Translations under genes and position numbers: made by a program
Origin: Magnetococcales bacterium WMHbin3
GTDB taxonomy: Bacteria > Pseudomonadota > Magnetococcia > Magnetococcales > Magnetaquicoccaceae
NCBI GenBank assembly: GCA_002753185.1
Contig: PDZX01000007.1
Location: forward strand, 1 to 64,000
Direction of reading: 5' to 3'
DNA: 64,000 bases
Part shown: positions 1 through 64,000 of the stretch, piece after piece
Numbering within the stretch: the stretch's first letter is position 1
Layout of the letters: every line of letters begins with the position of its first letter
Notes under the pieces: generated by a model
Seen by the model: the letters and a program-made list of their open reading frames with translations, nothing else
Told to the model about the DNA's origin: nothing
The model's database searches: none

Positions 1-1211
1 ACACCGACCTGCGAGGTGGTCAGCGCCCCGGTTTCGGTGGCGGTCAGCCCGCCGATTTGCGTTGTGGTCAGGACCGCAACGTTGGTGGTGGTGACCGCGC
101 CCAACTGGCTGGTGGTGAGGAAACCCACCTCGGTGGTGGTCAGCCCGCCGACTTGCGTGGTGGTGAGGACGCTGACCTGCGAAGTGGACAGCATACCGAC
201 CTGCGAGGTGGACAGCGCCCCGGTTTCGGTTGCGGTCAGCCCGTCGATTTGCGTGGTGGTCAACACGGCGACGTTGGTGGTGGTGACCGCGCTCAATTGC
301 GTGGTGGTAAGAAAACCCACCTCGGTGGTGGTCAGCCCGCCGACTTGCGTGGTGGTGAGAACTTCGACCTGCGAAGTGGTGAGAACACCGACCTGCGAGG
401 TGGACAGGGCGCCGGTTTCGGTGGCGGTCAATCCACCGACCTGGGTGGTGGTCAAGGCCGCGACGTTGGTGGTGGTGACCGCGCCGAGTTGGGTGGTGGT
501 GAGGAACCCCACCTCCGTGGTGGTCAGACCGCTTACATGCGTGGTGGTGAGGACATTGACCTGCGAGGTGGAGAACACCCCCAGTTGCGAGGTGGTCAGC
601 GCCCCGGTTTCGGTTGCGGTCAGCCCGCCGATTTGCGTGGTGGTCAACACGGCGACGTTGGTGGTGGTGACCGCGCCCAGCTGGCTGGTGGTGAGGAAAC
701 CCACCTCGGTGGTGGTCAGACCGCCGACTTGCGTGGTGGTGAGAACTTCGACCTGCGAAGTGGTGAGAACACCAACCTGCGAGGTGGACAGGGCACCGGT
801 TTCGGTGGCGGTCAGCCCGCCGATTTGCGTGGTGGTCAGTACGGCCACGTTGGTGGTGGTGACCGCGCCCAGTTGCGTGGTGGTGAGGAACCCTACCTCG
901 GTGATGGTCAGCCCGCCAATCTGGGTGGTGTCGAGGACACTGACCTGCGAAGTGGCGAGAACACCGACCTGCGAGGTGGTCAGCGCCCCGGTTTCGGTGG
1001 CGGTCAGCCCGCCGATTTGCGTTGTGGTCAGGACCGCAACGTTGGTGGTGGTGACCGCGCCCAATTGCGTGGTGGTAAGAAAACCCACCTCGGTGGTGGT
1101 CAGCCCGCCGACTTGCGTGGTGGTGAGAACTTCGACCTGCGAAGTGGTGAGAACACCAACCTGCGAGGTGGACAGGGCGCCGGTTTCGGTGGCAGTCAAC
1201 CCCCCGATTTG
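1..1211 (-). CDS. 3-prime part of giant octapeptide-repeat protein (after second amber codon), partial
   Basis: This is the same reading frame as the two upstream repeat segments. It starts directly after the TAG at 1212-1214 and stays open to the left window edge. It encodes tandem 8-residue units such as ALTTTQIG and GLTTTEVG, with no cysteine and no recognisable catalytic motif. The units group into 64-residue super-repeats that are nearly identical at DNA level. No convincing start codon with a ribosome-binding site follows the stop. The segment is therefore translated only if the amber codon is read through or is a sequence error; otherwise it is a pseudogene remnant. Function is unknown. 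The family resembles large Thr-rich repeat proteins of possible surface location, which is inference. Confidence 0.6.
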
Positions 1212-1470
1212 CTATGTGGTCAAGGCCGCGACATTGGTGGTGGTGACCGCGCCCAATTGCGTGGTGGTGAGGAAACCTACCTCGGTGGTGGTCAGTCCGC
1301 CGACTTGCGTGGTGGTGAGGACATCGACCTGCGAAGTGGTGAGAACACCGACCTGCGAGGTGGACAGGGCGCCGGTCTCGGTGGCGGTCAGCCCCCCGAT
1401 CTGGGTGGTGGTCAACGCCACGACGTTGGTGGTGGTGACCGCGCCCAGTTGTGTGGTGGTCAGCGCCTCC
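1..1470 (-). repeat. 192-bp higher-order repeat (8 octapeptides, 64 aa)
   Basis: The plus-strand motif ccggtttcggt recurs with its gttt at 31, 223, 415, 607, 799, 991, 1183 and 1375, always 192 bp apart. Copies are highly similar: bases 1-111 are repeated almost unchanged at 961-1071. This implies recent amplification or homogenisation. The array continues beyond the left edge. Confidence 0.9.
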
Positions 1471-4400
1471 ACCTGGATCGTCGTCACCCCGCGCAACTGG
1501 GTGGTGGTCAAGATCCCCACCTCGGTGGTGGTCACGCCCCCGATCTGCGTGGTGGTGAAAACGTTGACCTGAGAACTGGTGAGCACGCCAAATTGCGAGG
1601 TGGTCAACGCCCCCACCTCCGTGGTGGTCAATCCCCCGATCTGGGTGGTGGTCAACGCGGCGATATTGGTGGTGGTGACCGCACCCAATTGCGTCGTGGC
1701 AAGAAAACCCACCTCGGTGGTGGTCAGACCCCCGATCTGAGTGGTGACGAGCACATTGACCTGCGACGTGGTGAGAACACCTAACTGCGAGGTGGCCAGC
1801 GTCCCGGCACCCGTCGAGGTCAACCCGCCAATCTGGGTGGTGGTCAATGCCGCCACGTTGGTGGTGGTCACCACTCCCAACTGGGTGGTGGAAAGCGTGG
1901 CGACCTGCGTTGTCGTCACCCCGCTCAACTGGGTGGTGGTGAGTATCGATGCCTCGGTGGTGGTAAGCCCCCCCACCTGGCCGACGGTCAGCACGTTGAC
2001 CTGAGAACTGGAAAGAACTCCGAACTGCGAGGTGGACAACGTCCCAACCCCGGTGGTGGTGAGACCCCCCATCTGCGTGGTGGTCAGCGCCGCCACGTTG
2101 GTGGTGGTCACCGCCCCCAACTGCGTGGTGGCAAGCACCGCCACCTGCGTCGTCCTCACCCCACTCAACTGCGTGGTGGTGAGGATTTCAATCTCCGTCG
2201 TGGTGAGTCCCCCAATCTGCGTGGTGGTAAATATATTGATTTGTGTGCTGGCGATCACATCGAACTGCGAGGTGGTCAGTGCGCCAACTTCCGTGGTGGT
2301 AAGCCCCCCGATCTGCGTGGTGGTCAGCGCCGCCACGTTGGTGGTGGTCACCACCTCCAACTGCGTGGTGGCCAGCGCGGATACCTGCGTCGAAGTCACC
2401 CCGCGCAACTGGGTGGTGGTGAGTATCGACGCCTCAGTGGTGGTGAGTCCCACCACCTGGCCGACGGTCAGTACGTTGATCTGAGAACTGGAGAGAATAC
2501 CGAACTGCGAGGTGGTCAGCGCGCCGACTTCCGTGGTGGTCAGGCCCCCCATCTGCGTGGTGGTCAGCGCCACCACATTGGTGGTGGTCACCGCCCCCAA
2601 CTGCGTGGTGGCCAGCACGGCCACCTGCGTCGTGGTCACCCCACGCAACTGCGTGGTGGACAAACAGGCCACTTCCGTGGTGGTCAGACCGCCTACCTGC
2701 GTGGTATCGAAAATGTTGATCTGCACGCTGGACAAAATTCCGAACTGCGTGGTGGCAAACGCTTCGATCAGGGTGGTGGTCAATCCGCCGACCTGGGTGG
2801 TGCTCAAGTAGGCTACCTGGGTGGTGTGTACGCCGGTCAACTGCGTTGTGGCCAGCGCCCCGATCTGTGTCGTGGTCAGAGCCTGGACCTGCGTCATCTT
2901 GAGCGACCCGATCTGAGTCGTGGCCAACACCCCCTCCTGGGTGGTGCTCAACGCCGCGATCTCCGTGCTGGTCAAACCGCCGATCTGCGTGGTGGTCAGC
3001 ACCGTCACATGGGTCGTGGTCAGCGCGCCCACCTGCGTGGTGGTCAGCGCCCCCACCTGCGACGCTTTCAGCCCCAGCAACTGCGTCGTGCTCAGATAAT
3101 CCACCTCCACCGTGGTCAGGGCGCTGGTCAGGGTCGTGTTGAGCGAACCCAACTGCGTGGTGGTCATTACCCCAAGCTGCGTCGTGGCCAGGCTCCCGAT
3201 GCCGGTGGTCGTCAGGCCGCCCACCAGTGTCGAGGTCAGGGCGTTCACCTGGGTCGTGGTCAACGTCACCACATGCGTCGTTTCCAGGACCGCCATGTGG
3301 GTCGTCTTCAGACCGTTCAACTGGGTCGTGGTCAGAGATACCAGTTCCGTGGTGGTCAGGACGTTGGCGTGGGTCGTGAGCAGTGATCCCATCTGGGTCC
3401 AACTCAAGCCGCTCACCTGGGTGGTGCTCAGGGCCACGATCTCGGTGGTGGTCAGTCCGCCGATCATCGTGGCGGTAAAGGCGGCGATCTGCGTCGTGAC
3501 GAAAATCCCCAATTGGGTCGTGGTGAGCGCCCCGACATCGGTCTGGTTCATCGCAGCGACCTGAGTCGTGCTCAGGACGCTCAGTTGCGTGGTGGTCATC
3601 GCGCCGATTTGCGTGGTGGTCAACGCCCCGATGTGTACCTGCTTGAGAGCGCCAACCTGCGTCGTGTTCAGCACCTCGACCTGCGTCACGCTCAGGCTCC
3701 CCTCCTGGGTGATGGTCAACACCCCCAAGTGGGTCGTGGTGATCGCACCTACCTGCGCGGTGGAGAGAACCTCAACCTCCGTGGTGGTCAGCCCGCCAAT
3801 CACGGTGGTGGTCAGCCCGCCCACCTGACTGGTGGTGAGCGCCGACACCTGCGTGGTGCTCAGCACGCCGACCTGAGTCGCTTTCAGGCCGCTCAACTGG
3901 GAGGTGGTCAGGACCGTCACCTCCGTGGTGGTCAGCGTGTTGGTCTGGGTCGAATTCAACACACCGATCTGGGTGGAGGTCAACCCGCTCACCTGCGTCG
4001 TGCTCAACCAAACCAACCCGGTGGTGGTCAGACCGCCTACCTGAACGGCACTCAGGAATCCGATCTGGGTCGTGGAGAGAATCCCCTCCTGCGTCGTGGA
4101 CAACGCCCCGACCTCCGTGCTGGTCAAACCGGTGATCTGGGTCGTCGTCAGCACGCCCAACTGGGTCGTGGCCAGCACGTCGATCTGGGTGGTGGTCAAT
4201 CCGCCCACGTGGCTCGCTTTCAATCCGCTGATCTGCGTCGTGGACAGAACCGTCACCGAGGTCGTGGTCAGATCCTTTTCTTGCGTCGTGGTCAGCGTGC
4301 CGATTTGTGTCGTGGTCAGCACGCCCACCTGGGAAGTGGAGAGAATCGCCACCTCCGTGGTGGTCAGGCCGGTCACCCCGGTCACCGTCAGACTGCCCAT

Positions 4401-5216
4401 CTGGGTGGTGGTCAGGGCTTCGGTCAGCGTGGTTCCCAGCGCCGCCACCTGCGCCGATTTGATCCCGCTCAACTGCCCGGTCGTCAGCGCAACCACCTCC
4501 GTGGTGGTCAGAATGGCGATCTGGCTCGTGGTCAACACCCCCAACTGCGCGGAGGTCAAGCCGCTCAACTGGGTCGTGGTCAGGTTGACCACCTCCGTGG
4601 TGGTGATGCCCCAGAGCTGCGGCGTGCTCAACGTGACGATCTGGGTGGTGGTCAACGCGGCGGCCTGGGTCGTGGAGAGCGCCCCCATCTCCGTGCTGGT
4701 CAGGCCGGCGACCTGGCTGGTGGTCAGCGTCCCGATGTGCGTGCTGGTCAGACTGTTCAGTTGCGTCGTGGTGATCGCCGCCAATTGGGTCGATTTTACC
4801 CCGGAAAGCTGCGTGGTGGTCAGCACGGCGAGATCCGACGTCACCAGCGCCTTGACCTGGAGCGTGGACAACGTCCCCAATTGCGTGGTGCTCGTCACGC
4901 CGAATTGAGAGGTGCTCAGGATCTCGATGCCGCTCGTCGTCAATCCCGACACCACGGTCGTGGTGAGACCCGCCACCTGGGTCGTGGCCAGCGCCGCCAC
5001 CAGCGTGGTGGAGAGCGCGGCGGACTGGGTCGATTTCACCCCGGAAAGCTGCGAGGTGGAGAGCACCTGCACCTCGGTAGTGGTCAGCGCCCCTGCCTGC
5101 GTCGTGCTCAGATAGCCGATTTGCGTCGAGGTCAGTCCCTCAACCTGGGTGGTGCTCAGATTGGCCACCTCCGTGGTGGTCATGCCGCCCACCTGCGCCG
5201 CAGTCAGGGGCGCCAA
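1212..5216 (-). CDS. Middle part of giant octapeptide-repeat protein, between two amber codons
   Basis: A 1334-codon open frame in exact register with the segments on both sides. It is built from octapeptides with Leu/Val at position 2, Ser/Thr at positions 3-5, Gln/Glu at 6 and a small residue at 8. The only initiation codon close to the upstream TAG (5220-5222) is a TTG at 5216, two codons after it, and I see no Shine-Dalgarno sequence, so independent translation is doubtful. The right part shows a 192-residue super-period (576 bp), which shortens to an 80-residue period (240 bp) at about 1740-2700. The simplest reading is one giant gene interrupted by stops. Readthrough, pseudogenisation and assembly error all remain possible. 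Function unknown. Confidence 0.6.
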   Translation of the reverse strand: MAPLTAAQVGGMTTTEVANLSTTQVEGLTSTQIGYLSTTQAGALTTTEVQVLSTSQLSGVKSTQSAALSTTLVAALATTQVAGLTTTVVSGLTTSGIEILSTSQFGVTSTTQLGTLSTLQVKALVTSDLAVLTTTQLSGVKSTQLAAITTTQLNSLTSTHIGTLTTSQVAGLTSTEMGALSTTQAAALTTTQIVTLSTPQLWGITTTEVVNLTTTQLSGLTSAQLGVLTTSQIAILTTTEVVALTTGQLSGIKSAQVAALGTTLTEALTTTQMGSLTVTGVTGLTTTEVAILSTSQVGVLTTTQIGTLTTTQEKDLTTTSVTVLSTTQISGLKASHVGGLTTTQIDVLATTQLGVLTTTQITGLTSTEVGALSTTQEGILSTTQIGFLSAVQVGGLTTTGLVWLSTTQVSGLTSTQIGVLNSTQTNTLTTTEVTVLTTSQLSGLKATQVGVLSTTQVSALTTSQVGGLTTTVIGGLTTTEVEVLSTAQVGAITTTHLGVLTITQEGSLSVTQVEVLNTTQVGALKQVHIGALTTTQIGAMTTTQLSVLSTTQVAAMNQTDVGALTTTQLGIFVTTQIAAFTATMIGGLTTTEIVALSTTQVSGLSWTQMGSLLTTHANVLTTTELVSLTTTQLNGLKTTHMAVLETTHVVTLTTTQVNALTSTLVGGLTTTGIGSLATTQLGVMTTTQLGSLNTTLTSALTTVEVDYLSTTQLLGLKASQVGALTTTQVGALTTTHVTVLTTTQIGGLTSTEIAALSTTQEGVLATTQIGSLKMTQVQALTTTQIGALATTQLTGVHTTQVAYLSTTQVGGLTTTLIEAFATTQFGILSSVQINIFDTTQVGGLTTTEVACLSTTQLRGVTTTQVAVLATTQLGAVTTTNVVALTTTQMGGLTTTEVGALTTSQFGILSSSQINVLTVGQVVGLTTTEASILTTTQLRGVTSTQVSALATTQLEVVTTTNVAALTTTQIGGLTTTEVGALTTSQFDVIASTQINIFTTTQIGGLTTTEIEILTTTQLSGVRTTQVAVLATTQLGAVTTTNVAALTTTQMGGLTTTGVGTLSTSQFGVLSSSQVNVLTVGQVGGLTTTEASILTTTQLSGVTTTQVATLSTTQLGVVTTTNVAALTTTQIGGLTSTGAGTLATSQLGVLTTSQVNVLVTTQIGGLTTTEVGFLATTQLGAVTTTNIAALTTTQIGGLTTTEVGALTTSQFGVLTSSQVNVFTTTQIGGVTTTEVGILTTTQLRGVTTIQVEALTTTQLGAVTTTNVVALTTTQIGGLTATETGALSTSQVGVLTTSQVDVLTTTQVGGLTTTEVGFLTTTQLGAVTTTNVAALTT
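1740..2700 (-). repeat. 240-bp higher-order repeat (10 octapeptides, 80 aa)
   Basis: The plus-strand motif cgccacgttggtggtggtca ends its first half at 1860, 2100 and 2340, and in a variant form at 2580, a period of 240 bp. The units around it, including the one encoding VTTTNVAA, follow the same order in each copy. This block lies between the 576-bp zone and the 192-bp zone. Confidence 0.8.
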
Positions 5217-8200
5217 CTGCTATGTGGAGAACACGAGAACCTGGGTCGTGGTCAACGCCCCCATCTCCGTGCTGGTCAGGCCGGTGATCTGGGTGGTGGT
5301 CAAGATCCCCAGATGCGTGGTGGTCAGCACCCCCAACTGCGTGGTGGTCAGCCCGCCCACCTGGGTCACCTTCACCCCGGAAATCTGCGTGGTGGTCAGA
5401 ACCGCCAGCACGGTCGTGGTCAGACTGCGCTCCTGCACGGTGGAGAGGGTCCCCACATGGGTCGTGGTCAGCATCCCCACTTGCGTGGTGTTCAAAATGT
5501 CGATGCTGGTGGTGGTCAGCCCGGAAACCGCAGTGGTGGTGAAACCCCCTACCTGCGTCGTGACGAGGGCGGCGATCTGCGTGGTGACCAGCGCCGCCAC
5601 CTGGGTGGCGCGTATCCCGATTAACTGCGTGGTGGAGAGGGTTTGCACCTCCGTGGTGGTCAGAGCGGCCACCTGGGAGGAGTTCAACGATCCCACCTGG
5701 GTCGAACTTATGCCTCCCACCTGGGTCGTGGTCAGCGCGACGACCTCCGTGGTGGTCAGTCCGCTCACCTGGGTCGCGGTCAAATAAACCACCTGCGAGG
5801 TGTTCAGAACGACCACCTGCGTGGTGGTCAGCGCCCCCATCTCCGTGCTGGTCAGACCGGCGATCTGCGTGGTGGTCAGGACACTCAGGTGCGAGGTGGT
5901 CAGGGCGCCCACCTGCGTGGTGGTCAGCGCGCCGACCTGGGTCGATTTCACCCCGGCGATCTGCGAGGTGGTCAAAAACGCCAGCCCGGTGGTGGTGAAG
6001 CCCTTCTCCTGCGTCGTGGAGAACGTCCCCAGATGGGTCGTGGTCAGCATCCCCACTTGCGTGGTGTTCAATATCGCGATACCGGTGGTGGTCAGCCCGG
6101 AAACCGCCGTGGTGGTCAGACCCCCCACCTGCGTGGTGACCAGGGCGGCCACCTGCGTGGTGACCATCGCCCCCATCTGGGTGGCGCGCACCCCGCGCAA
6201 CTGCGTGGTGGAGAGGGTTCGCACCTCCGAGGTGGTCAGAGCGGCCACCTGGGAGACGTTCCACCACCCCACCTGGGTCGAACTCATGCCTCCCACCTGG
6301 GTCGTGGTCAGGCTGGCCACCTCCGTGGTGGTCAGGCCGCTCACCTGGACCGCGCTCAAATAGGCCACCTGCGACGTGGAGAAAATGACCATCTGCGTGG
6401 TGGTCAGCCCCCCCGTCTCCGTGCTGGTCAGACCGGCGATCTGCGAGGTGGTCAGGACGCTCAGGTGCGAGGTGGTCAGGGCGACCAACTGCGTGGTGGT
6501 CAGCGCGCCGACCTGGGTCGCTTTTACCCCGGAGATCTGCGTGGTGGTCAAAAAAGCCAGCCCGGTGGTGGTCAGCCCTTTCTCCTGCGTCGTGGAGAAG
6601 GTCCCCAAATGGGTCGTGGTCAGTGAGCCGACCTGGGTGGTGGTCAGGTAGGTGATCGCCGTGGTGGTCAGGCCGGAGACCACCGTCGTGGTCAGCCCAC
6701 CCACCTGGCGCGTGGAAAGAATCGCGATCTGGGTGGTATTCACCACCGCCATCTGCGTGGATTTCAAACCGCTCAACTGGGTGGTGGTCAGAACCGCCAG
6801 TTCCGTGGTGGTCAGGTTCGCGGTCTGGGTGGTGTTCAGCATGCCCAGTTGGGACGATCTCAAGCCCCCTGTCTGGGTGGTGCTCAGGGCCACCAGTTCC
6901 GTGGTGGTCAGGCCCCCGATCTGGACAGCGGTGAGGACCGCCAATTGCGAGGTGTCCAGGATGGAGATCTGGGTGGTGGTCAGGGATCCCACCTCCGTGC
7001 TGGTCAGGCCGCCGATCTGGGTGGTGGTCACGCCGTCGATCTGGGTGGTGGTCAGGGCCATCATCTGCGTGGTCGCCAGCGCGCCCAGGTGCGACGACTT
7101 CAACCCGCTCAACTGGGTGGTGGTCAGGGAAGTGATCGAAGTGGTCGTCAGGCTTTTGCCCTGCACCGTGCTCAGGCCGCTCAACTGCGTGGTGCTCAAC
7201 ACGGACGACTGCGAGGTGGAAAGAATCGCGATCTCCGAGGTGGTCAGCCCCCCGATCTGCGCCAGGCTCAGCCAGGCTACCTGCGCAGTGGTCAAACTCC
7301 CGGCCTGCGTCGTGGAAAGCACCCCGACGTGCGTGGCCTTCAGCCCCGCCAACTGGGTCGTGGCAAGGCTCACCAGTTCCGTGGTGGTCAGGATGGAGGA
7401 TTGGGTCGTGGTCAAGACCCCCAGATGGGTCGAGGTCAGCCCATCCAGCTGTGTGGTGGTCAGATTGATCAGTTCGGTGGTGGTCAGCCCGCCCACCTGC
7501 GCCGCGCTCAGGGTCGCCAACTGCGACGTGTTCAGCACCGTGACCTGCGTCGTGGTCAACCTGCCCATCGCCGTGCTGGTCAGGCCGCCAATCTGCGTGG
7601 TGGTCAGGGAGCCGAGGTGCGTGGTGGTCAGAACGCCGATCTGGGTGGTGCTCAGACCCCCCACCTGGGTCGATTTCACACCCGTCAACTGCGTGGTGGT
7701 CAAGGCGTTGACCACCGTGACGGTCAACCCCTTCTCCTGAGTCGTGGAGAGGGTCCCCAACTGGGTCGTGGTCAGGGATCCGGCCTGAGTGGTGGTCAGA
7801 ATGGCGATGCCGGTGGTGGTCAGTCCGGAGACCACCGTCGTGGTCAGGCCGCCCACCTGGGTGGTGCGCAACGCCGCCACCTGCGTGGTGCTCATGACCG
7901 ACATCTGTGCGGCCCGCAGCCCGGCCAACTGCGAGGTGGTCAGGGAGGTCAGCTCCGTGGTGGTCAGGGCGCCGGTCTGGGTGGCGTTCAGCGTCCCCAC
8001 CTGGGTCGTGGTCAAAGCTCCCGCCTGGGTCGTGGTCAGGCCGACCAACTCCGTGGTGGTCAGACCCGATACCTGGTTCGCGCTCAATGCAACGATCTTC
8101 GTGGTGGACAGAATGCCCACCTGGGTCGTGGACAACGCCCCCGTCTCGGTGCTGGTCAGCCCCGCGAACTGGGTGGTGGTCAGCGTATTGACATGGGTGG

Positions 8201-10704
8201 TGGTCAGGGCGCCGAGTTGCGTGGTGGTCAGGGCGCCGAACTGCGTCGCCTTCAGGGTGCTCGATTGGGTGGTGGTCAGGAAGGCGATCGCGGTGGTGGT
8301 CAGGCCCTTCATTTGGGTGGCGGTCAGCGCCCCGATCTGCGCCGTGGAGAGGCTGCCTGCCTGCGTGGTGCTCAGGATCGCCAGCGCGGTGGTGGTCAGA
8401 CCCCCGGATTGCACCACGTTGAGATGGTTCAACTGGGTCGTGTTCAGACTGCCGATCCGGGTGGTGTCCAGCGCCGTGATATGGGTGGACTTCAGGCCGC
8501 TCAACTGTGTCGTGGTCAGGACCGTCAGCTCCGTGGTGGTCAGGCCGCCGAACTGGGTCGTGGTCAAACCGCCGAGCAGCGTCGAGGTCAGGCTGCCCAC
8601 CTGGGTGGTGGCCAGGCCGACCATCTGCGTGGTGGTCAGCCCGCCAGCCTGCGTCACGGTGAGCACCGCCACCTGGGTCGTCGCCAAACCGAGCAGCTGC
8701 GTCGTGGAGAGCGCACCCGCTTCCGTGCGGGTCAGACCGCCGATCTGGGTGGTGGAGAGGGCACCAAGGTGGGTGGTGGAGAGGGCGCCCAGTTGCGTGG
8801 TGCTCAGCGCCCCGACCTGACTCGGTTTCACCCCGGCCAGTTGCGTGGTGGTCAGGGTGGACACCCCCGTGGTGGTCAGGTTGCTGGCCTGCACGGTGGT
8901 CAGCGTTCCCAACTGGGTCGTGGTCAACGCCCCGATCCGCGTCGTGGTCAGGATCGCAATCCCGGTGGTGGTCAGTCCGGAGACCGCCGTGGTGGTCAGA
9001 CCCCCGATCTGGGTCGTGGTCAGCGCGTTCACCAGCGTGGTGCTCAACACCCCTGCCTGGGTCGAACGTACTCCCGCCAACTGCGTGGTGGTCAGGGAGG
9101 AAAGTTCCGTGGTGGTCAGAATGGCGATCTGCGAGGTGTTCAACACCCCCACCTGCGTCGCGCTCACCCCGCCCAACTGGGTGGTGCTCAGAGTGGCCAC
9201 CTCCGTGGTGGTCAGGCCACTCAGCTGGGCCACGCTCAACATCCCCACCTGCGTGCTGTTCCAGATCGCAAGCTGCGTGGTGGACAACGCGCCGGTCTGG
9301 GTGCTGGTCATGCCTCCGATCTGGGTGGTGGTCAGATCGCCCAACTGCGTGGTGGACAGGGCGCCCAACTGCGTGGTGGTCAGCCCCCCCGTCTGGGTCG
9401 CCTTCACGCCGGTGAACTGGGTGGTGGTCAGAACCGTCATCGCGGTGGTGGACAGGGCGCGTGCCTGGGTGGTGCTCAGCACCCCCATTTGCGAGGTGGT
9501 CAGGAAACCGGTCTGCGTGGTGGTCAGGAGGCCGATCTGGCTGGTGCTCAGGCCGGACGCCGCAGTGGTGGTCAGCCCGGCCACCTGGGTCGTGGCCAGC
9601 GTTCCCGTCAGCATGGTCCCCAGGGCAGCCGTCTGGGTGGCCTTGAGGCCGCTCAACTGGGTGGTGGCGAGGACCTGCGCCTGCGTGGTGTTCAGGGCGG
9701 CGATCTGGGTGGTGGTCAACATCCCCAACTGCCCGGAGGTCAGCCCCGCCACCTGAGTGGTGGCGAGGCTGTTCACGCCGGTGGTGGTCAGGCCAGCCAC
9801 CTGGAGCGCGTTGAGTACCGCAAGCTGCGTCGTGGCGAGGATCGCGATCTGGGTCGTGGTGAGCGCCCGCGTTTGGGTGCTGCTCCATCCGGCGATTTGC
9901 GTGGTGGCCAGGGCGCCGATCTGCGTGGTGGTCAGGGCGGTCTGCTGCGTGGTGGTCAACGCCCCGATCTGGCTCGATTTCGCGCTGGCGAGTTGCGTGG
10001 TGGTCAGGATCGCCACCTGGGTGGTGGTCAGGGCGCCTTCCTGCCGCGTGGAGAGGGTCGCCACCTGGGTGGTGGACAGGATGCTCACTTGGGTGGTGTT
10101 CAGATTGCCGATGGCCGTGGTGGTCAGGCCACTGGTCACGGTCGTGGTCATGCCGCCCAGTTGGGTGGTGGTCAGGCCAGCCACCTCCGTGGTGGTCAGG
10201 GCGCCCCACTGCGTCGAGGAGAGCGCGGCGATCTGCGTGGTGGTGACCTGGCCCAGTTGGGTTGTGTTCAGGGCGGCGATCCCCGTGGTCGTGATGCCCT
10301 TGGCCTGGGTCGTGCTCAGGGATGCGATTGCCGTGGTGGTCAGGGCTTGCCACAGGGTGGCGTTCAACTGACCGACATGGGTCGATTGCAGCCCGCTCAT
10401 CTGGGTGGTGGTCAACGCCGTGAGCGCCGTGGTGGTCAGGCTGCCCATGTGGGTCGTGGCCAGACGCGTGATCTGGGTGGTGCTCAAGGTGGCCAACTGG
10501 GAGGTCGAAAGCGCCGTCAGCCCGGTAGTGCTCAGGGATGCGACCAGGTTGGAACTCAGCGCGCCCAGTTGGGTGGTGCTCAGGTTGGCAAACTGCGTGG
10601 TGTTCAGAACCGCGCTCCAGGAGGTCTTGATGCCGGCGAGCTGGGTGCTGCTCAACGCATCGACCATGGAGGTGGAGAGTTGACCGATCTGCGTGGTGGA
10701 CAAC
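3217..10704 (-). repeat. 576-bp higher-order repeat (24 octapeptides, 192 aa)
   Basis: A diagnostic motif (plus strand ccggaaaccgccgtggtggt and close variants) sits at 3217, 3793, 4369, 4945, 5521, 6097, 6673, 7825, 8977, 9553 and 10129. All spacings are 576 bp or 1152 bp. Other landmarks, such as the rare Lys-containing unit (SGVKSTQ type) and the NTTQ unit, recur once per period. Copies are diverged, so this is the older amplification layer. Confidence 0.85.
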
Positions 10705-11042
10705 CCCCCGACGCTGGTGGATTGCAGGCCGCCGATCTGGGTCGTGGTGAGCGTCGCGATCAGGGTTGTGGCGAGCGCCTTGGCCTGGGTGGAGGTGACC
10801 GCGTTCATCTGGGTGGTGGTCAGGGTCCCCAGTTGGGTGGTGGTCAGGGTGCCCAGTTGGACGGTGGTCAGGCCAGGCACCTGGGAGGTCTTGAGATAGC
10901 CGAACTGCGTGGTGGTGAGGGCGGAGAACTGCGTGGTGGTGAAGTAGCCGATTTCCGATGCCGAAAGGAGGGCCAGCGTGGAACTCGACAGGCTGGCCAC
11001 CTGGCCGGGTGTCAGCATTTGGATCATTGTCGATGTGGGCAT
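5220..11042 (-). CDS. Giant Thr-rich octapeptide-repeat protein, N-terminal part (1940 aa to first amber codon)
   Basis: It starts at ATG 11042, preceded by GGAGAG about eight bases upstream, and begins MPTSTMIQMLTPGQ. There is no signal peptide or membrane segment. After about 35 residues nearly the whole chain consists of 8-residue units such as TLTTTQLG. Units vary mostly by conservative changes. Gln and Thr codons vary at third positions (CAG/CAA, ACC/ACG), which would be non-synonymous in the overlapping open frame rich in Asp, His and Arg, so this frame is the selected one. A 192-residue super-period repeats about twelve times. The ORF ends at a TAG inside a Thr-Thr-stop-Gln unit, and the frame continues beyond it. 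Function unknown; a secreted or surface-exposed giant protein is inference. A TPR glycosyltransferase gene lies upstream on the same strand. Confidence 0.75.
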   Translation of the reverse strand: MPTSTMIQMLTPGQVASLSSSTLALLSASEIGYFTTTQFSALTTTQFGYLKTSQVPGLTTVQLGTLTTTQLGTLTTTQMNAVTSTQAKALATTLIATLTTTQIGGLQSTSVGGLSTTQIGQLSTSMVDALSSTQLAGIKTSWSAVLNTTQFANLSTTQLGALSSNLVASLSTTGLTALSTSQLATLSTTQITRLATTHMGSLTTTALTALTTTQMSGLQSTHVGQLNATLWQALTTTAIASLSTTQAKGITTTGIAALNTTQLGQVTTTQIAALSSTQWGALTTTEVAGLTTTQLGGMTTTVTSGLTTTAIGNLNTTQVSILSTTQVATLSTRQEGALTTTQVAILTTTQLASAKSSQIGALTTTQQTALTTTQIGALATTQIAGWSSTQTRALTTTQIAILATTQLAVLNALQVAGLTTTGVNSLATTQVAGLTSGQLGMLTTTQIAALNTTQAQVLATTQLSGLKATQTAALGTMLTGTLATTQVAGLTTTAASGLSTSQIGLLTTTQTGFLTTSQMGVLSTTQARALSTTAMTVLTTTQFTGVKATQTGGLTTTQLGALSTTQLGDLTTTQIGGMTSTQTGALSTTQLAIWNSTQVGMLSVAQLSGLTTTEVATLSTTQLGGVSATQVGVLNTSQIAILTTTELSSLTTTQLAGVRSTQAGVLSTTLVNALTTTQIGGLTTTAVSGLTTTGIAILTTTRIGALTTTQLGTLTTVQASNLTTTGVSTLTTTQLAGVKPSQVGALSTTQLGALSTTHLGALSTTQIGGLTRTEAGALSTTQLLGLATTQVAVLTVTQAGGLTTTQMVGLATTQVGSLTSTLLGGLTTTQFGGLTTTELTVLTTTQLSGLKSTHITALDTTRIGSLNTTQLNHLNVVQSGGLTTTALAILSTTQAGSLSTAQIGALTATQMKGLTTTAIAFLTTTQSSTLKATQFGALTTTQLGALTTTHVNTLTTTQFAGLTSTETGALSTTQVGILSTTKIVALSANQVSGLTTTELVGLTTTQAGALTTTQVGTLNATQTGALTTTELTSLTTSQLAGLRAAQMSVMSTTQVAALRTTQVGGLTTTVVSGLTTTGIAILTTTQAGSLTTTQLGTLSTTQEKGLTVTVVNALTTTQLTGVKSTQVGGLSTTQIGVLTTTHLGSLTTTQIGGLTSTAMGRLTTTQVTVLNTSQLATLSAAQVGGLTTTELINLTTTQLDGLTSTHLGVLTTTQSSILTTTELVSLATTQLAGLKATHVGVLSTTQAGSLTTAQVAWLSLAQIGGLTTSEIAILSTSQSSVLSTTQLSGLSTVQGKSLTTTSITSLTTTQLSGLKSSHLGALATTQMMALTTTQIDGVTTTQIGGLTSTEVGSLTTTQISILDTSQLAVLTAVQIGGLTTTELVALSTTQTGGLRSSQLGMLNTTQTANLTTTELAVLTTTQLSGLKSTQMAVVNTTQIAILSTRQVGGLTTTVVSGLTTTAITYLTTTQVGSLTTTHLGTFSTTQEKGLTTTGLAFLTTTQISGVKATQVGALTTTQLVALTTSHLSVLTTSQIAGLTSTETGGLTTTQMVIFSTSQVAYLSAVQVSGLTTTEVASLTTTQVGGMSSTQVGWWNVSQVAALTTSEVRTLSTTQLRGVRATQMGAMVTTQVAALVTTQVGGLTTTAVSGLTTTGIAILNTTQVGMLTTTHLGTFSTTQEKGFTTTGLAFLTTSQIAGVKSTQVGALTTTQVGALTTSHLSVLTTTQIAGLTSTEMGALTTTQVVVLNTSQVVYLTATQVSGLTTTEVVALTTTQVGGISSTQVGSLNSSQVAALTTTEVQTLSTTQLIGIRATQVAALVTTQIAALVTTQVGGFTTTAVSGLTTTSIDILNTTQVGMLTTTHVGTLSTVQERSLTTTVLAVLTTTQISGVKVTQVGGLTTTQLGVLTTTHLGILTTTQITGLTSTEMGALTTTQVLVFST

Positions 11043-11544
11043 GTCTCGCTCTCCGCCTTGGGACGATGCATCTCAAGCAATTCTAGTGGAATTCGGACTC
11101 GGGGCGAATCCGACGCGATTGGCGGGGGGGTGCGGTTGTGCGGATGGCGAAAGCCGGAGCCGCATCCTCGAAGTCGAAGCGAGGAGATGGGCATTACGGG
11201 TTTTCCACGCATCCGTCGCCCGCGCCTTTGATTGCCACCGGGTCCTGATCGTTATCGTTTTGCCCAGAGGATTTTTCATGAATGTCTTCCGCGCAGCACC
11301 GGTCATGGTCTGCCGGCCTGTCCGGCTTGGTTTCGAAAAAAGTATATCAGTAGAGGCCAAGAGGCAATCTTTTTTTTAGCGCAAGTTAACCGGAAGGGCA
11401 AAAGGCGGGAAGGAAAAACCGTCTGGACAGGCGTGGCATTGGGGGTGTCTGCGTTGGAAGATGCGTTTATAATCGGAATGTTGGTTTCGATGTGGGGCGT
11501 ATTTCGTCAGGAGAAGGGGCGGATTTCCGATGCGGATGGCTTAC
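11043..11544. other. Leader/intergenic region upstream of the giant repeat gene, no gene seen
   Basis: About 500 bp without a convincing coding sequence. Small ORFs here lack start signals and family resemblance. On the minus strand, TATACT (11346-11341) with TTGCCT 15 bases upstream of it (11367-11362) is a weak promoter candidate about 300 bp before the repeat gene start. The spacer is shorter than usual, so confidence is low. The Shine-Dalgarno GGAGAG lies near 11051-11056. Confidence 0.4.
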
Positions 11545-11655
11545 TTAATTCTACTTTATCACATTTCCCTACCCTGACAGGCGAGGGCAGTGGCCTGTTG
11601 TCTGGCACAGGCTGAGTGGATAGCGGCAGCCCGTCTTCGGAGTCGGTTTTCCATT
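11545..11655 (-). repeat. 111-bp inverted repeat, left copy
   Basis: Read on the minus strand this starts AATGGAAAACCGAC and ends AAAGTAGAATTAA. It matches the plus strand of 13999-14109 over its whole length at roughly 80-85 percent identity. Both copies point outward and enclose the IS3 fragment and the TPR glycosyltransferase gene. Both could encode a short peptide tail (MENR...AAAI...SACARQQ) ending in a stop at the same place, so the repeat may derive from the end of an unknown gene. No target-site duplication is visible. Confidence 0.75.
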
Positions 11656-11804
11656 GACACCTTCCGCACTCTCCTCCAATTGCTTGCGCCATGCATTGAC
11701 CATTAAACGGGCTGCCAGTGGCTCAGTCGTCTCTTCTCCCCTCATGGCTGCAAGAGCCATCTTGGCTTTGAAATTACTTGTATGCTGTTGCGTATCGTGC
11801 TCAT
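11656..11804 (-). pseudogene. IS3-type transposase OrfA fragment, frameshifted and truncated
   Basis: ATG 11804 is preceded by AAGGAGG, but its frame leaves the family pattern after eight codons. Shifting by one base gives FKAKMALAAMRGEETTEPLAA followed by a WRKQLEESAEG stretch. This is the helix-turn-helix start of IS3-family OrfA proteins (FKAKVALAALRGEKT...LAA...WKKQLLE). About five residues of the usual HPNQI segment are missing in the middle. The sequence then ends at the inverted-repeat boundary. OrfA is the DNA-binding half of the IS3 transposase; this copy cannot be functional. Confidence 0.6.
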
Positions 11805-11866
11805 GTCCACTCCTCCTTGTTGAAAATGGTGCAGAGTTTATCATATTGTTTGAAAATTGGGGTCCA
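11656..11866 (-). mobile_element. Remnant of an IS3-type insertion sequence (left end)
   Basis: On the minus strand the element appears to start with TGGACCCCAATTTT at 11866, directly after the TAA of the upstream TPR gene. About 60 bp of leader and the start of an OrfA-like frame follow. IS3-family elements usually begin with TG and carry orfA 50-80 bp from the end, which fits. The match stops at the 111-bp repeat. No OrfB and no right end were found, so this is a truncated remnant. Confidence 0.55.
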
Positions 11867-13783
11867 TTATACAACCAAAGTCCTCTGGTGCATCGTGTTG
11901 GCCAACGCTGCCGCGACTTCGGCGATCACGGCGGACCAATCCCCTGGCGTGGCTTGCCGAAAAAGGCGCATGACGCCGGGATACCAGGGGGAATCGTCGC
12001 GTCCGTGCAACCACCGCCAATCGAGACCCAGGGCGGGAAGCAACACCCAACACGGTTTGCCCAGAGACCCGGCCAGATGCACCACGGCGGTATCCACGGC
12101 GATCACAAGATCCAGGCGCGCCACCACGGCGGCGCTATCCGCGAAATCCCCCATCAGCGCGCCCAGATGAAGCAGGGGCTGTCCCTGCGGGGGGACCATG
12201 GCCTCCTCTTCTCCGGCCCCCTTTTGCAGACTGAAGAACGACACCCCCAGCACGGACCATAAAGGGGCCAGAACCGCCAAACCGGGCAAGGAACGGTTGC
12301 CGTCGTTGTGGTGGGTTGGCCTGCCCTTCCACACCAGACCAACCTTGAATCCCTGTGGGGGGAGGTGTGGGGTCGGCAGTTCGAGACGCTCCCGTGGCGG
12401 GGCCAGGTAGGGCAGCGTCGCGGGAAGGGTCTCCAGGGTGGTTCCCAGGCAGAGGGGAATGGAGAGAATGAAGGTCCAATAGTCGTGACGGTCAAACGTT
12501 ACCCCCGCATCCGTCGCCATGAGTCGGTCCACCCCCGCCAGGGAGCGGAACAATGCCTCCAGGGGAGGGGTGCAGACCAGGGTGATGGTCGCCGCGCCCA
12601 TGGCCTTCAGTTGAGCGACAAAACGACAAAACTGTATTTTGTCTCCAAATCCCTGTTCGGGAAGGATCAACAGGGATTTGCCCGTCAACGGCTCTCCCCG
12701 CCATTGCAGAATCTCCTTCCCGACGGGATTCTCCCGTTGGCCGTGAATTTGATGACGGGCTTCGTACAACGGCCAGCCCTCCGTGAGACGTCCCAGGGAC
12801 AGCAAAAGCAACCCCAGATTCATCCGGCAGTCGAGATGGTCCGGCTTGAGGTTCAAGGTCTGCTGGAAGGCCTCCTCTGCTTTCGCGTACCGCCCCAGGG
12901 TCTGCATGAGGCTTCCCAGATTGTACCAGGCCTCGACGTGATCCGGTTGCAGGCGCAGGGCCTGCCGGTAGGCGGCCTCGGCCTCGTCGTAGCGCAGCCG
13001 ATCCACCAGCAGGTTGCCCAGATTGTTGTGGATGTGGGCCTCGTCAGGGGTGATCACCAGGGCGCGTCGGTAGGTGGCCTCGGCCTCATCGAAACGGAGC
13101 TGTCTTTTGAGCAGAACCCCCAGATTCGCATGGGCCTCCAGATAGTCCGGCCAGAGGGTGATCGCCTGCCGATAGGCGGCCTCGGCTTCCGCATCGCGGC
13201 CCTGTTCGTTGAGCAGGTTGCCAAGATTGTTAAAGGTTTCCGCGTGGGTCGGGTGAAAATCCAGCGTACGCCGAAACACCGCTTCCGCCTCGGCATTATG
13301 GTGCATCGCCGCCAGCAGAAAACCAAGGTTGGTAAGGGAGTCGAGGTGGTCCGGCTTGAAGCGCAGGGAGTGCCTGAAGGCATCCGCCGCCTCCGCATGG
13401 CGCTGCTGCCGGTTCCGCAGCACCCCCGTGGCAAAGGCCAGATTGAATGCAGGCTCCAACGCCCGTGGGGCCAACTCCACCGCGTTTTGGAAGGCTTTGA
13501 TGGCCTGTTCCGGCTGCATCATCCGTTGGTAGGTCACGCCGATGTTGACGTGGATTTCATAATCGTCCGGGGCCAGGACGGCGGCCTGCTCGTAAGCACG
13601 CAGGGCATGCGCGTCATTCCCCTGGCGGCGAAACACGTTACCCAGGTTGTAATAGGCCGGCATGTAGGCGGGATCTGCCTGAATCGCCTTTAGGTACAGG
13701 GTCTTGGCCAACTCCAGGTCTCCCCGCCCCATGGCGAGGTTCCCCATGTTCTTCAGGGAAGTCGCCGATTCGTCTCCGTTCAC
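11867..13783 (-). CDS. TPR-repeat protein with C-terminal glycosyltransferase-like domain
   Basis: 638 aa. Residues about 5-345 are roughly ten tetratricopeptide repeats, with the pattern NLGNLL...GR..EAEAAYRQAL..P recurring every 34 residues. Residues about 360-620 follow the pattern seen in TPR-linked glycosyltransferases: WRGEPLTGKSLLILPEQGFG, then VGLVWKGRPTHHND, then DLVIAVDTAVVHLAGSLGKP. Proteins of this build act in the cytoplasm and are thought to transfer sugars to proteins or glycans; the substrate cannot be read from sequence. The gene lies upstream of, and on the same strand as, the Thr-rich giant repeat gene, which makes O-glycosylation of that product a testable idea. Its stop codon touches the start of the IS3 remnant, so the last residues may have been changed by the insertion. 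Confidence 0.85.
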   Translation of the reverse strand: MNGDESATSLKNMGNLAMGRGDLELAKTLYLKAIQADPAYMPAYYNLGNVFRRQGNDAHALRAYEQAAVLAPDDYEIHVNIGVTYQRMMQPEQAIKAFQNAVELAPRALEPAFNLAFATGVLRNRQQRHAEAADAFRHSLRFKPDHLDSLTNLGFLLAAMHHNAEAEAVFRRTLDFHPTHAETFNNLGNLLNEQGRDAEAEAAYRQAITLWPDYLEAHANLGVLLKRQLRFDEAEATYRRALVITPDEAHIHNNLGNLLVDRLRYDEAEAAYRQALRLQPDHVEAWYNLGSLMQTLGRYAKAEEAFQQTLNLKPDHLDCRMNLGLLLLSLGRLTEGWPLYEARHQIHGQRENPVGKEILQWRGEPLTGKSLLILPEQGFGDKIQFCRFVAQLKAMGAATITLVCTPPLEALFRSLAGVDRLMATDAGVTFDRHDYWTFILSIPLCLGTTLETLPATLPYLAPPRERLELPTPHLPPQGFKVGLVWKGRPTHHNDGNRSLPGLAVLAPLWSVLGVSFFSLQKGAGEEEAMVPPQGQPLLHLGALMGDFADSAAVVARLDLVIAVDTAVVHLAGSLGKPCWVLLPALGLDWRWLHGRDDSPWYPGVMRLFRQATPGDWSAVIAEVAAALANTMHQRTLVV

Positions 13784-13998
13784 GCTTCACCCTTTCACGG
13801 ACATTCCACAGTTATTATAAACACCAGATCAAGCCGCACCGAATCGATTCGGAAAGCCTGACAGTGATTCCATCCTCACCCCTGTCCGGCTTCCTGGCGT
13901 CCCTTCTGTCAGGGAGCGTAAGGAAGATCCTTCTCGGCCTGAACAATACCCCTTAGGCACGAAATCTCTTCATCACCGAAGGTGGATGTGCTGCGCCA

Positions 13999-14109
13999 AA
14001 TGGAAAACCGACACCGCAGTTGGGCTGCCGCCATCCGCTCGGCCTGTGCCAGACAACAGGACACTGCCCTCACCTATAGGGTAGGAAATAAGTAACAAAG
14101 TAGAATTAA
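13999..14109 (+). repeat. 111-bp inverted repeat, right copy
   Basis: Partner of the minus-strand copy at 11545-11655, with the same outer end AAAGTAGAATTAA and a stop codon in the same possible reading frame. It sits 36 bp from the 3-prime end of tRNA-Thr(CGT). The rest of the 13784-14145 gap holds no gene I can support. A short inverted pair, CCTGACAG and CTGTCAGG, lies near 13857-13915. Confidence 0.75.
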
Positions 14110-14145
14110 ATGAGTGTCGCGCTGACCGTCCCGCGAACGATATGC

Positions 14146-14220
14146 TGGAGCCGCTTCTCGGAATTGAACCGAGGACCTGCTCATTACGAGTGAGCTGCTC
14201 TACCCCTGAGCTAAAGCGGC
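14146..14220 (-). tRNA. tRNA-Thr (anticodon CGT)
   Basis: On the minus strand a complete cloverleaf is present: acceptor GCCGCTT/AAGCGGC, D arm GCTC/GAGC, anticodon stem GCTCA/TGAGC with loop CTCGTAA, T arm CTCGG/CCGAG, and an encoded CCA end. The anticodon CGT reads ACG. It lies downstream of the peroxiredoxin gene on the same strand. Confidence 0.95.
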
Positions 14221-14295
14221 CTTTCCTGCCAGATCCTTCCCATTGTAGACGGGTCGCCCCTTCGGGTCAACCCTCCTCGAAACGGGGAGGGAAAA

Positions 14296-14895
14296 TCACA
14301 GATCTTCCGCGTAGGCGGCCAGATACTTCGCGACACCCTCGGTGGAGCCTTGCATGCCGGCTTTGCCTTTGTTCCAGCCGGCGGGGCAGACTTCGCCGTG
14401 TTCCTCGGTGAACTGGAGGGCGTCGAGGATGCGCAGCATTTCGTCGATATCGCGGCCCAGGGGGAGGTCGTTGATGACCTGATGGCGCACGATGCCCTGG
14501 CGGTCGATCAGGAAGGAGCCGCGCAACGCGATGCCACCCGGCAGCAGGACGTCGTAGTTCCTGGAGATGTCCTTGGTGAGGTCGGCCACCAGCGGGTATT
14601 GGACCTGTCCGATGCCGCCCTTGTTGACCGGGGTGTTCTTCCAGGCCAGGTGGGAAAAGTGGGAGTCGATGGAGACGCCGATAACTTCCGTGTTGCGTTG
14701 TTTGAATTCGTTCAGGCGGTGATCGAAGGCGATGATCTCCGAGGGGCAGACGAAGGTGAAATCCAGCGGATAGAAGAACAGCACGACGTATCTACCCTTG
14801 TAGCTCGACAGGGTGAAGCGCTCCTCGATGGAGTTGTCCGGCATGACCGCCTTGGCGGTGAAATCCGGGGCGGGCTGGGTGACGAGTACGCTCAT
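14296..14895 (-). CDS. 2-Cys peroxiredoxin (AhpC/Prx1 type)
   Basis: 199 aa thiol peroxidase that reduces hydrogen peroxide and organic peroxides in the cytoplasm. The peroxidatic cysteine is Cys50 in DFTFVCPSE. The resolving cysteine is about residue 170 in GEVCPAGW. The length and the C-terminal arm fit typical 2-Cys peroxiredoxins. AGGAG lies about eleven bases before the ATG. No AhpF or other dedicated reductase is adjacent, so thioredoxin is the likely electron donor (inference). tRNA-Thr(CGT) follows 75 bp downstream on the same strand. Confidence 0.95.
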   Translation of the reverse strand: MSVLVTQPAPDFTAKAVMPDNSIEERFTLSSYKGRYVVLFFYPLDFTFVCPSEIIAFDHRLNEFKQRNTEVIGVSIDSHFSHLAWKNTPVNKGGIGQVQYPLVADLTKDISRNYDVLLPGGIALRGSFLIDRQGIVRHQVINDLPLGRDIDEMLRILDALQFTEEHGEVCPAGWNKGKAGMQGSTEGVAKYLAAYAEDL

Positions 14896-15047
14896 GTTTG
14901 GTTATTCTCCTGAAAGTTGGGGAGTTACGGGTTTCGTCAATTTTGTCGCGCGAGACCTTTTCCGTCAAGCGGTTTTTTGTTAATATCCTTGCCACGCAGG
15001 GAGGATTGGTTCGACTCAAGAAAATTTGGCAAGCTGAATAAATTCTC

Positions 15048-15076
15048 TTGACATCCCTCCCGGACACGCGTAGATG
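15048..15076 (+). promoter_or_regulatory. Sigma-70 promoter of the tRNA-Tyr-Gly-Thr-tuf operon
   Basis: A perfect -35 TTGACA (15048-15053), a 17-base spacer and -10 TAGATG (15071-15076) end 17 bp before tRNA-Tyr. Position and spacing suit a strong housekeeping promoter. Confidence 0.8.
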
Positions 15077-15093
15077 TATTGGGCTTACTTGTT

Positions 15094-15178
15094 GGAGGGG
15101 TTCCCAAGCGGTCAAAGGGAGCAGACTGTAAATTTGCCGGCTCAGCCTTCGGAGGTTCGAATCCTCCCCCCTCCACCA
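15094..15178 (+). tRNA. tRNA-Tyr (anticodon GTA)
   Basis: An 85-nt class II tRNA with a long variable arm. The acceptor is GGAGGGG/CCCCTCC, the anticodon stem GCAGA/TTTGC with loop CTGTAAA, the T arm GGAGG/CCTCC, and CCA is encoded. It is the first gene of the tRNA-tuf operon. Confidence 0.96.
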
Positions 15179-15191
15179 TCAACTTGGGCGC

Positions 15192-15265
15192 GCGGGCGTA
15201 GTTTAGTGGCAGAACGTTAGCCTTCCAAGCTGATCATGGGGGTTCGATTCCCCCCGCCCGCTCCA
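15192..15265 (+). tRNA. tRNA-Gly (anticodon TCC)
   Basis: Acceptor GCGGGCG/CGCCCGC, anticodon loop CTTCCAA and an encoded CCA after the discriminator T. It is only 13 bp after tRNA-Tyr, so the two share one transcript. Confidence 0.96.
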
Positions 15266-15298
15266 TATTTTGGAAGCTGTTGTTTTTTTGAGTTTCAT

Positions 15299-15373
<75 letters not shown>

Positions 15374-15422
15374 CTGTTCATTGATTTTATTCGGACTCAT
15401 TCTCAGAGATGGAGAGCAGGTC

Positions 15423-16613
<1,191 letters not shown>

Positions 16614-16634
16614 GTCAAACCGGGAGAATCCTAG

Positions 16635-16790
16635 ATGCGTGATTTGATCAGTCTGAGCTGTGAAGTGTGCAAGCGGCGCAACTACACCACGGACAAAAAC
16701 AAGCGCAACAAACCGGAAAAAATGGCGCTGAAGAAATTCTGCTCCAGTTGCCGGAAGCATACGCTTCACAAGGAAGGTAAGATCAAGTAG
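16635..16790 (+). CDS. rpmG: 50S ribosomal protein L33, zinc-binding form
   Basis: 51 aa ([15 protein letters not shown]...), a small protein of the large ribosomal subunit near the E site. It has two CxxC pairs, CEVC (residues 9-12) and CSSC near residue 37, which bind zinc in the C+ form of L33. GGGAGA lies about nine bases before the ATG. It lies between tuf and tRNA-Trp, the common position in the secE-nusG region. Confidence 0.95.
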
Positions 16791-16837
16791 GCTTCAACGT
16801 ATGGCGTCGTTTCTGGCCGGTGACGGCCGGAACTCGT

Positions 16838-16912
16838 AGGACAGTAGCTCAATGGTAGAGCATCGGTCTCCAAAACCGACGGCTGGGGGTTCGAGTCCCT
16901 TCTGTCCTGCCA
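16838..16912 (+). tRNA. tRNA-Trp (anticodon CCA)
   Basis: Acceptor AGGACAG/CTGTCCT, anticodon stem TCGGT/ACCGA with loop CTCCAAA, T arm GGGGG/tcCCTTC (imperfect) and an encoded CCA. It is located just upstream of secE, as in many bacteria. Confidence 0.95.
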
Positions 16913-16966
16913 AACGTGTGCCGGAAGTCCTTTATGTCAATCCCCTGCCGTCGTTAAGATTGTTCG

Positions 16967-17170
16967 ATGACTATGGAAATGGGGCGGATCGCCCAACTGC
17001 GAACGTATATTACCGAGGTGCGCGCCGAGGTCGGCAAGGTGGTCTGGCCAACTCGGAAAGATACGATGAATACTACCATCATCGTCTTGGGCATGGTAAT
17101 ACTGGTTTCATTGTTCATGTGGGTGGTGGACAGTATACTTGCGCTTATTGTCCAGCTGATCGTCAGTTGA
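16967..17170 (+). CDS. secE: Preprotein translocase subunit SecE
   Basis: 67 aa essential subunit of the SecYEG channel in the inner membrane. It contains the family signature EVGKVVWPTR (about residues 20-29) in the amphipathic helix, then one membrane span at about 38-60. This is the short single-span form; the enterobacterial form has three. It is the first protein gene of the secE-nusG-rplKAJL-rpoBC block. Two in-frame ATG codons lie at the start (MTMEM), so the start could shift by a few codons. Confidence 0.95.
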   Translation: MTMEMGRIAQLRTYITEVRAEVGKVVWPTRKDTMNTTIIVLGMVILVSLFMWVVDSILALIVQLIVS

Positions 17171-17201
17171 AACCTTCGGCGGATTGCGGTAGAGGGAATC
17201 C

Positions 17202-17732
17202 ATGGCCAAGCAGTGGTATGTCATACACGCCTATTCGGGGTTTGAAAAGAAGGTCAAGACCGCCCTCGAGGAACGGGTGCGCCTGACCGGCTCCGGGGAT
17301 CTCTTCGAGGAGATCCTGGTCCCTGCCGAGGAGGTCGTGGAACTGCGTGGTGGTCACAAGGTCACCTCGGAGCGGAAGTTCTTCCCCGGTTATGTCCTGG
17401 TCAAGATGGAACTCAACGACCAGACCTGGCACCTGGTCAACTCCATTCCCAAGGTGACCGGCTTCCTGGGTGGCGGCGGACGTCCGCAACCCCTCTCCGA
17501 AAGGGAGGTCGAAAAGATCCTCCATCAGGTGGTGGAGGGGATGGAGAAACCCAAACCCAAGGTCTCCTTCGCCGTGGGCGAGAGCGTGCGCGTCACCGAT
17601 GGTCCTTTCATCTCCTTCAACGGCGTGGTGGAAGCCGTGGACGAGGACAAGACCCGCCTCAAGGTCTCGGTGAGCATCTTCGGACGCGCCACCCCGGTGG
17701 AGTTGGATTTTGTGCAGGTGGAAAAATTGTAA
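17202..17732 (+). CDS. nusG: Transcription termination/antitermination factor NusG
   Basis: 176 aa. It binds RNA polymerase and suppresses pausing, couples to Rho or to the ribosomal protein S10. An NGN domain occupies residues 1-110 (starts [19 protein letters not shown]). A KOW domain follows at about 125-176 ([19 protein letters not shown]). It lies 31 bp after secE and 33 bp before rplK, so it is probably co-transcribed. Confidence 0.98.
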
Positions 17733-17765
17733 TCCGGTCATTTTGATTGCGAGGAATAGCCTACC

Positions 17766-18194
17766 ATGGCGAAGAAGATCACAGCCTATATCAAACTGGA
17801 ATGCCCGGCGGGAGCGGCCAAGCCGAGTCCCCCGGTGGGACCGGCGCTGGGTCAGCACGGGTTGAACATCATGGAGTTCGTCAAGACCTTCAATGCCAAG
17901 ACCCAACATCTGGAGCCGCTCGCTCCCACCCCGGTGCTGATCACGGTCTACGCCGACCGTACCTTCACCTTCGAACTGAAGACCTCGCCAGCCACCTATC
18001 TGCTGCGCAAGGCGGCCGGAGTGCCCAAGGGCGGTGTCACCCCCGGCAAGGGCGCGTCCATCGGCAAGGTGACCTGGGCGCAGGTTCAGGAGATCGCCCA
18101 AACCAAGATGGTCGATTTGAATGCCAAGGACCTGGAGGGCGCCAAGCGGATCATCGCTGGTTCCGCCCGCTCCATGGGCCTGGAAGTCGTTTGA
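17766..18194 (+). CDS. rplK: 50S ribosomal protein L11
   Basis: 142 aa protein of the GTPase-associated centre, where it binds 23S rRNA helices 43/44 and helps factor binding. The N-terminal signature [11 protein letters not shown] is at about residues 22-32, and the C-terminal RNA-binding domain ends in [10 protein letters not shown]. Its length is standard. L11 forms a cotranscribed pair with rplA 18 bp downstream; in many bacteria L1 represses this pair. Confidence 0.98.
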
Positions 18195-18212
18195 CGAGGA
18201 TCAGGAGCACGT

Positions 18213-18902
18213 ATGGCAAAGCACGGAAAACGGATCAGAGCACTGATCGAGGGATTGGACCGTATTCAACTGCACGGTCTTGACGACGCCCTGCGTATGG
18301 TCAAGGAAAAAGGAAACGCCAAGTTCGACGAAACCGTGGAGGTGGCGGTCAATCTGGGGGTGGATCCCCGGCATGCCGATCAGATGGTGCGCGGCACCGT
18401 CGAACTCCCCCATGGCACCGGCAAGACCGTGCGTATCCTGGCCTTCGCCAAGGGCGAAAAGATCAAGGAGGCCGAGGAGGCCGGCGCCGATTACGTCGGC
18501 TCCGACGAACTGGTCGAGAAGATCCAGGGCGGCTGGCTCGATTTCGACCGGGTGGTCGCCTGCCCCGACGTGATGGGCGTGGTCGGCAAACTCGGCCGCA
18601 TCCTCGGTCCCAGAGGGCTGATGCCCAACCCGAAACTCGGCACCGTCACCTTCGACATGGCCGGCGTTATCAAGTCCATCAAGGCCGGTCAGGTGGCCTT
18701 CCGGGTGGAGAAGGCGGGTATCGTCCATGCGGGCATCGGCAAGATCTCCTTTCCGGTGGAAAACCTCGCCGATAACTGTCGCGCCCTGGTCGGACAACTC
18801 AAGAAACAGCGTCCCACGGTGATCAAGGGGACCTATATAAAGCGCATCACCCTCTCCTCGACCATGGGACCCGGCATTCGGGTGGATACCCATTCGGTTT
18901 GA
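18213..18902 (+). CDS. rplA: 50S ribosomal protein L1
   Basis: 229 aa protein of the L1 stalk, which moves deacylated tRNA out of the E site. The signature [19 protein letters not shown] lies at about residues 128-146 in the second domain. The length is typical. In related bacteria it also represses the rplKA mRNA; I cannot prove its binding site here. It is followed by the L10 leader region rather than directly by rplJ. Confidence 0.98.
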
Positions 18903-18924
18903 CGGCGAGGTCGCACGGTTTTTT

Positions 18925-19040
18925 GCGTCCTAGACAGTGGGTGGAGGGGTGGTGCTTCCCTCCTTAATGGTCCCTTTGGACCGGCCCACCGAGACCAGAA
19001 GGAACCAGACTGGCACTCCTTTGTGGTTGCGGACATCGTG
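18925..19040 (+). ncRNA. L10 leader (autoregulatory mRNA element before rplJ)
   Basis: The 176-bp gap between rplA and rplJ contains a structured sequence with the hallmarks of the proteobacterial L10 leader. These are cctagacagtgggtgga near the start, a central arm, and ccgagaccagaagg on the far side. In known cases the L10-(L12)4 complex binds this RNA and represses rplJL translation. Boundaries are approximate and rest on pattern recognition only. Confidence 0.6.
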
Positions 19041-19078
19041 ATTGACAAACCCATCAGCCAAGGAAAGGAGAAGAGTCG

Positions 19079-19606
19079 GTGAAACAAACCGAAAAATCGG
19101 AAATTATTCAGGAAGTCCAGGCGAGTCTGGCCCGCGCTGAGGTGGCCATCGCGACCCACAACCTCGGTATGAGCGTGGCGGTCATGACCAAGCTGCGTCG
19201 CGAAATGCGCGCCGTGGGCGCCGAACTGCGGGTGGTCAAGAACACCTTGACCATACGGGCCATCCAAGGCTCGAAGTTCCAGCCCCTGGAAAAGGTCCTC
19301 ACCGGCCCCACCGTGCTGGCCTTCTCCAAGGACCCGGTGGCCCCGGCCAAGGTGCTGACCGATTTCGCGCGCAAATCCCCGCAACTGGTCATTCAGGGGG
19401 GGGTCCTCAATGGGACCTTCATGACGCCCCAGGAGATCATCGAACTCTCCAAGCTTCCCTCCAAGGAGGTGCTGTTGGCTCGTCTTCTGGGTACCCTGAT
19501 GGCCCCGGTGCAGGGGATCGTGGGCGTGCTTTCGGCGGTCCCCGCCGGATTCGTCCGCGTCCTCGACGGCATCCGCGAAGCCAAGGAAAAACAACAGGCC
19601 GCATGA
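19079..19606 (+). CDS. rplJ: 50S ribosomal protein L10
   Basis: 175 aa base of the L7/L12 stalk. The N-terminal RNA-binding domain is followed by a C-terminal helix that carries L12 dimers. The start is GTG 19079 (MKQTEKSEIIQEV), with AAGGAG about nine bases upstream. The core motif RVVKNTLTIRAI lies at about residues 52-63. It is preceded by a putative L10 leader, so feedback control by L10/L12 is likely. rplL follows 99 bp downstream. Confidence 0.97.
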   Translation: MKQTEKSEIIQEVQASLARAEVAIATHNLGMSVAVMTKLRREMRAVGAELRVVKNTLTIRAIQGSKFQPLEKVLTGPTVLAFSKDPVAPAKVLTDFARKSPQLVIQGGVLNGTFMTPQEIIELSKLPSKEVLLARLLGTLMAPVQGIVGVLSAVPAGFVRVLDGIREAKEKQQAA

Positions 19607-19705
19607 CGCGGTTCCCATGGACCGCCGCCGGGTGGCTCGCGGTTCGGAGTATCTTTCAACCATCGCGCGCTCTCCTGGCGCGCCTTTGATATCGGAGAAT
19701 GTAAT

Positions 19706-20086
<381 letters not shown>

Positions 20087-20112
20087 TTCCGGCATTACCG
20101 CAACGAACCGTA

Positions 20113-20153
20113 CCCGCCATCCCCCGCGCGCCGCGCGGATGGGGGATGGCGGG
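20113..20153 (+). terminator. Perfect 13-bp hairpin between rplL and rpoB (attenuator or processing site)
   Basis: CCCGCCATCCCCC (20113-20125) pairs perfectly with GGGGGATGGCGGG (20141-20153), and the loop can form a further GCGC stem. It is followed by aaacttctttt, not a clean U-run. In E. coli this same gap holds a partial attenuator and an RNase III site. By position this hairpin could reduce rpoBC expression relative to rplJL or be cleaved. Confidence 0.65.
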
Positions 20154-20191
20154 AAACTTCTTTTCCAAAACAGATCGCTCCAGGAGTTTCG

Positions 20192-23100
20192 ATGGCACTC
20201 TCGTTTACTGAAAAGAAAAGGCTGCGCAAGAATTTTGGCCGTATTCCGACCATCATCGACATTCCCAACCTGATCGCGATTCAGACCCTGTCATTTCAGC
20301 GCTTTTTGCAAGAGGAAGTCGAGCCGGATCATCGGCGTGACATGGGCCTGCACGGTGTCTTCCTGTCGGTGTTCCCCATCCAGGACTACTCCGGAACCAT
20401 CAGCCTGGAGTACGTCCGTTACCTGCTCGGCGAACCCAAGTACGAAGTGGACGAGTGTCTGCAGAGGGGCATGACCTTCTCCGCCCCCCTGAAGGTGACC
20501 TTCCGCCTGGTGATCTGGGACGAGAACGAGGATGCCGGTACCAAGTCCGTGCGCGAAATCAAGGAGCAGGAGGTCTATCTGGGCGAAATGCCCCTGATGA
20601 CCGCCACCGGCACCTTCATCGTCAATGGTACCGAGCGGGTGATTGTCTCCCAGATGCACCGTTCGCCTGGGGTCTTCTTCGACCACGACAAGGGCAAATC
20701 CCATTCCAGCGGCAAACTGCTCTTCTCGGCGCGGGTGATTCCCTATCGCGGTTCCTGGCTCGACTTCGAGTTCGACCCCAAGGATATCGTCTACGCCCGC
20801 ATCGACCGGCGCCGGAAACTGCCGGTCACCACACTGCTGCGCGCCATGGGGATGTCCGGGGAGGAGATCCTCAACCGTTTCTACGACTCCGAGCAGTTCC
20901 GCAAGCAGGGCGTGGTGTGGGAAAAGCGGCTGGACCTGGAGCGCCTCATGGGGAGCCGTTTCAATTACGCCATCGTCGATCCCGCCACCGGCGAGGAGTT
21001 GGTCCCCGCCAAGCGCAAAATTTCCGCGCGTGCGGTCAAGCGGGTTCAGCAGTTGGGTCTGGAGTGGCTGCCGGTTCCCACCGAGGACCTGATCGGACGC
21101 TACGTCTCCCACGACATGCACAACAACTCCGGCGATCTGATTGCCGAGGCTGGTACCGAAATCACCGAGGATCTGCTCAACATCTTCGACGAAGCCGGAA
21201 TCAAGCAGTTCGACATGCTGTTCATCGACTACACCACAGTCGGTCCCTATCTGCGCAACACCATGAGCCTGGACAAGAACCAGACCACGGACGACGCGCT
21301 GATCGACATCTACCGCATGATGCGTCCGGGCGAACCGCCTACCATCGACGCGGCCACGGCCTTGTTCAACAATCTCTTCTTCAATCCGGAACGCTACGAC
21401 CTGTCGTCCGTGGGCCGCATGAAGATGAATCGTCGGCTCGACATCGATTGCGACCTGAACATCCGGGTCCTGCGCAAGGAGGACATCATCGGCGTGGTGT
21501 CGATCCTGCTCAAGCTCAAGGATGGCCACGGCAAGGTGGACGACATCGACCACCTGGGCAACCGTCGTGTCCGTTCGGTGGGCGAACTTTTGGAAAATCA
21601 GGTGCGTGTCGGTCTGGTGCGCATGGAGCGGGCGATCCGCGAGCGGATGTCCTCCACCGACTCCGACACCCTGATGCCTCATGACATCCTCAACTCCAAG
21701 CCTTTTTCGGCGGTCATCCGGGAGTTCTTCGGCTCCAGTCAGCTCTCCCAATTCATGGACCAGACCAATCCCCTCTCCGAGATCACCCACAAGCGCCGCC
21801 TGTCGGCCCTGGGTCCGGGAGGCATGACCCGCGAGCGGGCCGGCTTCGAGGTGCGCGACGTTCATCCCACCCACTATGGCCGCATCTGCCCCATCGAGAC
21901 CCCGGAAGGTCCGAACATCGGTCTGATCAACAGCCTCTCCACCTATGCCCGCATCAACGAATTCGGCTTTATCGAAAGCCCCTATCGCCGGGTGAGTGCG
22001 GGTGAGGTGACCGACGAAGTGGATTACCTCTCCGCCATCGAGGAGGAGAACTTCGTCATCGCCCAGGCCAACGCCCAACTGGACCGTCAGGGTCGTTTCA
22101 CCGGCGAGATCATCCAGTGCCGCTACAACCTGGAGTTCACGGTGTCGGAACCCAACCGCATCGAATACATGGACGTCTCGCCCAAGCAGATCGTCTCGGT
22201 GGCGGCCGCGCTCATCCCCTTTTTGGAGAACGACGACGCCAACCGCGCCCTGATGGGTTCCAACATGCAGCGGCAGGCCGTGCCCCTCATCAAGACCGAT
22301 GCCCCGCTGGTGGGCACCGGCATGGAGGCGGTGGTGGCCAGGGACTCCGGCGTGGCCATCGTGGCCAAGCGTACCGGAATCGTGGACGAGGTGGAGGCGG
22401 GACGGATCATCATCAAGGCCGATGACGAACCGGGCGCTACCGAACCCGGCGTGGACATCTACAATCTGATGAAGTTCGAGCGCTCCAACCAGAACACCTG
22501 CATCAACCAGATGCCCCTGGTGCGGGCCGGCGAGCGGGTGCATAAGGGCGACATCATCGCCGACGGTCCCAGCACCCAACTGGGCGAACTGGCCCTTGGT
22601 CGCAACGTGCTGGTGGCCTTCATGCCCTGGAACGGCTACAACTTCGAGGACTCCATCCTCATCTCCGAACGGTTGGTGCAAGACGATGTCTTCACCTCCA
22701 TCCACATCGAGGAGTTCGAGGTGATGGCCCGCGACACCAAGCTGGGGGCCGAGGAGATCACCCGTGACATGCCCAACGTGGGCGAGGACGCCCTGCGCAA
22801 TCTGGACGAATCCGGTATCATTTATGTCGGTGCCGAGGTCAAGGCTGGCGACATCCTGGTCGGCAAGGTGACCCCCAAGGGCGAAACCCAGTTGACCCCG
22901 GAAGAGAAACTCCTGCGCGCCATCTTCGGCGAGAAGGCCTCGGACGTGCGCGACACCTCCTTGCGTCTGCCTCCGGGGGTTGCGGGCACGGTGGTGGACG
23001 TGCGGGTTTTTTCGCGGCGCGGACTGGAAAAGGACGACCGCGCCAAGCAGATCGACCGGGACGAGATCGAACGGCTGCGCAAGGACATGGGCGCGGAGCG

Positions 23101-24280
23101 CCGCATCATCGAACTGGACGCCGAGGCGCGCATTCGTGCCCTGATGGTGGGCAAGACCGCGCGGGGCGGGGGAGGGGTTTCCTCCGGTGATGTGATCACC
23201 GATGCCATGCTCAATCAGCTCGGCCCACGCAAGTGGGACTCTATCGTCCTGGACGACGATGCGGTGACGCAGCAGATCGAGGGGATTCGCGAGCACGTCG
23301 AAAAGGCCGCCACCCGTCTGCGCAAGCGTTTCGAAAGCAAGGTGGAAAAACTCGAACGGGGGGATGACCTTCCGCCGGGCGGGCTGAAGATGGTCAAGGT
23401 CTACATCGCGGTCAAGCGCAAGCTGCAGCCGGGCGACAAAATGGCGGGCCGTCATGGCAACAAGGGCGTCATCTCCAAGATCAATCCGGTCGAGGACATG
23501 CCCCATCTGGAGGATGGCACCACGGTGGATATCGTCCTCAATCCGCTGGGCGTGCCGTCACGCATGAACGTGGGTCAGATCCTGGAAACCCATCTCGGCT
23601 GGGCTGCCAAGGGGATGGGCAAGCGCATCGGCGAGGCGTTGGACGCCTACCGACGCCAGCAGGCCGACATGGAGCAGCTGCGCGAATTGCTCTCTCAGGT
23701 CTACACCAATCCGCGCCAGTCCAGGGCGATCAAGACCCTGACCGACGAGGAGATCGTCACCCTCTCCTCCAATCTGCGCGATGGCGTGCCCACCGCCACC
23801 CCGGTCTTCGACGGGGCCACGGAAAAGGACATCGCCGAACTCCTGGAAAAGGCGCAGCATCCCAAGTCCGGTCAGGTGCAGCTCATCGACGGTCGCACCG
23901 GCGAACCGTTCGACCGTCTGGTGACGGTTGGTTACATCTACATGCTGAAACTGCATCACCTGGTGGACGACAAGATCCATGCCCGCTCCATTGGTCCCTA
24001 CTCCCTGGTCACCCAGCAACCTCTGGGTGGCAAGGCCCAGTTCGGCGGCCAGCGTTTCGGGGAGATGGAGGTGTGGGCGCTGGAGGCGTATGGCGCCGCC
24101 TATACGCTCCAGGAGATGCTGACGGTCAAGTCCGACGACGTCGCGGGCCGCACCAAGATCTACGAGTCCATCGTCAAGGGCGATGACACGTTCGATGCCG
24201 GGATCCCGGAATCGTTCAACGTGTTGATCAAGGAGTTGCAATCCTTGGCGCTGGACGTGGAACTGAAAACTGCGGAATAG
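20192..24280 (+). CDS. rpoB: DNA-directed RNA polymerase subunit beta
   Basis: 1362 aa subunit forming one half of the RNA polymerase active cleft. The rifampicin-pocket segment ([20 protein letters not shown], from about residue 512) follows the E. coli pattern, with no obvious resistance-type change. The C-terminal motif [20 protein letters not shown] is at about residue 1283. The start is ATG 20192 ([13 protein letters not shown]), with AGGAG about ten bases before. It is transcribed with rplJL upstream and rpoC 20-34 bp downstream. Confidence 0.99.
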
Positions 24281-24314
24281 GTACCAGAACGACACTGTAT
24301 TGGAGAGCGCGGAC

Positions 24315-28448
<4,134 letters not shown>

Positions 28449-28494
28449 TGCTGGAAAAAAATGCATTTTTCCCCATTTTGTGCATTATTATGAA

Positions 28495-28524
28495 TTGACA
28501 AACAGGGGCGGATGCGGTTAGGAT
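28495..28524 (+). promoter_or_regulatory. Sigma-70 promoter for the rpsL (str) operon
   Basis: TTGACA (28495-28500), an 18-base spacer and TAGGAT (28519-28524) lie 126 bp before rpsL. Upstream at 28453-28472 a weak AT-rich hairpin may mark partial termination after rpoC. A fresh promoter here would separate rpoBC from rpsL-rpsG-fusA-tuf. Confidence 0.75.
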
Positions 28525-28649
28525 AGTGGGCTTAGGTGGTTGGACGGAAGTCGCGGTGGTGGGAGTAAAAAAAGTTCTGAAACTCCTTTACCTGGCCGCA
28601 AAAAAGGGCTAGAATCTTCGGATGAATGGTTTGTTGGAGTGAGATCGTA

Positions 28650-29021
28650 ATGCCGACAGTGAATCAACTTGTTCGTTTCGGACGTAAGACGGTCAAGAAA
28701 AAGACCAACGTCCCAGCTATGCAAGCCTGCCCTCAAAAACGGGGGATTTGCACTCGCGTTTACACGACGACGCCAAAAAAGCCGAACTCGGCGCTGCGCA
28801 AAGTTGCTCGCGTTCGTTTGACGAACGGCCATGAAGTGACGGTGTACATTCCGGGTGAAAGCCACAATCTGCAAGAACACGCTGCTGTGCTGGTGCGCGG
28901 CGGGCGTGTGAAGGACCTTCCGGGCGTGCGGTACCACATCATCCGTGGCACGCTGGATACTCAGGGGGTCAAGAATCGCAAGCAAGGTCGTTCCAAGTAT
29001 GGCGCCAAACGGCCCAAATAA
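28650..29021 (+). CDS. rpsL: 30S ribosomal protein S12
   Basis: 123 aa protein of the decoding centre. The loop [12 protein letters not shown] (about residues 39-50) carries lysine at the position tied to streptomycin resistance, so the sensitive form is present. KDLPGVRYH holds the aspartate that is often methylthiolated. ATG 28650 is the family start (MPTVNQLVR); an ATG at 28626 would add eight foreign residues. The sequence GESHNLQEH has Ser where most proteins have Gly. Confidence 0.98.
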
Positions 29022-29059
29022 GGAACTGGTCCATTTATTCGCAGGCAGGAGCAGTAGGG

Positions 29060-29530
29060 ATGTCCAGAAGGCGCGACGTTCAACAAAGGGAAGTAATCGG
29101 CGATCCGGTTTACGGGGATCTGCTGGTAGCCAAGTTCATGAACTGTCTGATGAAGGATGGCAAGAAAGCCCTGGCCGAGCGTCTCTTCTACGGCGCCCTG
29201 GACACGGTTGGCGAGCGCACCAAGGATGATCCTCTCAAGATCTTCAAGGAAGCCATCGACAACGTGCGGCCCACTGTTGAGGTTCGCTCCCGTCGTGTGG
29301 GTGGTGCTACTTATCAGGTTCCGGTAGAGGTGCGTCCCAGCCGTCGTCAGACTCTGGCGATCCGTTGGCTGATCAAGTACGCCCGTGACCGTGGCGAAAA
29401 AACCATGCGTGAGCGCCTGGCGGCAGAGTTGATGGATGCTGCTAATGGTCGTGGCACCACGGTCAAGAAAAAGGACGATACCCACCGCATGGCCGAGGCC
29501 AACAAGGTCTTCGCTCATTATCGGTGGTAA
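29060..29530 (+). CDS. rpsG: 30S ribosomal protein S7
   Basis: 156 aa primary binder of the 16S rRNA 3-prime domain, contacting E-site tRNA. Family start [20 protein letters not shown] and the conserved [11 protein letters not shown] segment at about residues 81-91 are present. It is 38 bp after rpsL and 33 bp before fusA in the str operon. S7 represses this operon in E. coli; no matching site was identified here. Confidence 0.98.
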
Positions 29531-29563
29531 GAGATACGGAACGATTCGGACAGGTGAAGTCAA

Positions 29564-31645
29564 GTGTCTAGAGATATACCAATCTCGCGAGTGCGCAACA
29601 TCGGCATTATGGCGCATATCGATGCCGGTAAGACCACGGTGACCGAGCGCATCCTGTACTACACTGGGCGTTCGCACAAGCTCGGCGAAGTGCATGAAGG
29701 CACTGCCACCATGGACTGGATGGAGCAGGAGCAGGAGCGTGGCATCACGATCACTTCGGCGGCCACCACCTGTTTTTGGTCGGATCATCGGATCAATATC
29801 ATCGACACCCCCGGTCACGTGGACTTCACCATTGAGGTGGAGCGATCCCTGAGGGTGCTGGATGGCGCGGTGGCGGTTTTCTGCTCGGTGGGTGGTGTAC
29901 AGCCCCAGTCGGAAACGGTTTGGAAGCAGGCCGACCGCTATGGAGTGCCGCGCATCGCCTTCGTAAACAAGATGGATCGCATGGGTGCCGATTTTCCCCG
30001 TGTCCTGACCATGATCAAGGATCGGTTGCGCGCCAAGGCCGTGCCGATCCAGTGGCCCATCGGCTCGGAAGAGACCTTCCGGGGTATGGTGGACCTGGTG
30101 AGCCGCAAGGCCTATATGTTCGACGACGAGTCCCTGGGCGCCCGTTTCGACGTGTGCGAAGTGCCGGACTCGATGCTGGACAAGGTCAACGAGTTGCGCG
30201 AGTTCATGCTGGAGACCGCGCTTGAGCAGGACGACGCCCTGATGGAGCGTTATCTTGAGGGTGGGGCGATCACCGAGGCGGAATTGCGCTCCTGTATTCG
30301 CAAAGGTGTCCTTACCAACTCTTTTGTGCCGGTGATGTGCGGTTCGGCCTTCAAGAACAAGGGGGTGCAAGCCTTGTTGGATGCGGTGGTGGCCTACTTC
30401 CCCTCGCCGGATGATATTTCGTCCGTGCAAGGGATCAAGGCCATGGACGACCCCACCCCGGACAGCCGGGAAGCCAAGGATACCACGCCGTTCTCGGCAT
30501 TGGCCTTTAAGATCATGTCCGACCCCTTTGTGGGTTCGTTGACCTTCTTCCGGGTTTATTCCGGGGTGTTGACCTCAGGGTCTTATGTGCTGAATCCGGG
30601 CAAGGACAAGAAGGAACGGATCGGGCGCATCATGCTGATGCATGCCAACAAGCGCGAGGACGTCAAGGAAGTACGCACCGGCGATATCGCCGCAGCGGTT
30701 GGACTCAAGAGCACCACCACAGGCGATACCCTGTGCGATCCGGCCAAGCCGATCGTCCTGGAAAAGATGACCTTTCCGGAACCGGTGATCTCCATCGCCA
30801 TTGAGCCGAAGACCAAGGCCGACCAGGAGAAGATGGGTCTGGCCCTGGGACGTCTGGCGCAGGAGGATCCGTCCTTCCGCGTGGCGGTGGACCCGGAGAC
30901 CAATCAGACCATCATTTCCGGCATGGGGGAACTCCATCTGGAGATCCTGGTGGACCGGATGATGCGCGAGTTCAAGGTGGAGGCCAACGTGGGCAAGCCC
31001 CAGGTGGCCTATCGCGAGACGATCACCAAGAAGGTGGAGTCGGAAGGGAAGTTTGTGCGGCAGTCGGGTGGTCGTGGTCAGTTCGGCCATGTCTGGTTGC
31101 GCATCGAGCCGCGTGAGCCGGGCATGGGTTTCGAGTTCCTCGACGAGATCAAGGGTGGCATTGTACCGCGTGAGTATATCTCCGCTGTGGGCAAGGGCGC
31201 GGAAGAGGCCCTGCAGAGCGGGGTAGTGGCGGGATTCCCCATGGTGGATGTGTCGGTGGCCCTGTACGACGGCTCTTATCATGATGTGGACTCCTCGGAA
31301 ATGGCCTTCAAGATCGCTGCGTCCATGTCGATCAAGGCCGGTTGCGCCAAGGCGGCCCCGGTGCTTCTGGAGCCGATCATGGAGGTGGAGGTTGAGGTTT
31401 CGGAAGCCTTCATGGGGGATATCATCGGCGATTTGAACTCGCGGCGCGGTACGATCTACGGGATGGATGCCGCAGCTGGCAATCAGATCGTCAAGGCCAT
31501 GACCCCGCTGGCGAATATGTTCGGATACGCGACCGATCTGCGGTCCATGACCCAGGGTCGCGCGACGTTTACCATGCAGTTTCATCATTACGAACCGGTG
31601 CCAAAGAGTGTCGCCGACGAGATTGTGGCGAAGGTCAAGGGCTAA
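29564..31645 (+). CDS. fusA: Elongation factor G
   Basis: 693 aa translocase GTPase. The P-loop AHIDAGKTT is at about residues 17-25, switch [10 protein letters not shown] at about 82-89 and NKMDR at about 136. Domains II-V are complete. The start is GTG 29564 ([15 protein letters not shown]), consistent with family length. It lies between rpsG and the second tuf gene, the standard str operon position. Confidence 0.98.
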
Positions 31646-31657
31646 GGGGAACGAGCT

Positions 31658-32848
31658 ATGTCGAAGGCGAAATTTCAAAGAAACAAGCCCCACGTCAATA
31701 TCGGCACGATCGGGCATGTGGACCATGGCAAAACGACTCTGACGGCGGCCATCACCAAGATTTTGGCTACCCGTGGTCTGGCGGAGTTCAAGGCATACGA
31801 TCAGATCGATGCGGCCCCTGAGGAACGGGCACGTGGCATCACCATCTCCACCGCTCATGTGGAGTATGAGACCGATCAGCGCCATTATGCCCATGTGGAC
31901 TGCCCTGGTCACGCCGACTACATCAAGAACATGATCACCGGCGCGGCGCAGATGGACGGCGCCATCCTGGTGGTCTCGGCGGCTGACGGCCCCATGCCGC
32001 AGACCCGTGAGCACATTCTGCTCGCCCGTCAGGTGGGCGTGCCCTCCCTGGTGGTCTTCATGAACAAGGCCGACCAGGTGGATGACCCGGAACTGTTGGA
32101 ACTGGTCGAACTGGAAGTGCGCGAGCTGCTCTCCATGTACGACTTCCCCGGCGACGAGATCCCGATCGTGGTGGGGTCGGCCCTCAAGGCCATGGAAGGA
32201 GATACCGGCCCAATGGGCGCCGGAGCGATCCAGAAGCTTATGGACGCGGTGGATGCCTACATCCCGCAGCCGGAGCGGCCGTTGGACGGTGCCTTCCTGA
32301 TGCCTATCGAGGATGTCTTCACCATCTCCGGGCGCGGTACGGTGGTCACCGGACGTGTAGAGCGCGGTGTCGTCCGCGTCGGCGAGAACGTGTCTATCGT
32401 TGGCATCAAGGCTACGACGAATTCGGTCTGCACCGGGGTGGAAATGTTTCGGAAACTCTTGGATCAGGGCCAGGCCGGTGATAATATCGGGGTTCTCCTG
32501 AGAGGGGTGAAGCGTGAGGATGTGCAGCGCGGCCAGGTGTTGGCCAAACCCAACTCCATCACCCCGCACACCAGGTTCAAGGCGGAGTGCTATATTCTTT
32601 CGAAGGAAGAAGGTGGGCGCCATACGGCGTTCTTCTCCAACTATCGTCCGCAGTTTTATTTTCGTACCACGGATGTCACCGGGGTGCTGAAGCTGCCGGA
32701 AGGGGTGGAGATGGTGATGCCGGGGGATAACATATCCATGGACGTGGAATTGATCGCCCCAATCGCCATGGAAAAGGGTTTGCGGTTCGCCATCCGGGAA
32801 GGTGGGCGGACTGTGGGTGCCGGCGTCGTATCGGAAATCACGTTGTGA
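31658..32848 (+). CDS. tuf: Elongation factor Tu, copy 2
   Basis: 396 aa, with the same GTPase motifs as the first copy. Protein differences are few, for example Gln for His after ETD near residue 75, and the C-terminal VVSEITL instead of VVAEVMA. At DNA level the middle of the two genes is almost identical while both ends carry many silent differences, a sign of gene conversion. It is the last gene of the str operon, 49 bp before rpsJ. Confidence 0.98.
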
Positions 32849-32897
32849 CGATGGCCTGTGGACGGGCAGCGTTTGGAAGGCGTTGGGTGAACTGGTA

Positions 32898-33206
32898 ATG
32901 GATAATCAGAAGATACGAATCCGGTTGAAAGCGTTTGACCACCGGATACTGGATCAATCCACCGGAGAGATCGTGCAAACGGCGCGCCGCACAGGTGCTG
33001 AAATCCGTGGGCCGATTCCGCTGCCGACGAAGATCGCCCGCTATACGGTGTTGCGCTCGCCGCACGTGGACAAAAAGTCCCGTGAGCAGTTCGAGATCTG
33101 CACCCACAAGCGAGTGATCGACATCATCAACCCGACGCCGCAGACCGTGGACGCCTTGATGAAGCTCGACTTGGCCGCTGGTGTCAACGTCGAGATCAAG
33201 CTCTAG
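32898..33206 (+). CDS. rpsJ: 30S ribosomal protein S10
   Basis: 102 aa protein of the 30S head that also forms the NusB-S10 antitermination complex and contacts NusG. ATG 32898 gives the family start [17 protein letters not shown] longer in-frame ORF overlapping tuf has a non-family N terminus. The conserved segment [13 protein letters not shown] is at about residues 53-65. It is the first gene of the S10 operon; no separate promoter is evident, so transcription probably continues from tuf. Confidence 0.98.
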
Positions 33207-33240
33207 GCGAGAAGGGTCGCGAAGGAAGAGGATGACGACG

Positions 33241-33882
33241 ATGCGCGCGGGATTGATAGGTCGGAAACTGGGAATGAGCCGGATTTTCACGAGTGACGGC
33301 AAGAGTGTTGCGGTCACCGTGTTGAAGGTCGGTCCCTGCCCGGTGGTCAGGGTTAAGACCGTCGGACAGGATGGTTACGATGCCGTGCAACTGGCATTCG
33401 AGGAGGCGAAGCCCTCACGAGTCAGCAAGCCGGTCAAGGGGGTCTACGCCAAGGCCAACATCGCGCCACACCGGATGCTCAAGGAGTTCCGTGTGGACGA
33501 CGTGGACCAGTATCAGGCGGGAGAGTTTCTCACGCTGGAACGGTTAGAGGCCGGCGCACAGGTGGATGTCACCGGTCGGAGCATTGGCAAGGGGTTTGCC
33601 GGCGGGATGAAGCGTTGGGGATTTCATGGTGGGCGTGGTTCGCACGGCGCGCATCTGACGCATCGCTCCCCTGGTTCCATCGGTCAGTGTCAGACTCCGG
33701 GCCGGGTGTTCAAGAATAAGCGGATGGCCGGACACATGGGTGATGTCCAGGTGACGGTGATGGGACTGACCGTGCAATCCGTGGACCGTGAGCGCAACAT
33801 GTTGGTGCTCAAGGGCAGTGTGCCGGGATCCAAGGGAACGGTGGTCTACATTCGTGACGCAATGAAGCCCGCCAAGAAGTGA
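33241..33882 (+). CDS. rplC: 50S ribosomal protein L3
   Basis: 213 aa early assembly protein near the peptidyl-transferase centre. The start at ATG 33241 (MRAGLIGRKLGM) is favoured by GAAGAGG ending nine bases before it; ATG 33232 is also possible. The central loop GRSIGKGFAGGMKRWGFHGG and the GQCQTPGRVFKNKRMAG segment contain the glutamine that is methylated in E. coli. It is followed 51 bp later by rplD. Confidence 0.96.
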   Translation: MRAGLIGRKLGMSRIFTSDGKSVAVTVLKVGPCPVVRVKTVGQDGYDAVQLAFEEAKPSRVSKPVKGVYAKANIAPHRMLKEFRVDDVDQYQAGEFLTLERLEAGAQVDVTGRSIGKGFAGGMKRWGFHGGRGSHGAHLTHRSPGSIGQCQTPGRVFKNKRMAGHMGDVQVTVMGLTVQSVDRERNMLVLKGSVPGSKGTVVYIRDAMKPAKK

Positions 33883-33933
33883 TCGTGCGGCGGATTGGCA
33901 ATGACCTGGAAATGACCAGTAAGAGTAGGTGCC

Positions 33934-34599
33934 ATGATTGAGTTTTCAGTAGTTGACGCGTCCAACCAGACGCTGCATGCCGTGAACCTGAGTGACCATG
34001 TGTTTGGTTGCCAGGTGCGTGGCGATCTTTTGACGCGGGTGGTGCATTATCAACTGGCCAAGCGGCGCTCCGGGACCGCATCCACCAAGCGGCGAAGCGA
34101 GGTGAATGGTGGTGGACGCAAGCCGTATCGGCAGAAGGGAACCGGAAACGCCCGTCAGGGTACCAATCGGGCGCCGCAGTATCGTTCCGGTGGCGTTGTT
34201 TTTGGTCCGCATCCGCATGATTATGCGGTGAAGATGAACAAGAAGGAGCGCGCCCTGGGTCTGCGCACCGCCCTGTCCGCCAAACGCGAGGCAGGGGAGA
34301 TGATCGTGTTGGGCGAGTTCGCTTTGGTTGGGATCAAGACCAAGCCCATGCTGGAGATCCTTACCCGGCTGCATGCCGAAAAATCGGCCTTGGTGGTTTT
34401 GCACGAATCCGATATGATGGTGGAGTTGTCCGCGCGCAATCTGCCGGGCATCACCGTGATGCAGGTGGAAGGGGTCAATGTCTACGATTTGCTGGTGCAT
34501 GAAAAGCTGATCCTGACCGAGGCCGCGCTGGTTAAACTGGAAGCCCGTCTGAATCCGGTCAAGGATGCAACGGAGATTGGGGAAGGAAAAGCGGCATGA
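33934..34599 (+). CDS. rplD: 50S ribosomal protein L4
   Basis: 221 aa (slightly longer than E. coli L4). It lines the peptide exit tunnel with an extended loop, seen here as RSEVNGGGRKPYRQKGTGNA at about residues 49-68. In enterobacteria L4 represses the S10 operon; whether it does so here cannot be read. The stop overlaps the rplW start in an ATGA arrangement, implying translational coupling. Confidence 0.97.
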   Translation: MIEFSVVDASNQTLHAVNLSDHVFGCQVRGDLLTRVVHYQLAKRRSGTASTKRRSEVNGGGRKPYRQKGTGNARQGTNRAPQYRSGGVVFGPHPHDYAVKMNKKERALGLRTALSAKREAGEMIVLGEFALVGIKTKPMLEILTRLHAEKSALVVLHESDMMVELSARNLPGITVMQVEGVNVYDLLVHEKLILTEAALVKLEARLNPVKDATEIGEGKAA

Positions 34600-34895
34600 G
34601 CGACGCCTATACATTGTTTCAGGTCCTGGACATCCCCAGGGTGACCGAAAAGGCGACCATGTGTCAGGGCGACGCCAACCAGATGATTTTCCGCGTGGCG
34701 ACATGGGCCAACAAGCCGCAGATCAAGGCCGCCGTGGAAAAGCTGTTCAATGTCCAGGTGCTTGCGGTGCAGACCATGAATGTGATGGGTAAGAGCAAGC
34801 GTGTGGGCCGCTTCCAGGGTCAGAGAAATTCCTGGAAGAAGGCGATCGTCCGCTTGGCGGAAGGTCAAACCATCGATTTTTACGCCAAGTCCTGA
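34596..34895 (+). CDS. rplW: 50S ribosomal protein L23
   Basis: 99 aa protein at the tunnel exit, docking site for trigger factor and SRP. The family core VTEKATM...FRVA and the following NKPQIKAAVEKLFNVQV stretch (about 37-53) are present. ATG 34596 overlaps the rplD stop. Length is normal. Confidence 0.97.
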   Translation: MSDAYTLFQVLDIPRVTEKATMCQGDANQMIFRVATWANKPQIKAAVEKLFNVQVLAVQTMNVMGKSKRVGRFQGQRNSWKKAIVRLAEGQTIDFYAKS

Positions 34896-34916
34896 CGATG
34901 AAGTGAGAGTCGAACC

Positions 34917-35756
34917 ATGGCACTGAAACATTATAATCCAACGTCAAACGGCAAGCGCACCCAGATCAGCGTGGATCGCTCCGGACTGTATCGCGGCGAT
35001 CCGGAAGGGAGTCTGACCGAGGGACTGCGTTCCAGGGGCGGGCGCAACAACTACGGCAGAATGACGGTTCGTCACCAGGGTGGCGGTCACAAGCAGCTTT
35101 ATCGCATGGTGGATTTCAAGCGCGACAAGGCAGGCGTGCCGGCCAAGGTGGAGCGGATCGAATACGATCCCAACCGTACCGCTTTCATTGCCCTGCTGCA
35201 CTATGCAGACGGAGAGAAGCGTTACATCCTGGCTCCGCAACGCTTGGCTCCAGGTGATCAGGTGATCTCCGGTCCTGCCGTGGATGTCAAACCGGGTAAT
35301 GCCATGCCGTTGCGGGTCATTCCCCTCGGTTCGGTGGTGCATAACGTGGAACTGAAACCGGCCAAGGGTGGGCAGATTGCCCGTTCCGCAGGCAATTATG
35401 TTCAGTTGATGGGCAAGGAAGGCAAGTACGCGCAGTTGAAGCTTCCGTCCGGCGAGATGCGCATGGTGCTGTTGGATTGCATGGCCACGATTGGTCAGGT
35501 CTCCAACGCTGACCATGGCAACACCAAGCTGGGCAAGGCAGGACGCGCTCGGTGGATGGGCATTCGTCCGTCGGTGCGTGGCGTGGCCATGAATCCGGTG
35601 GATCATCCGCATGGCGGTGGTGAAGGGCGTACCTCTGGCGGTCGTCATCCGGTGACTCCGTGGGGCGTCCCGACCAAGGGCAAGAAGACCAGGACGCGCG
35701 CGAAGGCTTCGGATCGTCTGATCATGCGGCGTCGCGTAACCAATGACCGGAAGTGA
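34917..35756 (+). CDS. rplB: 50S ribosomal protein L2
   Basis: 279 aa, required for subunit association and peptidyl transfer. The C-terminal signature [20 protein letters not shown] includes the conserved histidine near residue 230. Start [15 protein letters not shown] is standard. It lies 21 bp after rplW. Confidence 0.98.
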
Positions 35757-35789
35757 CGTGACAAGAAGGCGGGAATTCAAGAGGCAGGC

Positions 35790-36068
35790 ATGGCACGATC
35801 CATAAGAAAAGGTCCCTTTTTTGACGACTATCTCCTCAACAAGGTGGAGAAATTGCGCGAAATCGGACGCAAGGAACTGATCAAGACCTGGTCGAGAAGA
35901 TCGACCATCATACCCGAATTTGTCGGTTACACCTTTGGCGTGCATAACGGGCGCAAGTTCATTCCGGTCCTGGTGACGGAAAACATGGTGGGCCACAAGC
36001 TTGGAGAGTTCTCCGCCACGCGTACCTTCCATGGTCATGGCGGGGACAAGAAGGCTGGCCGGAAATAA
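35790..36068 (+). CDS. rpsS: 30S ribosomal protein S19
   Basis: 92 aa protein of the 30S head. The start [15 protein letters not shown] and the segment [20 protein letters not shown] at about residues 35-54 are typical. It lies 33 bp after rplB and 15 bp before rplV. Confidence 0.98.
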
Positions 36069-36083
36069 AGAGAGGTCGGGAAG

Positions 36084-36422
36084 ATGTCAGAAGCTGTCGC
36101 CAGATTAAGGAACCTCCCGGTCTCGCCTACCAAGGTGCGACTTGTGGTGGATCAGATTCGGGGTAACCGGGTGGAGAATGCCCTGCACACCTTGGAGTTT
36201 TCCAAGAAGCGGGTCGCGCATTCGGTGCGAGAACTCCTCAAATCCGCCGTTGCCAATGCGGAAAACAATTTCGGTATGGATGTTGATACCCTGGTTGTTT
36301 CGCAAGCATGTGTGGACAAGGGGACGGTCATGAAGCGGTTTCGGCCACGGGCCAGGGGACGGGCAAGCCGGATCCTGAAGCGCTCTTGCCATGTCACCAT
36401 TACGGTGCGGGCCGCGGAATAG
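36084..36422 (+). CDS. rplV: 50S ribosomal protein L22
   Basis: 112 aa protein whose hairpin reaches into the exit tunnel. The N-terminal core (SPTKVRLVVDQIRG, about residues 13-26) and the C-terminal hairpin FRPRARGRASRILKRSCHVT (about 89-108) are intact. AGAGAGGTCGGG precedes the ATG. Confidence 0.97.
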   Translation: MSEAVARLRNLPVSPTKVRLVVDQIRGNRVENALHTLEFSKKRVAHSVRELLKSAVANAENNFGMDVDTLVVSQACVDKGTVMKRFRPRARGRASRILKRSCHVTITVRAAE

Positions 36423-36453
36423 GTATTTCTAGATCTTGCTGGAGAGCGACTCG

Positions 36454-37101
36454 ATGGGTCAAAAGGTACATCCGATTGGTTTTCGTCTTGGCATCACCAA
36501 GACGTGGGATACGCGCTGGTACGCCAACAAAAAGGACTACGCCGGTCTTTTGCTTGAGGATATCAAGCTGCGCCTCTGGATCAAGAAGCGCCTGGAACAT
36601 GCCAGCGTCTCCAAGATCATCATCGAGCGGCCGGCGAAGAAGGCCAGGATCAATATCCATTCCGCCCGACCGGGGATTATCATCGGTAAGAAGGGCGCGG
36701 ATATCGAGAAACTGAAGAGCGATATCGCCAAGGTGGCCAACACCGAAGTGGCGATCAATATCGTCGAGGTTCGCAAGCCGGAGGCCGAGGCGCAGTTGAT
36801 CGCCGAGAACGTGGCGCAGCAACTGGTTCGACGGGTGGCATTCCGGCGCGCCATGAAGCGCGCTGTGACCTCCGCCATGCGACTCGGTGCGCTGGGGATC
36901 CGCATCAATTGTGCGGGTCGTCTGGGTGGGGGCGAAATCGCCCGCACCGAATGGTATCGTGAGGGCCGGGTGCCCTTGCACACCTTGCGTGCGGATATCG
37001 AATTCGGTTACGCGGATGCCCACACCACCTACGGCGTGATTGGCGTCAAGGTATGGGTGTTCAAGGGCGAGATCATCGACAGGGAAATCAGGAGGCCGTA
37101 A
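36454..37101 (+). CDS. rpsC: 30S ribosomal protein S3
   Basis: 215 aa protein at the mRNA entry site with helicase activity in the 30S head. A KH domain with [13 protein letters not shown] is at about residues 70-82. ATG 36454 ([14 protein letters not shown]) is preceded by GGAGAG at an ideal distance; an ORF start 18 bases upstream would add six foreign residues. It overlaps nothing and is followed 12 bp later by rplP. Confidence 0.97.
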
Positions 37102-37113
37102 GGATCCTTCGTC

Positions 37114-37533
37114 ATGCTGCTGCAACCCAAAAAGACCAAGTTCCGCAAGGCCCACAAGGGGCGTATCCACGGCATTGCCACCAGCTGCTCGGAATTGAAT
37201 TACGGGCAGTACGGGCTTAAGGCCCTGGAGGCGGGTCGTCTGACGGCTCGGCAGATTGAGTCGGCCAGACGTGCCATGACCCGTCACATCAAGCGTGGTG
37301 GCCGAATCTGGATTCGGCTGTTCCCGGATGTCCCGGTATCCTGCAAACCCGCCGAGGTCCGGCAGGGCAAGGGTAAGGGGAATCCGGAGTTCTGGATGGG
37401 CCGGGTGAAGCCTGGCCGAATACTGTATGAGATGGAAGGTGTCAGTGAGGAGATTGCCCGCGAGGCCATGGCCTTGGCAGGCGCCAAACTGCCCATTTCC
37501 ACCAAGTTTGTGCATAACTGGAGAAAGGCGTGA
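37114..37533 (+). CDS. rplP: 50S ribosomal protein L16
   Basis: 139 aa protein near the A-site tRNA. The start [17 protein letters not shown] and the [20 protein letters not shown] segment (about 97-116) are typical. Its stop codon overlaps the rpmC ATG (TGATG), so the two are probably translationally coupled. Confidence 0.98.
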
Positions 37534-37748
37534 TGAAGGCCGCGGAAATCAGGGAGCTGACCGAAGACAAGGTCTCGGAGAAGTTGAAGTCGCTCTATCA
37601 CGAAGCCATGAACCTGCGCTTTCAGAACGCGACCAATCAGTTGGAGAATGTGTCGCGGATCCGGCTGGTGCGCAAGGAGATTGCACGGATTAAGACCATC
37701 GCCGCCGAGCGGTCTTCGTCCAAGAGATTGGCGGATAAGGAGAGATAG
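37533..37748 (+). CDS. rpmC: 50S ribosomal protein L29
   Basis: 71 aa two-helix protein beside the tunnel exit. It starts [18 protein letters not shown] at the ATG that overlaps the rplP stop; GGAGAAAG precedes it. The internal helix [18 protein letters not shown] (about 40-57) matches the family. Confidence 0.97.
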
Positions 37749-37750
37749 TC

Positions 37751-37990
37751 ATGCCGCAACGCATTTTGCAAGGCGTCGTGGTGAGCGACAAAATGGACAA
37801 AACCGTGGTGGTCAAGGTGGAGCGTAACGTGCAGCATCCACTTTATGGTAAGATCATGCGGCGTTCCAAGAAATACAAGGCACATGACCCGGACAACCGG
37901 CTGAAGGAAGGCGACATTGCGCGAATTCGCGAGTGCCCGCCAGTCAGCAAGGATAAATGTTGGGTGGTGATATCGGAGGAATCCTCATGA
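37751..37990 (+). CDS. rpsQ: 30S ribosomal protein S17
   Basis: 79 aa OB-fold protein, an early 16S rRNA binder. The segment [20 protein letters not shown] and the later [20 protein letters not shown] agree with the family. The stop overlaps the rplN start (ATGA), so coupling is likely. Confidence 0.97.
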
Positions 37991-38355
37991 TTCAGGTTCA
38001 ATCGATTCTTGAGGTTGCGGACAATTCCGGGGCCAAGAAGGTGCAATGCATCAAGGTCCTGGGAGGCTCCAAACGCCGGTACGCACGTGTGGGCGATGTC
38101 ATCGCGGTGGCCATCAAGTCGGCGATTCCGCGTGGCAAGGTGAAAAAGGGCGATGTGGCCCGCGCCGTGGTGGTGCGCACCCGTAAACAGGTGACCCGTG
38201 ACGACGGCAGCTACATCCGCTTCGACCGCAATGCGGCAGTGCTGATCAACAAGGCAGGCGATCCGGTGGGTACCCGTATTTTCGGACCCGTGACCAGGGA
38301 GCTGCGTGTCAGGAACTATATGAAGATCATTTCCCTCGCGCCGGAAGTGCTCTGA
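37987..38355 (+). CDS. rplN: 50S ribosomal protein L14
   Basis: 122 aa, exactly the usual length. It forms part of an intersubunit bridge and contacts the ribosome silencing factor. The start is the ATG overlapping the rpsQ stop ([20 protein letters not shown]); an ORF start 30 bases earlier is not supported by the family. Confidence 0.98.
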
Positions 38356-38392
38356 GCGCGGGACGTGGCATAACGTAGACAGGTGATGTATC

Positions 38393-38722
38393 ATGAATAT
38401 GCCGTGCAAAACTTCCCTGAAGAAGGGTGACCAGGTGGTCGTGATTGCCGGGAAGGATAAAGGCAAACGGGGGCGCATCCTCCAGATCGTCACCGACAAG
38501 CAGAGCGCGCTGGTGGAACGGATCAATATGATCAAGCGTCACACCAAGGCCTCGCGTGACAAGGAAGCCGGCATCGTGGAACGCGAGTCGCCGGTCCACC
38601 TGTCCAACCTGATGTATTTTGATGTGGTTTCCGGCAAGGGAAGCCGTGTCGGCAAGAAGATACTGGCGGACGGCCGCAAGGTGCGTGTCGCCTTGGCGTC
38701 CGGTGAGACGATTGACAGATGA
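38393..38722 (+). CDS. rplX: 50S ribosomal protein L24
   Basis: 109 aa assembly initiator of the 50S subunit with a KOW motif ([20 protein letters not shown], about residues 10-29). The start could be ATG 38393 or ATG 38399 two codons later. It lies 37 bp after rplN. Confidence 0.96.
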
Positions 38723-38754
38723 GGACTGGTCATAAAGACCAACGAGAATGCAAA

Positions 38755-39294
38755 ATGGCCAGATTGAAAGAGCTTTATGACAAGGAAATTGGCCCCGGCC
38801 TGATGAAGGAGTTCGGGTATGCCAATGTCATGCAGATTCCGAAGATCGAAAAGATCGTCATCAATATGGGTGTTGGCAAGGCAGCCGCCGACAAGAATCT
38901 GCTCACCGGTGCCGTGACTGACATGACGGCCATCTCCGGACAGAAACCGGTGATCACCAAGGCGAAACGTTCTGTCGCCGGGTTCAAGATCCGTCAGGGT
39001 CAACCCATCGGCTGCTGCGTGACCCTGCGTCGGATACGGATGTACGAGTTTCTGGATCGTCTCATTCATGTAGCCCTGCCGCGCGTGCGTGACTTTCAGG
39101 GCGTGAAGGGGAACTCCTTCGATGGCCGGGGCAACTATACCCTGGGGATCAAGGAGCAGATCATCTTTCCGGAAATCGATTACGATAAGGTGGATGGCAT
39201 GCGCGGTATGGATATCGTGATCGTGACCACGGCCAAAACGGACAAAGAAGCGAAGGCGCTCCTGAGGGCCTTCAAAATGCCCTTCAAGAACTGA
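38755..39294 (+). CDS. rplE: 50S ribosomal protein L5
   Basis: 179 aa central protuberance protein that binds 5S rRNA and contacts P-site tRNA. ATG 38755 gives the family start [20 protein letters not shown]; the upstream extension into rplX is not conserved. The segments [13 protein letters not shown] and [20 protein letters not shown] are typical. Confidence 0.97.
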
Positions 39295-39317
39295 TTCACG
39301 AGGATGCAGCAAAAGTC

Positions 39318-39539
39318 ATGGCCAAAAAATCCTTGATAGCCAAGTGCAAGCGTAAACCGAAATTCAGTGTGCGCAAGTACAATCGATGCGCCCGCTGTTC
39401 CCGGCCCAGGGGATATCTGCGCAAGTTCACCCTCTGCCGGATCTGTGTGCGGCAGTTGGCCTTGCGCGGCGAGATTCCCGGTATTGTGAAGGCCTCGAAG
39501 AAAGCAAAATCGATCAACCGGAATTGGAGCCAGTTTTCC
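39318..39539 (+). CDS. rpsN: 30S ribosomal protein S14, zinc type, lacking its own stop codon (fused in frame to S8)
   Basis: Residues 1-60 are a complete zinc-type S14: Cys pairs CARC and CRIC coordinate zinc, and the chain ends [10 protein letters not shown]. Type Z proteins normally end a residue later with Trp and a stop. Here the frame goes on as [16 protein letters not shown] and then directly into S8, giving one 205-codon ORF to 39935. Loss of about four bases (TGGT) at the usual end would explain this. S14 binds 16S rRNA in the 30S head. S8 retains its own start signals, so separate translation of S8 is still possible. Mutation or sequencing error cannot be told apart from one sequence. 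Confidence 0.85.
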
Positions 39540-39935
39540 ATGGGAATGAGTGACCCGATTAGTGACATGTTGACCCGCATCCGCAACGCACAGATGGTGC
39601 GTAAGGATCAAGTGGACATTCCGCACTCCAGGATCAAGATGGTGATCGCCACGATACTCAAGGATGAGGGGTACGTGGACAAGACCGAGGTGGTGCAGGT
39701 GGGCAATTGGCCTGTCATTCGACTCGATCTGAAGTACCGTCACGGGCGGCCGGTGATCGAAGAGGTGACGCGGCGTTCGCGTCCTGGGCGGCGCGTTTAT
39801 GTGGCCAAGGATGAGATCCCGAATGTCTATCAAGGCTTGGGTATCTCGATCCTGTCCACGAGCAAGGGAGTGGTTTCCAATCGTCAGGCGCGCAAGTTGG
39901 GCGTGGGTGGCGAACTCCTGTGTACGGTATTCTAA
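39540..39935 (+). CDS. rpsH: 30S ribosomal protein S8
   Basis: 131 aa primary binder of the 16S rRNA central domain. It starts at ATG 39540 ([18 protein letters not shown]), with TTGGAG about ten bases upstream. The length is standard, ending [13 protein letters not shown]8 represses the spc operon in E. coli. The same frame is open upstream through S14, so a fusion product S14-S8 may also be made. Confidence 0.95.
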
Positions 39936-39953
39936 CGTTCGAGGATTGGTCTC

Positions 39954-40496
39954 GTGTCCAGAATAGGCAAGCAACCGGTATCCATTCCCAAGGGAGTGGA
40001 GGTGACCATCGACAATCAGACCATCGTGGTGAAGGGCAAGCTGGGTAGCCTTACCCGTGTGATTCCCGATCCGATCCAGGTGGTGCGTGACGGGGATCAC
40101 CTCATGGTTTCGCCGCGCGAGCAGGGCAAGGGCGGCAAAGAGCACTGGGCCTTGTGGGGTCTGACGCGCGCCCTGTTGAGCAATATGGTCAAGGGGGTCT
40201 CCGATGGCTTCTCCAAGACCATGGAAGTGATCGGGGTCGGATATCGCGCGGCGGTGGAAGGGCGGGTCCTCAAATTGAACCTCGGCTTCTCCCATCCGGT
40301 GGATTTTCAGCTTCCGGACGGGATCGACGCGGTGGTGGAGAAGAATACCCTGATCATGATCAAGGGGATCGACTTGGAGCGTATTGGTCAGACCTGCGCG
40401 GAGATCCGTGCGTACCGCCTGCCAGAGCCATACAAGGGCAAGGGGGTGCTGTACGCGGGAGAGAAGGTCAAGCGCAAGGTGGGCAAGAAGAAGTAG
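39954..40496 (+). CDS. rplF: 50S ribosomal protein L6
   Basis: 180 aa protein near the factor-binding site. It starts at GTG 39954 ([15 protein letters not shown]), with GAGGATTGG upstream. The C-terminal signature [20 protein letters not shown] is intact. It lies 18 bp after rpsH. Confidence 0.97.
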
Positions 40497-40545
40497 TTCT
40501 CCAGGAACGGTAACGCAAGATAGAGCAAGGAATGAGGAAGGTCTG

Positions 40546-40911
40546 ATGTCTCAGGATCGGCACGAAGCAAGAAAAACGCGCGCATCGCGTATCCGGTACC
40601 GGCTTCGCCAGGCAACCGAAAAGCGGCTGCGGCTGACCGTGTTCCGTAGCGCGAAACACATTTATGCGCAGATCATCGATGACGCGCAGGGACAGACGCT
40701 GGTCTCCGCATCGACCCTGGACAAGGATGTGCGCGAGACGATCAAGTACGGCGGCAACAAGGAGGCTGCTGCGGAAGTGGGCAAGCGGCTGGCCGAAAAG
40801 GCCAAGGCCGTCAATCTCGGCAAGGTGGTGTTCGATCGTAGCGGTTATCTTTACCATGGCAGGGTGAAGGAACTGGCCGATGCCGCGCGCGAGGGTGGGT
40901 TGGATTTTTGA
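40546..40911 (+). CDS. rplR: 50S ribosomal protein L18
   Basis: 121 aa 5S rRNA-binding protein. ATG 40546 ([20 protein letters not shown]) is preceded by GAGGAAGG; a longer ORF starting inside rplF is rejected. The ending [20 protein letters not shown] is typical. Confidence 0.97.
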
Positions 40912-40955
40912 TGTGGCCCCACTGATTGGGCTTCGATTCATGAGCAGGAGCGGCG

Positions 40956-41516
40956 ATGGCAAAGCGACGCAGCAATAACAGTAACAACCCGAACACCAAT
41001 CCTCCCGAAGAGAAGGTGGGCGGCTGGCAAACCGATGACCTCATCGAAAAACTGGTGACCATCAAACGAACCGCCAAGGTCGTGAAGGGTGGTAGCCGGT
41101 TCAATTTTTCGGCGATTGTCGTGGTGGGTGATGGCAAGGGTCGCGTGGGCTACGGACTCGGCAAGGCCAAGGAGGTCCCGGAGAGCATCCGCAAGGCCAC
41201 CGAAAAGGCGCGCCGAAGCATGATGGATATTGCCATCAAGGATGGCAGAACCATCTTCCATGCCATGATCGGCAAGTACGGCGCGGGAGGTGTTGTGTTG
41301 CGCCCGGCGGCGGAAGGGACCGGGATCATTGCCGGAGGCTCGATGCGCCCCATCTTCGAGGCGCTGGGGATCCGGGACGTGCTGGCGAAGTCCACCGGCA
41401 CCTCCAATCCGCATAATCTGATCAAGGCCACCTTCGATGCCTTGCAGTCGATTCGCTCTCCGCGCAACGTGGCGGAAAAGCGTGATCTCCCCATGGCGCG
41501 TTTCGGACTGGCGTGA
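40956..41516 (+). CDS. rpsE: 30S ribosomal protein S5
   Basis: 186 aa fidelity protein at the mRNA entry channel. The N terminus is unusually Asn/Pro-rich ([17 protein letters not shown]). The double-stranded RNA-binding-like domain with [20 protein letters not shown] (about 50-69) and the C-terminal domain are complete. Confidence 0.97.
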
Positions 41517-41526
41517 GGCAAGCAAG

Positions 41527-41706
41527 ATGGCGAATACCATAAAAGTGGAACAGGTACGTTCCCTGATCGGTCGCCCCGCGAAACACAGGCTGATCGTCCG
41601 GGGACTGGGATTGAAACGGATTCGTCACGTGCGCGAGTTGCAGGATACCGAAACCGTGCGTGGCATGATCGCGAAGGTTCCGCATCTGGTACGCGTGGTG
41701 GAGTAG
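41527..41706 (+). CDS. rpmD: 50S ribosomal protein L30
   Basis: 59 aa, [20 protein letters not shown]. This is the usual short bacterial length. The start is ATG 41527; an ORF beginning inside rpsE is not the gene. It lies 10 bp after rpsE and 10 bp before rplO. Confidence 0.97.
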
Positions 41707-41716
41707 GAGAGCATCC

Positions 41717-42175
41717 ATGAAACTGAATGAACTGCCCAGAAATCCCGCCGGACGGCGTGGTGGAAAGCGGGTTGGACGCGGGATCGGCTCAGGACTGGGC
41801 AAAACCAGCGGTCGGGGCCAGAAGGGCCAGAAGGCACGCTCCGGTGGTTACCACAAGGTCGGCTTTGAGGGCGGTCAGATGCCGCTGCAAAGACGGCTGC
41901 CCAAGCGTGGTTTCCACAGCATGTTCCACAAAGATTTTGCGCTGGTCAACCTGGTAGCGCTGGATCGTTTCGAGGCTGGCGCCGTGGTTGGCATCGCAGA
42001 GTTGCGTGCCGCCGGGCTGATCGGACGGGAACGGGATGGTGTCAAGCTCCTGGGTGACGGCGAGATCGGCAAGGCACTTGAGATCCATGTGGATCGCGCC
42101 TCCCAATCTGCCATCGCCAAGGTTCGCGCGGCAGGTGGTGAGGTGGTGTTGTCGTCGCAACAGGCGGAAGTCTGA
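41717..42175 (+). CDS. rplO: 50S ribosomal protein L15
   Basis: 152 aa late assembly protein. The glycine/arginine-rich N-terminal tail (GRGIGSGLGKTSGRGQKGQK, about residues 20-39) threads into 23S rRNA. GFEGGQMPLQRRLPKRGF follows. It lies directly upstream of secY, the standard spc operon order. Confidence 0.98.
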   Translation: MKLNELPRNPAGRRGGKRVGRGIGSGLGKTSGRGQKGQKARSGGYHKVGFEGGQMPLQRRLPKRGFHSMFHKDFALVNLVALDRFEAGAVVGIAELRAAGLIGRERDGVKLLGDGEIGKALEIHVDRASQSAIAKVRAAGGEVVLSSQQAEV

Positions 42176-42203
42176 CCTTTGAGAGTGGGAGCGCGAAACG
42201 GGC

Positions 42204-43538
42204 ATGGCATCCACCGCTGAACCACAGTCGCCGTTTGCCGGTCTGGCCAACCTTGGCCGGATTCCGGAACTGCGCAAACGGTTGCTGTATACGATGGGGA
42301 TGTTGCTCGTCTACCGGATTGGCGCCCATGTGCCGACACCCGGTATCGACCCGACGGCTTTGTCGATTTTTTTCGATCAGCAGCAGGGGACGCTCCTGGG
42401 GATGTTCAACATGTTTTCCGGTGGTGCGCTGTCTCGTTTGACGGTGTTCGCTCTGGGGATTATGCCCTATGTCTCCGCCTCGATCATTCTGCAACTTATG
42501 ACTTCCGTTGTTCCTTCCTTGGAGGCACTCAAGAAGGAAGGGGAGTTGGGCAGAAGAAAAATTAACCAGTATACCCGGTACGGTACCGTGTTGCTGGCGA
42601 TCTTTCAAGGATTCGGACTTGCCTACGGCATGGAATCCATGCAGGCAGGGGGCATGAACGTGGTCGTGCATGCCGGCTGGTCGTTCCGGGTCATGACGGT
42701 GATCACTCTGACTGCCGGCACCGCGTTTATCATGTGGGTGGGCGAACAGATCACCTCGCGGGGAATTGGTAACGGCATCTCGATGATCATTTTCGCCGGG
42801 ATCGTGGCCAACCTGCCCATCGCCCTGGTCAAGACCCTGGAATTGGCCAGGAACGGCGATCTGCAACCGCTCTTCGTGCTCTTTTTGTTGGTGATGTCCT
42901 TCGCGGTGACCGCCTTCATCATCTTTATGGAACGGGCACAACGACGCATCACAGTGCAGTACGCCAAGCGGCAAATCAGCGGCAGACGCATGGTCGGTGG
43001 TGAAAATACCCACCTGCCCTTGAAACTGAATACATCTGGGGTGATTTCGCCGATTTTTGCCAGCTCGATCATCCTGTTTCCGGTGACGTTGGCCAATTTC
43101 GCGCCCTGGGATTTTATGAAAAGCATCGCGAATGCCTTGTCTCCGGGGCAGTTCTTGTATATGCTGATCTATTCGGTCGCGATTATCTTCTTCTGCTTTT
43201 TCTATACCGCCATCGTCTTCAACCCGCAGGAGACGGCGGACAATCTGCAGAAGTATGGTGGCTTCGTGCCGGGTATCCGGCCAGGCATCCGCACGGCGGA
43301 GTATTTCGACAAGATCCTGACCCGACTGACCCTGGTGGGAGGAATTTACGTCACCGCGGTTTGTCTCTTGCCAGAGATCCTGATCACAAGCTATAATGTG
43401 CCGTTTTATTTCGGTGGAACTTCCATGCTGATCGTCGTGAGCGTCACCATGGATACTGCGGCACAAATCCAGTCCTTTCTCATCAGCCGCCAATACGAGG
43501 GCCTGATGCAAAAGGCGAGAATTCGAGGCCGTCGCTGA
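42204..43538 (+). CDS. secY: Preprotein translocase subunit SecY
   Basis: 444 aa channel subunit of the Sec translocase, with ten membrane spans. The plug region after the first span (GIDPTALSIFFDQQQGTLLG), the TM2 stretch GGALSRLTVFALGIMPYVSA and the cytoplasmic loop YAKRQISGRRM are typical. The start is ATG 42204. It is followed by rpmJ and rpsM without adk, map or infA in between. Confidence 0.98.
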   Translation: MASTAEPQSPFAGLANLGRIPELRKRLLYTMGMLLVYRIGAHVPTPGIDPTALSIFFDQQQGTLLGMFNMFSGGALSRLTVFALGIMPYVSASIILQLMTSVVPSLEALKKEGELGRRKINQYTRYGTVLLAIFQGFGLAYGMESMQAGGMNVVVHAGWSFRVMTVITLTAGTAFIMWVGEQITSRGIGNGISMIIFAGIVANLPIALVKTLELARNGDLQPLFVLFLLVMSFAVTAFIIFMERAQRRITVQYAKRQISGRRMVGGENTHLPLKLNTSGVISPIFASSIILFPVTLANFAPWDFMKSIANALSPGQFLYMLIYSVAIIFFCFFYTAIVFNPQETADNLQKYGGFVPGIRPGIRTAEYFDKILTRLTLVGGIYVTAVCLLPEILITSYNVPFYFGGTSMLIVVSVTMDTAAQIQSFLISRQYEGLMQKARIRGRR

Positions 43539-43562
43539 CGGCTGCTTGACGGGAGATGTCTC

Positions 43563-43679
43563 ATGAAGGTTCGTGCATCGGTGAAAAAACTCTGCAAAGA
43601 TTGCAGAATGGTCAAACGGAAAGGGTTGACACGGGTGATCTGCCCGGTGCATCCCAAGCATAAGCAGCGGCAAGGTTGA
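43563..43679 (+). CDS. rpmJ: 50S ribosomal protein L36, zinc-binding form
   Basis: 38 aa. It starts [19 protein letters not shown] and has the zinc ligands Cys11, Cys14, Cys27 and His33 region ([14 protein letters not shown]). It is the last gene of the spc group, between secY and rpsM. Confidence 0.97.
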
Positions 43680-43694
43680 CGAGGAGGTGGGAAG

Positions 43695-44057
43695 GTGGCC
43701 CGCATCGCAGGTGTAAACATCCCGATCAATAAGCGGATGGAAGTTGCCCTGACCTATATCTATGGGATTGGTCCGGTAAGGGCGAAGCAGATTCTCAAGG
43801 AGGCTGGCGTCTCGGAGGATATGCGCGCTCGTGACATGTCGGAGGCGGAAACCGCTCGCATCCGCGCTATCATCGACAAGGATCACGTGGTGGAAGGGGA
43901 TTTGCGACGACAGGTCGCTATGAACACCAAACGTCTCATGGACCTGGGGTCCTACAGAGGCTTGCGCCATCGCCGTGGCCTGCCCACCCGTGGACAACGG
44001 ACTCATACCAATGCACGCACGCGGAAAGGTCCTCGTCGTGCCATCGTTGGTAAATAA
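43695..44057 (+). CDS. rpsM: 30S ribosomal protein S13
   Basis: 120 aa head protein contacting P-site tRNA and L5. It starts at GTG 43695 ([19 protein letters not shown]), with GAGGAGG upstream. The segment [20 protein letters not shown] near residue 92 is conserved. It is the first gene of the alpha operon. Confidence 0.97.
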
Positions 44058-44118
44058 TGATGACTTACTTAAGCACTAGCCATGGTTGCGATACCAGGCC
44101 GGCAATGAAGGAGTAGAC

Positions 44119-44520
44119 ATGGCGACGAAGGCACCCAAAACCGCTGCCCGCCTCAAGAAAAAAGAGCGCAAAAACATCGCTAGCGGTATCGCTCACATTC
44201 GTTCTACCTTCAACAACACCCTGGTAACCATCACCGATACCACCGGGAACGTCATTTCCTGGGGTTCGGCGGGAGCACAAGGGTTCAAAGGGTCCCGTAA
44301 ATCCACCCCCTTCGCGGCACAAATGGCCGCCGAAGAGGCTGGCAAAAAAGCCATGGAACATGGCATGCGGAACCTGGAAGTGCGTTTGAAAGGCCCCGGA
44401 TCCGGTCGCGAATCGGCCCTCCGGGCGTTGGCCAATATCGGCTTTAATATTGCCTACGTGCAGGACGTCACCCCCATTCCCCATAATGGCTGCCGTCCGC
44501 CAAAGCGGCGTCGCGTCTGA
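44119..44520 (+). CDS. rpsK: 30S ribosomal protein S11
   Basis: 133 aa platform protein. ATG 44119 ([19 protein letters not shown]) is preceded by AAGGAG; an upstream in-frame ATG adds a foreign N terminus. The C-terminal signature [18 protein letters not shown] is complete. Confidence 0.97.
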
Positions 44521-44555
44521 TTCGACACGGTTGACAAGGGACTCGAGAAGAGAAG

Positions 44556-45182
44556 ATGGCCCGTTATTTTGGATCCAAATGCAGATTGTGCCGCCGCGAG
44601 GCGACCAAACTTTTCCTCAAAGGGGAAAAGTGCTATTCAGACAAGTGCGCCATTGAGCGCCGAAACTACGGCCCTGGCCTGCATGGGCAACGCCGGAGAA
44701 AGGTTTCGGACTATGGCGTCCACCTGCGCGAAAAGCAGAAAATCAAACGTACCTATGGGCTGCTGGAAAGGCAATTCCATACCTACTTCGAAAAGGCCTC
44801 GCGCATGCCGGGTGTCACGGGTGAAAACCTGTTGGTCATGCTCGAACGGCGCCTCGACAACGTCGTATACCGCCTCGGTTTCTCCGGTTCGCGCAGCGAA
44901 GCCAGACAGGTGGTCAGCCATCGGCAGATCATGGTCAATGGCAAGATCATCAATGTGGCCTCCTATCTGCTCAAACCCGGTGACAAGGTCGGCGTGGATG
45001 AGTCGTGCAAGGCACATATCCGCATCAAAGGCTCTCTGGATAGCGCCATGCGCCGCAGCTTTCCCTCCTGGCTCGAGGTGGATCCGGTGGCCATGACCGG
45101 TACCTTCATCTCCTATCCGGATCGTGCAGATTTGCCGGCGGATTATAACGAAAACCTCATCGTTGAATTGTATTCCAAGTAA
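44556..45182 (+). CDS. rpsD: 30S ribosomal protein S4
   Basis: 208 aa primary 16S rRNA binder. Its N-terminal region has cysteines (CRLCRREATKLF, with CYSDKCAIERRNY) in a zinc-type pattern. The S4 RNA-binding domain with RLDNVVYRLGFSGSRSEARQ is at about residues 97-116. S4 represses the alpha operon in E. coli; no matching pseudoknot was identified here. Confidence 0.97.
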   Translation: MARYFGSKCRLCRREATKLFLKGEKCYSDKCAIERRNYGPGLHGQRRRKVSDYGVHLREKQKIKRTYGLLERQFHTYFEKASRMPGVTGENLLVMLERRLDNVVYRLGFSGSRSEARQVVSHRQIMVNGKIINVASYLLKPGDKVGVDESCKAHIRIKGSLDSAMRRSFPSWLEVDPVAMTGTFISYPDRADLPADYNENLIVELYSK

Positions 45183-45209
45183 GTTTTCGATACCTCTTGA
45201 TGGGGGCAG

Positions 45210-46232
45210 ATGATGTACAGGAACTGGACCGAACTGATCAAGCCTCGCAAGGTGGAACTCGTCGGCGACGCCGACGCGAAGTACAAGGCGACTCTGGTCG
45301 CGGAACCCCTGGAACGGGGCTTTGGCACTACGTTGGGTAACGCCTTGCGGCGGGTTCTGCTTTCGTCCTTGCAGGGCGCGGCAGTCTCGTCGGTCAGGAT
45401 CGAGGGCGTTTTGCACGAATTTTCAAGCATTCCCGGTGTGTTGGAGGATGTGACGGATATCATCCTCAACCTCAAGGGCGTGGCGATCCGTATGCGTAGT
45501 GGCTCCACCAGGACCATGACCCTGGTGTCGGACAAGGAGGGCGTGGTGACGGCAGGGGATATCGAATGCGGTCATGATATCGAAATCCTCAACCCGAATC
45601 ACCACATCGCCACCCTCAACAAGTCCGGCAAGCTGAACATGACCATGACCGTGACCACGGGCAAGGGTTATGTGCGGGCAACGCCGGGAGCAGAGGACGA
45701 GCCGACCAATATCGGCGACATCCCCATGGACTGCAGCTACAATCCGGTCAAGCGGGTCTCCTACAAGGTCTCCAATGCCCGCGTGGGTCAGCAGACCGAC
45801 TATGACAAGCTGGTGCTGGATATCGAAACCAATGGCGTGGTCAGCCCGGAGGATGCCTTGGCCCTGGCGGCCAAAATTCTGCAAGATCAGTTGAGCCTTT
45901 TCATCAATTTTGACGATATTCCCATCCTCGATGGCCGGGAGGACAATGCCCTGCCCAAGTGGAACCCGAATCTGTTTCGCAAGGTGGATGAACTCGAGTT
46001 ATCGGTACGTTCGGCCAACTGTCTCAAGAACGACGACATTGTCTATATCGGCGACCTGGTGCAGAAGACCGAATCCGAGATGCTCAAAACTCCCAATTTC
46101 GGTCGCAAGTCCTTGAACGAAATAAAGGAAGTGCTCGAAGAGATGGATCTGAGCCTGGGCATGCATCTGGATGGCTGGCCGCCGGAGAACATTGAGGATC
46201 TGGCTAAGCAATACGAAGAAGAGAATTTCTGA
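45210..46232 (+). CDS. rpoA: DNA-directed RNA polymerase subunit alpha
   Basis: 340 aa. The N-terminal dimerisation domain contains [20 protein letters not shown] (about 32-51). The C-terminal domain after about residue 255 has [20 protein letters not shown] and binds UP elements and activators. Two adjacent ATG codons make the start ambiguous by one codon. It lies between rpsD and rplQ, as in most bacteria. Confidence 0.98.
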
Positions 46233-46246
46233 AGGGACACACGATC

Positions 46247-46621
46247 ATGAGACATCTCAAGTCAGGCCGCAAACTGAACCGGGAATCCAGCCACCGCAAC
46301 GCGATGTTGCGCAATATGTTGACCAGCCTGTTCCGGTACGAGCGGATCGAAATCACCGTTCCTCGCGCCAAGGAGTTGCGGAGCATGGCGGATCGGATGG
46401 TTACCCTGGGCAAGCAGGGCACGCTGCATGCGCGTCGCCAGGCCCTTTCCGTGATTGCGGACAAGGAGGTTGCCCATAAGCTGTTCGTCGATATCGCCGA
46501 GCGCAATCGTACCCGCAATGGTGGTTATACCCGCATCATCAAGACCCGCAACCGCTTCGGTGACTGCGCGCCGATGGCCTTTCTGGAACTGGTGGAACGG
46601 GAGACTCCCGCCGCCGGTTGA
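46247..46621 (+). CDS. rplQ: 50S ribosomal protein L17
   Basis: 124 aa protein near the tunnel exit. It starts MRHLKSGRKLNRESSHRNAM and contains GGYTRIIKTRNRFGDCAPMA at about residues 90-109. It is the last gene of the superoperon and is followed by an intrinsic terminator. Confidence 0.98.
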   Translation: MRHLKSGRKLNRESSHRNAMLRNMLTSLFRYERIEITVPRAKELRSMADRMVTLGKQGTLHARRQALSVIADKEVAHKLFVDIAERNRTRNGGYTRIIKTRNRFGDCAPMAFLELVERETPAAG

Positions 46622-46647
46622 TGCATCGCCAAATGTGGATGGCTTGA

Positions 46648-46686
46648 AGCCGATGGGACTTTCTGGCCCATCGGCTTTATTTTTTG
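46648..46686 (+). terminator. Intrinsic terminator after rplQ
   Basis: AGCCGATGGG and CCCATCGGCT form a perfect 10-bp stem around a nine-base loop, followed by TTATTTTTT. It ends the ribosomal superoperon and lies just before the 3-prime end of the oppositely oriented gmd. Confidence 0.93.
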
Positions 46687-46699
46687 GGGGGTGAAACAA

Positions 46700-47785
46700 T
46701 CACTCCGAGTAGGTCATCGTGGGAAAGCCGTGTTTTTTGATCAGTTGGTCCCGCCTGGCGATCTTGAGATCCTCGCGCATCATCTCGGCCACCAGGTCGG
46801 CAAAGGAGATGCGGGGGGACCAGCCGAGTTTCTCCCGCGCCTTGGTGGGGTCGCCGAGCAGGGTTTCCACCTCGGTGGGGCGGAAGTAGCGCGGGTCGAT
46901 GGCCACGATGCGGCGGCCTTGCGGGGTGAAGCCCTGTTCGTCGATCCCTTCTCCCTGCCAGCGCATGGCGAAGCCGAGTTCTGCGGCGGCGGCATCGATG
47001 AACTGGCGCACGCTGTATTGCACCCCGGTGGCGATGACGTAATCCTCGGGTTGCTCCTGTTGCAGCATCAGCCACTGCATCTCCACGTAGTCGCGGGCAT
47101 GGCCCCAGTCCCGCAGGGAGTTCAAATTGCCCAGATAGAGACAATCCTGCAACCCCACGTGAATGCGCGCCAGGGCGCGGGTGATCTTGCGGGTGACGAA
47201 GGTCTCTCCGCGCACCGGGCTTTCGTGATTGAAGAGAATCCCGTTGCAGGCGTACATCCCGTAGGCCTCCCGGTAGTTGATCGTGATCCAGTAGGCGTAC
47301 AGCTTGGCCACGGCATAGGGGCTGCGGGGATAGAAGGGGGTGGTTTCCTTTTGCGGGACCTCCTGGACCAGGCCGTACAGCTCGCTGGTGGAGGCCTGGT
47401 AGAAACGGGTGGTCTTCTCCATGCCCAGAATGCGGATCGCCTCCAGCACCCGCAAGGTGCCCAGGGCGTCGGTGTTGGCGGTGTACTCCGGGGTTTCGAA
47501 GCTCACCGCCACGTGGGATTGGGCCGCCAGGTTGTAGATCTCGTCCGGCCGGGTCTGCTGGATGATGCGGATGATCGAGGTGGAGTCGGTCAGGTCCCCG
47601 TAATGGAGAAAAAAGCGTACCGAGTTCTCGTGCCGGTCCTGGTAGATGTGGTCGATGCGGTCGGTGTTGATGATGCTGGTGCGGCGTTTGAGGCCATGCA
47701 CGATGTACCCCTTCTCCAGCAGCAGTTCCGCGAGCAGGGCGCCATCCTGGCCGGTGATTCCCGTGATTAGGGCGACTTTTGGCAT
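46700..47785 (-). CDS. gmd: GDP-mannose 4,6-dehydratase
   Basis: 361 aa NADP-dependent SDR enzyme converting GDP-mannose to GDP-4-keto-6-deoxymannose. The Rossmann motif [19 protein letters not shown] is at about residues 7-25. The active-site elements STSELYG and YAVAK (Tyr/Lys) lie near 125 and 150. [17 protein letters not shown] is a Gmd signature. ATG 47785 gives the usual start [15 protein letters not shown]; a TTG at 47806 overlaps the fcl stop codon and is an alternative. With fcl it makes GDP-L-fucose for surface polysaccharide. Confidence 0.95.
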
Positions 47786-47802
47786 GGTGTTTGGTCTCGA
47801 TG

Positions 47803-48741
47803 TCAAGAGGGGGGGTGGGCGAGAAAATCGGCGTAGGTCCGGGCGATTCCCTCCCGCAGGGGGGTGGCGGCCCGCCAGCCGAGCGCGGTGATGCGCGCGA
47901 CATCCAACCGCTTGACCATGGTGCCGTCCGGCTTGCTGGTGTCGAAGGCGATCCGTCCGGGGAAGCCGATCACCTCCATGGCGGTTTCGGCCAGTTCGCG
48001 GATGGTGTGGTCTTGGCCGGTGCCGATGTTGTAGATGCCGGAGCCGACGCCGAGTTCCATGAGCCGGATGCAGGCATCGGCCAGGTCGTCGGAGTAGAGG
48101 AGTTCCCGTCTTGGCCGGCCGCTGCCCCAGACCACCAGTTCCTCATCGCCGCGCGCCTTGGCCTCGTGGATCTTGCGGATCAGGGCCGGCAGGACATGGC
48201 TGTTGGCCAGGTCGTAGTGGTCGCTGGGGCCGTACAGGTTGGTGGGCATCACGCACAGATAGCGGGCGCCGTACTGGTCGTTGTAGCCCTCGCACATTTT
48301 GATCCCGGCGATCTTGGCCACGGCATAGGGTTCGTTGGTCTTCTCCAGGGGGCCGGTGAGCAGATACTCTTCCCGGATCGGCTGCGGGCATTCCCTGGGA
48401 TAGATGCAACTGGAGCCGAAAAAACAGAGATCCAGGATCCCGGCCCGAAAGGCGCCGTGGATCAGGTGGTTCTGGATGGCGAGGTTCTGGTGGATGAAGT
48501 CGGCCCGGTAGGTGTTGTTGGCCTGGATTCCTCCCACCTTGGCCGCCAGGATGAAGAGGTAATCCGGTTTTTCGTGCTCCAGGAAATCGTACACCGCCCG
48601 TTGATCGAGCAGATCCAGTTCCTGGCGGGTGCGGGTGAGGAGGCGATGGTAACCGGCGGCTTGCAGGCGTCTGACCATGGCGGAGCCGACCAGGCCGAGG
48701 TGTCCGGCGACGTAGATCTTGGCGTTTTTGTCGATGGCCAT
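47803..48741 (-). CDS. fcl: GDP-L-fucose synthase
   Basis: 312 aa epimerase/reductase that turns GDP-4-keto-6-deoxymannose into GDP-L-fucose. It has the NADPH motif [14 protein letters not shown] (about 13-26), the catalytic region [16 protein letters not shown] with Ser/Cys, and YAVAKIAG with Tyr and Lys near residue 140. ATG 48741 ([14 protein letters not shown]) is the family start. A much longer in-frame ORF reaching into pepN antisense is rejected. It precedes gmd with the stop about 17 bp from the gmd ATG. Confidence 0.95.
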
Positions 48742-48834
48742 CTTGATGTGGCGCTCCGCTGATTGTGGATTTTGACTTTCGATACATGCTAGCATAAGCG
48801 ATTGGATCAACGAAAGAGCACGGATTGAGTCATC

Positions 48835-51483
48835 ATGAGCGAAAAACCCAAAACCGTCACCCGACTGGCCGATTACACCCCGCCCGCCTGGCTGGTGGAT
48901 CACGTCCATCTCGATTTCCGGCTCTTCGCCGATCAGGCCACGGTGCATGCCCGGCTGACCATGCGCCGCAATCCGGAGGTCGCCTCCGGCCCGTCGGAGA
49001 CCCCCTTGTGGCTGGATGGGCGTGAGTTGGAACTCCTCGCCTTGCGTCTCGACGGCGTCGCGTTGCCCGGCGACCGATACCAGCAGACCGGCGAGGGGCT
49101 GCGCATCTTCGGGGTCGGGCAGGCGTGCGTGCTGGAGACCGAGGTGCGCATCCATCCCGAAACCAACCTCTCCCTGGAGGGGTTGTATCGTTCCGGTTCC
49201 TTGTTTTGCACCCAGTGCGAGGCCGAGGGGTTTCGCAAGATCACCTTCTACCTGGATCGTCCGGACGTGATGGCCCGTTTCACCGTCTCCATCGAGGCGG
49301 ATCGGAGTGTCGCTCCGGTGCTGCTGGCCAACGGCAACCTCAAGGAGCGCGGGGAGCGGCCTGGCAACCGGCACTACGCCCTCTGGGAGGACCCGTTTCC
49401 CAAGCCCTGTTATCTCTTCTGTCTGGTGGCTGGCGACCTCGTCTGCCGGGAGGATTTTTTCACCACCTTTTCCGGACGCCGGATCACGTTGCAGGTGTGG
49501 GTGGAGCCGGAGAATGGCGACAAATGCCGCCATGCCCTCGACTCGCTGCAAAAATCCATGGCCTGGGACGAACAGCGCTTCGGTCGTGAGTACGACCTCG
49601 ACCTCTACATGATCGTGGCGGTCAACGACTTCAACATGGGGGCCATGGAGAACAAGGGCCTCAACCTCTTCAACGCCCAGTACGTCCTCGCCGATGCCCA
49701 AACCGCCACCGACTCCAATTACGAGGAGATCGAAAGCGTCATTGCCCACGAATATTTTCACAACTGGACCGGCAACCGCGTCACCTGTCGGGATTGGTTC
49801 CAGCTCAGCCTCAAGGAGGGGCTGACCATCTTCCGGGATCAGAGTTTCAGCGCCGAGGTCGGTTCCCGTTCGGTGCAGCGCATTCGCGCGGTCAACGATC
49901 TGCGTTCCGGCCAGTTCCCGGAGGACAACGGCCCCACCGCTCATCCTGTGCGGCCCGACACCTACATGGAGATCAATAATTTTTACACCTCGACCATCTA
50001 CAACAAGGGGGGCGAGGTGGTGCGCATGTTGGAGGTCCTCATCGGCAAGGAGCGTTTCCGTCGGGGGATGGACCTCTATTTCGAGCGTCACGACGGCCAG
50101 GCCGTCACGGTGGAGGATTTCGTCGCGGCCATGGAGAGCGCCTCGCAACGGGATTTGAGCCAGTTCATGCGCTGGTACCGTTACCCTGGCACCCCGGAGT
50201 TGACGGTGCGGTGGGAGCACGACCCTGTTGCCCATGTGTTTTGTCTCGACATCTCCCAGCACTGCCAGGCCCCCAACCAGGAGCAACCGGCTCCTCCCTT
50301 CCACATGCCGGTCGTCATGGCCTTGCTGGACCCTGTCACAGGCGCTCCCATGCCTTTGCGTCTGGAAGGGCAGGGGGAGGCGGTTCCGGAAATGGTGCTG
50401 GAGTTGACCCAGGCCAGCCATCGTTTTTGTTTCACCGGCCTGGCGCATGCCCCGATCCCGTCGCTGTTGCGGGGTTTTTCCGCGCCGGTCAAGCTGCGCG
50501 CGCCCTATGGCGAGGAGGATTTGGCCTTTTTGTGGGGTGCGGAGGGGAATCCCTTCAACCGCTGGGATGCCGGCCAGGAGTTGGCGACCCGCATCCTGCT
50601 GCGTGCCGCCCGGGACCCCGCTGGCGGCATGGCCCCGCATCCGCTTTTTTTGCGCGCCTTCGCCGCCACCCTGGAGGAGTCGCGTCTGGAACCGGCACTG
50701 ATCGCCCTTGCCATCACCCTGCCGGGTCTGACGCCCCTGCTGGAGAAGATGACCCCCGCCGATCCCGAAGCCCTGCATCAGGCGCGCGAAGGGATGCGCC
50801 GTCACCTTGCCCTGACCTTCCGCGAGGAATTGATGCGGGTGTACGAGCGCCATCTCACCCCAGGTCCCTATCGCCGCGATCCGGGCGACATCGGACGTCG
50901 CACCCTCAAGAATCTCGCTCTGAGCTATCTCATGGCCCTGCCGGACAATGGCCTGCCGACGGAAATGGCCTTGCGGCAACTGCGGGAGGCCGACAACATG
51001 ACCGATCGGCTGGGCGCCATGATCCCCCTGGTGCATGCGGATCGCCCTGAGGCACCGGAGATCCTGGCGGAATGGGAAAACCGCTGGCGGGAGAATCCCC
51101 TGGCACTGGACAAATGGTTCGCCATTCAGGCTTCCGCCCCGGTGCCGCATGCCGTGGAGCGGGTGCGGGAACTGATGCGCAAGCCGCAATTTCAGTTGCG
51201 CAACCCCAACCGGGTGCGCGCGGTGATCGGGACGTTTTGCAGGCAGAACCTCTCCCGTTTTCACGACCCCTCCGGAGAGGGGTATCGTCTCGCCGAGGAG
51301 GTGATCCTGGCGTTGGATCCCGACAATCCGCAGGTTGCCGCCCGTCTGGCCGGGGTGTTCAGCCGTTGGCGCCGTTTCGAGCCGCTGCGCCGGGAGGCCA
51401 TGCATGCCGCGTTGTCCCGGATTGTTGCGGTGGCCGGGCCAGCGCGCAACACCTATGAGATCGTTTCCAAGAGTCTGGGTTGA
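48835..51483 (+). CDS. pepN: Aminopeptidase N (M1 metallopeptidase)
   Basis: 882 aa zinc exopeptidase releasing N-terminal residues from peptides in the cytoplasm. It has the substrate-binding motif GAMENKGLNLF (about residue 267) and the zinc motif HEYFHNWTGNR (about 304) with the third ligand Glu in LKEGLTIF (about 327). The length and the C-terminal helical domain match the proteobacterial PepN type. It is divergent from fcl (93 bp gap) and its 3-prime end overlaps the convergent regulator gene by 31 bp. Confidence 0.97.
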   Translation: MSEKPKTVTRLADYTPPAWLVDHVHLDFRLFADQATVHARLTMRRNPEVASGPSETPLWLDGRELELLALRLDGVALPGDRYQQTGEGLRIFGVGQACVLETEVRIHPETNLSLEGLYRSGSLFCTQCEAEGFRKITFYLDRPDVMARFTVSIEADRSVAPVLLANGNLKERGERPGNRHYALWEDPFPKPCYLFCLVAGDLVCREDFFTTFSGRRITLQVWVEPENGDKCRHALDSLQKSMAWDEQRFGREYDLDLYMIVAVNDFNMGAMENKGLNLFNAQYVLADAQTATDSNYEEIESVIAHEYFHNWTGNRVTCRDWFQLSLKEGLTIFRDQSFSAEVGSRSVQRIRAVNDLRSGQFPEDNGPTAHPVRPDTYMEINNFYTSTIYNKGGEVVRMLEVLIGKERFRRGMDLYFERHDGQAVTVEDFVAAMESASQRDLSQFMRWYRYPGTPELTVRWEHDPVAHVFCLDISQHCQAPNQEQPAPPFHMPVVMALLDPVTGAPMPLRLEGQGEAVPEMVLELTQASHRFCFTGLAHAPIPSLLRGFSAPVKLRAPYGEEDLAFLWGAEGNPFNRWDAGQELATRILLRAARDPAGGMAPHPLFLRAFAATLEESRLEPALIALAITLPGLTPLLEKMTPADPEALHQAREGMRRHLALTFREELMRVYERHLTPGPYRRDPGDIGRRTLKNLALSYLMALPDNGLPTEMALRQLREADNMTDRLGAMIPLVHADRPEAPEILAEWENRWRENPLALDKWFAIQASAPVPHAVERVRELMRKPQFQLRNPNRVRAVIGTFCRQNLSRFHDPSGEGYRLAEEVILALDPDNPQVAARLAGVFSRWRRFEPLRREAMHAALSRIVAVAGPARNTYEIVSKSLG

Positions 51484-53216
51484 TCTTTTAGCCCCATGGC
51501 CCGCATCCGCCGCCAGAGCGTGCTGCGGCTGATGCCGAGCCGTTGGGCGGTCTCCTGGATCCGCCAGCGGCATGCGGTCAGCGCGCGGGTGATGGCCTCC
51601 TCATCTGGTTTTTCTCCGGTTGGTGGTGTGTGCTTCAAGGGGCGGCCGCGTCTGCCGGTGGGGTCCGGCGGGGGAACGGGCGTGGGTAGGGCGCGGTTGC
51701 GGAACTCCGGCGGGAGGTCGGACAAGGTCAGGATCGGCTGACGGGCAACCACCATGGCATGTTCCAGAAGGTGTTCCAACTCCCGCACGTTGCCCGGCCA
51801 GTCGTGATCCATGAAGGCGGTCAGCACCTCGTCGCTGATCCCCTTGACCGAGCGTTTCATCCGGCTGTTGAGCCGCATCAGGAAGTGATCGATCAGCAAG
51901 GGGAGATCCGCCTTGCGTTCCCGCAGCGGGGGAACATTCAGTTCCACCACCTTGAGGCGATAGAAGAGATCCTCGCGAAACATCCCCTCCAGCACCAGTT
52001 TGCGCAGATTCCGGTGGGTGGCGGCCATCACCCGCACATCCACCTGCGTGGAACGGCTCTCTCCGACCACCTCGAACTGGTGGGTCTGCAGAATGCGCAA
52101 CAGTTTGACCTGCATTTCCATGGGGAGGTCGCCGATCTCATCCAGGAAGATGGTGCCGCCGTTGGCCTGTTGGAAGCGGCCGGTCTTGTCGCGCAGGGCA
52201 TGGGTGAAGGCCCCGCGCACATGGCCGAACAGTTCGCTTTCCAGCAACCCGGCCGGCAGGGCGGCGCAGTTGACCGCCACGAAGGGGTGGCGCGCGCGCG
52301 GGCTGGTTTCGTGCAGTGCGCGCGCCACCAACTCTTTGCCCGTGCCGGTTTCGCCGCTGATGAGCACCGTGGAGTCGGCCTGGGCGACCTGTTGCATCAA
52401 TTCGTGGAGTTCCCGCATGAGGCGGCAGGCGCCGACCAGGCCATGCCTGCCCAGCCGGTCCTGTTTTCTTTCCATGTCGTGCAGGCGGCTTTCGTCCCGC
52501 ACGACCAGGATGGTTCCCGGTTCTTCGCTGGCCGGGTCCTGAAAGACCGAGGCGGTGCAACTGAGCAGGCGTTCCTGATTTTTTTCTCGCAGGGGGACCA
52601 TGCACACCGCCCGTTTGCCGCTCCCTTGCATGCGTGCCTGGTGCAGCAGGGTCTCCACTGCGGCAAAGAGCCATGGGGCGACGTTTTGCAGGGAGTCGTG
52701 CAGGGGGGTGGCCGTCAGGCCGAGCAGTTGGGAGGCGGCATCGTTCAACTGCACGATGCGCAGGCGGTTGTCCATGACGAGGATGGCGTCGTCCACCCCC
52801 TGGAAGACGGCGGCCAACCGGTTGGCGAACAATTCCCGTTCCTCGCGGATGCGGCGGTTTTCCAGGGCGCGTTGTACCACTTGCATCATTTCCGATGGCT
52901 GGACGGGTTTGACCAGATAGTCGAACGCCCCGGCGCGCAGCGCGCTATGCACGGTGGCGAAATCCGGAAATCCGGTGATGAGGATGACCTGCATGCGCGG
53001 ATGGAACCGTTTCACCCGTTCCAGGATCTCCAATCCCGATCCGTCCGGCAGTCGCAGGTCGGTGATCACCAGGTCGTAGGGGTATTGGGAGATCCGTTCC
53101 AGGGCCTGTTGGGTGGAGGAGGCATGGGTGGTGGTGTGGCCGGATCTGGCCATGACGATGCCGGTCATGTCTACAACGAGTTCGTCGTCATCGACGATCA
53201 GCACCGAGGCGGTCAT
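51453..53216 (-). CDS. Sigma-54-dependent response regulator (REC-PAS-AAA-Fis)
   Basis: 587 aa. The receiver at residues 1-120 has Asp53 (VITDLRLPDG) and Lys103 region (YLVKP). A PAS-like domain follows at about 130-245. The AAA+ domain has Walker A GETGTGKE (about 292), Walker B GGTIFLDEIGD (about 355) and the sigma-54 loop as GAFTHA rather than the usual GAFTGA. A Fis-type HTH (AITRALTACRWRIQETAQRL) sits near the C terminus. It activates sigma-54 promoters when phosphorylated. The neighbouring kinase operon on the other strand is a plausible partner, which is inference from position. Confidence 0.93.
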   Translation of the reverse strand: MTASVLIVDDDELVVDMTGIVMARSGHTTTHASSTQQALERISQYPYDLVITDLRLPDGSGLEILERVKRFHPRMQVILITGFPDFATVHSALRAGAFDYLVKPVQPSEMMQVVQRALENRRIREERELFANRLAAVFQGVDDAILVMDNRLRIVQLNDAASQLLGLTATPLHDSLQNVAPWLFAAVETLLHQARMQGSGKRAVCMVPLREKNQERLLSCTASVFQDPASEEPGTILVVRDESRLHDMERKQDRLGRHGLVGACRLMRELHELMQQVAQADSTVLISGETGTGKELVARALHETSPRARHPFVAVNCAALPAGLLESELFGHVRGAFTHALRDKTGRFQQANGGTIFLDEIGDLPMEMQVKLLRILQTHQFEVVGESRSTQVDVRVMAATHRNLRKLVLEGMFREDLFYRLKVVELNVPPLRERKADLPLLIDHFLMRLNSRMKRSVKGISDEVLTAFMDHDWPGNVRELEHLLEHAMVVARQPILTLSDLPPEFRNRALPTPVPPPDPTGRRGRPLKHTPPTGEKPDEEAITRALTACRWRIQETAQRLGISRSTLWRRMRAMGLKDQPRLLETIS

Positions 53217-53478
53217 GGTGAGACTCCTTGTTTCAAAATCGGTTTGACACGAATGGTTTCATGCTACTAAATGTTTCAATTGTCGGCCAGGAAAAATGTG
53301 GAACGTATGTGAATTTTTTTTGGATTTATGCTAATATCTTGTTGATATTATATGTGTATATTACAATATTTTTGTCAGAATCCGGCTTGACGGGTCGGCA
53401 GGCATTGTGGTCCATGTATTGCGATATTGCCCAAGATCAGGTGTTGCAAATTATCGGCTCCAAACGAAGTGGACTTCC

Positions 53479-54927
53479 ATGCACATGCTGTTCGATCTGT
53501 TCAACGCCAGTGCCAGGCATATCGCCTGCGTCGTCGGGGTGAGCGGCCTGTCTCGACGGTTCAGTGCGGCATGCGAGACGATTCTCGGTTATCCGCCCGA
53601 TGCGTTGCCCTCCCTGCGCGACGCGTCGCTGGTGCATCCCGACGATCTGACCGCCGTGCTGGATGCACTCGATCAGGTACTCGGTCAGCGGCCGGTCAGC
53701 GATTTCGTCTGTCGCTGCCGACATCGGGATGGCGGGTATCGCTGGCTGGAATGGCAGGCCATCCGGGCAGGGGAGGCGATTCATGCCGTGGCGCGCGACA
53801 TCACGGAGCACAAGGCGGCTGTGGCGCTGGCCGAGGAGAGCGGTGCGGCCAGGAAGGAGTTCTTCTCCCTCATCGGTCATGAGGTCCGTACTCCCTTGCA
53901 TGTCCTGTTGGGCATGTGCGGCATTTTGCAGGAGAGCGATCTGACCCCGGAGCAGCATCATTATACCAACCTGATGCAGCAGGCCGGCAATACCCTGATG
54001 GGGATCGTCGATGACATTCAGGAGTTGTCACGGATCGAATCCGGCGGTATTGTCCCGCGCGCCGATGCCTGCCAGCCGGTCGCGATCCTGCGCGGGGCCA
54101 TCGAGGGGTTGCGATCCGTGGCATTGCAACAACAGGTGCGGGTGCGGGAACGGATCGAGGGGCATCTCGTCGATCTGGTGGTCCAGGTGGATCCGGCCTG
54201 TTTGCGCCAAGTCATGCACAACCTGATCGGCCATGCCATCAAATCGACCCACCACTCCCAGCTTACCGTCGCCATCTCCCTCTGGCCGGAGGATCGCCGG
54301 TCGCTGATGCTGACCATCGCCCGCGACGTGGACGACATTGCGCCCGATGGTCCGGAGTCGCGCGCGGAGCGCGGCGGGCTTGTCGGCGGCAATACGGGGC
54401 TTGCATTGGCTATTGCTCGCAAACTTGTGGCCGCGATGGGGGGCAGGCTGCGCGTGCGGGAGCGCGTGGGCGAAGGGGTGGATGTGGTCTGCATTCTGCC
54501 GGTCGGTGAGGCGGCGAGTGCGGCGTCGCCGGTCCTGGAAACCGGGGCCATGGAGATCCTGCTGGTGGAAAATTCCGAGGACAATCAGATTCTCTGCGAA
54601 GCCTATCTGAAACGGACCCCGCATCGCCTGACCATCGTCAATGATGGCATCGAGGCGCTCGATCGGGTGCAACGGCATCTGTTCGATCTGGTCCTCATGG
54701 ATCTGCGCATGCCGAACATGGATGGTCTGGAGGCGACGCGGCGTATTCGTCTTTGGGAACGGGAGACGGGTCGCGTGGCGCTCAAGGTGATTGCCTTGAC
54801 GGCTCATGCCATGCCGACGACATTGCGCGAATGTCTGGATGCTGGATGTGATGATTTGCTGCAAAAACCATTCGAGAAGGCGGATTTGCTGCGTATAATT
54901 AATGAAAATTATAAGAAACATCCTTGA
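53479..54927 (+). CDS. PAS hybrid histidine kinase-like protein with degenerate ATPase domain
   Basis: 482 aa from ATG 53479 (an open frame extends 24 codons further upstream; the start is uncertain). The order is PAS (about 12-115), HisKA with SLIGHEVRTPLHVL (His about 136), an HATPase-like domain (about 230-345), then a receiver (about 358-480). The ATPase domain is degraded: the N box reads NLIGHAIKST with His for the invariant Asn, and the G1 box lacks DxGxG. The receiver begins LLVENSEDN with Asn for one acidic residue but keeps the phospho-Asp in LVLMDLRMPNMDG. It may act as a phosphotransfer or scaffold protein. It is first in a four-kinase operon; the 53217-53400 leader is AT-rich. 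Confidence 0.85.
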   Translation: MHMLFDLFNASARHIACVVGVSGLSRRFSAACETILGYPPDALPSLRDASLVHPDDLTAVLDALDQVLGQRPVSDFVCRCRHRDGGYRWLEWQAIRAGEAIHAVARDITEHKAAVALAEESGAARKEFFSLIGHEVRTPLHVLLGMCGILQESDLTPEQHHYTNLMQQAGNTLMGIVDDIQELSRIESGGIVPRADACQPVAILRGAIEGLRSVALQQQVRVRERIEGHLVDLVVQVDPACLRQVMHNLIGHAIKSTHHSQLTVAISLWPEDRRSLMLTIARDVDDIAPDGPESRAERGGLVGGNTGLALAIARKLVAAMGGRLRVRERVGEGVDVVCILPVGEAASAASPVLETGAMEILLVENSEDNQILCEAYLKRTPHRLTIVNDGIEALDRVQRHLFDLVLMDLRMPNMDGLEATRRIRLWERETGRVALKVIALTAHAMPTTLRECLDAGCDDLLQKPFEKADLLRIINENYKKHP

Positions 54928-54954
54928 AGTGGCGACTGGTGGGTAGGGGATGAT

Positions 54955-57900
54955 GTGCCGATGATGAAAAGATGGCAAAAAAACGGTTTTGATCTGCTGC
55001 ATCGCCAACCCACAGCCTGGATTATTCTTGCGGTGGCCTTTGGTGTCACGCTATTCGTCTGGAGCATGACCGATCAGGTCGTGCGTGAATTGGCCCGGGA
55101 CCGCATGGCATACCGGGTCGAGGAGGCCCATCTTGCCATCGACAAACGGATGCTGGAATACGAACAGGTGTTGCGTGGCGGCGCGGGCCTCTTCGACGCG
55201 GTCGAGGATGTCAGCCGGTCGATGTGGCGCGATTACGTGAACAGGCTGCGCATCGAGACCTACTGGCCCGGGATTCAGGGGATCGGCTTTTCCCTGATGA
55301 TCCCGGCGGACAAACGGGAGGAGCACATCCGGCAAATCTGCGCGGAAGGTTTTCCCGGTTATGGCATCCAGCCGGACGGGGAGAGGAATACCTACAGCGC
55401 CATCATCTATCTGGAACCCTTCCGGGACCGCAATCTGCGGGCCTTCGGCTACGACATGTTCTCCGAGCCGGTACGGCGCGAGGCGATGGAGCGGGCGCGC
55501 GACAGCGGCGAGTCGGCGGTTTCCGGCAAGGTGACCCTGGTCCAGGAGACCACCAGCGACGTGCAGGCAGGATTTCTGATGTACGTCCCGGTCTATCGTC
55601 CGGGCATGCCCGCCGCCACGGTCGAGGAGCGGCAGGCGGCGATCAAGGGATTCGTCTACAGTCCGTTCCGGGTCAAGGACCTGATGCGCGGCATTCTCGG
55701 TCATGGCGTTCCCGCCCTGGATTTCGAACTTTTCGATGGCCCGGAACCGTCCCCGGAGCATCTGCTGTTCGCTTCCGGGGAGTTTGCCGACGAGGCGTCG
55801 CGCCCCCGTTTCCGGATCACCCGACAGGTCGAATTGCCGGGACGGGTCTGGACCGTGCGCTTCCAGAGCCGTCCGGAGTTCGAGGCGGAGGTGGAGAGCC
55901 AGCAGCCCATGGTGATGCTGCTCATGGGGACGTTGACCTCTCTTTTGCTGTTCGGTATCTTTCGCGCCCTGGCCAGAAGACAGGAGGACATCCTGAGAGA
56001 GGCGCGCCGCATCGGCATGGAGCTGCACCAGGTCGAGGCCCGCTACCAACGCATGGTGGAAAACATCGAGGAAGTCATCTTTCAGATCGATGCGGCGGGC
56101 TGCTGGCGATTTCTCAACCCGGCCTGGGAGGCGGTATCCGGCTTTGCGGTCGCCGAGACGCTGGGCAGGCGTTTTGCGGACTTTGTGCGTCCCGACGAAC
56201 GGCCCCGTTTGCTGGGGCAATTCCAGGAACTGGTGAAAAAGGAGACGGATGCCGTCCGGGAGGAGGCGTGCGGCATCCATCGATCCGGAGAAGAGGTGTG
56301 GGTGGAACTCTACGCCAGCGTCATGACCGATGAGCAGGGTCGCGTGGCGGGGATCTTCGGGACGCTGCGGGACATCTCGGCGCGGCGCAAGACGGAGCTG
56401 GCCCTGCGTCGGGCGCGGGAAGCCGCCGAGACGGCCAACCGGGCCAAATCGGAATTTCTGGCCAACATGTCCCACGAGTTGCGCACCCCGCTCAACAGCA
56501 TGTTGATCCTGGCCCGCCTGATGAGCGCCGATCGCGCCTTGACGCCCGATCAACGGGAGTCGGCCCAGGTGATTCATGAAAGCGGCACGGATCTGTTGCG
56601 GCTGATCAATGAAATCCTGGATCTTTCCAAGATCGAGGCCGGACGCATGGAGGTGGTGGCGGAGGCCATGCGTTTCGACGACTTTCTCGACGCCATGAGT
56701 CGTCAGTTCCGGCCGGTGGTGCTTGCCAGGGGGCTGGAATGGCGCACGGAACTGGAAGATGGCCTTCCGGCAAACTTGATCACCGATTGGATCAAGGTGG
56801 AGCACATCGTCCGCAATCTTTTGTCCAATGCCGCCAAGTTCACTGCCAGGGGATCGGTCGCGCTGCGCATTCACCGTCCCGCGTTGCCGCAAGCCGGGCG
56901 TATCGCCTTGAGCGTGACCGATACCGGCATCGGCATTCCCGATGACAAGAAGGAGTTGATCTTCGAGACCTTCCGGCAGGCGGACAGCGCCACCAGCCGC
57001 AAGTATGGCGGCACCGGACTGGGGTTGGCCATCGTCCGGCATTACTCCCGGATGCTCGGCGGCGCGGTCACGCTGGAGAGCCGTCTGGACGAGGGCAGCA
57101 CCTTTACTCTGCTGCTTCCGGAAGAGTTCCCCCATGCCGACAAGATCCGATCCGGCACGCCGCTGGATACGGTTTTGCCGGTCGCCGAGTTCCGCAATCC
57201 CCTGGTCACGGTCCTGGTGGTGGATGACGACGCGCGCAACTGTCTGGCCCTGGGCAAGATCCTGCAGGGCAGAGTCGGCCGGGTACTGGCCGCCGGGGAT
57301 GGAGAGGAGGCCGTGCGGATGCTGCATGACCAGCCGGAGATCCACCTGGTGCTGATGGACATCATGATGCCACGCATGGACGGTTATCAGGCCATGGAGG
57401 CGATCCGGCGGCTGCCGAGGTTTGCGAAACTGCCCATCATCGCCTTGACCGCCAAGGCCATGCCTGGGGATCGGGAACGTTGCCTTGCCGCCGGAGCCAG
57501 CGACTATTTGTCCAAGCCGGTCCAGGTGGAGCGTTTGTTCGCCTTGCTGACCGAGTGGCTGGGAAGCGTGGGCCTGGGGGATCTGGCGCCGGAGCGCCAG
57601 GAGTGGATGGCGCTCCCGGCATCGGAGGGTCCTTCGGTCGATTCTGGCGCACAGCTGTTGTGCAACGGTCATCCGGCCACCCTGCTCTTGGTGGATGACG
57701 ATGTCCGGGGCAACTTCTCCCTTGCCAGGAGTTTGCAGGATCGCGCGGGCAGGATCCTCATGGCCACGGATGGATTGAGCACCATGCGACTGATGCGCGC
57801 CTATCCCGAAATCGATCTGGTGGTGATGGATCTCCTGATGCCCGGTATGGATGGGTTTGCGACCATTGCCCGGATCCGCGGGGATCCCAGGCTGAGGAAT

Positions 57901-58086
57901 ACGCCGATCCTTGCCTTGACCGCCCTGGCCATGCCTGGCGATGAGCGGCGCTGCCTGGATGCGGGAGCGGACGATTATCTGAGCAAACCGGTGAATCCGG
58001 AACAGTTGTTCGGGAAAATGGTGGCGTTGTTATCCACCGGGTCCGGCAGGGCGGATGGAAGGGAGGCACGCAATGTCATGGCATGA
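54955..58086 (+). CDS. CHASE-domain hybrid sensor histidine kinase with two receivers
   Basis: 1043 aa membrane sensor. TM1 is at about 17-37, followed by a periplasmic CHASE-type domain at about 80-300 (contains WPGIQGIGFSLMIPA) and TM2 at about 318-338. PAS (about 360-475) is followed by HisKA with [16 protein letters not shown] (His about 506) and HATPase with NLLSNAAKFT, DTGIGIPDD and [10 protein letters not shown]. Two receivers follow (phospho-Asp in LVLMDIMMPRMDGY and LVVMDLLMPGMDGF). The start is GTG 54955 or ATG 54961, with AGGGG upstream. It lies 27 bp after the preceding kinase gene; the ligand is unknown. Confidence 0.93.
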   Translation: MPMMKRWQKNGFDLLHRQPTAWIILAVAFGVTLFVWSMTDQVVRELARDRMAYRVEEAHLAIDKRMLEYEQVLRGGAGLFDAVEDVSRSMWRDYVNRLRIETYWPGIQGIGFSLMIPADKREEHIRQICAEGFPGYGIQPDGERNTYSAIIYLEPFRDRNLRAFGYDMFSEPVRREAMERARDSGESAVSGKVTLVQETTSDVQAGFLMYVPVYRPGMPAATVEERQAAIKGFVYSPFRVKDLMRGILGHGVPALDFELFDGPEPSPEHLLFASGEFADEASRPRFRITRQVELPGRVWTVRFQSRPEFEAEVESQQPMVMLLMGTLTSLLLFGIFRALARRQEDILREARRIGMELHQVEARYQRMVENIEEVIFQIDAAGCWRFLNPAWEAVSGFAVAETLGRRFADFVRPDERPRLLGQFQELVKKETDAVREEACGIHRSGEEVWVELYASVMTDEQGRVAGIFGTLRDISARRKTELALRRAREAAETANRAKSEFLANMSHELRTPLNSMLILARLMSADRALTPDQRESAQVIHESGTDLLRLINEILDLSKIEAGRMEVVAEAMRFDDFLDAMSRQFRPVVLARGLEWRTELEDGLPANLITDWIKVEHIVRNLLSNAAKFTARGSVALRIHRPALPQAGRIALSVTDTGIGIPDDKKELIFETFRQADSATSRKYGGTGLGLAIVRHYSRMLGGAVTLESRLDEGSTFTLLLPEEFPHADKIRSGTPLDTVLPVAEFRNPLVTVLVVDDDARNCLALGKILQGRVGRVLAAGDGEEAVRMLHDQPEIHLVLMDIMMPRMDGYQAMEAIRRLPRFAKLPIIALTAKAMPGDRERCLAAGASDYLSKPVQVERLFALLTEWLGSVGLGDLAPERQEWMALPASEGPSVDSGAQLLCNGHPATLLLVDDDVRGNFSLARSLQDRAGRILMATDGLSTMRLMRAYPEIDLVVMDLLMPGMDGFATIARIRGDPRLRNTPILALTALAMPGDERRCLDAGADDYLSKPVNPEQLFGKMVALLSTGSGRADGREARNVMA

Positions 58087-60418
58087 TTCCAGGATCCTCG
58101 TTGTGGACGACAAGCCCGCCAATCTGATGGCGATGCGGCGTCTGCTGCTGCCCTTGCGGGTCGAAATCCTGGAAGCGCTCAGCGGTGAAGCGGCGTTGCA
58201 ACTCGTGCTGCGGCATGACGTGGCCGTGATTCTGCTGGATGTGGACATGCCCGGCATGGACGGCTACGAAGTGGCGGAAACGCTCAAGAATTTCACCGGC
58301 ACCAAGCATATCCCTATTATTTTTCTTACAGCCGCATTCAACGATCATCCTCATCTGATCAAGGCCTATGAGTTCGGTGGTGTCGATTATCTGGAAAAAC
58401 CTTTCGATGATCGTATCCTGCTGGCCAAGGTGAGGGTTTTTCTGGAATTGCACCAGGCCAGGCTTGCCCAGCAGCGGGCCATGGAACAGCTCGCCATCAG
58501 CGAGGCCAAGTTTCACGCCATGGTGGACCATGTCGGCATCGGCATGACGCGCGTGGATTTCGAGTACGGGCAGTTGCTGGAGGTCAATCAGGCGTTCGCC
58601 ACCATGCTGGGTTACGACTCGCCCGATGAACTCCAGGGCGTCAGCGTCGAGGAGATCACCCATCCCGACGACTTTACCGCCAACGTCGATCTGATTTGTC
58701 AATTGCGCGATCATGTCATTGATTCGTTTGTCTTGGAAAAACGTTATCTCACCAAGACCGCCATGGTGATCTGGGCGCGTGTGACCGTCTCGCGCATTCC
58801 AGGGCAGGAAGCCGGCCGGGAGTTCATGGTTTCCGCCATAGAGGAGATTACCTCCAGGAAACAGGCGGAAGAGATGTTGCGACGGGAAAAGAGACGCTAT
58901 GAAATGTTCCTGCGCACCGCCGGGGATGGGATCCACATTTTGGATGAGGATGGCGGCATCGTGGAGTTCAGCGACTCCTTCGCCGCCATGCTCGGTTATT
59001 CCCACGCCCAGACCGCCACGCTCAACGTGCTGGATTGGGATGTGCATATCCCCCGCGAGCAGTTGATCGGCGCGGTCCGGTCGTTGATCAAAAAACAGGC
59101 CTCGTTCGAAACCAGACATCGGCGCAAGGACGGCGCCATTCTGGATGTGGAGATCCATGCCCGTGGTTTCGAAATGGATGGCAAGCCGTTTGTCTACGCG
59201 GCATCCAGGGACATCACGGATCGCAAGCGCATGGAGGAGGAACTGGCCAAGGCCAAGCAGGCGGCAGAGAGCGCCAATCTGGCGAAAAGCGAATTTTTGG
59301 CCAATATGAGTCATGAGATTCGCACGCCGATGAATGTGGTGCTGGGTATGGCGGAGATGCTGCTGGAGACGGAACTGGACGCGCAACAGCGGCATTACGC
59401 CCAGACCATGGACCGGTCGGGCAGGGCGTTACTGGATATCATCAATGATGTCCTGGATTTTTCCCGCATCGAGGCCGGACGCCTGACCTTGCTGGAATCG
59501 TCATTTTCGCCGGGCCGGCTGGTGGAAGAGACCGCGAACATGATGCGGATCGCCGCAGGACGCAAGGGACTGGTGCTGGAGACGGCGCTTGCCGTCGATC
59601 TGCCGGAGTTCATCCTGGGTGACGACAACCGGCTCAGGCAGATTCTGATCAATTTGTTGGGCAACGCGATCAAATTCACCGAACGGGGCCGCATCGAACT
59701 GCGCGTGCTGCGCGACCCGGAGAGCACCGGCCATTTGTGCTTTTCGGTCGTGGATACCGGGATCGGCATCGCGCAATTACATCAGCAGCACATCTTCGGG
59801 CAGTTCACCCAGGCGGACACCAGCATCACCCGGCGCTTCGGCGGGACCGGGTTGGGATTGGCCATCTCCAGGCGTCTGGTGGAGATGATGGGTGGGCGCA
59901 TCTGGGTGGAGAGTGGTCTGGGAGAGGGCAGTGTCTTTCATGTTGTTCTGCCGGCGCGGGAAGTGCCTGCGACACGGGATGCGCGCGCCAAGGAGGCTGC
60001 GACCGGTGAGACGGGCCACATCCAGCCGCTTCGCATCCTTCTTGCGGAAGATGTCGAAGAAAATCAAATGCTTTTTTCCGCGTACCTCAAAAATACTCCC
60101 CATCGGTTGGATATGGTGAGCAACGGCCTGGAGGCGGTTGCACGGGTGCGGCGGGAAGTTTACGATATGGTGTTCATGGATGTGCAGATGCCCGTGCTGG
60201 ATGGCTACCAGGCCACGCGCCGCATTCGTGAGTGGGAAAGGGAGGCGGGGCGTTTGCGGCTCGCAATCGTCGCATTGACGGCCCATGCCATGGATGGCGA
60301 ACAGCAACGCAGCCAGGAGGCGGGTTGTGACCTGTATCTCGCCAAGCCGATCGGCAAGCGGGCGTTACTGGAAGTGATTCGGCATTTCGCCATCCGGAGT
60401 CGCGCGGAACAGGGGTGA
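58073..60418 (+). CDS. Hybrid histidine kinase REC-PAS-PAS-HisKA-HATPase-REC
   Basis: 781 aa cytoplasmic kinase. The N-terminal receiver has phospho-Asp near 56 (VILLDVDMPGMDGY). Two PAS domains follow (about 145-260 and 270-395). HisKA has [16 protein letters not shown] (His about 413), and the HATPase domain has NLLGNAIKFT, DTGIGIAQ and [10 protein letters not shown]. The C-terminal receiver has FMDVQMPVLDGY. ATG 58073 is chosen because AAGGGAGG lies eight bases upstream; it overlaps the previous gene by 14 bp. The C-terminal receiver is clearly paralogous to that of the degenerate kinase at 53479 (shared AYLK.TPHRL and RIR.WERE.GR). Confidence 0.93.
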   Translation: MSWHDSRILVVDDKPANLMAMRRLLLPLRVEILEALSGEAALQLVLRHDVAVILLDVDMPGMDGYEVAETLKNFTGTKHIPIIFLTAAFNDHPHLIKAYEFGGVDYLEKPFDDRILLAKVRVFLELHQARLAQQRAMEQLAISEAKFHAMVDHVGIGMTRVDFEYGQLLEVNQAFATMLGYDSPDELQGVSVEEITHPDDFTANVDLICQLRDHVIDSFVLEKRYLTKTAMVIWARVTVSRIPGQEAGREFMVSAIEEITSRKQAEEMLRREKRRYEMFLRTAGDGIHILDEDGGIVEFSDSFAAMLGYSHAQTATLNVLDWDVHIPREQLIGAVRSLIKKQASFETRHRRKDGAILDVEIHARGFEMDGKPFVYAASRDITDRKRMEEELAKAKQAAESANLAKSEFLANMSHEIRTPMNVVLGMAEMLLETELDAQQRHYAQTMDRSGRALLDIINDVLDFSRIEAGRLTLLESSFSPGRLVEETANMMRIAAGRKGLVLETALAVDLPEFILGDDNRLRQILINLLGNAIKFTERGRIELRVLRDPESTGHLCFSVVDTGIGIAQLHQQHIFGQFTQADTSITRRFGGTGLGLAISRRLVEMMGGRIWVESGLGEGSVFHVVLPAREVPATRDARAKEAATGETGHIQPLRILLAEDVEENQMLFSAYLKNTPHRLDMVSNGLEAVARVRREVYDMVFMDVQMPVLDGYQATRRIREWEREAGRLRLAIVALTAHAMDGEQQRSQEAGCDLYLAKPIGKRALLEVIRHFAIRSRAEQG

Positions 60419-60430
60419 CGGGAGACGCAA

Positions 60431-63400
60431 ATGGCAAGGATGTTGGCGGATCAGCTTGATCTGATCTATTTTTTTTATGGGTTGAGCTTTTTGATCCTGA
60501 GCGCGGTCTGCATGACCGTTGCCACGCGCGAGGAGTCTCGCATCCCATGGAAATGGCTCGGCGGGTTTGGTTTGGCGCATGGCATCGGCGAATGGTTGGA
60601 TTTGGCGGCCCTGGTGATGGGCGATTTGTCGGCGTTTCCGAATGTGCGGTTATCTGTTCATGTTGTTTCGTTTTTATTGTTGGCGGAATTTTCATTAAGA
60701 TTTTTTATTTCGAAAAAATATAGAAAATTTTATTTACCGGTCGCTGGTGTTGTTTTGTTTATTGTTATGTTGACGCAGGATGGCAACCACATCAACGCCC
60801 TGGTCCGTTACGGTGTCACGCTGCCCGCCTGCCTGATCGGGGCATGGTTCCTGTGGCGCACCTGCCCGCAGACGGATGCGCGGAGCCGAACCTGGTCGCG
60901 CCTGGGCGCCGTGGCACTGTTCGGCTATGGCCTGGTGGGCGGCCTGGTCGCGCCACCCAATTCATTCTTGATCTCTTCATGGATCCATACGGAGATCTTT
61001 ACCCAGTGGACCGGTCTGCCCATCCAGCTGGCGCGCGGCGGCATGGCGTTCGCCATGGCGGTGTCATTCATGGGGGTGACCGGATACGCTTACAAAAAGC
61101 ACTACATGGAGTTGTTTCTGGTCGGTTTCGCGATCCTGGTCGCCGGGGGGTGGATGCTGACGGACTATCTGGGCAACCTGTTCAAGGAGGAACAAAGCCG
61201 GGAATTGCGCGTCCAATTGGCCAGCCTGGTCAACCGGTTGAACCATGAAATCTTCACTGTGAACGGTGGCGTGATCGCCCTGGCCGGCATCACCGACACC
61301 CTGCTGGACGCGACCCCTCTCTCCCCGGAACAGCAGGATGTCGCCAATCTGGCGGTCGATCAGATGGCGGCCTCCGTCAAGGGGGTGGCCTATCTGATGG
61401 ATCGGACGGGTCTGGTGCTGACCTCGTCCAATCGGGATGCCCCGACCAGCTTCGTCGGCCAGAATTTCTGGTTCCGACCCTACTTCCAGCAAGCCATCGT
61501 CGGGCAAAACGGACATTATTTCGCCTATGGCGTCACCTCCAGGGAACCCGGTTACTATGCCAGCGCCCCGATTTACGGCAAGGGGAGACAACGGATCCTG
61601 GGGGTCGCGGTCATCAAGAAGACGCTCTCCCCCGAAGCATTGGGATTTTCGCAATGGGAAAATCTCTTTCTGAGCAGTCCGGACGGCATCGCCCTGTTGT
61701 CCAGCCAGGAGGGATTCGTCCCCACCCTTCTGTGGCCCGTTGCCCCGGCGACACTGCAACAATTGCATGACTCCAAACAGTTCGGTCCCCTGGTCGGCAA
61801 GGTCCCACTGTTCGAACAGGAGTTGCTCGATGGCGTTCATTTTCTGTTAAATTATAAACATTTTATTGTCGGTCGATCGGGGATTCACGAATCGGGTTGG
61901 TCGCTCATGGTGCTGAAGCCGGAAAAGAACGCGCATGTGCAAAGGTCCCTTGGTATCCTCATCTTGGTCCTGATCAGCCTGTTCATGATCGCCTATTATC
62001 TTCTGTTGTACCGGGAAACGACCTTGTTGCACGATGCCCGCCGCCTGGCGGAAAGCGCCAATGTCGCCAAATCCGCGTTTCTCGCCAATATGAGTCATGA
62101 AATCCGTACCCCCATGAACGCCATCCTCGGCATGATTCATCTGGCCCTGCAAACCGAATTGACCTCGCAACAGCGCCATTACCTGACGCGCATCGAGCAG
62201 GCCGGTCAGTCGCTGTTGCATATCATCAACGATATTCTGGATTTTTCCAAAATCGAGTCCGGCAGGTTGACCCTGGAAACCATTCCGTTCTCCATGGACA
62301 AGGTGGCGGATCATGTGACCGCCATGGCCGCCCCCAAAACCCGGGGCAAGGCCCTGGAACTGATCGTGGACGTGGATCCCGGCATTCCCGCCCTGCAGGG
62401 GGATCCCCTGCGGTTGGGGCAGATCCTGCTCAATCTGGTGGCCAACGCGGTCAAATTCACCGATGCCGGGGAGGTCTGTTTCGGGATCGCCTTGCGGGAA
62501 CGCCACGACACCCATGCCGTGATTGCCTTCACGGTGCGCGATTCCGGCATCGGCATGAGCGGGGAGGAGGTCGGTCGCCTGTTTCAGGCGTTCAGCCAGG
62601 CGGATGCCTCCACCACCCGCCGCTTCGGCGGGACCGGCCTGGGGCTGGCCATCAGTCGTCAACTCGTGGAGAAGATGGGGGGCTGTCTGGTCGTCACCAG
62701 CACTCCCGGCGAAGGCAGCCAGTTTCAGTTTCTGCTGAGTTTGCCGTATGCGCAAACCGAACCCGCCTCCGAGTCGCGGGTCGTGCCCGATTTCTTGAAT
62801 GGCAAACGGATCCTCATCGCCGATGATCATGCCCTGGCGCGCCGCGTGTGCCGTGACATGCTGCTGCCCTGGGGCTGCCGCGTGGCCGAGGCCGACAATG
62901 GCCGCCAGGCCGTGGCAAGCGTCAAACAGGCCATCGCCAACAACGCGCCGTTCGACCTGGTGCTCATGGATTGGCGCATGCCGGGCATGGATGGCATGGA
63001 GGCCATCCTCTGCCTGAAGAACGAACTGGGGGAGCATGCCCCACGGGTGATCCTGTTGACGGCTTATGGGCACGAGGAGGTCATGGAGGCGTCCATGCCG
63101 GAGGGCCAACCCAATTTTCTGCAAAAACCGGTCACGGCTTCCACATTGCTGGAAACCATCATGGCCATCTTCATGCCGCGCGTCATGCCGAAAAGCGAGC
63201 CATCGGCGCGGCATTATCGCATCACGGGCAATCTCCTGCTGGTGGATGACAACGCCATCAATCGGGATGTGGCGCTGGGTTTCCTGCGGCGGACAGACCT
63301 GCGGGTGGAGGTGGCCTGCCATGGTGCGGAGGCCATCGAGAAGATTTGGACGCAACCGTTCGATATCGTCCTGATGGATGTGCAGATGCCGGTGATGGAT

Positions 63401-64000
63401 GGTTACGAGGCAACCCGCCGCATTCGCCGGGAGGAGCGGTTTCGTGATCTGCCGATCATCGCCATGACCGCCAATGCCCTGGTCGGGGATCGGGAATTGT
63501 GCCTGGCCGCAGGGATGAGCGACTATCTGGCCAAACCCATCGATCCGCACGCGTTTTTCGAAATTTTGGGCAAGTGGTGTCCCAGTGGCGCGACGCGGGA
63601 GGAGTCGCCAACCCCGCCAGCCGATCCGGTCGCGGCGGAGGATGCACGGGACGGTCTGCCGCCCCTGCCGGGTCTGGACACCCGGATCGGGTTGATGCAT
63701 ATGGGGGGCAGCGTGGCGCTCTATTTGGACGTGCTCGGCAAGTTGGCCGACAGGTTGAAGGACGCTGGCCAAACCATGTCCGACCAGTTGGCGTCGGGTG
63801 ACCTGGAGTCCCTCGAACGATTCGCGCACACCCTCAAGGGACATGTCAAGATGGTCGGCGCTCCGCGTTTGGGCCAGATTGCGCTGGAGGTGGAACGGTC
63901 GGCGCGGGAAAAGGGGGATGAGATGGTGTTGCGTGCGTTGGTGCAACAGTTCTCACGGCAACTGGAAGCCTTGCGCGAGATGTTGGACCAGGCGTTGCCG
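60431..64000 (+). CDS. Multi-TM, PDC/Cache-sensor hybrid kinase with two receivers and HPt (3-prime end beyond window)
   Basis: An open frame from ATG 60431 ([20 protein letters not shown]) to the window edge, at least 1190 codons. N-terminal residues 1-245 carry about seven membrane spans. A periplasmic PDC/Cache-type domain follows at about 250-490, with [20 protein letters not shown] and [13 protein letters not shown] resembling DctB-like sensors. After another TM (about 505-525) come HisKA ([14 protein letters not shown], His about 555), HATPase ([20 protein letters not shown]), two receivers ([27 protein letters not shown]) and an HPt domain ([13 protein letters not shown], His about 1131). 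This is a complete phosphorelay in one chain. It lies 12 bp after the preceding kinase gene. Confidence 0.92.

Follow-up and report, generated by a model that had tools for sequence, protein, structure and literature searches.

The window analyzed here, a stretch of 64,000 nucleotides, is the start of a contig from a 4.6-Mb genome in 157 contigs. Its first 11 kb are occupied by one minus-strand gene built of octapeptide units (octads) with the consensus L-T-T-T-Q-V/L/I-G/A-G/A, in which Thr accounts for 29% and Ser for 8% of residues (Table 1). The initial annotation had described an octad coding unit filling this region in one frame, in line with a residue identity in translation that averages 0.445 whenever the lag is a multiple of 8 and 0.103 otherwise. 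It had given no strand. Coding proceeds on the minus strand from an ATG at 11042, after which the octads continue in a single register down to base 1, where the array reaches the contig edge; its 3′ end, therefore, lies outside the sequence. The frame is not wholly open, being interrupted by two in-frame TAG codons. A plus-strand coding frame was rejected, as the plus frames carry 24, 104 and 4 stops. Over the array, the minus frames carry 2, 364 and 4 stops, and the one with two was taken as coding because of its start codon, its Pfam match and a dN/dS below 1; the few stops in two of the other frames were put down to composition. No N-terminal signal peptide was seen by eye, ALTTAQ proteins starting within the first octads.

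Table 1 Features of the octad-repeat locus and its upstream neighbor (window coordinates).
Feature	Position	Strand	Remarks
ALTTAQ (PF20080) octad-repeat gene, ~460 units	1..11042	minus	5′ end at 11042, 3′ end beyond contig
ORF of 1,940 aa, ATG to first in-frame TAG	5220..11042	minus	
First in-frame TAG	5220-5222	minus	Stop absent from near-identical public contig L077
Second in-frame TAG	1212-1214	minus	Beyond reach of L077
First 326 units, 24-unit super-period (192 aa, 576 bp)	3216..11039	minus	7 turns if one turn takes 3.43 units
10-unit super-period region (80 aa, 240 bp)	1594..2755	minus	
8-unit super-period region (64 aa, 192 bp)	1..1460	minus	Most homogeneous, without the 3.43-unit rhythm
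TPR protein, upstream neighbor	11870..13783	minus	Weak, sub-cut-off match to glycosyltransferase family 9

Leaving aside the two TAGs, the frame stays open for 3,680 codons with no change of octad register. Both stops occupy the identical octad position within an identical short sequence context. The only near-identical public record, L077 (JADGCD010000114.1; 7,122 bases), is filed under the Nitrospinota MAG nWMHbin6; probably it is misbinned, or two bins share DNA of one organism. L077 corresponds to window positions 1338–8459, from which it differs in nothing but three neighboring bases at the first TAG. A copy of this stretch without the first stop, thus, exists, so that this stop reflects either variation between strains or faulty assembly; the pair of TAGs could likewise stem from strain variation or from a systematic error of assembly. 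An alternative is that the window gene is decaying, cut by stops and with its exporter lost. The two TAGs are compatible with decay, as is a search of the 93.1% complete window assembly that returned no close relative of the exporter found beside the arrays of its genus (the sole match at E 1e-80 is only 37% identical); on the 5′ side of the window array, no linked ABC or HlyD genes were present. We nonetheless regard decay as rather unlikely given the otherwise open frame, the lack of the first stop in L077 with identity over the rest of its length, and dN/dS values below 1 between copies inside the gene (0.56 in the N-part at lag 576; 0.23 in the C-part at lag 192).

Three super-periods had been proposed on top of the octad, and autocorrelation of the translated frame shows peaks at the corresponding 192, 80 and 64 residues. 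The top lag is 192 aa in the N-terminal 2,610 aa (identity 0.583), 80 aa in the middle 470 aa (0.654) and 64 aa in the last 600 aa (0.828). Tandem Repeats Finder, whose longest period is exceeded by 576 bp, recovered the 192-bp repeat at 1–1460 (86% matches) and the 240-bp repeat at 1594–2755 (74%). Compared to unit shuffles, the first 326 units yielded z = 24.6 at a lag of 24 units and z = 21.2 at 48 units. Lys or Arg occupies unit position 2 in 28 of these 326 units; relative to the 24-unit period, 12 of the 28 have phase 10 and another 12 have phase 20, with spacings mostly of 10 and 14 units. The 576-bp register, thus, holds, as originally described. Amplification in whole units, likewise suggested at the outset, is supported.

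The earlier statement that the unit belongs to no named family does not stand. The octad is the ALTTAQ repeat of Pfam family PF20080, matched by the 1,940-aa frame at E 3.4e-192 (622 bits versus a cut-off of 26.4; 74 stretches); the octad consensus of this family equals the window unit, and nothing sets the latter apart. NCBIfam contained no match for the window protein, and the Pfam matches of the 1,940-aa frame, listed up to an E of 10, included no RTX family. Membership in the leucine-rich repeats was rejected, since only LRR_EndoS was matched, at E 0.81 and below its cut-off; leucine-rich units comprise 20–29 residues, whereas those of the window have 8 and are helical in our main structural model. 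The one clear sequence relative in the PDB is HeliScrew4 (9zem), which matched the window's 1,940-aa frame at E 8.5e-11 and a relative from the more distant group f34 at E 3.6e-17, and the printed stretch of which passes PF20080 (E 3.8e-35). HeliScrew4, by its name perhaps a designed protein, resembles the window protein in being a 120-residue chain of ALTTAQ octads but differs in having ~15 units, turns rich in Pro-Glu/Asp and fewer Thr residues. Other PDB sequence matches were weak and mostly to leucine-rich repeat chains (E 0.0006 to 0.95). No paper on ALTTAQ, PF20080 or HeliScrew was found in the open literature searched (titles and abstract starts).

For comparison to relatives, g1 denotes the window's genus, g1 and g2 are genera of its own family, and f24 and f34 are more distant kin. 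The PF20080 family was detected at E 0.001 in 16 of 61 genomes (the window's own and 60 relatives), all in g1 and g2. In a phylum sample, 19 of 398 genomes matched (E 1e-7), including four that do not belong to the window's family; array-positive genomes numbered 18 of 119 in f24 and 17 of 121 in f34. Stop-to-stop frames uncut by contig ends measure 2,942, 2,942, 2,236, 1,968 and 1,547 aa in g1, and open frames in kin reach 6,436 aa. The arrays of G010 and G005 can be aligned over their full 2,942 codons with no indel, at 82.7% identity and a dN/dS of 0.24, compared to 0.52 to 3.1 in the five other reading frames; between these two, the gene is under purifying selection. The 24-unit block proved not to be special to the window gene: a lag of 192 aa likewise ranks first in the arrays of G010, G005, G008, G001 and G003, shares the top rank with 384, 304 and 80 in G002, and is outside the top six in G007. 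A window-specific amplification of this block was rejected accordingly, its period being common to relatives.

For each of the eight genes examined first, Fourier analysis of residue indicators, counted by unit, placed the main peak at 0.29–0.295 (7/24) cycles per unit. The refined peak for the first 326 window units is 0.2917, equivalent to 3.428 units or 27.43 residues (half-power 0.2903–0.2932). Lys at unit position 2 and Ser/Ala at position 3 fall near one phase in seven g1 genes, with Gly at position 8 following 66–92 degrees later; in the g2 gene G014, position-2 Lys residues are too few for phase comparison. A survey sample comprised 47 array frames from 39 genomes (9 from g1, 10 from g2, 3 from named relatives, 2 from G371, 12 from f24 and 11 from f34), which are not independent of each other, some being two parts of a single gene. 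For each locus, the longest array frame was chosen and its longest run in constant register analyzed; frequencies above 0.485 (two-unit alternation, strong in several g2 frames) were left out, and no array frame was found in L094 and L095. In 33 of the 47 frames, the highest scanned peak lay within 0.285–0.300 per unit. When 100 unit shuffles were made per frame, the band peak was higher than every shuffle inside the band in 40 frames, and in 33 it surpassed the highest peak that the shuffles reached at any scanned frequency. Seven frames did not beat the shuffles in the band (L062, L064, L065, L070, L071, L073 (g2) and L093), although L065 and L070 have their top peak inside it. By our own arithmetic, the top frequencies of 0.41 and 0.115 in f34 frames would correspond to the second and third harmonics of 0.295 after aliasing.

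Long lags vary by group, with 24 units in g1 and 408-bp (17-unit) match spacings in f34, both near whole multiples of 3.43. If one cycle is taken as one turn, the three block sizes of the window are unlike: the rhythm accommodates the blocks of 24 units (7 turns) and of 10 units (2.9 turns), while the 64-aa array is an exception, with 8 units amounting to 2.33 turns and a top frequency of 0.25 per unit. This array looks like a later amplification. The super-periods might instead be no more than what unequal crossing-over and gene conversion leave behind in a protein of low complexity, devoid of structural meaning, a possibility with which the C-terminal 64-aa copies agree, being the most uniform and lacking the common rhythm. 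We consider it improbable, as one frequency recurs across families despite their differing long lags, residue phases are common to g1 genes, and G010 and G005 retain their full length free of indels at a low dN/dS.

The genomic neighborhood of the arrays differs among groups. In g1, an ABC exporter gene with a C39-like domain and an HlyD gene are located directly upstream of the array and on its strand. Besides the window's genome, seven g1 genomes had a fetched array, and six of these carry ABC and HlyD beside it. Profiles identified both genes in L057, L058, L059, L060, L067 and L069 and neither in L061 and L068; Pfam supported ABC and HlyD in L057 and L060 and HlyD also in L059 and L069. 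In G007, the exporter sits on a contig other than that of the array. The ABC–HlyD pair was absent from the fetched loci of f24, f34, g2, G371 and the named kin, with lone weaker ABC matches in L073, L093, L098, L130, L131 and L137.

A second linkage concerns glycosyltransferases of family GT41. In g1, a divergent GT41 gene occurs within ~3 kb of the exporter in G001, G002, G003, G005, G007, G009 and G010 and at ~6.5 kb in G008. A TPR-GT41 gene is the next gene downstream of the array in all three named kin, Hyphomicrobium LHD-15, gamma HdN1 and Caulobacter 602-1. GT41 matches were furthermore present in 10 of 12 fetched loci of f24 and 7 of 11 of f34, as well as beside the G371 array, and Pfam agreed on GT41 in all seven cases checked, three of them from g1. 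Genome-wide, GT41 was detected in 15 of 16 array-positive versus 7 of 18 array-negative f24 genomes (Fisher p 0.0011) and in 12 of 17 versus 2 of 17 f34 genomes (p 0.0013), both values ignoring kinship. These counts cover 16 of the 18 array-positives in f24 and all 17 in f34, with 18 of 101 and 17 of 104 array-negatives, respectively, taken from 20 listed each and not random. Read from coordinates, GT41 lies within ~8.5 kb of a listed repeat match in all 15 f24 genomes and in 11 of the 12 from f34; one of 16 array-positive f24 genomes and five of 17 from f34 had no GT41 match. For the upstream neighbor of the window array, Pfam gave no GT41 match. The window genome (G000) contains 35 matches to PF13844 (GT41) and G001 contains 41, usually two per gene. 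Window positions 11043–13000 have 112 matches in their own genome (self included), mostly to the TPR part.

GT41 enzymes are nucleocytoplasmic in eukaryotes. This localization, together with the lack of a linked ABC–HlyD pair in f24, f34 and the named kin, would suit an intracellular scaffold, in which case the linked GT41 and exporter genes would serve other substrates. We judge such a role to be quite unlikely in view of the six g1 genomes that carry ABC and HlyD directly upstream on the array strand, with no other sizeable gene between exporter genes and array in L059, L060 and L069. That the window's own product is exported and glycosylated is suggested by analogy with its relatives.

To model the fold, AlphaFold2 was applied to window positions 7776–8639 (minus strand) with an alignment of 45 rows, which used 45 of 49 picked segments. 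The resulting model (mean pLDDT 93.9, pTM 0.80; five models from 93.9 to 45.2) contains 36 helices in 36 octads, each of 4–6 residues. The main region is, thus, predicted to form a helical screw with one short helix per octad, and the rhythm read from sequence suggests ~3.4 octads per physical turn. This helical model and the common rhythm across relatives lend support to the regular solenoid that had been surmised. A Foldseek comparison against the PDB (to April 2026) yielded no close fold: the best TM by query length was 0.39 among the best 50 rows, which did not include 9zem. The best rows were to mesothelin (E 5.6e-4), to which HeliScrew4 also has a sub-cut-off Pfam match (E 0.0043), but TM values of 0.24–0.44 indicate at most a loose likeness of short-helix superhelices.

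By contrast to the main region, 48 units of the 64-aa array (window 48–1199) were modeled as all beta (pLDDT 83.8, pTM 0.62; five models from 83.8 to 51.9) using a 13-row alignment, with one strand of 237 residues. This model is probably an artifact, its unbroken strands, lower confidence and thinner alignment making it implausible. According to PMC11795689, AlphaFold2 tends to build confident but unrealistic beta-solenoids from perfect repeats, and the near-perfect repeat at 48–1199 is perhaps a natural example of this bias. That the ALTTAQ repeat as such is a beta-solenoid and the helical model artifactual, as the all-beta model would have it, is very improbable considering the flaws of that model, the reported bias, the confidently helical model of the main region and a solved family member that bears the name HeliScrew4.

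From the pitch rule and the gene linkages, we conclude that the best reading of these data is a giant, type I-secreted, O-glycosylated ALTTAQ screw fibre, to which we assign a slightly better than even chance. Each octad would contribute one short alpha-helix and a Thr-rich turn, and successive octads would wind into a narrow screw, each turn of which takes up ~3.43 octads or 27.4 residues. Super-periods would then correspond to whole turns, 24 units making 7, 17 making 5, 14 making 4.1 and 10 making 2.9, and would keep Lys at position 2 and Ser/Ala at position 3 on one face. In g1, the protein would be exported through the adjoining type I exporter, consisting of the ABC protein with its C39-like domain and HlyD, and its Thr/Ser turns would be O-glycosylated by the TPR-GT41 enzyme whose gene adjoins the locus. 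The end product would be a long glycosylated surface or matrix fibre, possibly with an adhesive role.

The repeat family was already known, while the pitch rule and the gene linkages are new. They lead us to a broader and more tentative proposal, which we hold at somewhat less than an even chance: ALTTAQ proteins may constitute one class of secreted fibres, giant and O-glycosylated, that form alpha-helical screws with a non-integer pitch of ~3.43 octads per turn and whose long repeats (10, 14, 17 and 24 units) were selected as whole turns that keep a glycan/Lys stripe on one face, many with a dedicated GT41 enzyme and those of the window's genus with a dedicated type I exporter. The pitch rule offers a reason for the super-period sizes and provides a testable mechanism for the repeat family that is directly checkable by structure. 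The ALTTAQ protein, moreover, is a candidate natural substrate of bacterial OGT-type (GT41) enzymes. If the proposal is true, these proteins would form regular helical fibres of great length that might find use as designable rods.

Giant type I-secreted adhesins include LapA, SiiE and MpAFP. ALTTAQ proteins resemble these adhesins in being giant and repetitive, in having adjoining ABC and HlyD genes (in g1 kin) and in lacking, by eye, an N-terminal signal peptide, but the adhesins contain repeats of ~100-residue Ig-like domains instead of octads. The serine-rich repeat glycoproteins of Gram-positives are Ser/Thr-rich repetitive surface proteins with their own glycosyltransferases and exporter, and differ from ALTTAQ proteins in repeat, exporter and enzymes. 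Lastly, contigs with ALTTAQ arrays also encode giant frames with several GT41 domain matches, at ~27095–35212 of G014:C92 (3,781 aa) and ~410–6250 of G015:C1 (2,506 aa).
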